This document shows, one piece after another, positions 1-32,953 of a stretch of 32,953 nt of DNA. The position numbers were made by a program, and so were the translations under genes. Origin of the DNA: an uncultured Clostridia bacterium (GTDB lineage Bacteria; Bacillota; Clostridia; Oscillospirales; Oscillospiraceae); assembly GCA_947572235.1 (NCBI GenBank), contig CANPBB010000017.1, positions 1 through 32,953 of the forward strand, in the 5' to 3' direction. The notes below the pieces were generated by a model, which saw only the letters and a program-made list of their open reading frames with translations, had not been told where the DNA came from and did no database searches. Numbering within the stretch: position 1 is the first letter of the stretch; each line of letters begins with the position of its first letter.

Positions 1-169
1 TGCTGTCAGGACCGGCTTCCGGCCCCGCTGGCTGGTTCGCAAGGCCGCACTGCCTGTTTTCCGCTTCTGTTATCCATTTACTCACCGAATACGCCTTCGC
101 TATCCCCTCGGCATCATGGGTTGCTTCATAGTCTCCTACCAGTAGTTCCCGCGCTTCATTGTGTAGCAT
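1..169 (-). pseudogene. IS630-family transposase, 5' fragment, frameshifted
   Basis: Reading the minus strand from an ATG at 169, preceded by a GGAG ribosome binding site, gives MLHNEARELLVGDYEATHDA and then a helix-turn-helix core ending SVSKW. The frame then breaks near 69-75. The continuation QKRKTGSAALRTSQRGRKPV is found in another frame down to the window edge. Both segments match my memory of the N-terminal helix-turn-helix of IS630-type transposases, where about six residues normally join SKW to the QKRKTGS stretch. A short internal deletion has therefore removed those residues and shifted the frame. The gene runs out of the window, so the DDE catalytic domain is not visible. As written it cannot make a functional transposase. 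The family call rests on recalled motif similarity, not on a search. Confidence 0.6.
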
Positions 170-371
170 ACTATCATCTCCTGCCTCTGTTATACCACTG
201 CTGTCAACTTTTGGCTTTATTTTTGATTGTTGCTATAGCATCATTTTTTAATTGTATAGATATTGTAGCAGATTTGGAGCGGAGTGTCCACTGGTTTTGT
301 TCTTTGCCCGATGGGGGACGGGGAGTGCCCTCCGGGGCGGCTGGGTCTGGAGACAAAAGCCCATAGGCCCA

Positions 372-449
372 GCAGATTTCGGCAAGGCGCCGAAATCTGC
401 CGCTGCGGCGGGTTGATTGAACACAGAGGAAAACCAAATGGTTTCCCTT
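372..449. repeat. Dispersed hairpin repeat, copy A
   Basis: A perfect 12-bp stem (372-383 with 389-400, GCAGATTTCGGC) is followed by a G-rich linker ending GATTGAAC (415-422) and a second, imperfect hairpin (about 427-447) built around GGAAAACC and GGTTTCCC. The same order of elements, with similar sequence, occurs at 31550-31633. The two sites are therefore copies of one intergenic repeat family. No reading frame covers it. It may act as a terminator or mRNA-end structure, but that is inference. Confidence 0.65.
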
Positions 450-497
450 CACACGCCCCTTTCCTTTCCTCACGCGAGAAAAGGAGACAAAAGCACG

Positions 498-564
498 CTT
501 AGGGGGCCGGGCCGGCGGACTTTAGCCCCCGCAGGGGTCACAGCCCTGATTCGTGCCCCCTAAG
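498..564. repeat. Inverted repeat, possible oriT relic
   Basis: CTTAGGGGG at 498-506 is the exact reverse complement of CCCCCTAAG at 556-564. Each arm has a CACG/CGTG tetramer on its left. A smaller GC hairpin (about CCCC-CGCA-GGGG, 524-536) lies between them. Such a layout is common around nick sites of mobilisable elements, and a transposase remnant lies nearby. No relaxase gene is visible in the window, so the oriT reading is only a suggestion. Confidence 0.3.
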
Positions 565-566
565 AA

Positions 567-1403
567 CCATAGGACGTGGCCCCTTTGATAGACGGCGTAT
601 CGTCCGGCTTTGGCGTCCCGTCCGCTGCGGCGGCAGCTCTTGCAAAGATAAAGGTGTTCCAAGGGCATCCCCCCGTCTTTAGCCTTTTGCTAAAGCGCCG
701 CTGCCGCTCTGCCAATCTCGTCCGGCTTGCCCCCGAGACTTGGAGGTCGAATCGCTGGCCCGGTGCGGCAAATGCCGCCGTTCTTGCCGGCAACGCACTT
801 TTGGGGATGGGTATTCTATCCACACTCTATTGCACTATGCCAACCCCGTGCAGGGGCGCATATCGTGCGCCTGCCCGCCCGCCTCCACCGCGCCGGACGG
901 AGCGGTTACGGCGCTTCGCGCCATGCTAAAGGAAGAGGGACCGCCGGACGGCGGCGGAGGGATTCCATGCAAGCACTCCCGTCAACCCCACCCGTAGGGC
1001 GCGACGCCCCGGCGTGCCGTCTACTGTCAACTGGAATACTCCGGTAAACCATCTCTATAGCTGCAAATTATCCGCCCGCCCTACGCGTCGGCATGGTGCG
1101 GCTGGCTTTGTCCTGTTGCCGCCGGCAGCGGGGCCGATGGGGCCGCTGCCGGCGGAGAGATAGAGTATCTGCCCGTCTGCGGCGACAGTTGAGAGGAAGC
1201 AGGTGTATTGATCCTACAGATCCTCGGACAGGTACAGCGAAGAGGGGCTTCGGTTGGCCAAAGGATAGGGGTGATCGTCCGGCTTTTGCCGATATGATGA
1301 ATATAGGAGCGCATGGGTAATCCAGACAGCGGTTTCCCGATCCGGCACGATAGAGGCCAATTCTGCGGATATTTTGGGATATCCTCTGTTATTTGGTGAT
1401 TGA
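567..1403. other. Gene-free stretch left of the phage cassette
   Basis: Several short open frames exist on both strands, but none has a ribosome binding site plus a protein pattern I can recognise, and they overlap one another. The base composition (runs of CCGCC and GGCGG) is enough to keep frames open by chance. One clear element is a 13-bp perfect inverted repeat, CCGCCGGCAGCGG at 1119-1131 against 1143-1155. The stretch is best described as intergenic or decayed mobile-element DNA. Confidence 0.5.
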
Positions 1404-1583
1404 TTGCGGCATAAAGCCGCGGGGACGCAAGGGGAAGCGGCCTTGCGGCGGCTGTCAGAACATGATGAGACGCGGTCAACTATATGGGAGAAGGCGGATT
1501 TGATGCGGGAGAGTGCGGAGCGGCTGAAAGCCTTGGGGCAGAGGCCCTGCGGCGCAGATGTCACGGTGGAGATCTTGGGGTAG
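1404..1583 (+). CDS. Possible small or truncated protein of unknown function
   Basis: An open frame beginning at a TTG (1404; the first in-frame ATG is 1503) and ending at TAG 1581-1583 encodes about 59 residues rich in Arg, Glu and Leu, such as RLSEHDETRS and LMRESAERLKALG. The charged helical character and host-like third-position GC look like coding sequence. There is no clear ribosome binding site, and an in-frame stop sits directly before the TTG. It may be the 3' remnant of a longer gene lost when the left boundary of the cassette decayed. I recognise no family. A terminator follows about 100 bases downstream. Confidence 0.25.
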   Translation: MRHKAAGTQGEAALRRLSEHDETRSTIWEKADLMRESAERLKALGQRPCGADVTVEILG

Positions 1584-1685
1584 TATGGCCGGCTGCTGCC
1601 GGAGAGGGAGGCGCCCTTGCCCTTTGGGGAGGCGGGACTTTGTTTTGTTAGGTTTTGGGGGTAAATTGTACCGTTTTTTTGGCGG

Positions 1686-1711
1686 CGGCTGTTTTTGACA
1701 GCCGTTTTTTT
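1686..1711 (+). terminator. Rho-independent terminator
   Basis: A 7-bp stem CGGCTGT (1686-1692) pairs with ACAGCCG (1698-1704), with a 5-base loop, and is followed at once by seven T residues (1705-1711). This is a textbook intrinsic terminator for plus-strand transcription. It lies between the short frame ending at 1583 and the terminase small subunit. It shows that the phage cassette is either transcribed from a start after 1711 or depends on antitermination. Confidence 0.8.
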
Positions 1712-1813
1712 GATGCTTTTTCCCCGGTTTTGCCGGTTTTTTTGAAAAAAATAGGGGGTGGGTTGCACGCCGCTGTGCAAGGACAGGGGGTGCGGCGGGT
1801 GTGTTTGGAGGGG

Positions 1814-2116
1814 ATGAGACAAGTGAGACGATGTAAGAGCCGGGAGGAGATCATCCAGTACCTCGAGAAGCTGGTCTTCTATCGGCCCAACGATGGGATT
1901 CGGATTGCCTTTACCGATGAGCCGTCGGATTTGAAGCACTGCCACCTGGAGGGGATTTCGGAGTTTAAGCGGTACGCCAATGGGACAGTGGAGATGAAGT
2001 TTTTGGACCGGCTGAAGGCGCTGGAGCTGCTGGTGCGGCTCCAAGGGGAGCCGGAGGCGGAGGGCGGGGGGCTGGAGGCCTTCCTGAGCGCGGTGAGCGG
2101 AGGTGAGGAGGCGTGA
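1814..2116 (+). CDS. Phage terminase small subunit, C-terminal type (short)
   Basis: About 100 residues. The central segment ANGTVEMKFLDRLKALELL matches the conserved C-terminal block of clostridial and PBSX-type terminase small subunits, where a [D/N]G-x-VE-[V/M]-K-F/H-D-[K/R]-x-[K/R]ALE-L motif precedes an acidic tail. In such phages this protein recognises viral DNA and hands it to the large subunit. The usual N-terminal helix-turn-helix domain is absent: the frame opens only about 100 bases after a terminator, and the residues upstream of the start do not look coding. Start choice is uncertain. GGAGG at 1807-1811 lies 2 bases from ATG 1814 and 11 from GTG 1823. The gene overlaps terL by 4 bases (GTGA). 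The protein may be a truncated or reduced form. Confidence 0.6.
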   Translation: MRQVRRCKSREEIIQYLEKLVFYRPNDGIRIAFTDEPSDLKHCHLEGISEFKRYANGTVEMKFLDRLKALELLVRLQGEPEAEGGGLEAFLSAVSGGEEA

Positions 2117-3354
2117 GGTTCTCGCCCAAGCAGCGGCAGGTCCTGCTCTGGTGGCGGGAGAGGCCGGAGCTTGAGGGGATCATCTGCGACGGGGCTGTGC
2201 GCAGCGGCAAGACCCTCTGCATGGGCATCGGCTTCTTCTGCTGGGCCATGGGGAACTTTGACGGGCGGTGCTTTGTCCTGTGCGGCAAGACCATTGGGGC
2301 CCTCCGGCGGAATGTACTCTGGGAGGTGCTGCCGGTACTAAGGCGGATGGGGATGGGTGTCCAAGAGCGGCGGGGGGAGAATTTGCTGGTCCTCCGGAGC
2401 GGCGGACGGGAGAACCGGTTTTGTCTGGCGGGGGGCAAGGACGAGGGCAGCGCGGCGCTGATCCAAGGGGCCACCTTCGCCGGGGCGCTGCTGGATGAGG
2501 CGGCGCTGATGCCCCGGGGCTTTGTGGAGCAGGCGCTGGCCAGGTGCAGCGTGGAGGGGGCCAGACTGTGGTTCAGCTGCAACCCGGAGGGGCCGGGGCA
2601 CTGGTTTTACCGGGAGTGGATTCTGAAGGCGGCGGAGCGGCGGATGCTCTACCTCCACTTTACCATGGAGGACAATCCGGGGCTGTCCCCGGCCATGCGG
2701 GAGCAGTATCAGCGGCGGTACGCCGGGGCCTTCTACCGGCGGTTTGTGCTGGGGGAGTGGACCGCGCCGGCGGGGCGGATCTATGACTTCTACCGGCGGG
2801 AGGACTACGCCAGGCCCAAGCCCCAAGGGGCGGCGGAGCGGTGGTGCGTCAGCGTGGACTACGGCACCGCCAACCCCTGTTCCATGGGGCTCTGGGGGAA
2901 GTTCGGGGCGGCCTGGTACCGGGTGGAAGAGGTGTACTACGCCTCCCGGGAGACCGGGGTGCAGCGGACGGACCAGGAGTATGTGGAGATGCTGAAGAGG
3001 CTGGCCGGCGGGCGCCGGATCGAGCAGGTGGTGGCGGATCCCTCCGCTGTCAGCTTCATCACCGCCCTCCGGCGGGAGGGGTTCCGCGTGGTGGGGGCGG
3101 TGAACGACGTCCTCTCGGGCATCCGCGTGACGGCGGGGCTCCTCAAGAGCGGGCGGCTGGTGATCTGCGAGAACTGCGAGGACTGCCTGCGGGAGCTGGA
3201 GGGCTACTGCTGGGAGAGCCCTGAGGGGGGCCGGGAGGCCCCGAGGAAGGAGAACGACCACGCCATGGACGACATGCGCTACTTCGCCGCCACTGTGGCG
3301 GGGCGGGAGGGGGCTTTGGGCGTGGGGGGCGTGGCGGTGGAACGAAGGGGGTAA
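2113..3354 (+). CDS. Phage terminase large subunit (PBSX XtmB-like)
   Basis: A 413-residue packaging motor: an ATPase that pumps DNA through the portal and a nuclease that cuts the concatemer. The N-terminal ATPase domain has Walker A GAVRSGKT (27-34), Walker B LLDEA (126-130) and a coupling motif SCNPEGP (155-161). The C-terminal RNase H-like nuclease keeps its acidic residues: D249 in SVDYGT, D309 in VADPS, and D386/D387 in HAMDDMRY. Length is normal for the PBSX Terminase_3/Terminase_6C type, and nothing is truncated. It starts at GTG overlapping the previous stop. All catalytic positions survive despite the otherwise reduced cassette, which argues for selection or recent activity. Confidence 0.92.
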   Translation: MRFSPKQRQVLLWWRERPELEGIICDGAVRSGKTLCMGIGFFCWAMGNFDGRCFVLCGKTIGALRRNVLWEVLPVLRRMGMGVQERRGENLLVLRSGGRENRFCLAGGKDEGSAALIQGATFAGALLDEAALMPRGFVEQALARCSVEGARLWFSCNPEGPGHWFYREWILKAAERRMLYLHFTMEDNPGLSPAMREQYQRRYAGAFYRRFVLGEWTAPAGRIYDFYRREDYARPKPQGAAERWCVSVDYGTANPCSMGLWGKFGAAWYRVEEVYYASRETGVQRTDQEYVEMLKRLAGGRRIEQVVADPSAVSFITALRREGFRVVGAVNDVLSGIRVTAGLLKSGRLVICENCEDCLRELEGYCWESPEGGREAPRKENDHAMDDMRYFAATVAGREGALGVGGVAVERRG

Positions 3355-3530
3355 GGGGCAGGAGCTGTTTGGAGCCTTCGCGCCGCCTCCGGCGGCGGGA
3401 TTTGAACGTTTGGAGCGGCGGGTGACAAGTAAAGAGAATGGGGCGCCTATGTTTTGGGCGGGAGCGGGACGCGTTCACTCCGAACCCCTCACGCAGACAT
3501 GATTCCTAACTCGAAATCAAGGAGGGTTTT

Positions 3531-4691
3531 ATGAGGATTTGGCGGAAGAAAAAGCTGGCGGCGGGGGCGGCTTGTTCGCAGCTGCGGCGGCCGGGGGCGG
3601 AGTGGGGGACGCTTTCGGCGGTGAGCCTGGGGGCGCAGGGGCAGCTGTATCGGGCGGTGCGGGCCGCCGTGCCGGCGGTGGATGCCGCGGTGGGGAAGAT
3701 TGTGCGGCTGGCCGGCGGGGTGAGGGTGGCCTGTGAGGAGCCGGCGGCGGAGGCGGCGATAGCGCGGTTTCTCAGGGAGGTGCCGGTGGGCCATGGACAG
3801 GTGGGGCTCAATGCCTTTTTGGACATGTACCTTGACTCCATGCTGACCTTTGGGCAGGCGGTGGGGGAGATGGTGCTGGATGGGGAGAGGCGCGATATTG
3901 CCGCGCTGCTCTGCGGCAGGGTGGAGGACATCGAGATACGGCAGGGGGCCTCGCCGCTGGAGTTTGCCGTCTGCGGGCCGGGGAGGGACGGGAAGATGGA
4001 GCCGCTGCCCCGGCAGGAGCTGCTGCTGTTTACCCCCTACAATCCCGAGGCGGATCAGCCCTATGGGGTGTCCATGCTGCGGGGGATGCCCTTTTTGGCG
4101 GAGCTGCTGGGGAAGATCTACACCGCCATGGGGGAGAACTGGGAGCGGATGGGGAATGTGCGCTTCGCGGTGGTGTACAAGCCCCAGAGCGGGGAGCTGG
4201 AGCCGGCGGCCTGCGCCCAGCGCAGCCGGCAGATTGCCGAGGAGTGGAGCCGGGCCATGGAGAGCGGCCGGGACGGCAGCGTCCGGGACTTTGTGGCCAT
4301 CGGGGATGTGGAGATCAAGGTCATCGGGGCGGACAACCAGATTTTGGACAGCGAGGTGCCGGTGCGTCAGATTTTGGAGCAGCTGGTGGCCAAGACGGGA
4401 ATCCCGCCCTTTATGCTGGGGCTCAGCTGGTCCTCCACCGAGCGGATGAGCACCCAGCAGGCGGACATTTTGACCTCGGAGCTGACGGCCATCCGGCGGG
4501 GGCTGACGCCGGTGGTGGAGCGGATCTGCCGGCTGTGGCTCCGGCTCCACGGGTGGTACGGCGGCTTTACGGTGGTCTGGGACGACATCAATTTGCAGGA
4601 TCAGGTGGAGGAGGCCAAGGCGGCGTGGTACCGCCAGCAGGCCAGACAGATTGCCCAGAGCTGTGAGAGAGCGGAGAGAGGAGAGGGATGA
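3531..4691 (+). CDS. Phage portal protein
   Basis: A 386-residue protein in the portal slot between terminase and prohead protease. Portals form a dodecameric ring at one capsid vertex, through which DNA passes. The sequence shows the typical portal layout: an N-terminal arm, a clip/stem region with FDMYLDSMLTFGQAVGEM-like helices near 100-120, and the C-terminal helical stretch with EQLVAKTGIPPFMLG (about 280-295), matching the common portal motif in which a trial-and-error helix ends in GIPP-x-x-LG. The ATG at 3531 has an excellent AAGGAGGG site. It follows a 176-base gap without a gene. The stop overlaps the next start (ATGA). Confidence 0.85.
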   Translation: MRIWRKKKLAAGAACSQLRRPGAEWGTLSAVSLGAQGQLYRAVRAAVPAVDAAVGKIVRLAGGVRVACEEPAAEAAIARFLREVPVGHGQVGLNAFLDMYLDSMLTFGQAVGEMVLDGERRDIAALLCGRVEDIEIRQGASPLEFAVCGPGRDGKMEPLPRQELLLFTPYNPEADQPYGVSMLRGMPFLAELLGKIYTAMGENWERMGNVRFAVVYKPQSGELEPAACAQRSRQIAEEWSRAMESGRDGSVRDFVAIGDVEIKVIGADNQILDSEVPVRQILEQLVAKTGIPPFMLGLSWSSTERMSTQQADILTSELTAIRRGLTPVVERICRLWLRLHGWYGGFTVVWDDINLQDQVEEAKAAWYRQQARQIAQSCERAERGEG

Positions 4692-5605
4692 TCATGGAGA
4701 TCAGAAAGAATTTGGCCAGCGGCGCGGCGGCGGTGGTCAGCGAGGGGGAGCTGGCGGAGATTAACCGCCTGTCCCAGAAGCCCTTGGGGGCGGGGGAGGT
4801 CTATACCTTTGCCCTGCGCCTGTGCGACAACGAGGTGGATCGGGATTTTGAGCGCTTTGATGAGGGGTGTTTGCGGGAGCTGGGGCCGCTGTTTGTGGGG
4901 CGGAGCGGCATCTTTGACCACCAGTGGTCCACCAAGGGGCAGAGCGCCCGGGTCTACCGCGCGGAGGTGGTCCGGGAGGAGGGGCAGGTTACGGCCGCGG
5001 GGGACACCTACTGCTGGCTGAAAGCCTATGCCTACATGCTCCGCACCGAGGGGAATGAGGAGCTGATCCGGGAGATCGAGGGGGGCATCAAGAAGGAGGT
5101 CAGTGTGGGGTGCAGCGTGGGGAAACGGGTCTGCTCCGTCTGCGGGAAGGAGCAGTGCGCCCACGTGCCCGGGCATATGTACGGCAGCCAGCTGTGCTTT
5201 TTGACGCTGCGGGAGGCCAGGGATGCCTATGAGTGGTCCTTTGTGGCGGTGCCCGCCCAGCGGTCGGCGGGGGTGGTGCGCAAGAGTATGCGGAAGGCCG
5301 CCACGCTGAAGGCGATGGTGGAACAGTCCGGGGAGGAGGGGCTTGTGGAGGAGCTGCGGCGGCTGGAGCAGGAGGCGGCGCTGGGGCGCGGCTATCTCCA
5401 GGGGCTTCGGCAGGAGGTGACGCGGCTGGCGGCGCTGGCGGATGAGGACTTGGACGGCAAAATCTTTGCCGCCATTGCGGAGCGTCTGGAGGAGGCGGAG
5501 CTGCTGGAGCTGCGCAAGGTCTACCGCAGGCGGACGGAGGGGCCTGATGGCGCGCAGCTGAGGGGAAGGCCCCGGGAGGAGAGCGGCAGCGCGTTTATGG
5601 TGTAG
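4688..5605 (+). CDS. Prohead (capsid maturation) protease with zinc-finger insert
   Basis: A 305-residue protein between portal and capsid. The N-terminal half has the pattern of phage serine proteases that trim the scaffold: D/N-E-V-DRDFERF (about 48-57), H78 in IFDHQW, S139 in KEVSVGCSVG, and WSFVAVPAQ (183-191). H78 and S139 are the likely catalytic pair. A C-x2-C-x4-C-x-H cluster (149-159) followed by GHMYG resembles the metal-binding insert that many clostridial phage proteases carry after the active serine. Residues 205-285 are charged and helical and probably form the scaffold or delta domain fused to the protease. The start may be ATG 4688 or ATG 4694; the AGGAG at 4679-4683 fits either. 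Confidence 0.75.
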   Translation: MIMEIRKNLASGAAAVVSEGELAEINRLSQKPLGAGEVYTFALRLCDNEVDRDFERFDEGCLRELGPLFVGRSGIFDHQWSTKGQSARVYRAEVVREEGQVTAAGDTYCWLKAYAYMLRTEGNEELIREIEGGIKKEVSVGCSVGKRVCSVCGKEQCAHVPGHMYGSQLCFLTLREARDAYEWSFVAVPAQRSAGVVRKSMRKAATLKAMVEQSGEEGLVEELRRLEQEAALGRGYLQGLRQEVTRLAALADEDLDGKIFAAIAERLEEAELLELRKVYRRRTEGPDGAQLRGRPREESGSAFMV

Positions 5606-5662
5606 GCTGTTTCCCGCCGGGGGCCGGCGGGGCGGCGATAGATTTTGGATGGGAGGTTTCTT

Positions 5663-6007
5663 ATGAAGGTTTCTTTTGAGGGGATCGGGCAGTGGTGCGC
5701 TACGTTTTTCGGGGGCGTCACCAAGGGGCATGTGGTGAAGGTGGACGGCGGCGGCTGTGTGGCGGAGTGCGCCGCCGGCGAGCCCTTCTGCGGGGCGGCG
5801 GCGTATGCCGGGGAGGACGCCTGTACGGTGCAGATGGGCGGCTTTGTCACCGTGGGCTACAGCGGCACGGCGCCGGCGCTGGGGTACACCGCCCTCGCCG
5901 CCGATGGGCTGGGCGGCGTGCAGAGCGCCGGCGAAGCGGAGGGCGGCGTGAGCCGCTGGGTGGTGGACCGGGATGAGGGCAATAAGACGGTGACCATTCT
6001 GCTTTGA
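5663..6007 (+). CDS. Probable capsid decoration or head-associated protein
   Basis: A 114-residue protein placed immediately before the major capsid gene, the usual site of a decoration or stabilising protein (lambda gpD, DUF2190-like). The sequence is rich in Gly, Ala and Val with short beta-strand segments, such as KGHVVKVDGGG and MGGFVTVGYSG, which fits a small beta-barrel. ATG 5663 has GGGAGG eight bases upstream; an upstream in-frame ATG at 5645 lacks a site. There are three or four cysteines but no metal motif. The assignment rests on position, size and composition, not on a recognised motif. Confidence 0.55.
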   Translation: MKVSFEGIGQWCATFFGGVTKGHVVKVDGGGCVAECAAGEPFCGAAAYAGEDACTVQMGGFVTVGYSGTAPALGYTALAADGLGGVQSAGEAEGGVSRWVVDRDEGNKTVTILL

Positions 6008-6026
6008 GGAAAGGGGAGGTATGAGG

Positions 6027-7058
6027 ATGGACTACAGATTCAACCAAGTGAAGCTGGAGAAGGGGATGTATCAGGAGAGCGGCCGGAGCTTTACCGAGGT
6101 GCTGGAGAGTATGGATCCCAGCGAGGGGTATCGGGGGACCGCGATGGAGGGGCTGGACGCCTTCCAGCGCCAGCTGAAGCGGTTTGATATCCATGTGAGG
6201 GGGCCGAAGAGCGACAGGGTGGAGAAATTCTTCCACTGCGCCCAGTCGGCGGTGCTCTTCCCCGAGTTCGTGTCCCGGGTGGTCCGGCAGGGGATGGAGG
6301 AGAACAGCATCCTGAAGGACATCACCGCCACGGAGACGGTGTTTGAGGGGATGGATTACCGCACCATCACCTCTGTGCCATCGGAGGACGACAAGAGCCT
6401 CTGCCGGGTGGAGGAGGGGGCGCAGCTGCCCCAGACCACCATCAAGACCCAGAGGAATCTGGTGCGCCTCCATAAGCGGGGGCGGATGCTGGTGGCCTCC
6501 TATGAGGCGGTGCGCTTCCAGCGGCTGGACCTGTTCGCGGTGACGCTGCGCCAGATCGGCGGGCATATCGCCCGGATGCACATGGAGGACGCCATCGAGG
6601 TGGTGCTCAAGGGGGACGGCAACAGCAACGCCGCCGACAGCTTTCAGGTGGGGAGCGGCCCCATCTCCGGGCAGGCGGGGGAGCTGAGCTATGGGGCCCT
6701 GCTGGAGTTCTGGGCCCAGTTCGACCCCTACTGCATGAACACCATGCTGGTACCGGGGGATGTGATGCTCCAGCTTCTGAAGCTGCCGGAGCTGCAGAAT
6801 CCCCTGACGGGGCTGAATTTTCAGGGCACCGGCACGCTGACCACGCCCCTTGGGGCCAAGCTCCTGCGCACCGCCGCCATGCCGGCGGGGACGCTGGTGG
6901 GGCTGGACAGACGGTATGCCCTGGAGATGGTCACAGGGGGACAGGTGATGGTGGAGGCGGACAGGCTCATCGACCGCCAGCTGGAGCGGGCGTCTATCAC
7001 CAGTATCTCCGGGTTCGCCAAGCTCTACCAAGGGGCGTCCAAGGTGCTGAAGGTGTAA
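6027..7058 (+). CDS. Phage major capsid protein
   Basis: About 343 residues, in the slot between protease/decoration and the head-tail connectors, with the length and pattern of HK97-fold capsid proteins of PBSX/Mu-like phages. Supporting stretches are a charged N-terminal arm, SAVLFPEFVSRVVRQGM (about 74-90), an ITATET-x-F loop, and a C-terminal segment with LVGLDRRYALEMVTGG and VEADRLIDRQLERASITSI, typical of the A domain that closes with a conserved dimer/hexamer contact. ATG 6027 is seven bases after GGAGG (6015-6019), a better spacing than ATG 6021. No frameshift or truncation is seen. Confidence 0.82.
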   Translation: MDYRFNQVKLEKGMYQESGRSFTEVLESMDPSEGYRGTAMEGLDAFQRQLKRFDIHVRGPKSDRVEKFFHCAQSAVLFPEFVSRVVRQGMEENSILKDITATETVFEGMDYRTITSVPSEDDKSLCRVEEGAQLPQTTIKTQRNLVRLHKRGRMLVASYEAVRFQRLDLFAVTLRQIGGHIARMHMEDAIEVVLKGDGNSNAADSFQVGSGPISGQAGELSYGALLEFWAQFDPYCMNTMLVPGDVMLQLLKLPELQNPLTGLNFQGTGTLTTPLGAKLLRTAAMPAGTLVGLDRRYALEMVTGGQVMVEADRLIDRQLERASITSISGFAKLYQGASKVLKV

Positions 7059-7080
7059 CAAAAGCGGAGGAGGGCGACGG

Positions 7081-7449
7081 ATGACGGAGGAGATCTATCG
7101 GCTGGCGGCGGGGCTGGCCAGGCCATCGGAGGAGGAGGGGGAGCTGCTGCGCCTGCTGTGCCGGGAGGCGGAGCGTCGGCTGACGCGGCAGGCGGGGGAG
7201 AGGCGGGAGGAGTGCCGGGAGGCCCTCCTCTGCGCCGCCGCCTTCCTCGGAGCGGCGGGGCTGATAGACAGCCGCTGCGGCCAGGACATCGGCGGAGGTG
7301 TGGAGCGGTTCAGCGTGGGGGAGGTCTCCGTGACCACCGGCGGCGGGGGGGGCGGCGGCGCCGGGGAGCGGCTGCGGCGCCAGGCGGAGCGGATGATGGC
7401 CCCCTACTGCGGCGGCGAGGGATTCGCCTTTCTGGGGGTGCGGGGATGA
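7081..7449 (+). CDS. Head-tail connector-like protein (YqbG/gp6 slot)
   Basis: A 122-residue, mostly helical protein after the capsid gene. In PBSX/skin order the same slot holds YqbG (DUF3199), a neck protein of the lambda gpFII/HK97 gp6 type. The first 75 residues form charged helices with periodic Arg/Leu. A run of eight glycines (about 86-93) then links to a short C-terminal helix. The glycine run comes from a GGC/GGG tract that could be slippage-prone. The stop overlaps the next ATG. The function is inferred from position and shape. Confidence 0.5.
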   Translation: MTEEIYRLAAGLARPSEEEGELLRLLCREAERRLTRQAGERREECREALLCAAAFLGAAGLIDSRCGQDIGGGVERFSVGEVSVTTGGGGGGGAGERLRRQAERMMAPYCGGEGFAFLGVRG

Positions 7450-7766
7450 GAGAGATGCTGGCCGGGATTCTCGGCACCTATGGGCAGCGGGTGAGCTGTC
7501 CGGAGAGCGGGGAGAGCTGGCGGGCTTTTGTGCAGCCGGTAAAAAGCAATGCCTCGCAGGAGGAGCGGCGGAGCACGGCGCTGGGGGATGTGGACCGGCG
7601 GCGGTGGCTCTATATCGGACCGGCGGACCGGGAGGTGGACCGGGAGGATCGGCTCCTTTGGGAGGGACAGGTCTATCGGGTGCGGGAGAGCGTGCTGGTG
7701 CCCTTCGGGGACGCGCCCCTCTACTGTCGGGCGGTGCTGGTGCGGGAGAGGGTGACGGTGGTATGA
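7446..7766 (+). CDS. Head closure protein (YqbH/XkdH-like, DUF3599 slot)
   Basis: A 106-residue protein starting at ATG 7446 inside the previous stop (ATGA). It begins MREMLAGILGTYGQ and has beta-rich stretches WRAFVQPVKS, RRRWLYIGPADR and GQVYRVRESVLVPFGDAP. These resemble the phage head-closure fold (SPP1 gp16/YqbH), which seals the neck after packaging. Gene order (capsid, connector, closure, completion, sheath) supports this. The next gene again overlaps by four bases. Confidence 0.55.
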   Translation: MREMLAGILGTYGQRVSCPESGESWRAFVQPVKSNASQEERRSTALGDVDRRRWLYIGPADREVDREDRLLWEGQVYRVRESVLVPFGDAPLYCRAVLVRERVTVV

Positions 7767-8284
7767 CAAGCGGTGTGGAGCTGGTGCGGCAGGCGGTGGT
7801 AGAGCGGCTGCGCGCCCAAGGGGTGCAGGCGGAGGCCGCCTACAGCCGGGAGTGGGCCGGACGGTATCAGGGAGCGGTGGTGGCTGTGGGGGTGCGGGGG
7901 TTTGCCAGCACCTCGGCGGGGCTGGGAAGCTATTTGGGCGCGGTGTGGGATCGGGAGGCCGGGACGGATCGGGAGATCTATGGGCGGCAAGCGGAGCTCA
8001 CGCTGGCGCTGGACGCCTACGCCCCCCGGGAGGCCGGCGCCGCCGGGTGCCTTGCGGCCTTGGAGGCGGCCCACGACGCCCTGACTGTCTCCCCCGCGGC
8101 GGGACTGCGGCCGGGACGGATGGACTGGGGCGAGGCCCGCTTCGACCCGGACAGCGGGATGTTTTTGCAGCGGGGCTCCCTCCAGTGCGGCGCGTTCTTT
8201 GTGGCGGCGGTGGAGGCGGAGACGGGACTGCTGCTGAGTTTTCGATTGAAAGGAGTGCCTTGGATTGAGCATGATAGTACATGA
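7763..8284 (+). CDS. Tail completion/terminator-like protein (XkdJ slot)
   Basis: A 173-residue protein between head closure and sheath. In PBSX the equivalent slot encodes XkdI/XkdJ, which finish the neck and cap the tail tube. It begins with a helix (MTSGVELVRQAVVERLRAQG), then strand-rich sequence and an AALEAAHDALTV helix. The C-terminal part has GSLQCGAFFVAAVEAETG. Its 3' end overlaps the TTG start of the sheath gene by 20 bases, which suggests translational coupling. I know of no catalytic motif in it. Confidence 0.5.
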   Translation: MTSGVELVRQAVVERLRAQGVQAEAAYSREWAGRYQGAVVAVGVRGFASTSAGLGSYLGAVWDREAGTDREIYGRQAELTLALDAYAPREAGAAGCLAALEAAHDALTVSPAAGLRPGRMDWGEARFDPDSGMFLQRGSLQCGAFFVAAVEAETGLLLSFRLKGVPWIEHDST

Positions 8285-9323
8285 GCGGCCGGGGGTGTAT
8301 TCCTCCTATGACGCCTCCTCGGTGGTGCAGCGCCACGGCGGGGGCAAGGTGGTGGGGCTGGCGGCCCTGTCCGGCAAGGGGGAGAGCGGGCAGGTGGTGA
8401 CGCTCACCAGCCTGGAGGCGGGTCTGGCCGCCTTTGGCAGTGACGGGGAGACCAAGGGGATGGAGGCCATGCTCCGCCTCCTCTTCGCCAATGGGGCCGG
8501 CGTGGTGAAGGCGGTGCGCGCCGCCGACGCCGACCACTACGGCGACGCCTTCGACGCGCTGAGCATGGAGGAGGATGTGCAGGTGGTTACCTGTGACAGC
8601 GGCGAGCTGTCGGTACAGCAGCTGCTGCGGGCCAGTTTAGAGGAGGCCAGCGCCGCCCGCCGGGAGCGCATCGGCGTGGTGGGCAGCGCCGGCGAGACGG
8701 TGGCCCAGCTCATCGAGCGGGCCGGAGCGCTGAACAGCGAGCGCGTGGTGCTGGCGGGGGGCGATGTGCTCTCAGAGGACGGGAGCCGTCTGCCGGGGAT
8801 GCTGGCGGCGGCGGCGCTCTCCGGGGTTATCGCAGCCAGCGGCGACCCGGCGGCGCCCATCAACGGGGCGGTGCTCCGGGGCCTGGGCGGCACGGCGGAG
8901 CGGTACGGCGACAGCGGCATCGACCTGCTGGTCCGGGGCGGCGTGACGCCCATAGAGGGCGTGGGCGGCGCGGTGTCGGCGGTGCGGGGGATCACCACCA
9001 GGACCAAGACCGGGGGGACGGCGGACAGCACCTGGCGGGAGCTGAGCACGATTTTGATTGTGGACGACGTGATCCCCGCGGTGCGTGCCGCCCTGCGCAG
9101 CCGCTTCGCCCGGAAGAAGAACACCGCCCAGACCAGAGGGGCCATCCGCTCGCAGGTGATTGTGGAGCTGGAGAGCAAGATGGTGGCGGAGATTATTGAC
9201 GGCTACGGCGATGTGTCGGTGTCAGTGGACGCGGCGGACCCATCGGTGTGCGTTGTGGAGTTCAGCTTCGCTGTGGCCCACGGGCTGAATCAGATCTATC
9301 TGACAGCCCACATCACGGTGTGA
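8265..9323 (+). CDS. Contractile tail sheath protein (XkdK-like)
   Basis: A 352-residue sheath protein, the subunit that contracts to drive the tube into a target. Family signs are the N-terminal RPGVYSSYDAS, GGVTPIEGVGGAVSAVRGITTRT (about 224-246), and a C-terminal domain from about 255 with LSTILIVDDVIPAVRAALR, RGAIRSQVIVEL and a final FAVAHGLNQIYLTAHI. It is shorter than PBSX XkdK (about 466), so an outer domain is reduced. The start is TTG 8265, nine bases after AAAGGAG; the alternative ATG 8271 is too far from that site. Presence of a sheath means the particle would be a myovirus-type or contractile injection device. Confidence 0.88.
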   Translation: MSMIVHERPGVYSSYDASSVVQRHGGGKVVGLAALSGKGESGQVVTLTSLEAGLAAFGSDGETKGMEAMLRLLFANGAGVVKAVRAADADHYGDAFDALSMEEDVQVVTCDSGELSVQQLLRASLEEASAARRERIGVVGSAGETVAQLIERAGALNSERVVLAGGDVLSEDGSRLPGMLAAAALSGVIAASGDPAAPINGAVLRGLGGTAERYGDSGIDLLVRGGVTPIEGVGGAVSAVRGITTRTKTGGTADSTWRELSTILIVDDVIPAVRAALRSRFARKKNTAQTRGAIRSQVIVELESKMVAEIIDGYGDVSVSVDAADPSVCVVEFSFAVAHGLNQIYLTAHITV

Positions 9324-9364
9324 GCCCCCACAGGGGCGGAGAACAGGGACAGAGGAGGGAAGGT

Positions 9365-9757
9365 ATGGCAAAGGTGACGGGATTTCCCACCAGCAGCGAC
9401 ATCTATTTGGAGCTGGAGGGGAAAAAGGTGGCGGTGGTGCAGAGCTACAGCGTCAGGACCACCAAGACCAGTCAGGTGATTGAGGCCTTCGGGGAGGAGG
9501 AGCCGGTGGCCACCATCGGCGGGCAGTGCCAGTATGTGCTGGAGCTGACGCGGCTCTATGCCACCGATGACGCCATCAGTGACGGGATCGACTTTTATGC
9601 GATGAGGGATTTTTCGCTGGTGATCTGTAAGCCGGACCGGCGGGTGATCTACAGCGGGTGCAACTGGAGCGCCATCGCCGAGGAGGGGAAGCTGGGGGCT
9701 ATGGTGGCGGAGAAGGTGTCCGTGCTGGCCAGAAAGCGGATAGAGGTGCGCGCATGA
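9365..9757 (+). CDS. Tail tube protein (XkdM-like)
   Basis: A 130-residue protein directly after the sheath gene, the standard position of the inner tube subunit of contractile tails. It has the beta-rich pattern of the family: YLELEGKKVAVVQSYSVRT, then EPVATIGGQCQYVLELTRLY and a long DFYAMRDFSLVICKPDRRV segment. ATG 9365 follows a GGGAAGGT site. The last four bases overlap the next gene. Length fits XkdM (about 147). Confidence 0.8.
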   Translation: MAKVTGFPTSSDIYLELEGKKVAVVQSYSVRTTKTSQVIEAFGEEEPVATIGGQCQYVLELTRLYATDDAISDGIDFYAMRDFSLVICKPDRRVIYSGCNWSAIAEEGKLGAMVAEKVSVLARKRIEVRA

Positions 9758-10527
9758 GGGAGAAGGAGATGGTCGAGATCGCCCTGCGCGTGCCCCGGGA
9801 GACGGTGCGCGCGCTGCTGGCGGCGGCGGCAGAGGCCCTGATAGGGGCGGAAGGCCGGGCGCCGATGGCGGTGGAGAATGGGGGGTTCCAGGAGGAGACG
9901 TTTGGCCGGCTGTCCCGGGCGGAGGAGATAGGGGCGAAGGCGCGGCCCGGGACGGCGGAGGAGCGGCCGTCCCGGGCAGAGGATGAGCGGGAGGCCGGCG
10001 CGGCGGAGGATGTCCCGCGAAAGCGGGGCTGGGGGCGGTCCCCTCGCCGGGGGACAAAGCGGCAGTCAGGGGAGGGGGCGGAGGGCCCCTTCCCCGTGGA
10101 GCCCGCGCCCCCGGTGGATATTCCCTTGAAGAGCCTTTCTCCCAAGGAGGTGCTTCCCAAGGAGGTGCTTTCGGAGCGGGGGCTCCGGGGGACGGCCCTT
10201 GGGGTGGAGGAGGCGCCGGCGCGTCGGGGGAGCGGAACGGCGGGGCGGCGTTTGTCGGCTCCGGAGCCGGCCTCCTATGCGGTGGAGCGGCCGATGCCGC
10301 TTGGGAAGGGGCCGGCGGAGAAGGGGCTGGCGGAGTGGCCGATGCCGGCGGAGAAGGGGCCGGCGGAGCGGCCGATGCCGGCGGAGAAGGGGCCGGCGGA
10401 GTTGGAGAGCGGGACGGCGGCGCCGGAGAAAGAGGCGGCGCGGGGGGCGGAGCTGTCGCCTAAGGCGCTGTCGGATCGCTGGGAACGGGACAGCCGGCGG
10501 TATGACGGCGGGTTTACGCTGTATTGA
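9754..10527 (+). CDS. Disordered Pro/Glu repeat protein in the tape-measure slot
   Basis: A 257-residue protein with no family I recognise. A helical N-terminus (residues 1-35, VEIALRVPRETVRALLAAAA) and a short C-terminal segment (LSDRWERDSRRYDGGFTLY) flank a long low-complexity middle rich in Pro, Glu, Ala, Arg and Gly. The middle has 11-residue repeats of the type RPMPAEKGPAE (10288-10401) and a duplicated 15-base unit at 10141-10170. In PBSX order this position should hold the tail chaperone (XkdN) and a tape measure of over a thousand residues (XkdO); nothing else between tube and LysM gene could encode them. It may be a degenerate chaperone, a very short tape measure, or a new function. 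No transmembrane or catalytic motif is seen. Confidence 0.6.
   Translation: MREKEMVEIALRVPRETVRALLAAAAEALIGAEGRAPMAVENGGFQEETFGRLSRAEEIGAKARPGTAEERPSRAEDEREAGAAEDVPRKRGWGRSPRRGTKRQSGEGAEGPFPVEPAPPVDIPLKSLSPKEVLPKEVLSERGLRGTALGVEEAPARRGSGTAGRRLSAPEPASYAVERPMPLGKGPAEKGLAEWPMPAEKGPAERPMPAEKGPAELESGTAAPEKEAARGAELSPKALSDRWERDSRRYDGGFTLY
10288..10401 (+). repeat. In-frame tandem repeat, 33-bp unit
   Basis: Within the gene at 9754 the protein reads RPMPLGKGPAE, KGLAE, WPMPAEKGPAE, RPMPAEKGPAE: three near-identical 11-residue units and one partial unit, 114 bases in total. DNA identity between the last two units is almost complete. This points to recent expansion by slippage or recombination, without loss of frame. 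Confidence 0.85.
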
Positions 10528-10541
10528 GAGGAGGGGGTTCC

Positions 10542-11099
10542 ATGCGTTTGGAGCCGATGCGGTATAAGGGCTACACCTTTCCCCACAATCCGAGGACCTA
10601 TACCATCGCCTTTGAGCGGCTGACGGCGGTGCACAAGATTCCCTTTGGGCGCTACTGCGTGCAGGATTTAGGGCTGGGGTGCCGGGTGCTCCGGGGGGAG
10701 GGGGAGTTTGCCGGGGAGGGGGCCTATGACGAGTTTAAGCGGCTGGCCTCCCTGTTCTATCAGGACGGGCCGGGGATTTTGGTCCATCCGGTGTGGCAGA
10801 CCGCCAGCGCCTATTTCACGGAGCTGTCGCTGGCGGAGGAGCCGCTGCCGGACTATGTGCGCTACCGCTTTGCTTTTGTGGAGGACTTTCCCGGCATCCG
10901 GGAGGGGCTGAGGGAGGTCGTCCAAGGAGTTGGGGCGGCGGAGCAGCGGCGGACGGTGTACACCGTGGCCCAGGGGGACACTCTGTGGGGGGTGGCCGGG
11001 CGGTACGGCGCGACCATGGAGGCACTGCTGCGGGCCAATCCGGCCATCAAGAACCCCAACCTGATCCAAGTGGGGCAGCAGGTGGTGGTGCCGGTATGA
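10542..11099 (+). CDS. LysM baseplate hub-associated protein (XkdP-like)
   Basis: A 185-residue protein with an N-terminal tail domain (YKGYTFPHNPRTYTIAFERL) and a C-terminal LysM domain (about 139-185): YTVAQGDTLWGVAGRYG, then NPAIKNPNLIQVGQQVVVPV. PBSX XkdP and T4-like gp53 relatives carry the same combination; LysM binds peptidoglycan or holds the hub during assembly. ATG 10542 has a strong GGAGGGGG site, and the longer reading from TTG 10524 runs through that site and is unlikely. The stop overlaps the next ATG. In PBSX order the tape-measure gene would lie just upstream. Confidence 0.82.
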   Translation: MRLEPMRYKGYTFPHNPRTYTIAFERLTAVHKIPFGRYCVQDLGLGCRVLRGEGEFAGEGAYDEFKRLASLFYQDGPGILVHPVWQTASAYFTELSLAEEPLPDYVRYRFAFVEDFPGIREGLREVVQGVGAAEQRRTVYTVAQGDTLWGVAGRYGATMEALLRANPAIKNPNLIQVGQQVVVPV

Positions 11100-12034
11100 C
11101 AGTGCGGCTTTTGACGGTGGACGGCCGGCAGTTTGAGCTGCCGGTGACGCTCCGGTGGCGAATCCTGCGTACCGGCGGTGTGCCCTGCGACGAGATAGAG
11201 GCGGTGTGCCTCTACGATGGGAAGCTGGGGGCAATACTGCCCCTGTGCCACCGGTTTGCCGCCTATGAGGGGGAGGAGGCGGTGCTCCGGGGGGTGGTGG
11301 ACGAGTACGCCGCGGAGGTCACAAAGGAGGGGGTGCTGCTCCGCCTCAGCGGGCGGGGGATGGCGGCGCTGCTCATAGACAACGAGGCGGAGGCGGAGAG
11401 CTATCAGCAGGCCACGCTGTCGGAGATCCTGCGGCGGCACGCGGGACCCTATGTGCCCTACGAAAAAACACAGGAGCTGACGGGGAGCGGGGCCTATCGA
11501 GTGAACAGCGGCAGCAGCCAGTGGCGGGCTGTCAGCGGCTTTACGGAGCTGGCGGGGGGCTTTGCGCCCCACATGACGGCCTTAGGGGTACTGCGGGCCT
11601 CCCCCCTGAAGGGGAGCGGGCGGCGGCTGCTGGTGGAGGAGGCCTCGGTGGCGGGCTGTACGGTGCGGGAGCGGCGGTATGGCGTGCTGTCGGAGGTGCT
11701 GGTGAAGGACAAGAGCGGGGGACGGGCGGAGACGGTGCGCCATGAGGATTTTCTCCGCCGGGGCGGCTGCCGGCGGCAGGTGCTGTACATGCCCCGAAAA
11801 AGCTCCGGGGAGGCCATGCGCTACACCGGCGCGTATCAGATTTCAAAGTCCAAGGCGCTGGCGCGGCAGGTGGAGATTACCCTGCCGGGGGCCTTTCAGG
11901 CCCAGCCGGGGGATGTGGCGGACCTGCACTACCCGCCGCTGGGGCTTATGGGAGGATATGATGTGGTGGAGGCGGAGAGCCGGGGGGGCCCGGCGGGGAC
12001 GCTGACCACAATCGTGATGGAGGCGATAGACTGA
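11096..12034 (+). CDS. Baseplate hub protein (XkdQ / gpD late-control-like)
   Basis: A 312-residue protein overlapping the LysM gene by four bases. Order and pattern match XkdQ: an N-terminal strand-rich domain (VRLLTVDGRQFELP), a middle RLSGRGMAALLIDNEAEAES motif typical of hub proteins (G-R-x-x-x-L-L-x-D-N/D), a QWRAVSGFTELAGG helix, and a C-terminal VEITLPGAFQAQPGDVADL with a MGGYDVVEAES segment. Hub trimers of this fold carry the spike and join tube to baseplate. No truncation is seen. Confidence 0.78.
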   Translation: MTVRLLTVDGRQFELPVTLRWRILRTGGVPCDEIEAVCLYDGKLGAILPLCHRFAAYEGEEAVLRGVVDEYAAEVTKEGVLLRLSGRGMAALLIDNEAEAESYQQATLSEILRRHAGPYVPYEKTQELTGSGAYRVNSGSSQWRAVSGFTELAGGFAPHMTALGVLRASPLKGSGRRLLVEEASVAGCTVRERRYGVLSEVLVKDKSGGRAETVRHEDFLRRGGCRRQVLYMPRKSSGEAMRYTGAYQISKSKALARQVEITLPGAFQAQPGDVADLHYPPLGLMGGYDVVEAESRGGPAGTLTTIVMEAID

Positions 12035-12035
12035 G

Positions 12036-12422
12036 ATGTGGATGGGAGAGCGGATGGCCGGGGCGGTGCAGCTGGCCCGGGAGGAGAGCGCCGAGGCGGA
12101 GGTGGGGGTGGCCACCATCGGCGGCGGCGAGGCGGCGGTGCTGACCCGGGGAGAGGACCGGTTTCTGCCGGTGTACGGGCCGGGGGGCGTGGCCTGGACG
12201 CCCAAGGCGGGGGACACGGTGCTGGTGATCAAGGGCGGCAGCGGCCGGGAGGAGCGCTGCATTGCCGGCGCTCTGGCCCGCCAAGAGACGGACGGGCTGG
12301 AGCCGGGGGAGCTGCGTCTCTACAGCGGCGGGGCGTCCCTTACCCTGCGCAACGACGGGACGGTGGAGATCTATGGGCAGCTTATGATCAATGGCTTCCC
12401 CTACGTGCCCTGTATGTGTTGA
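12036..12422 (+). CDS. Baseplate spike / gpV-like protein
   Basis: About 128 residues in the XkdR slot. The sequence has an OB-fold-like N-terminal half (GVATIGGGEAAVLTRGEDRF, then VYGPGGVAWTPKAGDTVLV) and a C-terminal beta-prism stretch (LRLYSGGASLTLRNDGTVEI, then YGQLMINGFPYV). This pattern resembles short P2 gpV/gp45-type spikes rather than classical DUF2577. The end CMC (two Cys near the tip) may bind metal, as some spike tips do, but this is inference. The best start is uncertain: ATG 12036, 12042 and 12054 are all possible, with only weak ribosome binding sites. Confidence 0.65.
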   Translation: MWMGERMAGAVQLAREESAEAEVGVATIGGGEAAVLTRGEDRFLPVYGPGGVAWTPKAGDTVLVIKGGSGREERCIAGALARQETDGLEPGELRLYSGGASLTLRNDGTVEIYGQLMINGFPYVPCMC

Positions 12423-12441
12423 GTTGGAAGGAGGAGACGGC

Positions 12442-12786
12442 GTGGAGCTTTGGCTTCGGGACGGGGACTATGTGCCCGACGGCAGAGGGGGCCTTGTGCG
12501 TTTAGAGGGGGCGGAGGCGCTTTTGCAGCGGGTGCTCTTCCGCCTGTGCGCCCGACGGGGAAGCTTCCCGATGCTGCCGGAGCTGGGCAGTGAGCTCTAC
12601 CGGCTGGGCAGTGAGCCCCGGTGCGGCCGGCTGTCGGCGGCCCGGCAGTATGTGGCCGAGGCCCTGCGGGGGGAGGCGGTCCGCGTGGAGGACGTGACCC
12701 TCTCCGACGGCGGCGGCGGCCGGGTGGCGGTGGAGGTGCGGCTGAGCGGCGAGGGGGAGCGGCTGTCCCTGCGCGTGACGGTATGA
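12442..12786 (+). CDS. Baseplate wedge protein (XkdS / gp25-like, DUF2634)
   Basis: A 114-residue protein starting at GTG 12442, about seven bases after GGAGGAG. It follows the gp25/XkdS pattern: an N-terminal LRDGDYVPDGRGGLVRLEG stretch, then ALLQRVLFRLCARRGSFPML (short helix ending in a turn before PELGSEL), then AARQYVAEALRGEA and two C-terminal beta strands. The gp25-type protein starts sheath polymerisation at the baseplate. An open frame also extends upstream to 12391, but that part overlaps the previous gene and has no site. Confidence 0.75.
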   Translation: MELWLRDGDYVPDGRGGLVRLEGAEALLQRVLFRLCARRGSFPMLPELGSELYRLGSEPRCGRLSAARQYVAEALRGEAVRVEDVTLSDGGGGRVAVEVRLSGEGERLSLRVTV

Positions 12787-12792
12787 GGAGGT

Positions 12793-13848
12793 ATGATGCG
12801 GGATATTGAGGCGATTTATCAGGAGATGATGCAGGTGTTTTCCCAGCGCGCCGGCTATCTCCCTGCCGACGCCTGCGACCTGTCGGTGCGGCTGTACGCC
12901 TTGGCCGCGCAGGTGCAGGCGCTGTACGCGCAGGCGGACTGGGTGATGGCTCAAAGCTTTCCCCAGACGGCGTCGGGGGTGTATTTGGACTGCCACGGGG
13001 AGGTGCGGGGGATCGTCCGAGGCGCCGCCACGGCGGCCAGGGGGGCGGTGCGCTTCTTTGTCTCCGCCCCGGTGGGGCAGGATTTGGCCATCCCGGCGGG
13101 GACGGTGTGCATGACGGCGGGGGGCCTCCGCTTTGCCACGGAGGCGGCGGCGGTACTGCCGGCAGGGAAAAGCTATGTGGATGTGGCCGCGCAGGCCATG
13201 GAGACGGGGACGGCGGGGAATATCGGTCCGGGGGTGATCACGGTGATGGCAGTGCCCCCGGCGGGGATCACCCGGTGCGCTAACCCGGAGCCTTTCGCCG
13301 GCGGGGCGGAGGAGGAGAGCGACGCGTCGCTGCGGGAGAGGATTCTAAACAGCTATCGCCGCCTCCCCAACGGGGCCAACGCCGCCTTCTATGAGCAGGA
13401 GGCTATGGGATTTCCGGCGGTGGCGGCGGCTGCGGCGGTGGGCCGGGCCCGGGGGATCGGGACGGTGGATGTGTATGTGGCCACTGTGGCCGGGGCCCCG
13501 GAGGCACCGCTGCTGGAGGAGATCCAGGCCTATTTGCAGGAGAAGCGGGAGATCGCGGTGGACTTGCAGGTGAAGGCCCCCAAGCTGCGGCCGGTGGCCC
13601 TCCAGACGGCGCTGAAGCCGGCGGCGGGGTACACCCACGAGGAGGCTGCTGCGGCGGCGGACGCGGCGCTGCGGGGATACTTCACCGGCCGGCTGTTGGG
13701 GAAGGGCGTACTGCGGGCGGAGCTGGGGAATCTGCTCTACCAGCTGCCCAGCGTGGCCAACTATCAGATTATCACCCCGGCGGCGGATGTGCCGGCGGCG
13801 GTGGGGGAGCTGCCTACCCTTCAGTCGCTGACCATTGGGGAGGTTTAG
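12793..13848 (+). CDS. Baseplate J protein (XkdT-like)
   Basis: A 351-residue wedge protein that links the baseplate to the fibres. Typical signs are YLDCHGEVRGIVRGAAT (about 65-81), VRFFVSAPVGQDLAIPAGT (strand, then IPAGT), RFATEAAAVLPAGK, GTAGNIGPGVITVM and SDASLRERILNSYRRLPNGAN (about 177-197). This order matches the Baseplate_J family. It is close to XkdT in length (about 348). The start is ATG 12793 or 12796 after GAGGAGG. No fibre gene follows the next gene, so the attachment point seems unused here. Confidence 0.85.
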   Translation: MMRDIEAIYQEMMQVFSQRAGYLPADACDLSVRLYALAAQVQALYAQADWVMAQSFPQTASGVYLDCHGEVRGIVRGAATAARGAVRFFVSAPVGQDLAIPAGTVCMTAGGLRFATEAAAVLPAGKSYVDVAAQAMETGTAGNIGPGVITVMAVPPAGITRCANPEPFAGGAEEESDASLRERILNSYRRLPNGANAAFYEQEAMGFPAVAAAAAVGRARGIGTVDVYVATVAGAPEAPLLEEIQAYLQEKREIAVDLQVKAPKLRPVALQTALKPAAGYTHEEAAAAADAALRGYFTGRLLGKGVLRAELGNLLYQLPSVANYQIITPAADVPAAVGELPTLQSLTIGEV

Positions 13849-13851
13849 CGT

Positions 13852-14418
13852 ATGGGGTACGGCGGGTATTTGAAGGAGCTGCTGGGGCCATTGGGGGTCT
13901 ATGACCTGTCGGAGGGGTCCCTCAGCGGCGGCGAGCTGGAGGCGGCGGGGGCGGCTCTGGACGGCTGCGGCGCCGCTGTGGAGCGGGCGGAGCGGGAGGT
14001 GATCCTGTCCACGGCGGAGGCGGAGGGGCTGAGGCTGCGGGAGGATCTCTTCGCCCACCGGCCGGCGGACTATGGGGTGAAGCGGCGGCGGGAGGCCATC
14101 GCCGCGCTGCTCCAGGTCAGCGGGGACAGCTTCACGCTGGCGGGGATCAATCGGGCAATCCGGGGCTGCGGTATCTGGGCGCTGGCGCAGGAGACGGGGG
14201 AGTATGGGCATATTCGGGTGATTTTTCCCGATGTGTCCGGGATTCCCGAGGGGTTTGAGCAGATTCGGGATGTGATTTTGGATCTGATTCCCTGCCATTT
14301 GGAGACGGAGTTCTATTTCCGGTATATTACTTGGGCGGAGTGTGAGGCGCAGGGGTTTACTTGGGAGATGGTGCATCGGGCGGAGCATACTTGGTATAGC
14401 TTTGAACTATCAGTCTGA
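13852..14418 (+). CDS. Tail protein XkdU-like (DUF2313/YmfQ)
   Basis: A 188-residue protein, the last recognisable gene of the cassette. The N-terminal half is helical and acidic; the second half has GVKRRREAIAALLQVSGDSF, then LAGINRAIRGCGI and HLETEFYFRYITWAECE, the latter fitting the conserved C-terminal block of YmfQ/XkdU proteins. In PBSX, XkdU precedes the fibre genes XkdV-XkdX and lysis genes; here a strong hairpin begins inside its last codons (14407-14423) and no further tail gene follows. Third-position GC falls slightly in the last 150 bases (many ATT and TTT codons). Confidence 0.7.
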   Translation: MGYGGYLKELLGPLGVYDLSEGSLSGGELEAAGAALDGCGAAVERAEREVILSTAEAEGLRLREDLFAHRPADYGVKRRREAIAALLQVSGDSFTLAGINRAIRGCGIWALAQETGEYGHIRVIFPDVSGIPEGFEQIRDVILDLIPCHLETEFYFRYITWAECEAQGFTWEMVHRAEHTWYSFELSV

Positions 14419-14445
14419 AAAGGCCCCGCCTTTTCAGACTGATAG
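14407..14445 (+). terminator. Perfect 17-bp hairpin at the cassette end
   Basis: The left arm (14407-14423, CTATCAGTCTGAAAAGG) and right arm (14429-14445) are perfectly complementary, with a five-base loop. The stop codon of the XkdU-like gene (14416-14418) lies inside the left arm. A short T tract (14452-14456) follows seven bases later. The hairpin probably ends the cassette transcript or protects its 3' end. Confidence 0.6.
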
Positions 14446-14451
14446 GGACGA

Positions 14452-14573
14452 TTTTTCACGGGGGACGGCGCGCCGTCCCCCGCGAAAAAGGTTCGGGCCG
14501 AGCGCGGCCCGCAGGGTGTTTTTCCCACGTACACGCCGCGGGAAAAACGATTTTAGATTTTTTGCGCCAGAGG
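14452..14573. repeat. Cluster of three further palindromes
   Basis: The first is TTTTTC plus GGGGGACGGCG at 14452-14470 against 14471-14489, 19-bp arms with one mismatch and no loop. The second is TTTTTCCCACG at about 14519-14529 against CGCGGGAAAAA at about 14538-14548, with one mismatch. The third is TTTGCGCC-AGA-GGCGCAAA at about 14555-14575. Each could fold in either strand. Together with the hairpin at 14407 they form four consecutive stem-loops in 170 bases with no coding frame. Confidence 0.65.
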
Positions 14574-14687
14574 CGCAAACTCTGACGAGGGCTTTTGGAC
14601 GGTTGGAGTGTTGCTTTGGGTGGCCTGTTTTTTGGGCGGCGGGTTTGGCGGAGATAGGGGCGGACTGCGGCCGCCCTTGCAGAAATC

Positions 14688-14755
14688 GGGCCGATGAGGA
14701 CATCGGCCCCTACGGACGCGGAAATTTTGTAGGGGCTGGTGTCCTCACCGGCCCC
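14688..14755. repeat. Pair of inverted GTAGGGGC-type intergenic repeats
   Basis: The unit GTAGGGGC-[CT]-G-[AG]-TGTCCTCA-[TC]-CGGCCC occurs twice in opposite orientation: 14688-14713 on the minus strand and 14730-14755 on the plus strand. Each unit is itself a hairpin with 9-10-bp arms. Short REP-like repeats of this sort are, from memory, frequent between genes in Oscillospiraceae. The whole stretch from 14419 to 14838 has no supportable gene. Confidence 0.7.
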
Positions 14756-14838
14756 TTTCTCGAAAACAACGGTCTCTCTGGCAAAAAATATCGGACCTTT
14801 GCATTTCATGAGGCAGACATGTTTTTGGGGGAGGCCTC

Positions 14839-14867
14839 TTGACATTCTCGATTATCGAGGTTATACT
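14839..14867 (+). promoter_or_regulatory. Promoter of the padR-type gene
   Basis: TTGACA (14839-14844) and TATACT (14862-14867) are separated by exactly 17 bases, a near-consensus sigma-A promoter. The start codon of the PadR-like gene lies 44 bases after the -10 element. A dyad operator fills most of the spacer. Confidence 0.88.
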
Positions 14868-14894
14868 GGGGGATGAGGATGCTCGAATATCGAG
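14847..14894. promoter_or_regulatory. Two dyad operators, likely PadR binding sites
   Basis: CTCGATTATCGAG (14847-14859) lies between the -35 and -10 hexamers. CTCGAATATCGAG (14882-14894) lies downstream of the transcription start. The two 13-mers differ in one base, and their centres are 35 bases apart. A repressor bound to both would block polymerase binding and clearance. The next gene is a PadR-type repressor, so autoregulation is the simplest reading. Confidence 0.8.
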
Positions 14895-14910
14895 AATAGG
14901 GGGCGGGGCG

Positions 14911-15234
14911 ATGCCGAGGCTGAAGTTTCGGACGCTGACGGAGCAGATGTTTTATATTTTGCTCTGTCTCAGAGAGGAGTGTTATGGGATGGATATTTTG
15001 GACAGGGTGCCCGCTATGACAGAGGGGCGGGTGACGGTGGGGTCGGGGACCCTTTACAATCTGCTGGAGGAGTTCCGTCAGGCGGGGATGATCCGGGAGA
15101 CCAAGGTGGAGGGGCGTCGGCGCAGCTATATCCTGACCAAGAGCGGGGAGGAGACGCTGGAGAAGGAGTACCGGCGGATCTGTGCCCAAGCGGAGGACTA
15201 TCGGCGGATGATGGGGGAGGAGGAGCAGAGATGA
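14911..15234 (+). CDS. PadR-family transcriptional repressor
   Basis: A 107-residue winged-helix protein. It has the PadR pattern: a helix LTEQMFYILLCLREECYGMDI (about 9-29), the YG-x-x-I turn, SGTLYNLLEEFRQAGMI (about 47-63, the recognition helix with the typical TLY), the wing GRRRSYILTKSGEE, and a short C-terminal helix for dimerisation. The protein is of the short type without a long C-terminal domain. ATG 14911 follows a G-rich site; the open frame further upstream crosses the promoter and is not coding. It is followed, with four-base overlap, by a DUF2812 membrane protein, the usual partner pair in Firmicutes. Such regulators often respond to small molecules or envelope stress; the signal is unknown here. 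Confidence 0.9.
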   Translation: MPRLKFRTLTEQMFYILLCLREECYGMDILDRVPAMTEGRVTVGSGTLYNLLEEFRQAGMIRETKVEGRRRSYILTKSGEETLEKEYRRICAQAEDYRRMMGEEEQR

Positions 15235-16652
15235 GGGAGAGAATGGGGCGGTTTGAGCTCTACTCGTTTTTTGACCAGAAGGGGATCGAGAGACGCCTGA
15301 GCCGGATGGCGGAGCGGGGGTGGCTGCTGGAGAAGTTCGGGAGTTGGAGCTGGGTCTACCGGCGGATTGAGCCCAAGAAGCTGACCTTCTGCGTGACCTA
15401 CTGTCCGGGGGCGTCGCTGTTTGATCCGGAGCCCAGCGAGGGGCAGAGCACCTTCTATGACTTCTGTGAGCACACTGGGTGGGAGATCGCGGCGTCCTCG
15501 GCACAGATGCAGGTTTTTTACAACCAGCGGGAGAATCCGGTGCCCATCGAGACGGACCCGGTGGTGATGGTGGACACCATCCACCGGTCCAAGGGGAGCG
15601 TGCTGTTTGCCAACATTGCTCTGCTGGCGGTGTCGCTTTTCCAAGGGTGGATGCTCTGGGGAGATGTGAAGAACCACGTGGCGGAGACGCTGGCCGACAG
15701 CGCCAGCCTGTTCAGCGGCCTCATGTGGGTGCTGGTGATCGCGCTGTGCGCGGGCAGCATAGCCGGGTACTACCTGTGGCACCATCGGGCGGCGCAGGCG
15801 GCGGAGCGGGGGGAATTCCTGCCTATGCGCAGCGACCACTGGATACAGGTCGGGGTGATCTTCGGCGTGCTGGCGGTGGCGGCGGCTTATCTGATCAGCC
15901 AAGTGCGGACCCGGTCCCCGGCGGCGGGGGCGCTGTTTTTGGCCCTCGCCCTGACGGTGCCGCTGGTCACTGCGGTGGTGGTCCGGGTCAGGGACCGTCT
16001 CAAGAAGAGGAAGGTATCCAAGGGCGTCAACTTAGGGGTCACAATAGGGCTCTGCGTGGTGCTGGTGCTGGTCTGGCAAGGCGCGATGATGGCGGGAGTG
16101 GGCTATGCCGTCAGACATGGGTGGCTGTCGGAGGGCCGGGAGGAGAGCTATGAGTACAATGGGCACACCTTTACGGCCTACAGCGACACGCTGCCGCTGA
16201 CGGTGGAGGAGCTGCTGGGGGTGGAATATGAGGGGTACAGCTATCGGCTGCGGTCGGAGGAGTCCTTCCTCACCGGCTGGATGGAGGCGGTGCAGAAACC
16301 CCGGCTGGACGCGGCGGATTCTCAGGAGATGCCCTATTTGAGCTACAGCGTGGCGACGGTGAAGGTGCCGGCGCTGTACGATCTTTGCCGGGACGCCATG
16401 CTGCGGGAGCGGGACGAGGTTAACTACGACGCGGGCGTGCCGGAGGGGTATCGGGAGCAGTATCAGGCCATCGACCCGGCACCGTGGCAGGCGAAGGAGG
16501 CCTACCGGCTGATGCGGGAGGACGATGGGCCGCAGGGGCGGTATCTGCTGTGCTATGAGGGGCGGATTGTGGAGATCTACTTTGATTGGGAGGTTTCGGA
16601 GGGGGAGATGAGGACGGTGGCGGAACAGTTGGGAGGTAGAAGTCAGGAGTGA
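15231..16652 (+). CDS. DUF2812 membrane protein
   Basis: A 473-residue protein overlapping the padR gene by four bases (ATGA). The N-terminal domain (about 1-105) is cytosolic and fits DUF2812: FFDQKGIERRLSRMAERGW, WVYRRIEPKKLTFCVTY and FCEHTGWEI are typical. Four or five membrane segments follow at about 123-142, 160-185, 207-228, 235-255 and 270-292. A C-terminal extracytoplasmic part (about 300-473) contains YEYNGHTFTAYSD. The biochemical role of DUF2812 proteins is not established; co-transcription with a PadR repressor suggests a stress-induced envelope protein, a common arrangement in Clostridia. Confidence 0.82.
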   Translation: MRERMGRFELYSFFDQKGIERRLSRMAERGWLLEKFGSWSWVYRRIEPKKLTFCVTYCPGASLFDPEPSEGQSTFYDFCEHTGWEIAASSAQMQVFYNQRENPVPIETDPVVMVDTIHRSKGSVLFANIALLAVSLFQGWMLWGDVKNHVAETLADSASLFSGLMWVLVIALCAGSIAGYYLWHHRAAQAAERGEFLPMRSDHWIQVGVIFGVLAVAAAYLISQVRTRSPAAGALFLALALTVPLVTAVVVRVRDRLKKRKVSKGVNLGVTIGLCVVLVLVWQGAMMAGVGYAVRHGWLSEGREESYEYNGHTFTAYSDTLPLTVEELLGVEYEGYSYRLRSEESFLTGWMEAVQKPRLDAADSQEMPYLSYSVATVKVPALYDLCRDAMLRERDEVNYDAGVPEGYREQYQAIDPAPWQAKEAYRLMREDDGPQGRYLLCYEGRIVEIYFDWEVSEGEMRTVAEQLGGRSQE

Positions 16653-16655
16653 ATG

Positions 16656-16690
16656 TGTCCGGCTTACGCCGGACGAGTTGAAATTCATTT
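16656..16690 (+). terminator. Probable terminator between convergent genes
   Basis: GTCCGGC (16656-16662) pairs with GCCGGAC (16667-16673) around a four-base loop. T-rich sequence follows only after about 12 bases. It lies in the 95-base gap between the DUF2812 gene and the convergent recG, so it could serve the plus-strand operon. The loose T tract makes it a weak candidate. Confidence 0.4.
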
Positions 16691-16747
16691 TTGATTCTTT
16701 CCTTCTATTCGCCGAAGGCAAATGCCACAACGTCTCACGCCTGCCTC

Positions 16748-18796
16748 TTAGTTCATCCCTCCCCCTTGGCCCTGAAACAGCTCCTCCACCCTCTGGGCGG
16801 TCAGGGGGTGGGAGGAGAGCTCCGGGTCGGCTTGGAGGAGGCGCTCGGCGGCGGATTGGGCCTCCTGTAGGAGGGCTATGTCACAGCTCAGGTCCGCGAT
16901 TTTCATGGCGGGGAGGCCGTGCTGGCGCTGGCCGAAGAAGTCGCCGGGGCCCCGGAGTTTTAAGTTCTCCTCGGCGATGCGGAAGCCGTCGCGGAGGCGG
17001 GTCATGGCTTTGAGGCGGGCTTGAGTCTCATCGCTGCGGTTGTCGGAGATCAGGATGCAGTAGGATTTGTGCTGGCCCCGGCCTACACGGCCGCGGAGCT
17101 GGTGGAGCTGGCTGAGGCCGAAGCGCTCCGCGTTCTCCACCACCATCACCACGGCGTTGGGCACATCTACGCCCACCTCTACGACAGTGGTGGAGACCAG
17201 GATATCCGTCTCGCCGGCGGCGAAGGCGGACATGACGGCGTCCTTCTCCTTGGGCTTCATCCTGCCGTGGACAAAGGCGATGCGCAGGTCCGGGAAGACC
17301 TGCTCTTGGAGCATGGCGGCGTACTCCTTGACGGCCTTGCGGTCGTCGGGGAGCGCGTCGTTTTCCTCTACCATGGGGCAGATAATGTAGGCCTGCCGGC
17401 CGGCGGCGATGTGCTTGCGGAGGAAGGCGTAGATCCGCTGGCGGTAGCTGCCGGGGACAGCGAAGGTGTCCACCGCCTGCCGGCCGGGGGGGAGCTGGTC
17501 GATGATGGAGGCGTCCAAGTCGCCGTAGATGATCAGGGACAGGGTCCGGGGGATGGGGGTGGCGGACATCACCAGGAGGTGGGGGTCCGTGCCCTTGGCC
17601 GAGAGGGCCGAGCGCTGGGCCACGCCGAAGCGGTGCTGCTCATCGGTGACCACCAGGCCTAAGTTTTGGTAGGCCACGTCGGGGCTGATCAGGGCGTGGG
17701 TGCCGATGGCGATGTCCACGGCGCCGTTGGCCAGCTGGGTCAGGAGGGTCCGGCGCTGGGCGGCTTTCATGGAGCCGGTGAGGAGGGCGCAGCGGAGGCC
17801 CAGACCCTCCAAGAGAGGGGCGAGGCCCCGGCAGTGCTGCTCGGCTAAGATCTCCGTGGGGGCCATCAGGGCGGACTGGAGGCCGTTTTTGGCGGCGCAG
17901 ACCATGGCGGCGGCGGCCACCATGGTTTTGCCGGAGCCTACGTCCCCTTGGACCAAGCGGTTCATGGGGCGTCCGGAGGAGAGGTCGGCGAGGATTTCGC
18001 CAATGACACGGCGCTGGGCGTCGGTGAGGGCGAAGGGCAGGGCGGCGGTGAAGTCCGTCAGGTCCGTCACCGGGCAGGGGGCGGCGGAGACGGCGCTTCG
18101 GCGGGTGCGGAGCTTTTTCAGGCCGATGGCGAAGAGGAACAGCTCCTCGAATACCAAGCGGCGGCGGGCGATGGCGAGGGTATTCTGGTCGGTGGGGAAG
18201 TGGATTTGGTCGTAGGCGTAGGAGATGTGGCAGAGCTTGTGCTCCTTTCGCACTGGCTCGGGGAGGGGGTCGGGGAGCAGGTCCCGGCAGGCGGCGAGGC
18301 CTTGGGCCATGGAGCGGATCAGGATGGACTGGCTGACGCCGGCGGTGAGGGGGTAGATGGGGACGATGCGGCCGGTGAGGAGGTGCTGGCCCTCCCGCTC
18401 CACCACCGGGTTGGTCATTTGCTTACGCAGGAGGGCGCCCTCGATTTTGCCGCAGAAGGTGTAGGTCTCCCCGGCCTTCAGCTGGTCCTTCATGTAGGGC
18501 TGGTTGAAGAAGGTGATGTCCAGCGTGCCGGTGGCGTCCACCGCCCGGAGCTTTACCAGCTCCAAGCCCCGGCGCACCCGGCTGAGGGTGGGGGCGGCGG
18601 CCACCATGGCCTCCACGCAGGCGGTCTCCCCGCTCTGGAGTTGGGCGATGGGTGTGACGGCGGTGCGGTCCTCGTAGGAGCGGGGGAAGTAGGCGATCAG
18701 GTCCCGCAAGGTGGCGATGTGGAGCTTGGCGAGGGATTTGGCGCGCTGTTCACCGATGCCCTTGATGGCGCGGATGTCGGTGGTGAGGGTTGGCAT
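16748..18796 (-). CDS. recG: ATP-dependent DNA helicase RecG
   Basis: About 682 residues. RecG reverses stalled replication forks and drives branch migration of Holliday junctions. The N-terminal wedge (OB fold, about 55-150) is followed by two helicase domains. Walker A is GDVGSGKT (about 284-291), the DExH motif reads DEQH (385-388), SATPIPRTL follows, and the C-terminal motif VI region has QLRGRVGRGQHKSYC. DEQH, QGDVGSGKT and GRVGRG are RecG hallmarks. Length matches the family (about 680-690). ATG 18796 is chosen because it sits 8 bases from GGAAGG; the GTG at 18805 overlaps that site. Confidence 0.97.
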   Translation of the reverse strand: MPTLTTDIRAIKGIGEQRAKSLAKLHIATLRDLIAYFPRSYEDRTAVTPIAQLQSGETACVEAMVAAAPTLSRVRRGLELVKLRAVDATGTLDITFFNQPYMKDQLKAGETYTFCGKIEGALLRKQMTNPVVEREGQHLLTGRIVPIYPLTAGVSQSILIRSMAQGLAACRDLLPDPLPEPVRKEHKLCHISYAYDQIHFPTDQNTLAIARRRLVFEELFLFAIGLKKLRTRRSAVSAAPCPVTDLTDFTAALPFALTDAQRRVIGEILADLSSGRPMNRLVQGDVGSGKTMVAAAAMVCAAKNGLQSALMAPTEILAEQHCRGLAPLLEGLGLRCALLTGSMKAAQRRTLLTQLANGAVDIAIGTHALISPDVAYQNLGLVVTDEQHRFGVAQRSALSAKGTDPHLLVMSATPIPRTLSLIIYGDLDASIIDQLPPGRQAVDTFAVPGSYRQRIYAFLRKHIAAGRQAYIICPMVEENDALPDDRKAVKEYAAMLQEQVFPDLRIAFVHGRMKPKEKDAVMSAFAAGETDILVSTTVVEVGVDVPNAVVMVVENAERFGLSQLHQLRGRVGRGQHKSYCILISDNRSDETQARLKAMTRLRDGFRIAEENLKLRGPGDFFGQRQHGLPAMKIADLSCDIALLQEAQSAAERLLQADPELSSHPLTAQRVEELFQGQGGGMN

Positions 18797-18848
18797 GGGG
18801 GGCACCTTCCTTCCTTTAATTAGGAGCGGCGGATTTGAATTTGGGTTT

Positions 18849-18854
18849 ATTATA
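18849..18854 (-). promoter_or_regulatory. Probable -10 element of recG
   Basis: On the minus strand the sequence TATAAT lies about 50 bases before the recG start and just after the folA terminator. No good -35 hexamer is visible at the normal distance, so it may be a weak promoter. Confidence 0.45.
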
Positions 18855-18872
18855 GCATGGTTTTTGAAATGA

Positions 18873-18902
18873 AAACTGCCTCCGTTTTGTTGGAGGCGGT
18901 TT
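18873..18902 (-). terminator. Rho-independent terminator of the thyA-folA unit
   Basis: AAACTGCCTCC (18873-18883) pairs with GGAGGCGGTTT (18892-18902), one G·U pair, with an 8-base loop. Read on the minus strand, the stem ends in AGTTTT and a T-rich run. It begins immediately after the folA stop (18905) and before the recG promoter. Confidence 0.75.
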
Positions 18903-18904
18903 CT

Positions 18905-19396
18905 TTATAGGGATTCGTTGATGTATTCCGTGAAGCGGTAGGTGAGGCCCCCTTCTGTTTTGGGGATGCCGGGGGATAAAAGACGCCAGTTGGGGAGGGT
19001 GTCCAAGTTGGGAAAGGCGGTGTCGAAGGGGAGGGAGGCGTCTATTTTGGTGATGTGGCAGCGCTTGCAGCAGGGGAGGAGGGCGGCGTAGATTTCGCCG
19101 CCGCCGATAACCCAGATGTCCTCCTGACCCTCTGTCAGGCGGAGGGCTTCGGCGATGGAGTGGACGACCTCTATGCCCTCCCGGGTGAAGTTTGGCTGGC
19201 GGGTGATAACGATGTTGCGGCGCTGGGGGAGGGGGCGGCCGCCGGGGAGGGAGTCTAAGTTTTTGCGGCCCATGATTACCGTGCCGCCGCTGGTGAGCTC
19301 ACGGAAGCGGCGCATGTCCTCGCGGATGTGAAAGAGAAGGTCGTTATCCCTGCCGATGCCCCAGTCGGCGCTGACGGCGGCGATGGCGTTCATCAT
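18905..19396 (-). CDS. folA: Dihydrofolate reductase
   Basis: A 163-residue enzyme that reduces dihydrofolate with NADPH, regenerating the cofactor spent by ThyA. The N-terminal AAVSADWGIGRDNDL, acidic active-site D27 in HIREDMRRF, GGTVIMGRKNLDSLPG (NADPH loop) and IWVIGGGEIYAALL (about 93-106) are all DHFR signatures. The ATG (19396, or 19393) lies within the thyA stop (ATGATGA), so the two genes are translationally coupled. Length is normal. Activity should be intact. Confidence 0.95.
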   Translation of the reverse strand: MMNAIAAVSADWGIGRDNDLLFHIREDMRRFRELTSGGTVIMGRKNLDSLPGGRPLPQRRNIVITRQPNFTREGIEVVHSIAEALRLTEGQEDIWVIGGGEIYAALLPCCKRCHITKIDASLPFDTAFPNLDTLPNWRLLSPGIPKTEGGLTYRFTEYINESL

Positions 19397-20223
19397 ATCG
19401 CCACCTCGATTTTCTCGGAGAGGGGGTGGGGGTCGTAGCCCTCCAGCTGGAAGTCCTCCGGGGTGAAGGCGTAGAAGTCGGTCTTGTCCGGGTTGATCAG
19501 CAGTTTGGGGGCGGGGCGGGGCTCTAAGGTCAGGAGTTTCTCCACAATGGGGATGTGGCGGTCATAGATGTGGCAGTCGGCGATGACGTGGAGGAGCTCC
19601 CCGGCCTCCAAGCCGGCAGAGCGGGCCATCATGTGCAGCAGTACCGCGTACTGGCACACGTTCCAGTTGCTGGCGGTGAGCATGTCCTGGCTGCGCTGGT
19701 TCAAAACGGCGTTGAGGGTATGGCCGGCGACGTTGAAGGTCATGGACCAGGCGCAGGGGTAGAGGCCCATCTGGTGGAGGTCGGCGTGGTTGAAGAGGCT
19801 TGTGACCATCCGGCGGCTGGCCGGGTTTTCCTTTAGGTCCTTCAGGACACGGTCCACTTGGTCGAAGTCGCCGTCGCTGTAGTGGTGCTTGATGCCAAGC
19901 TGGTAGCCGTAGGCCTTGCCGATGGTGCCGTTTTCGTCGGCCCAGGCGTCCCAGACGTGGCTGGAGAGGCGGGAGATTTGGTTGGACTTCTTCTGCCAGA
20001 TCCAGAGCAGTTCATCCACGCAGGATTTGAAGTAGGTGCGGCGGAGGGTCATGATGGGGAACTCCTGCCGCAGGTCGTACCGGTTTACCACGCCGAAGGT
20101 TTTTACCGTGTGGGCGGGGACGCCGTCGGCCCAGCGGGGGCGGACGGGCAGGTCTGTGTCCCATGTGCCGCTGTCCAAGATGGTGCGGCAGGTTTGGATA
20201 AAGATGTCGTCTGCGTAGCTCAT
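19393..20223 (-). CDS. thyA: Thymidylate synthase
   Basis: A 276-residue ThyA that methylates dUMP to dTMP with methylenetetrahydrofolate. Signature elements are YFKSCVDELLWIWQ, NPASRRMVTSLFN, the catalytic Cys157 in LYPCAWSMTFNV, RSQDMLTASNWN (177-188) and HVIADCHIYDRHI. Length is a little above E. coli ThyA (264) and resembles Firmicutes phage/Bacillus-type ThyA. The start has an AAAGGAG site. It is the middle gene of a niaR-thyA-folA minus-strand set; the niaR gap is 60 bases. Confidence 0.96.
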   Translation of the reverse strand: MSYADDIFIQTCRTILDSGTWDTDLPVRPRWADGVPAHTVKTFGVVNRYDLRQEFPIMTLRRTYFKSCVDELLWIWQKKSNQISRLSSHVWDAWADENGTIGKAYGYQLGIKHHYSDGDFDQVDRVLKDLKENPASRRMVTSLFNHADLHQMGLYPCAWSMTFNVAGHTLNAVLNQRSQDMLTASNWNVCQYAVLLHMMARSAGLEAGELLHVIADCHIYDRHIPIVEKLLTLEPRPAPKLLINPDKTDFYAFTPEDFQLEGYDPHPLSEKIEVAI

Positions 20224-20283
20224 TTTTTTCTCCTTTGGTTTGTGACGCGGGCAGTACAGCGGTTTTTGGGGGGGATGATGGGC

Positions 20284-20793
20284 CTACTCCAGAAGAATAT
20301 CCAGCTCCCGCAGTGCCGCGCAGACCCTTTGGTAGGCCCCCTCGTCAGGGCAGGACAGCGTATGCAGATGGATTCCCTCTGTGAGCAGCGACAGCGGCGG
20401 CGCCGCCGCCTCGGAGCAGCGGGCCACAAACTGGCCCACATCGTAGCGGCTGGACAGGCGCAGTGTCCCGGTGAGCTGGCCGTATACCGGGTGCTCCACA
20501 ATCACGTCCATTACGGTACAGCCGTTGTCCACTATGGCGGTCAGCTCCGCCTCCATCTCCTTGGCGGCGTGGCGGCAGGCCACCGTGCGCAGCAGCCCCC
20601 GCTCCTCCTGGCGCAGGAGATAGCCCCGGGGGGTGGCGGATATATCCAGCCCAGCCGCCCGCAGCAGGGCCACGTCCCCCACGATCACCTGCCGGCTGAC
20701 GCCCAAGTCCTTGGCCAAGGCCGCGGCGCTGACCGGCGCCGCGGCCCGCGACAGCGTCTGACGGATCTTTGCCCTCCGCGCTTCGGCGTCCAT
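20284..20793 (-). CDS. niaR: NiaR-type transcriptional repressor (HTH + 3H domain)
   Basis: A 169-residue regulator. An N-terminal winged helix (ALAKDLGVSRQVIVGDVALLR, about 23-43) is followed by a C-terminal 3H domain with its histidines: CRHAAKEMEAEL, VIVEHPVYGQLTG and LLTEGIHLHTL. NiaR (YrxA) proteins of Firmicutes bind nicotinic acid and repress NAD synthesis or niacin uptake genes. ATG 20793 has GGGGAGGGG upstream. No NAD gene is visible in the window; the gene sits in front of thyA and folA, an unusual partner set. The gene has its own promoter (20823-20851) facing away from the HD gene. Confidence 0.85.
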   Translation of the reverse strand: MDAEARRAKIRQTLSRAAAPVSAAALAKDLGVSRQVIVGDVALLRAAGLDISATPRGYLLRQEERGLLRTVACRHAAKEMEAELTAIVDNGCTVMDVIVEHPVYGQLTGTLRLSSRYDVGQFVARCSEAAAPPLSLLTEGIHLHTLSCPDEGAYQRVCAALRELDILLE

Positions 20794-20822
20794 GAAAACC
20801 CCTCCCCCTCTTTGATATCCCC

Positions 20823-20851
20823 ATTGTACCATGCCGGCCGCCTCCGCGCAA
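20823..20851 (-). promoter_or_regulatory. Promoter of niaR
   Basis: On the minus strand, TTGCGC (20846-20851) and TACAAT (20823-20828) are spaced by 17 bases. The ATG of niaR is 30 bases after the -10 element. It is divergent from the promoter at 20909. Confidence 0.7.
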
Positions 20852-20908
20852 GGGGCTTGCGCAGGGCGGCTTTGACAGAAAAATGTACGAATTCCCAAAA
20901 TCTATCCC

Positions 20909-20937
20909 TTGCAAAGCCCTGTGGGATGGGCTATACT
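20909..20937 (+). promoter_or_regulatory. Promoter of the HD-domain gene
   Basis: TTGCAA (20909-20914) and TATACT (20932-20937) are separated by 17 bases, and the HD-domain gene begins 86 bases further on. The leader contains a GC-rich inverted segment (CGCGAGCGCGCC). The divergent promoters leave about 60 bases between them, where a regulator could act on both. Confidence 0.7.
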
Positions 20938-21023
20938 ATACCTCGGTTACGCGAGCGCGCCCCGCCGCCTGTCCGGCGGAGGGCGGCGCGAGCGGCGATT
21001 CTTGATCTGCGGAGGGGAGTCCC

Positions 21024-21578
21024 ATGGATCAGTTTTTTGAGCAGATGACCGAGGATATTATCGGCCATCCGCTGTTTCAGCAGCTGCGCCTGTGCACCCA
21101 CCACGGCGGGGAGAACTCCCTGTATGTCCACTCGGTGGACACCGCGCGGTGCGCCTGCCGCCTTGCCCTGTATTTCCACCTGACAGAGGAGCGGGTCCGG
21201 GCGGTGACCCGGGCGGCGCTGCTCCATGATTTCTTCGGCTACGACTGGCACAGCGACGACTACAAGCGGACCCTGCGGCGCTACCGGGGGTGGCACAGGG
21301 TGAGGCAGATGCACGCCTTTGCCCATGGCAAGCGCGCTGCCCGCCGGGCGGACCGCTTTTTTCCCTTGGACGAGCGCCAGCGCTCCGCCATCATCAGCCA
21401 CATGTTTCCTCTGGCTCCGGTGCCGCGGAATTCTGAGGCTTGGATTTTAACCTTGGCCGACAAGGTGGTGGCCTCCCGGGAGGTGTCCGCCACGGTGGGG
21501 CTCTACATGCGCCGCTGGTACCGCAAGGTGTTCCCCGCCGTCCACCACAGGGAGGGGCGGCGCTCTTGGAGCGCCTGA
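21024..21578 (+). CDS. HD-domain phosphohydrolase
   Basis: A 184-residue member of the HD superfamily of metal-dependent phosphohydrolases. Metal ligands are visible: H36 in LYVHSVDTAR, H68-D69 in LLHDFFGYDW, H in AIISHMFPLAP, and D in LTLADKVVASRE. The overall pattern fits small clostridial HD proteins whose substrates (nucleotides or phosphate esters) are not known. ATG 21024 follows GGAGGGGAG. It is transcribed alone, divergently from niaR, and ends before a large hairpin at 21625. Confidence 0.85.
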   Translation: MDQFFEQMTEDIIGHPLFQQLRLCTHHGGENSLYVHSVDTARCACRLALYFHLTEERVRAVTRAALLHDFFGYDWHSDDYKRTLRRYRGWHRVRQMHAFAHGKRAARRADRFFPLDERQRSAIISHMFPLAPVPRNSEAWILTLADKVVASREVSATVGLYMRRWYRKVFPAVHHREGRRSWSA

Positions 21579-21624
21579 TATAGCGGGCAGGGCGCTGTGC
21601 GTCCTCAGACAGACAAAAGTACGT

Positions 21625-21676
21625 ATTTCCCACCCGGCAGAGCTCCTGGAGCTCCGGCGAGTGGGAAATGTTTTTG
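21625..21676 (+). terminator. Long-stem terminator after the HD gene
   Basis: Arms 21625-21646 and 21648-21669 match at 19 of 22 positions, with a single-base loop, and T5 follows at 21671-21675. This fits an intrinsic terminator for the plus strand, 46 bases after the HD stop codon. The flanking AAAAGTACG and TTTTTGCGG could make it work in both directions. Confidence 0.7.
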
Positions 21677-21684
21677 CGGAAGGT

Positions 21685-21903
21685 TCAAAACAGGCCGCGG
21701 CGGAGCTCCAGAATCCGCATGTCCGGGTCCTCCGCCGGCTCATAGCCCATGGCGATGGTGCCGGCCAAGCCGGTCCTTGGGAGCTCCGTCAGCTTTTGGA
21801 ACAGCTTTTGAAAGTGCTGCTTTGCCGCGGCGGCCTTTATGGCAGGTGTTGCGGCATATGGGCGCCGCCGCGGCAAGGGGGCGGCGGGACATGGGCGGAG
21901 CAA
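21685..21903 (-). CDS. Possible small or remnant protein, unknown
   Basis: A minus-strand frame ending at 21685 whose last 45 residues look coding: KQHFQKLFQKLTELPRTGLA, then GTIAMGYEPAEDPDMRILEL. The N-terminal part is poor (Pro/Arg runs) and begins at a TTG without a ribosome binding site, so the true 5' end may be lost. I recognise no family. It may be the 3' remnant of a gene. The rest of 21579-21936 holds only the terminator and GC-rich DNA. Confidence 0.25.
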   Translation of the reverse strand: MLRPCPAAPLPRRRPYAATPAIKAAAAKQHFQKLFQKLTELPRTGLAGTIAMGYEPAEDPDMRILELRRGLF

Positions 21904-21936
21904 GGGGCGCGGGGGTGAGAACTCCCGCGCCCTTGG

Positions 21937-23022
21937 TTATTTTTCAAGTCCGCTCCAGAGGGCCAGCCACCGGCCGTTCTGGTACCGCATCTCGATGGTG
22001 AGGTAGTCGTAGGAGTCCTCGATGTCCACGCGGCACTGGACGGAGACGATGGCGGAGGCAGGGGACTGGACGTCGTCCACGGTGTAGTTGAAGGCCGATA
22101 TGCTGACATAGGGGGAGGCGTCCTCGCCGTAGCCCTCCATGTCCGCGCCCTCGGCGATATACGCCGCGCCGTCGGAGAGGCTGCCGGTGAGGACGGCCCG
22201 GGTGACGGCCTGGGCGGCGGTGTCCAGCTCCGTCAGCCAGGGGGGGACGCCCTGACGCACCGAGCGGAAGGTGCGGATCATATCCGCAAACCGGGCCCCG
22301 TGGCCCTCCACCGCCTCCATGAAGCAGGTGAAGGAGAGGACGTAGGCGCCGCCCTCCCCGTCGTCAAAGAGGAAAGCCTCGAAATATTCCGCGTCCCAGC
22401 CGGTGCTCTCCCAGCCATAGAGCCGGAGGGCGCCGGTGAGGGGGTCGCTCTCCCAGTCGGAGAGCGTGGGGTACTTCCCTTGGAGGGTTTCTGTCAGGGC
22501 GGCTTTGGCCTCCTCCGGGGGCTGGTCCAGGTGGGTGATCCACAGCTCGCAGGGGGGCAGCTCCGCGCCGGGAATCTGCACCGGGTCCTTTGGGCGGACC
22601 ACGCAGGCGCCGCTCTGCTCCGAGAGGGCGTAGAGTTCCTCGTTGATATAGATGGTGAAGCCGGGGGCGGCTGACTCCGTGTCTCCCGTGTACTGGAGGA
22701 AGTGAAACACCGCGTCGGGGCTCTGGGGGTCAAAGGAGATGTCGGGGTCTGCCGGGAGGGTCACGTCCTCGGGTGGCGTGTTCTCCGGGGGGGTGATCAC
22801 AGTCGGGGGATCGTTGGGGCCGCTGGGGGAGGGGGGGACGACATCCCCGCCGTCGGCGAGCCGGGGGAGCAGGGCGGTGAGGATCAGCGCCAAGCAGGCC
22901 GCGGCGGTCAGGGCCGTGCCCCACCGTCTTAGGCGGCGGCGCTTTCCGGCCTCCTCGCTGCGGCGGAGCAGGTCCTCGTCGGCGGCGCCGATGGCCAAAA
23001 ACAGCCGTTCATGCTTTTTCAT
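21937..23022 (-). CDS. Membrane-anchored partner of a sigma factor (probable anti-sigma)
   Basis: A 361-residue protein. A short cytosolic N-terminus (1-33, MKKHERLFLAIGAADEDLLR) precedes one membrane helix (about 35-52), a proline-rich linker (62-100) and a large outside domain with no motif I recognise. Its start overlaps the stop of the sigma factor gene by four bases. The same pair, an ECF-like sigma gene followed by a protein starting MKKHERLF...IG-x-D/E, is common in gut Clostridia, so an anti-sigma role with external sensing is likely. The N-terminal stretch is too short for the classical zinc anti-sigma domain, so the mechanism is unproven. Confidence 0.6.
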   Translation of the reverse strand: MKKHERLFLAIGAADEDLLRRSEEAGKRRRLRRWGTALTAAACLALILTALLPRLADGGDVVPPSPSGPNDPPTVITPPENTPPEDVTLPADPDISFDPQSPDAVFHFLQYTGDTESAAPGFTIYINEELYALSEQSGACVVRPKDPVQIPGAELPPCELWITHLDQPPEEAKAALTETLQGKYPTLSDWESDPLTGALRLYGWESTGWDAEYFEAFLFDDGEGGAYVLSFTCFMEAVEGHGARFADMIRTFRSVRQGVPPWLTELDTAAQAVTRAVLTGSLSDGAAYIAEGADMEGYGEDASPYVSISAFNYTVDDVQSPASAIVSVQCRVDIEDSYDYLTIEMRYQNGRWLALWSGLEK

Positions 23023-23579
23023 AACAGAATACCCTCCTTTTCAAGGTGCGCTTTCAGCTTCTGCCGGGTGCGGTAGAGGATGGTTTTTACCGTGTTCTCC
23101 TTCAGGCCATAGCGCTTGGCAATGTCCTGAAGGGACTCGGCGTACCAGTAGCGGCGGAGGAACACATTGCCGTGGCGCTCCGGCAGGGCCTGGAGGAAGC
23201 GGTTGATGGACCGCTCCAGCTCCGCGTCCTCCACCGCGCCATAGGTGTCCTCTCCGCCGGCGGTGCACTCCTCCAGCTCCTCCAGAATCAGGGGCAGCGC
23301 GCCGCCGCCCCGCTTCTCCGTCTGGAGGGCGCGCCGGCGGTTGAAGGCCAGCCGCCGGGTGATCTTGCCCACAAAGGCGCTCAGCCGGAGAGGGCGGTGG
23401 GGCGGTATGGCGTTCCACACCCCCAGATAGGTGTCGTTGACGCACTCCTCCGCGTCCTCCGCGCTGGAGAGGATGTTGTAGGCGATGGTGTAGCAGTAGT
23501 TGGCGTATTTGCCGCTGAGGGCGGCTACAGCGTCGCCGCTGCGCTGAAAAAATAGGTCGATGATCCTGCTGTCCTCCAT
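23019..23579 (-). CDS. ECF-like RNA polymerase sigma factor
   Basis: A 186-residue sigma-70 family protein. Region 2 spans about 25-95 (KYANYCYTIAYNILSSAEDA, ECVNDTYLGVWN, FVGKITRRLAFNRRR), and region 4 spans about 125-183 (LPERHGNVFLRRYWYAESLQ, DIAKRYGLKENTVKTILYR). Between them lies an acidic linker. ATG 23579 is preceded by GGGAG at 10 bases. The gene overlaps its membrane partner, which points to a regulatory pair. Targets are unknown; a TATATA motif 60-70 bases upstream may be its promoter, without a clear -35. Confidence 0.88.
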   Translation of the reverse strand: MEDSRIIDLFFQRSGDAVAALSGKYANYCYTIAYNILSSAEDAEECVNDTYLGVWNAIPPHRPLRLSAFVGKITRRLAFNRRRALQTEKRGGGALPLILEELEECTAGGEDTYGAVEDAELERSINRFLQALPERHGNVFLRRYWYAESLQDIAKRYGLKENTVKTILYRTRQKLKAHLEKEGILL

Positions 23580-23639
23580 AGGATGCACTCCCTTTCGTCG
23601 ATTGCTCCGCCGGATGGCCGGCGGGGAAGGGCCCTTCAC

Positions 23640-23997
23640 CTATATAGTCACCGGGGAGGGCGGCGAGGTTTCGCTGTTCGCGGGAGATGTTTTTGCATTC
23701 GGATAAAAAAGCGCCGCACACTCTATTCTACCGAGGTGCGGCGCTGGATTATACATATGGAGTTTGGTGAAAATTTGCCGAGGAGTTGCTTATGTAGCAT
23801 AGCCGATCCTGCTGACAACCAAGCACAGGTCAATAAAGACTGATCAGCAGGGCCACGTAGAAAATAAGATTACTTCCCTCTTTGACCTCTTTACATTACA
23901 TTAGATAATTATGAGAAAACAGACTAAATCAAAATAGAACCCATAATAAAAATACTTTTCAGCAGGCCCCCTCTGAACCATAGCAAGACTATAGAGT
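23640..23997. other. Gene-free boundary to an AT-rich island
   Basis: A 10-bp stem (AGCGCCGCAC, 23709-23718, with its partner at about 23735-23744) is followed on the minus strand by TTTTTT and works as a terminator for minus-strand transcripts from the nuclease gene. At about 23750 the composition changes from GC-rich to AT-rich. An 8-bp inverted repeat (CCTGCTGA at about 23808 with TCAGCAGG at about 23846) lies further on. Only very short frames are present, and none has support. Confidence 0.6.
23707..23745 (-). terminator. Terminator at the island boundary
   Basis: On the minus strand the arms AGCGCCGCAC and GTGCGGCGCT enclose a loop of about 16 bases, and TTTTTTAT follows directly. It lies 250 bases beyond the nuclease stop. 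It should stop nuclease transcription before the sigma gene. Confidence 0.7.
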
Positions 23998-25185
23998 CTA
24001 TCCCTGCGGGAAAAGCCCCTCTTGTTCCTTTATTTGTTCAAGCATCTTGCTAAATACCGAGTCTATTTCTTTATCATGAATATATTGAACAAAATTGTCC
24101 CATGTACCAAATTTCTTTGAAAATATACTTGGTGAAATTAAAGTTTTACCTTTAAATGTTAACTGTTCAAGAACTGTTTGGTTAACTTCATAGTCGTTGC
24201 TCTCTTTTACAATTGAAAGCAGAAGTTTTATTAACGAATAAATTAGAATTACATCTGTTTTTGTATATACCCGTGGTAGACCCGCTTCCGTTCTTGTTTT
24301 TCCGATACTATCGAAAAACGCATTCATATCGCCCCATAACCTTCTATAATAGGAAGCCTTATATTGGCAATCTCTATCGATTTCTTTTATTGAAGGTGGA
24401 TGACCAAGCTTTTTTTGCAAAGCAAAATACGCATCTGTTAATTGTTCCTTGGTTGCGCCTCTTTTAATATATGGACGATCACCGCATTCTTCTTGTAATT
24501 CTGTAAAAGGATATTGCTGAAATGGGTTTAACGGAAACGAACTATGCTCTTTTATATCTTTTAAGGTCGGAATTTTTTTAATGATGGACTTTACTCGCAG
24601 ATACTCTTTCTGCAATTCTTCGTCAGATGGCTTTGTCGAGTACTTTGTATCACCAATTTTAGTAAGAAAATTTCCATAATTCGTATACTCTTTTCTAATT
24701 CTATATTGCAAATTTTTGCTTAACTCACACAATTTAGGTGTTCTACAAAGATCTTTTCTGATTTTATCGTATTCCTCCACTAAATCATAATCAAAATCCT
24801 TGACTATCACTTCCTCTTGAAACAGTAGAGAATAATTAGCAGGTGGGAAATCATGTATTTCAAAAAAATCAGATGAAGTGAGCAAAATACAATTAGTAGC
24901 TTTGGCCAATTGGATTGCGGATGGTGTAAATCCACTGCTCGAAATTACAACACATCGATTAGCCTTATATAGATGTCGCGCCGCAACTACCTCTTGCACA
25001 CCTTTATTTCCATGCTTCTTTGCATGGTCCTTGCATTGAAAAACATATGTCAGCCCATTATATGTCCCAATGATATCTGCCCCGTTATCAGTATTCTTTG
25101 TACGGCGCAAATTTGAAAATCCAACTTCTATTAGTTTATTGTAGCATTTTCTTTCAAAGTCCAGCCCTTTTTGATTGTTTGTCAT
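23998..25185 (-). CDS. Mrr-like restriction endonuclease with DNA-binding repeats
   Basis: A 395-residue protein. The N-terminus (1-110) is a restriction-endonuclease-like fold of the Mrr_cat type: GLDFERKCYNKLIEVGF, D37 in NGADIIGTYNG, and Q50-x-K52 in VFQCKDH form the D-x12-Q-x-K active site, followed by AARHLYKANRCVVISSSGFT. The rest (about 130-380) repeats a motif such as YTNYGNFLTKIG, RRLWGDMNAFFDSIGKTR and KKFGTWDNFVQYI, which matches the homing-endonuclease-associated (HNH_repeat) DNA-binding units. It may be a type IV or single-protein restriction enzyme. Codons are AT-rich, unlike all neighbours, so it was acquired. It has a GAGGGGAT site and a micropeptide gene ahead of it. Confidence 0.75.
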   Translation of the reverse strand: MTNNQKGLDFERKCYNKLIEVGFSNLRRTKNTDNGADIIGTYNGLTYVFQCKDHAKKHGNKGVQEVVAARHLYKANRCVVISSSGFTPSAIQLAKATNCILLTSSDFFEIHDFPPANYSLLFQEEVIVKDFDYDLVEEYDKIRKDLCRTPKLCELSKNLQYRIRKEYTNYGNFLTKIGDTKYSTKPSDEELQKEYLRVKSIIKKIPTLKDIKEHSSFPLNPFQQYPFTELQEECGDRPYIKRGATKEQLTDAYFALQKKLGHPPSIKEIDRDCQYKASYYRRLWGDMNAFFDSIGKTRTEAGLPRVYTKTDVILIYSLIKLLLSIVKESNDYEVNQTVLEQLTFKGKTLISPSIFSKKFGTWDNFVQYIHDKEIDSVFSKMLEQIKEQEGLFPQG

Positions 25186-25217
25186 TGCTACATCCCCTCA
25201 TACAATGTGTGCTTATT

Positions 25218-25298
25218 TCATAGAGATAGCATGTCCAGAACCGCGAGAATATTTCCAGACAGCATCAACAGCGCAATCCATAAAGTTTTTCTTTTCAT
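25218..25298 (-). CDS. Hydrophobic micropeptide, 26 residues
   Basis: Minus-strand frame from ATG 25298 to TGA 25218. It encodes MKRKTLWIALLMLSGNILAV followed by LDMLSL. The basic start and continuous hydrophobic stretch look like a single membrane helix. GAGGGG lies 11 bases upstream of the start, a loose but usable site. The nuclease gene starts 33 bases after its stop, so both may be on one transcript. It lies between upp and the nuclease. Possible roles are a small toxin, a membrane partner or a leader peptide; none is shown by the sequence, and the peptide is short enough to arise by chance. Confidence 0.45.
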   Translation of the reverse strand: MKRKTLWIALLMLSGNILAVLDMLSL

Positions 25299-25357
25299 AT
25301 TAGCATTATCCCCTCAAAACTCTGTCGTTTGACGCAGACAGCAGGGCCGCTCCCGCC

Positions 25358-25984
25358 CTACAGTGTGCCGAAGATGCGGTCGCCGGCGTCGCCTAATCCG
25401 GGGACGATGTAGCCCCGCTGGTTCAGGCGGTCGTCCAAGGCGGCGCAGTAGATGGGGACCTCCGGGTGCTCCCGCTCCACCTTGGCTGCCCCCTCCGGGG
25501 CGGCCACCAGCACCATCAGCTTGATGTTTTGGCAGCCGTACTCCTTCATAAAGGCGATGGCCGCGCAGGCGCTGCCGCCGGTGGCCAGCATGGGGTCCAC
25601 CACCAGCACATCCCGCTGGGCGATGTCCGGGGGCATCTTGCAGAAGTACTTCACCGGCTGTAAGGTCTCCTCGTCCCGGTAGAGGCCGATGTGGCCCACC
25701 TTGGCCGAGGGTACCATCCGCAGCACCCCCTCCACCAGTCCCAGCCCCGCCCGGAGGATAGGCACCACCGCCAGCTTCTTCCCCGACAGCGTGGGGGCGT
25801 CCATGGCGCACAGGGGCGTCTCGATTTTCCGGGTGGTGAGGGGCAGGTCCCGGGTGGCCTCGTAGGTGAGAAACATCCCGATCTCCTCCACCAAGGTCCG
25901 AAAGTCCTTGGTGGGGGTGTTTTTATCCCGCAGGATGGTCAGCTTGTGGGCCACCAGCGGGTGGCCGACAATGTGCAGGCTCAT
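25358..25984 (-). CDS. upp: Uracil phosphoribosyltransferase
   Basis: A 208-residue enzyme that makes UMP from uracil and PRPP. It has [20 protein letters not shown] (about 73-92), the PRPP-binding loop [12 protein letters not shown] (129-140), and the C-terminal [16 protein letters not shown] uracil-binding flap. ATG 25984 is preceded by GGAGGAGAAC. Length equals the family norm (208-209). It lies downstream of tsaB and probably shares its transcript. Confidence 0.97.
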
Positions 25985-26011
25985 AGTTCTCCTCCTCTGT
26001 TTCTGTTCCCG

Positions 26012-26728
26012 CTATCTCTGTTCCCGCGCCAGCCGCTCCCGCTCCGCCTGGGACAGCCGCAGGTAGGCCGGGGTCAGCTCCTGCGCGGTGCAGAGCTCCC
26101 CCGCCTGTACCTTGGGCCAGACGGCCAGGGCCACCCCTACGGCGCTCTGGAGGCGCAGGTGCCGGGGGGCCAGCTCACAGGCGATGCCTTGGGAGAGCAG
26201 GTAGTCCCGGCACAGCTCCGCCCCATCGCCCACCACCAGCTGGGGGAAGCGGGGGGGGACCCGCTTCTCCCCCTTCAGCTCCTCCGCCAAGTCCTCCAAG
26301 GAGATGGCTCGGTCCGGGGTGTTTCGCTCCCAGATGCCGCCTCGGGTGCGGAAGAGGGCGTTGTAGATCTGATGGCGCCGGGCGTCCATAGCGCAGATCA
26401 CCACGGCGTCCATATGGGACAGGGGGGCGGTCATAGCCTCCAGCGTGGACACCGCCGCGCAGGGCTTCTCCAAGGCCCAGGCGAGGCCCTTGGCCGCCGC
26501 CACGCCGATGCGGAGGCCCGTGAAGGAGCCGGGGCCGGCGGCTACGGCGATGACGTCCATATCTTGGGGCGTCAGCTCGGCGTTTTGCAGCATGGATTCC
26601 ACCATGGGCATCAGCGTCCGGCTGTGGGTGAGGCCGGTGGCCTGGTCCGCCCGGCAGAGCAGCTCCCCGTCCCGGAGCACGGCGCAGGAGGCCGACCGGG
26701 CGGAGCTCTCGATGGCTAAGATGTTCAT
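26012..26728 (-). CDS. tsaB: tRNA t6A synthesis protein TsaB
   Basis: A 238-residue ASKHA-fold protein that works with TsaD and TsaE to make N6-threonylcarbamoyl adenosine at tRNA position 37. The N-terminal MNILAIESSARSASCAVL, SRTLMPMVESML and AAGPGSFTGLRIGVAAAKGL match TsaB. ATG 26728 overlaps the tsaE stop (ATGA); the open frame further upstream runs over tsaE and is a shadow. Its partner TsaD is not in the window. The gene should be co-transcribed with tsaE and upp. Confidence 0.95.
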   Translation of the reverse strand: MNILAIESSARSASCAVLRDGELLCRADQATGLTHSRTLMPMVESMLQNAELTPQDMDVIAVAAGPGSFTGLRIGVAAAKGLAWALEKPCAAVSTLEAMTAPLSHMDAVVICAMDARRHQIYNALFRTRGGIWERNTPDRAISLEDLAEELKGEKRVPPRFPQLVVGDGAELCRDYLLSQGIACELAPRHLRLQSAVGVALAVWPKVQAGELCTAQELTPAYLRLSQAERERLAREQR

Positions 26729-27150
26729 AGGTCCCTCCCCTCCACGGTGACGGTGCGCCAATCTTCCTTGTCCGGGCGGCGCTCTATGGTGACAACGACA
26801 GTCCCCGGCGGCAGGGCGTCCTCCACCCGCTCGCTCCACTCCACGGCGCAGACGCCGGGGCGGGAGAGGTAGTCCTCCCAGCCGATGTCGAAGAGCTCCG
26901 CCGCGTCGGAGAGGCGGTACATGTCAAAGTGGAAGAGGGGGAGGGGGCCGTCGTACTCATTGACGATGGTGAAGGTGGGGCTGGAGACCCGGGCGGTACA
27001 GCCCAGGCCCGCGGCCAGTCCCCGCGTGAAGGCGGTCTTCCCCGCACCTAAGCCGCCGCGGCAGGCCACCACGTCGCCGCTGCGGAGGACCGCCGCCAGC
27101 CGCCGGCCCAGCTCCTCGGTGTCGGCGGCGCTGTGTGAGAGGTATTGCAT
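26725..27150 (-). CDS. tsaE: tRNA t6A synthesis ATPase TsaE
   Basis: A 141-residue P-loop protein. Walker A is GGLGAGKT (32-39), then SSPTFTIVNEYDG and FHFDMYRLSDAAELFDIGW follow, all TsaE marks, and VCAVEWSERV completes the pattern. TsaE drives the t6A cycle by ATP hydrolysis on the TsaBD complex. The start is ATG 27150. A promoter with an extended -10 (27194-27199) lies 45 bases upstream. Confidence 0.96.
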   Translation of the reverse strand: MQYLSHSAADTEELGRRLAAVLRSGDVVACRGGLGAGKTAFTRGLAAGLGCTARVSSPTFTIVNEYDGPLPLFHFDMYRLSDAAELFDIGWEDYLSRPGVCAVEWSERVEDALPPGTVVVTIERRPDKEDWRTVTVEGRDL

Positions 27151-27193
27151 GTTCGTTTTCCTCGAATGTGTTTATAGTTGTGTATGCAAAGAC

Positions 27194-27202
27194 AGTATAG
27201 CA
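27194..27202 (-). promoter_or_regulatory. Extended -10 promoter of tsaE
   Basis: The minus strand reads TTTGTGCTATACTGTC: a TG-N-TATACT extended -10 element without a good -35 hexamer. The same core, TTTGTGCTATACTG, occurs at 29487-29495 before the SUFU gene. Confidence 0.6.
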
Positions 27203-27359
27203 CAAACGACGGAGGAGGGAAAGGGGGAAATTTTCGTCGTCCCTTTTCAGGAAAGTGATGCTGGGATATCACTTCGGCGGTTTCCGCAGAAGTACATTGC
27301 TATTCAAGAGACTATGCGCTATAATCAATTCGACAAATCGGAGGTTAAGGAGAAAGAAT

Positions 27360-27938
27360 ATGAAACATTTTTCTATGCCAGAGCAGGTTTCTCCGACATT
27401 AGAAATAGATGAATTGATGAGACTGAAACATAGTTTGGAAAAGAATGTATCAGGGGAAGCGGCAGAAAGCATCATAAAAGAAATTCCGCTGTCTGTACAT
27501 TCGACGCCGGAGATCCGGGCCGAGTGGGTAGAAAAGCTGTCTGCTGTTCTTGAAGATAGATTTGATGAGAAAACGGTAAAAAGCATTCGCCAAGGGTGCT
27601 ATTGTAATGAAAATGGCAGGTTAGAGGATACGGCAGAAAGCTTGAAACAGCTCTATCTCTCTTTAGATAAGGATTTACATAGATTTGTCGCTGCTTTGAA
27701 TGAAAATGGTGCCGGTTGGTTTATGAAAGGGGATCAATTGTATACCAAAATGTTTTCTTGTGAATGTCCTATGTTAGAGAAAGCAAAGCATTCAGATTCA
27801 TTAACATGGTGTCACTGCACGGCTGGATATAACAAAAAATTATTTGAGATTGTCTTTGAAAAACCTGTCCATGTGGAAATTTTGCAGAGCATACGGCAGG
27901 GATTTGATTTTTGCCTTTTGAGAATTACAGTTCAATAA
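27360..27938 (+). CDS. DUF6144-like cysteine-containing protein
   Basis: A 192-residue protein whose start, ATG 27360, has AAGGAG seven bases upstream; the longer frame from 27255 is not needed. Cys appear in pairs and clusters: GCYCNENG (about 80), FSCECPMLEKAK (about 136), LTWCHCTAGY (about 155) and FDFCLL near the end. The C-terminal block CHCTAGYNKKLFEIVFEKPV and EILQSIRQGFDFC resembles DUF6144/V4R-like proteins, which may bind metal or a small ligand. The codons are AT-rich compared with its neighbours, so it was probably acquired. The gene is alone on its strand and precedes a strong bidirectional terminator. Confidence 0.55.
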   Translation: MKHFSMPEQVSPTLEIDELMRLKHSLEKNVSGEAAESIIKEIPLSVHSTPEIRAEWVEKLSAVLEDRFDEKTVKSIRQGCYCNENGRLEDTAESLKQLYLSLDKDLHRFVAALNENGAGWFMKGDQLYTKMFSCECPMLEKAKHSDSLTWCHCTAGYNKKLFEIVFEKPVHVEILQSIRQGFDFCLLRITVQ

Positions 27939-27990
27939 ACTCCAGTTGATCGGACCGTCATCCATCAACAGGTGACTGCTCACTCTTGGC

Positions 27991-28025
27991 AAAAGACCCG
28001 GACGACAGGGCCGTCCGGGTCTTTT
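27991..28025. terminator. Bidirectional terminator
   Basis: AAAAGACCCGGACG (27991-28004) pairs perfectly with CGTCCGGGTCTTTT (28012-28025), a 14-bp stem with a 7-base loop. The A and T ends give a T-run on both strands, so the hairpin serves the plus-strand gene at 27360 and the minus-strand zinc-ribbon gene. Confidence 0.85.
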
Positions 28026-28035
28026 ATCGCGGGGG

Positions 28036-28581
28036 CTACCGCAGCTCCGTCCCGCAGTCGGTGCAGAACTTGGCGCCGGGGGCGGCCTGCTTGCCGCAGA
28101 CGGGGCACACGGCCCCGGCGGACTGGCCGCAGGCGGGGCAGAATTTGGCCTCCGCCGGCAGAGGGGCCTTACAGTGGGGGCAGAGGTCCTTTCCGCCGCC
28201 TAAGGTCCGGGCCACGCAGTCAAATACCTCGCCGGGGAGGAGGCCCTGCATCACCGCGCCGATGGCCGATGTCACCAGCAGCGGCGCGAAGAGCAGACGG
28301 CCCACCAGGACCCCGCCCAGCTTGTCCGCCCACTTTCCCTCCCCCACGTCCACTGTGAGGGAGGTGTTGTAGCGTGTGAGCCGGATCTGGATCGCCTGAT
28401 CTAAACCCACGAACTTCTTCCAGTCCTCCCGGACGCGGGCTTGGATGAAATAGCTGTCCTCCCCCACGGAGAGGCCCTCGGCCTCCAGGGACTTCTCCTC
28501 CCGCAGAAACCGCTCCAGCGCGCAGGCCACGCCGGTGAGCGTCTGCTCCGCCGGCAGCTGGTAAATTCTCGCCTCTGACAT
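28036..28581 (-). CDS. Double zinc-ribbon protein
   Basis: A 181-residue protein. The C-terminus (about 133-180) has four CxxC knuckles, CPHC, CPAC, CPVC and CTDC, that form two zinc ribbons. The middle (about 88-115) is hydrophobic (GGVLVGRLLFAPLLVTSAIG) and could be membrane-associated. The N-terminal 85 residues form an alpha/beta region with LERFLREEKSLEAEGLSV. Such zinc-ribbon proteins are common in Clostridia, and their function is not known. It has a GGAGGC site before ATG 28581. It follows the SUFU gene on the same strand, 80 bases apart. Confidence 0.7.
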   Translation of the reverse strand: MSEARIYQLPAEQTLTGVACALERFLREEKSLEAEGLSVGEDSYFIQARVREDWKKFVGLDQAIQIRLTRYNTSLTVDVGEGKWADKLGGVLVGRLLFAPLLVTSAIGAVMQGLLPGEVFDCVARTLGGGKDLCPHCKAPLPAEAKFCPACGQSAGAVCPVCGKQAAPGAKFCTDCGTELR

Positions 28582-28661
28582 AAAAACTGCCTCCTTTTTC
28601 GCTGTTGATGGGATGTGGTTTGAGATAGAGCCAATACAGATGGGAATATTTTTTGAGATGA

Positions 28662-29435
28662 TTACAGGCCGTCAAGTACCTCGGTGAAGTCGGGGCAGAG
28701 GTTGGGGCGCTGGATGTCCCAGACCAAGGATACCTTGCCCTCCATAAACCGCTCCTCCAGCTTCTCCATACCGTAGCGCAGCTTGTACTCGATCTCCTCT
28801 TTGTAGGCGGGGAGGACCATGTAGAAGTTGACGACGGTGCCGTCCTTGGCCTTGAGCGGGGGGACCTTGTCCATGGCGGTGAGGACCACGCCGCCCATCT
28901 TGGTGCCCTCGCCGATGGGGGCGTAGCCGGGGCCGTTGGGCATGGTGTGGCCCCAGCCCAGCCAGGTCTTGTACTCGTGGGGGAACCGGGCTAAAAACTT
29001 GATCAGGTGGATGGGCCAGTAGTACTCCGGGGGGATGTCTGTGCCCACATCACCCGGCTTGCCTAACTGCCAGTCCCCGGGGAGGAAGAGGTAGAGCTCC
29101 GAGCGGCGGTACAGCTCCGGATTCTCAATTTCCTCCGGCAGCGTCATAGGCAGATCGCTCATGCCGGTGGTGTAGAGCACGTAGAAGGGAAGCTCCTCGT
29201 CGGGGCAGATGATGTGCACGTCGATGTGGACCAAGTCCGAGAGCAGCTCATGGAACACAAAGCTCTTGTGGTCCGGGAAGAGCTGGGCGAACTGGGCTTC
29301 GATCTCCTCGGCGTAGCGGCCCATCTCGGCGGGCATCTGGAACTCCCGGTTCTCCTGCTCCTCGTAGCGGTAGATGGGGGAGCCGCCGGGGGTGACTTCC
29401 TTCTTATTCTTGCGGAATTTTTCAAAAATACCCAT
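28662..29435 (-). CDS. Suppressor-of-fused (SUFU) domain protein
   Basis: A 257-residue protein. Its pattern YRYEEQENREFQMPAEMGRY, SDLVHIDVHIICPDEELPFYV, LYTTGMSDLPMTLP, LYLFLPGDWQ and YYWPIHLIKFLARFPHEYKTW is the bacterial SUFU domain. Bacterial SUFU proteins are often immunity or interaction proteins of toxin systems, or of unknown housekeeping use. No toxin is visible next to it here. ATG 29435 has GAAGTGAGG upstream; the gene has a clear promoter. Confidence 0.85.
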   Translation of the reverse strand: MGIFEKFRKNKKEVTPGGSPIYRYEEQENREFQMPAEMGRYAEEIEAQFAQLFPDHKSFVFHELLSDLVHIDVHIICPDEELPFYVLYTTGMSDLPMTLPEEIENPELYRRSELYLFLPGDWQLGKPGDVGTDIPPEYYWPIHLIKFLARFPHEYKTWLGWGHTMPNGPGYAPIGEGTKMGGVVLTAMDKVPPLKAKDGTVVNFYMVLPAYKEEIEYKLRYGMEKLEERFMEGKVSLVWDIQRPNLCPDFTEVLDGL

Positions 29436-29486
29436 GAAGATACCTCACTTCCTCTTCAGTACGGCCCTCTTGGCCCTTTCAGGTGC

Positions 29487-29515
29487 AGTATAGCACAAAC
29501 AGCCTGCGGACGCAA
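29487..29515 (-). promoter_or_regulatory. Promoter of the SUFU gene
   Basis: On the minus strand TTGCGT (29510-29515) and TATACT (29487-29492) are spaced 17 bases, and TG precedes the -10 (extended -10). The core matches the tsaE promoter at 27194. Confidence 0.75.
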
Positions 29516-29547
29516 CTGTTCTTATTGGCCGCAGGAGGTGTGGAGGA

Positions 29548-29576
29548 TTGACTTTCTTCGCCGCCTCCCTTACAAT
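29548..29576 (+). promoter_or_regulatory. Promoter of the MATE transporter
   Basis: TTGACT (29548-29553) and TACAAT (29571-29576) are separated by 17 bases. The ATG is 52 bases after the -10. It is divergent from the SUFU promoter, with about 30 bases between the two -35 boxes. Confidence 0.82.
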
Positions 29577-29627
29577 AGAGGGCAACGTCTTTTCAACGAG
29601 TATGATTCCCTCAGGAGGTACCCCGCC

Positions 29628-30974
29628 ATGCAGCGAGATCTGACGGCCGGCAGTGTCACCGGCACCATGCTGCGCTTTGCCGCCCCTATGATCGCCGGCA
29701 ACCTGCTCCAGCAGCTCTACAACATCGCCGATACCCTCATTGTCGGCCAGTTTCTCGGCTCCAACGCCTTGGGGGCGGTGGGCTCCGCGTTTACGCTGAT
29801 GACCTTTCTCACCTCCATCCTCTTAGGGCTGTGCATGGGCAGCGGCACCGTCTTTGCCATCCGCTTCGGCCAGCGGGACATGGAGGGGCTGCGGGAGGGG
29901 ATCGCCGCCGCCTTTGCCCTGATCGCCGGGATCACGGTGGTGCTGAATGTCGCCGTCTTTGTCCTCATTGACCCCATTCTCCGCTTCCTTCGGGTCCACC
30001 CCTTGGTCTATGGCCTTATGCGGGACTATCTCTATGTGATCTTCTTCGGCATCGCCTTCACCTTCCTCTATAACTTCTTCGCCTGTCTGCTCCGCTCCTT
30101 GGGGAACTCCGCCGTGCCGCTGGCCTTTTTGGCCTTCTCGGCCCTTTTGAATATCGGGCTGGATCTGTGGTTCGTGCTGGGGCTCCAGTGGGGCGTGAAG
30201 GGGGCCGCCGCCGCTACGGTGATCGCCCAAGGGGCCTCCGCCGCCGCCATTACCGTCTATACCCTCCTCCGTTTTCCCCACCTGCGCCCCCGGCGGGGGG
30301 CGGGGCTGCGCCTGTCCGCCATGGGGGAGATTGGGCGGCATTCGGTGCTCACCTGTGTACAGCAGTCGGTGATGAACTTCGGCATCCTGCTGGTCCAAGG
30401 GGTGGTCAACAGCTTCGGGCCGGCGGTGATGGCCGCCTTCGCCGCCGCGGTGAAGATCGACGCCTTCGCCTACATGCCGGTGCAGGACTTCGGCAACGCC
30501 TTTTCCACCTTTGTGGCCCAGAACTACGGCGCGGGACAGCACCGGCGCATCCGCACCGGCATCCGGCAGGCGGCGGTGCTGTCCATGGCATTCTCCGCGT
30601 TGGTGTCGGCGGTTGTGTTTGCCTTTGCCCGGCCGCTGATGGGCATCTTTGTGCAGGCAAATGAGACAGAAATTCTGGATATCGGTGTGGGTTATCTGCG
30701 CATCGAGGGGGCATTTTATTGCGGTATTGCCCTGCTGTTTCTGCTCTATGGCCTCTACCGGGCGCTGGAGCGGCCGGGGATGTCCGTGGTGTTGACGGTG
30801 ATCTCCCTGGGAACCCGTGTAGCACTGGCTTACGCCCTCTCTCCCATCCCCGCGGTGGGGGTGCTGGGGGTCTGGTGGGCGGTGCCCATCGGGTGGTTCC
30901 TGGCGGATCTGGTGGGGGTAGGATATTTTCTTCTCCGCCGCACCGCCCTCCTGTCGGGCGCCCAAGTGGAATAA
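29628..30974 (+). CDS. MATE-family multidrug efflux transporter
   Basis: A 448-residue polytopic membrane protein with about twelve membrane helices in two bundles of six. Family marks: MLRFAAPMIAGNLLQQLYNI, IADTLIVGQFLGSNALGAVG, and the second-half repeat NFGILLVQGVVNSFGP and AAFAAAVKIDAFAYMPVQDFGNAFSTFVAQNYGA. MATE pumps export drugs or metabolites using Na+ or H+ gradients. ATG 29628 follows AGGAGG at 9 bases. The C-terminus (QVE) is intact. The substrate cannot be predicted. Confidence 0.93.
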   Translation: MQRDLTAGSVTGTMLRFAAPMIAGNLLQQLYNIADTLIVGQFLGSNALGAVGSAFTLMTFLTSILLGLCMGSGTVFAIRFGQRDMEGLREGIAAAFALIAGITVVLNVAVFVLIDPILRFLRVHPLVYGLMRDYLYVIFFGIAFTFLYNFFACLLRSLGNSAVPLAFLAFSALLNIGLDLWFVLGLQWGVKGAAAATVIAQGASAAAITVYTLLRFPHLRPRRGAGLRLSAMGEIGRHSVLTCVQQSVMNFGILLVQGVVNSFGPAVMAAFAAAVKIDAFAYMPVQDFGNAFSTFVAQNYGAGQHRRIRTGIRQAAVLSMAFSALVSAVVFAFARPLMGIFVQANETEILDIGVGYLRIEGAFYCGIALLFLLYGLYRALERPGMSVVLTVISLGTRVALAYALSPIPAVGVLGVWWAVPIGWFLADLVGVGYFLLRRTALLSGAQVE

Positions 30975-31019
30975 ATCTGTGCAGGTCAAATTTTTCCCAC
31001 AAATTTCAACAGATTCCTC

Positions 31020-31048
31020 TTGACTTGTCCAAGGGAAAGGCATATACT
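31020..31048 (+). promoter_or_regulatory. Promoter of the cold-shock gene
   Basis: TTGACT (31020-31025) and TATACT (31043-31048) lie 17 bases apart. The ATG of the cold-shock gene is at 31250, so the transcript has a leader of nearly 200 bases. Confidence 0.85.
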
Positions 31049-31054
31049 GTAGCC

Positions 31055-31249
31055 GTATTCTAAGATGTAGTAGTCGCTGCGGTAAGCCGGTCTGACTCCT
31101 GTACCGACCGTCCACAGCAGCATTTTATGGCCCAGCTCGAGGGGGTTGTAAAAGGACCGGAACGGGCCGATTTCCTCTCACGGTAAAGCACCTCCGGTAC
31201 GAAATGTTTCTCTTCATAGAATAACATTTTTTTAGGAGGTGCTGTTGAT
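31055..31249 (+). promoter_or_regulatory. Long 5' leader of the cold-shock mRNA
   Basis: The stretch from about 31055 to the ATG at 31250 has no credible gene and contains several complementary segments, for example GACCGTCC, GGACCGG, and AGGAGGTG before the start. Cold-shock mRNAs such as E. coli cspA have long leaders that refold with temperature. The position and length fit, but I cannot confirm a thermosensor structure by eye. Confidence 0.5.
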
Positions 31250-31462
31250 ATGCATAACGGTACTGTCAAGTGGTTCAACGAGACGAAGGGATTTGGCTTC
31301 ATTGCCAATGACGATGGGAGCGGCGACGTGTTCGTGCACTTCTCCGCCATTCAGGGCACCGGTTTCCGCACCTTGGCCGAGGGGCAGAAGGTCAGCTATG
31401 ACACCGAGCCCGATCCCAAGGATCCCAACAAGCTCCGCGCGGTGAACGTCTGCGCACTGTAA
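31250..31462 (+). CDS. Cold-shock protein (CspA family)
   Basis: A 70-residue single-domain nucleic-acid chaperone with both RNP motifs: KGFGFIAND (RNP1) and VFVHFSAI (RNP2). [15 protein letters not shown] at the start is the family signature. AGGAGGT lies ten bases from ATG 31250. The family binds single-stranded RNA and prevents secondary structure at low temperature. The exact paralogue cannot be named from the window. Confidence 0.95.
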
Positions 31463-31481
31463 ATTGTGATTGCGAAAAAGG

Positions 31482-31509
31482 GGGACCAGTCGAGAGGCTG
31501 GTCCCTCTT
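31482..31509 (+). terminator. Terminator after the cold-shock gene
   Basis: GGGACCAG (31482-31489) pairs with CTGGTCCC (31498-31505), followed by TCTTAG. The stem is GC-rich but the T tract is short. It lies 20 bases after the stop. Confidence 0.6.
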
Positions 31510-31548
31510 AGTTTGTCAAAAAACCAAAAGGTTTTTTGACAAACTAAG
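31507..31548. repeat. Perfect 19-bp hairpin
   Basis: CTTAGTTTGTCAAAAAACC (31507-31525) is followed by AAAA and its exact reverse complement (31530-31548). It is directly followed by copy B of the dispersed hairpin repeat. The layout resembles the perfect hairpin at 14407. Confidence 0.85.
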
Positions 31549-31549
31549 G

Positions 31550-31633
31550 CAAATTTCAGCCGCAGGCCGAAATTTGTTGCCTGCGGGCGGGGTGATTGAA
31601 CGCGAAAGGAACCCCTCTTTGGTTCCTTTCGCG
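31550..31633. repeat. Dispersed hairpin repeat, copy B
   Basis: CAAATTTC (31550-31557) pairs with GAAATTTG (31569-31576). A G-rich linker ends GATTGAAC (31594-31601). A perfect 13-bp hairpin, CGCGAAAGGAACC (31601-31613) with its partner at 31621-31633, follows. The element order and sequence match copy A (372-449). The remaining bases to 31739 have no supportable gene. Confidence 0.7.
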
Positions 31634-31759
31634 CTATCCTCCTTACTGCCAACCCACTCTGCCGCCTTTTTTGATAGTCTGGGGAGCGGTCGGGAGACTG
31701 GGTTCTCTTTTGTTGTTGGCGGTATCGGAAATGGATAGGGTGGATTTGCCCGTGAAGAA

Positions 31760-31791
31760 AGCGCCCCGGGAGGTTTTCCTCCCGGGGCGCT
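31760..31791 (-). terminator. Terminator of ftsH
   Basis: AGCGCCCCGGGAGG (31760-31773) and its exact reverse complement (31778-31791) enclose a TTTT loop. On the minus strand the stem is followed by TTCTTCAC. It begins 12 bases after the ftsH stop. Confidence 0.75.
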
Positions 31792-31802
31792 TCGAAGTGC
31801 GC

Positions 31803-32953
31803 TTACTCTTCCCGCAGCTCGTCTGCCGATGGGTGGTCCTCCACCGGGCCCTCCGCTGTGGGCATGGGTGCCGGGTCGCCGGCGGTGTGGGGCGGCTGCG
31901 CCGGAGGTGCGTCGTTCTCGGCGGCCTTGGGCTGGGCGGAGTTGAGGCCGTAGTACTCCACCTGCTCCGGGTCCCTGCCCTCCAAGATCGCCATCATCTC
32001 CTGACCGGTGATGGTCTCCTTCTTCAGAAGATACGACGCCACCGCGTCCAGCATCTCCCGGTTGTCCATCAGCAGCTGCTTCGCCTCCTGGTGGCACTCC
32101 CGGATGATCTGGGCCACCGCACGGTCGGCGGCGGCGTAGGTCTCTTGGGCGCAGTTCATGGCGTAGGTGCCGTCTAAATACTGGCCGTTCACCGTGCCCA
32201 AGGCCATCATGTCAAATTCCTCGACCATACCAAACCGGGTCACCAGGTTTCTTGCCAGCTCGGTGGCGCGCTCGATGTCATTGGCGGCGCCGGAGGTCTG
32301 GGTATTGCAGACCACCTCCTCGGCGCTGCGGCCGGCCAAGAGGGTGCGGATCTCCGAGAGGATATCCTCCTTGCTCATGAGGAATTTCTCTTCCTCGGGG
32401 AGGTTCAGGGTATAGCCCAAGGTGCCCTGGGTGTGGGGCACGATGGTGATCTTTGTCACCGGCTGGGTGTTCTTCTGCTTGGCGGCCACCAAGGCGTGTC
32501 CCACCTCGTGGTAGGCGATGATCCGCTTCTCCTTCTCGGTGATCACGGTGCCCTTCTTCTCCGCGCCGGCAATGACCACCTCAAAGGAGATCAGAAGGTC
32601 CTCCTGGTTCACCGCCAAGCGGTTGTGGCGCACGGCCCGGAGGGCGGCCTCGTTGACCATGTTGGCTAAATCCGCACCGACGCAGCCGGCAGTGGCCTGG
32701 GCGATCTTGTCTAAGTTCACGTCCTCGGAGAGCTTGATCTTCCGGGTGTGTACCTCCAGCGTCTTGAGCCGGCCGGCCAGGTTGGGGCGGTCCACGGTGA
32801 TCCGCCTATCAAACCGGCCCGGGCGGAGGAGGGCCTTGTCCAGCACCTCCGGACGGTTGGTGGCGGCTAAAACGATGATGCCCTTGCTGGGGTCGAAGCC
32901 GTCCATCTCCGCAAGGAGCTGGTTCAGCGTCTGCTCCCGCTCGTCATTGCCGC
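31803..32953 (-). CDS. ftsH: ATP-dependent zinc metalloprotease FtsH, C-terminal part
   Basis: The gene enters from the right edge. Visible: the second region of homology of the AAA domain (AATNRPEVLDKALLRPGRFD), the zinc site HEVGH with a bound-metal Asp/Glu further on in ANDIERATELARNLVTRFGM, and an acidic, proline-rich C-terminal tail (AAENDAPPAQPPHTAGDPAP). HEVGH has Val where most FtsH have Ala, a variant seen in Clostridia. FtsH degrades misfolded membrane proteins and regulators. Only the N-terminal membrane part and Walker motifs are outside the window. No frame break is seen. Confidence 0.96.
   Translation of the reverse strand, partial: GNDEREQTLNQLLAEMDGFDPSKGIIVLAATNRPEVLDKALLRPGRFDRRITVDRPNLAGRLKTLEVHTRKIKLSEDVNLDKIAQATAGCVGADLANMVNEAALRAVRHNRLAVNQEDLLISFEVVIAGAEKKGTVITEKEKRIIAYHEVGHALVAAKQKNTQPVTKITIVPHTQGTLGYTLNLPEEEKFLMSKEDILSEIRTLLAGRSAEEVVCNTQTSGAANDIERATELARNLVTRFGMVEEFDMMALGTVNGQYLDGTYAMNCAQETYAAADRAVAQIIRECHQEAKQLLMDNREMLDAVASYLLKKETITGQEMMAILEGRDPEQVEYYGLNSAQPKAAENDAPPAQPPHTAGDPAPMPTAEGPVEDHPSADELREE

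What the first reader, a model, noticed from the sequence alone, without database searches (positions are those of the whole stretch)
1814..14418. Phage structural cassette without integration, lysis, fibre or tape-measure genes
Seventeen plus-strand genes keep PBSX/skin order from terminase to XkdU-like, most with four-base overlaps, and key residues of terminase, protease and sheath are intact. There is no integrase, repressor, holin, endolysin, tail fibre or tape measure in the cassette, and genes on the right are ordinary host genes. Codon and base composition match the host. Known cases of intact but incomplete heads and tails are gene transfer agents and phage-derived bacteriocins. A bacteriocin would not need packaging genes, while a gene transfer agent would. 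Alternatively it is an old prophage that lost its ends, or genes outside the left edge complete it.
Basis: partly seen in the sequence, partly recalled or inferred. Interest (0 to 1): 0.75.

Follow-up and report, generated by a model that had tools for sequence, protein, structure and literature searches.

The report
Domesticated phage particle of gut Oscillospirales
Many related gut bacteria carry one copy of the same stripped-down phage head-and-tail gene set, inherited from parent to offspring and kept intact by selection, most likely as a gene transfer agent that packages and ships pieces of the bacterium's own DNA.

Summary
The cassette is real: 18 intact plus-strand genes, TerS to XkdU, without recognisable integrase, repressor, lysis, fibre or tape-measure gene. 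It is not a private prophage. Its capsid gene occurs in 71 of 200 genomes of the host family (Oscillospiraceae by record titles) and in other families of the order, nearly always once per genome; a class sample gave three weak matches outside the order. Gene order is the same in 59 of 59 distinct family loci. Head genes follow the host RpoB tree (21 of 32 splits shared, 0.2 by chance); ordinary prophage capsids in 16 of the same genomes do not. dN/dS against the sister species is 0.04-0.62. The window's TerS lacks the DNA-binding domain, as known GTAs do; it changed state 7 times on the host tree. Loci of other families often lack the sheath or most of the tail but keep the head. In four 0.7-0.9 Mb genomes terminase, portal and capsid genes are scattered yet retained. 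Best reading: an ancient gene transfer agent, perhaps akin to published Faecalibacterium FpGTA. Packaging, release and delivery were not shown here.

The parts
1814..2116 (+). TerS, small terminase, C-terminal part only (100 aa); N-terminal DNA-binding domain missing
   Evidence: Pfam Terminase_2 positions 59-127 of 141, E 0.0025, below Pfam cut-off; TerS profile found in 46 of 46 long named loci
2113..3354 (+). TerL, large terminase, ATPase and nuclease motifs intact
   Evidence: PHROG 2, E 3e-46; Pfam Terminase_6N, E 4e-16; motifs
3531..4691 (+). portal
   Evidence: PHROG 30703, E 1e-153
4688..5605 (+). XkdF-like prohead protease/scaffold with Cys-His knuckle
   Evidence: PHROG 16951 (unknown function), E 1.5e-115; H76 and S137 invariant in 112 of 112 distinct sequences; the name XkdF and the protease role are recalled
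5663..6007 (+). decorator-like virion structural protein
   Evidence: PHROG 4588, E 3e-22
6021..7058 (+). major capsid protein
   Evidence: PHROG 3922 major head protein, E 8e-108; Pfam PF25209, E 7e-14
7081..7449 (+). XkdH-position neck/connector protein
   Evidence: no family hit; profile found in 46 of 46 long named loci
7446..7766 (+). head closure Hc1-like
   Evidence: PHROG 501, E 1e-3; 43 of 46 loci
7763..8284 (+). XkdJ-position tail completion-like protein
   Evidence: PHROG 25177, unknown function, E 3e-34
8271..9323 (+). tail sheath, 350 aa
   Evidence: PHROG 279, E 3e-44; Pfam PF17482 and PF04984
9365..9757 (+). tail tube (XkdM position)
   Evidence: PHROG 27038, unknown function, E 3.5e-59; 46 of 46 loci
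9754..10527 (+). gene 12: low-complexity 257-aa protein in the tape-measure slot; only its C-terminal motif is conserved; candidate miniature tape measure or assembly chaperone
   Evidence: no PHROG or Pfam hit; alignment A5 invariant R245, R248, R249, D251, F254 in 8 of 8
10542..11099 (+). XkdP-like hub protein with C-terminal LysM domain
   Evidence: Pfam LysM, E 6.5e-15; DNA_circ_N, E 1.5e-6; PHROG 184 baseplate hub, E 2e-10
11096..12034 (+). XkdQ-like baseplate hub
   Evidence: PHROG 177, E 9e-23
12036..12422 (+). XkdR-position protein
   Evidence: PHROG 25991, unknown function, E 1e-27
12424..12786 (+). XkdS-like sheath initiator / wedge subunit
   Evidence: PHROG 975, E 2e-6; PHROG 43, E 3.5e-5
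12793..13848 (+). XkdT-like baseplate J
   Evidence: Pfam PF04865, E 3e-51; PHROG 6, E 4e-64
13852..14418 (+). XkdU-like, Mu Gp48 family
   Evidence: PHROG 521, E 8e-15; Pfam PF10076, E 1e-4, below Pfam cut-off
14908..16652 (+). right-hand neighbours: PadR regulator and DUF2812 protein, host-type genes, shared with sister G086
   Evidence: Pfam PadR, E 2e-11; DUF2812, E 5e-15
16748..18805 (-). recG-like host gene that also lies near the cassette in several relatives
   Evidence: named by eye from the sequence; tblastn; L056

Best explanation
This is a domesticated, vertically inherited phage-derived DNA-packaging particle, most likely a gene transfer agent of the order that contains Oscillospiraceae. 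Proposed working, step by step. (1) Inferred: a host signal switches the operon on. (2) Genes intact, assembly inferred: capsid, XkdF-like protease, portal and decorator build a head. (3) Inferred from the missing DNA-binding domain of TerS and the intact ATPase and nuclease of TerL: the motor starts at no particular site and fills heads with random host DNA. (4) Inferred: neck, tube, sheath and baseplate form a short contractile tail whose length is set by the small gene-12 protein instead of a normal tape measure. (5) Not found here: lysis and receptor-binding genes, which in some relatives sit next to the cassette. (6) Unshown: particles reach kin and deliver DNA. Shown here: cohesion of the gene set, purifying selection, descent with the host, absence of the TerS recognition domain in the window, and retention of the head-packaging core in loci that lack tail genes and in genomes where the operon is scattered.
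For: Family-wide, nearly always single copies: 71 of 200 genomes, 47 of 106 genera; second family 87 of 197 genomes, 59 of 125 genera. Same order in 46 of 46 named and 20 of 20 unnamed loci, 7 of them shared, so 59 distinct. Congruence with RpoB: 21 of 32 bipartitions shared versus mean 0.22 and maximum 3 in 500 shuffles; 1 of 20 strong head splits conflicts; Mantel r 0.68, P 0.0001. Control: PF05065 prophage capsids in 16 of the same genomes, r 0.04, P 0.31, against 0.68 (capsid) and 0.87 (four head genes) for the cassette. dN/dS window versus G086 0.036-0.62, no stops. TerS N-terminal domain absent in 65 of 104 distinct sequences incl. the window (Pfam check); [quoted passage not shown] Head core kept where tail genes are not found. 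Scattered in four reduced genomes, dN/dS 0.045-0.179 for six genes in G1002 versus G1082, TerL motifs kept 4 of 4. No phage record close: apart from five unverified fecal contigs the best capsid match in 50,697 phage records is about 26% identical. GTA-like packaging of random DNA was reported from Oscillospiraceae and Ruminococcaceae in human faeces (PMC12946183, sections 9, 10 and 26 read).
Against: No packaged DNA, particle, release or transfer was seen here. The two lysis-gene types tested were not found convincingly in G000 (M15 endolysin only E 9e-4; PF05105 holin none), though this genome is 87% complete. No fibre or receptor-binding gene was recognised in the cassette. TerS keeps the N-terminal domain in 39 of 104 distinct relatives, so random packaging cannot be assumed for all. 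The capsid gene was not found in 129 of 200 family genomes, so the element is dispensable in many lineages. Position in the chromosome is not conserved between genera. The authors of PMC12946183 searched an Oscillospiraceae MAG with GTA-like packaging (Onthomonas) for GTA-like elements and report a strong candidate only in Faecalibacterium, which speaks against a cassette like this one being obvious there. Congruence could in part reflect phages that rarely leave their host clade. The cassette's GC is 68% against 60-65% for its surroundings and other pieces of the genome. dN/dS rests on one close pair in the host family and one in f26.
Confidence: 0.7

Rival explanations
1. A PBSX-like killer particle: it packages host DNA or nothing, cannot deliver it, and kills related cells by its contractile tail. 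Selection is for killing.
For: Sheath, tube position, LysM hub and baseplate genes are intact in the window.
Against: Across the order the shared core is the head and packaging motor: in the 20 loci L251-L270 of other families sheath was found in 3 and TerL in 19. A killer would be expected to keep the tail and lose the head. No fibre or receptor-binding gene was recognised beside the cassette.
Confidence: 0.14
2. An old defective prophage that lost its ends and is decaying.
For: Incomplete gene set and no recognised integration or lysis genes.
Against: dN/dS 0.036-0.62 with no stops, same order over the family, invariant catalytic residues in 103 and 112 distinct relatives, dN/dS 0.045-0.179 in a pair of reduced genomes.
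Confidence: 0.03
3. The heads serve the host in a way other than gene transfer to kin: as DNA stores, decoys, DNA delivery to other organisms, or protein shells.
For: Some lineages keep head and neck genes with no recognised tail at that locus (L252, L253, L255), and 0.7-0.9 Mb genomes keep head genes.
Against: TerL with its ATPase and nuclease motifs, and a portal gene, are found in all four reduced genomes (the portal frame of G1082 lacks its first part), so DNA is probably still moved; G985 also keeps neck, tube-like and baseplate-like genes beside TerL (L415). Tail genes may lie elsewhere, as reported for FpGTA.
Confidence: 0.08
4. A lineage of active temperate phages confined to this order, of which genome assemblies show only the structural block.
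For: IMG/VR lists 443 relatives as viral contigs (80 kept). One of them, L218, has a tyrosine-integrase-like gene (by eye) 136 bp right of XkdU. Three weak capsid relatives exist outside the order, and G491/L269 has a divergent head without a close TerL.
Against: Recognisable neighbours are mostly host-type genes. No integrase is among the 25 commonest Pfam families of 150 neighbours within 1.3 kb of 46 loci; 88 rarer families were not shown. Nearly always one copy per genome, and a congruence that ordinary prophage capsids lack.
Confidence: 0.05

Closest known systems
FpGTA of Faecalibacterium prausnitzii (PMC12946183, Nat Commun January 2026)
   Same: Small operon with TerS lacking an obvious DNA-binding domain, TerL, portal, scaffold and capsid; no replication genes. 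The paper also reports GTA-like packaging in Oscillospiraceae (Onthomonas) without naming a gene cluster there.
   Different: FpGTA I has ten ORFs and is called podovirus-like; a second locus carries baseplate, fibre and lysis genes. Ours has 18 genes with a contractile tail. Sequence homology was not tested: no named FpGTA sequence could be searched.
PBSX / skin element of Bacillus subtilis
   Different: Ours has no recognisable tape-measure or lysis genes or regulators beside it, is inherited across an order, and its TerS lacks the N-terminal domain. The PBSX comparison rests on recalled gene names and cited passages, not on alignment here.
RcGTA, BaGTA and other known gene transfer agents
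   Same: TerS without DNA-binding domain (PMC11841831 passages); vertical inheritance, purifying selection and multi-locus genes in some hosts (recalled).
   Different: RcGTA is siphovirus-like (recalled). No sequence relation to RcGTA was tested.
Tailocins and diffocins
   Same: Contractile tail block without replication or integration genes (recalled).
   Different: They lack heads and terminases (recalled); here the head and terminase are the most widely kept part.

Membership tests
Gene transfer agent | Phage-derived structural and packaging genes in the host chromosome | tested here: met
Gene transfer agent | No integration or replication genes with the cluster | tested here: met
   window; sister contig by eye; 150 neighbours of 46 loci, (top 25 of 113 families seen); exception L218
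Gene transfer agent | Vertical inheritance with the host | tested here: met
Gene transfer agent | Maintained by purifying selection | tested here: met
   (one pair each); three further pairs were saturated in dS for many or all genes
Gene transfer agent | Small terminase without DNA-binding domain | tested here: met
   window: met; relatives 65 of 104 distinct sequences
Gene transfer agent | Particles hold random pieces of host DNA too short to carry the cluster | not testable with these tools
   reported for the host family by others, without this cluster
Gene transfer agent | Transfer of host genes to recipients | not testable with these tools
   needs experiment
Gene transfer agent | Lysis genes for release | tested here: inconclusive
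   not found in G000 by two queries; adjacent in some relatives
FpGTA | Sequence homology of head genes to F. prausnitzii FpGTA I | not testable with these tools
PBSX-like killer particle | Contractile tail with sheath, tube and baseplate | tested here: met
   window and family
PBSX-like killer particle | Tape-measure and lysis genes beside the tail block | tested here: not met
Active temperate prophage | Integrase, repressor and replication genes | tested here: not met
   for the cassette; no PF00589 hit listed on C17 (list cut: 4 of 6 G000 hits seen)
Tailocin | Tail only, no head or terminase | tested here: not met

The most novel reading that the evidence does not exclude
One gene transfer agent was domesticated at or near the root of the order, before its families split, and has since descended with its hosts. 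Its DNA-recognition domain was lost about seven separate times, its tail was shed or changed in several families, and in 0.7-0.9 Mb genomes its genes were dispersed through the chromosome yet stayed under strong selection. FpGTA would be one late branch, and this machine would underlie much of the capsid-borne bacterial DNA seen in the human gut.
Probability: 0.5. Interest if true: 0.9.

Novelty: new variant of a known kind. Interest (0 to 1): 0.8.

Why it matters
Gene transfer agents are known from few lineages, mostly Alphaproteobacteria (PMC12946183, introduction passage). A contractile-tailed one inherited across an order of abundant gut bacteria, with its head genes kept even in strongly reduced genomes, would offer a gene set to test against the GTA-like DNA packaging already measured in faecal particles, and would let the open question of what GTAs do for their hosts be tested by deleting one terminase gene in culturable strains. 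It also suggests that part of what IMG/VR lists as viral contigs is a resident host element: 37 of the 80 relatives kept carry at least 16 of the 18 gene profiles.

Tried and rejected
One search compared head genes with wrongly extracted RpoB (antisense frames in seven genomes) and gave no overall correlation; one search replaced it with checked frames. One search used badly extracted control capsids (r 0.15); one search replaced it (r 0.04; one control, G356, is below the Pfam cut-off and one, G439, is only 136 residues). One search stopped with an error after part of its list; gene 12 was then aligned for 8 loci only. Counts held seven loci twice; one search recounts distinct sequences. dN/dS for two further genus pairs was largely saturated, and one portal value there (0.93) is an extraction artefact. 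The M15 endolysin search gave full-length hits only in G157 and G154 of 25 genomes; the other 18 genomes with a match had partial ones, mostly of the C-terminal third. A LexA-type box upstream of TerS was found in 1 of 110 loci, 0.65 expected, so SOS control is not indicated by that motif. The capsid model was poor (pLDDT 53) and no fold search was run. Integrase places were cut off, so that call is weak evidence. I could not test whether FpGTA is homologous, nor whether Onthomonas carries the cassette. Five GenBank 'Bacteriophage sp.' fecal records hold this head; three with long flanks look chromosomal by eye (L056, L057, L418). They may come from a virus-like-particle study (PMC8361208, passages only), but its passages show no matching accession.
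Full report
What is in the window. The window is all of contig C17 of a draft genome of 2.63 Mb in 156 contigs, 87% complete. From 1814 to 14418 lie 18 plus-strand genes. PHROG and Pfam scans name terminase, portal, virion structural protein, major head protein, head closure, sheath, LysM hub, hub, wedge, baseplate J and Gp48-like proteins; the remaining positions are labelled by order and by recalled PBSX names. No integrase, repressor, holin, endolysin, fibre or tape measure was recognised among them. To the right come PadR, DUF2812 and a recG-like gene.

It is not a private prophage. The capsid protein was found in 71 of 200 genomes of the same family and in 47 of 106 genera. Seventy have one match, one has the gene split over two contigs, and one match has a stop inside. 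In the order, 71 of 394 genomes matched; one of them, G485, has two full copies and one, G555, two short pieces. In the class, 11 of 391 matched and three of these, weak ones, lie outside the order. With a broader profile, 87 of 197 genomes of a second family matched. Record titles of the named relatives are mostly Oscillospiraceae, Oscillibacter, Dysosmobacter, Flavonifractor, Pseudoflavonifractor, Lawsonibacter and Intestinimonas; a few say Butyricicoccus, Ruminiclostridium, Ruminococcaceae or only Clostridia or Bacillota (best 80 of 569 relatives kept). A contig titled uncultured Oscillospiraceae (L092) equals the contig of G157, which is in the window's genus.

The gene set holds together. 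Of the 80 named loci, 46 reach far enough on both sides. TerS, TerL, portal, XkdF, capsid, the XkdH and XkdJ positions, tube, P, Q and R are present in 46 of 46; sheath, S, T and U in 45; Hc1 in 43; decorator in 40; gene 12 by sequence in 26. The genes found are in the same order in 46 of 46 and in 20 of 20 unnamed family loci; 7 are in both sets, so 59 are distinct. L054 lacks the genes from neck to baseplate except a P-like one, and L049 has a weak sheath. Median span is about 12.8 kb (45 loci). Catalytic residues of TerL are invariant in 103 of 103 distinct sequences, and the XkdF histidine, serine and metal knuckle in 112 of 112.

It descends with the host. For 35 genomes of three families a tree of TerL, portal, XkdF and capsid (1426 columns) was compared with RpoB (1207 columns). 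They share 21 of 32 bipartitions; 500 label shuffles gave a mean of 0.22 and a maximum of 3. One of 20 strongly supported head splits conflicts with a strong RpoB split. Mantel r is 0.68 overall, 0.77 in the host family and 0.80 in f23, each with P 0.0001. The window itself is not in this test, since its RpoB is a fragment; G086 stands for it. As a control I took the best ordinary phage capsid (PF05065) in the 16 of these genomes that have one. Its r with RpoB is 0.04 (P 0.31), against 0.68 for the cassette capsid and 0.87 for the four head genes in the same 16 genomes.

It is under selection. Between the window and G086 all 18 genes have dN/dS below 1: 0.036 for TerS, 0.057 for XkdU, 0.076 for capsid, up to 0.50 for the decorator and 0.62 for gene 12, with no stops. 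Two other family pairs were largely saturated in dS and are not used.

The packaging specificity domain is gone. Longer TerS proteins of relatives match Pfam Terminase_2 from position 1, 6 or 19 to 128; the window's TerS matches only 59-127. A profile of the missing N-terminal part finds it in 39 of 104 distinct TerS proteins and not in 65, including the window. On the RpoB tree of 35 genomes this takes 7 changes, or 7 losses if it was ancestral; shuffled labels give 11.2 on average. [quoted passage not shown] I take this as the best sequence sign of unspecific packaging. It also means that not every relative can be assumed to package at random.

The head is the core, the tail is not. In the 20 regions fetched from f23 and f26, capsid was found in 20, TerL in 19 and sheath in 3. 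Some loci have baseplate genes without a sheath (L254, L256, L260 with a tube-like gene; L257, L259, L261, L262 without a recognised tube). Three (L252, L253, L255) have eight or nine head and neck genes and then host-type genes. Others (L265-L268) have head genes and a hub-like gene. This pattern argues against a tail-based bacteriocin as the function kept by selection. Which state is ancestral was not tested.

The strongest evidence comes from reduced genomes. G985, G1069, G1002 and G1082 have 0.7-0.9 Mb and are 88-97% complete. Each keeps capsid plus XkdF at one place, TerS-TerL at a second and portal at a third; in three of the four, two of these places lie on one contig more than 110 kb apart. 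In G985, TerS-TerL is followed by neck-, tube-, baseplate- and hub-like genes (L415); in G1002 and G1082 by a histidyl-tRNA-synthetase-like gene (named by eye). TerL motifs are kept in 4 of 4. Between G1002 and G1082 dN/dS is 0.045-0.179 for six genes; G985 versus G1069 was saturated. The portal frame of G1082 lacks its first part and has a stop in the alignment. A phage operon that has been taken apart and scattered while its genes stay under selection is no longer a phage. Four family genomes without the capsid also gave no portal, and no TerL apart from one weak hit in G080.

How it probably works. Heads assemble and are matured by the XkdF-like protease; TerL, with a TerS that lacks site recognition, fills them with chromosomal DNA; a short contractile tail is attached. 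Gene 12 lies where phages of this type carry the tape measure. It is 257 residues here, and only its last residues are conserved (R, RR, D and F invariant in 8 of 8). I suggest, without proof, that it is a miniature tape measure fixed by its C-terminus to the hub. Release and target recognition are open: some relatives have M15 or CHAP endolysins, holins or small carbohydrate-binding proteins just right of XkdU, but none was recognised there in the window, and two queries found none convincingly in its genome.

Relation to known systems. The nearest published case is FpGTA in Faecalibacterium (PMC12946183, sections 9, 10 and 26 read): ten ORFs with TerS lacking an obvious DNA-binding domain, TerL, portal, scaffold and capsid, plus a second locus with baseplate, fibre, holin and endolysin. 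Particles of about 40 nm hold about 9 kb. The same paper reports GTA-like packaging events in Oscillospiraceae (Onthomonas, 3 of 25 events) and says that an Onthomonas MAG was among those searched for GTA-like elements, with a strong candidate in a Faecalibacterium MAG; that no cluster like ours is reported there counts against a simple link. I could not test whether FpGTA is homologous. Searches of the paper library (no preprints, few subscription journals) for gene transfer agent with Oscillibacter or Flavonifractor returned nothing; broader searches showed, by titles and abstract starts, no other paper on a GTA of this order.

Limits. Host DNA packaging, particle structure, release and transfer were not observed. 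Flank scans show only the 25 commonest of 113 Pfam families. Start codons were chosen by me. Completeness of the window genome is 87%, so absences in it are weak.

Noticed in passing
G985, G1069, G1002, G1082 (loci L389-L392, L401, L403-L405, L411-L416): In 0.7-0.9 Mb genomes the head genes of the element are dispersed over three chromosomal places but retained; TerS-TerL lies beside a histidyl-tRNA-synthetase-like gene in G1002 and G1082.
   Followed up: partly
L171-L250 (IMG/VR contigs): Of 80 kept relatives, 13 carry all 18 profiles, 37 at least 16, and 27 loci are 12.0-14.4 kb long, about the length of the cassette, so a virus catalogue seems to count this host element as viral.
   Followed up: partly
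L056 (MT835769), L057 (MT835508), L417-L419: Five GenBank 'Bacteriophage sp.' fecal records hold this head; three with long flanks look chromosomal by eye (recG-, dfrA- and thyA-like genes in L056; rnf-like and ribosomal protein genes in L057; L418).
   Followed up: partly
L218 18259-19428: A tyrosine-integrase-like gene (by eye) lies 136 bp right of XkdU in one IMG/VR contig; possibly an unrelated insertion.
   Followed up: no
L269 (G491): A divergent head (portal, XkdF, decorator, capsid) without a close TerL beside it; possibly a true phage relative and a candidate outgroup.
   Followed up: no
flanks of about 10 of the 46 named loci, for example L144 left: Histidine kinase genes, nine with a DUF4118 domain, recur among the 150 nearest neighbours, mostly on the left and opposite strand; AddB-like genes in three.
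   Followed up: no
24001-25185, minus strand: AT-rich island (34% GC at 24-25 kb) with a gene that looks by eye like an Mrr-type restriction endonuclease.
   Followed up: no
G485 (f23): The only genome seen with two full capsid copies of this family, on C126 and C72.
   Followed up: no
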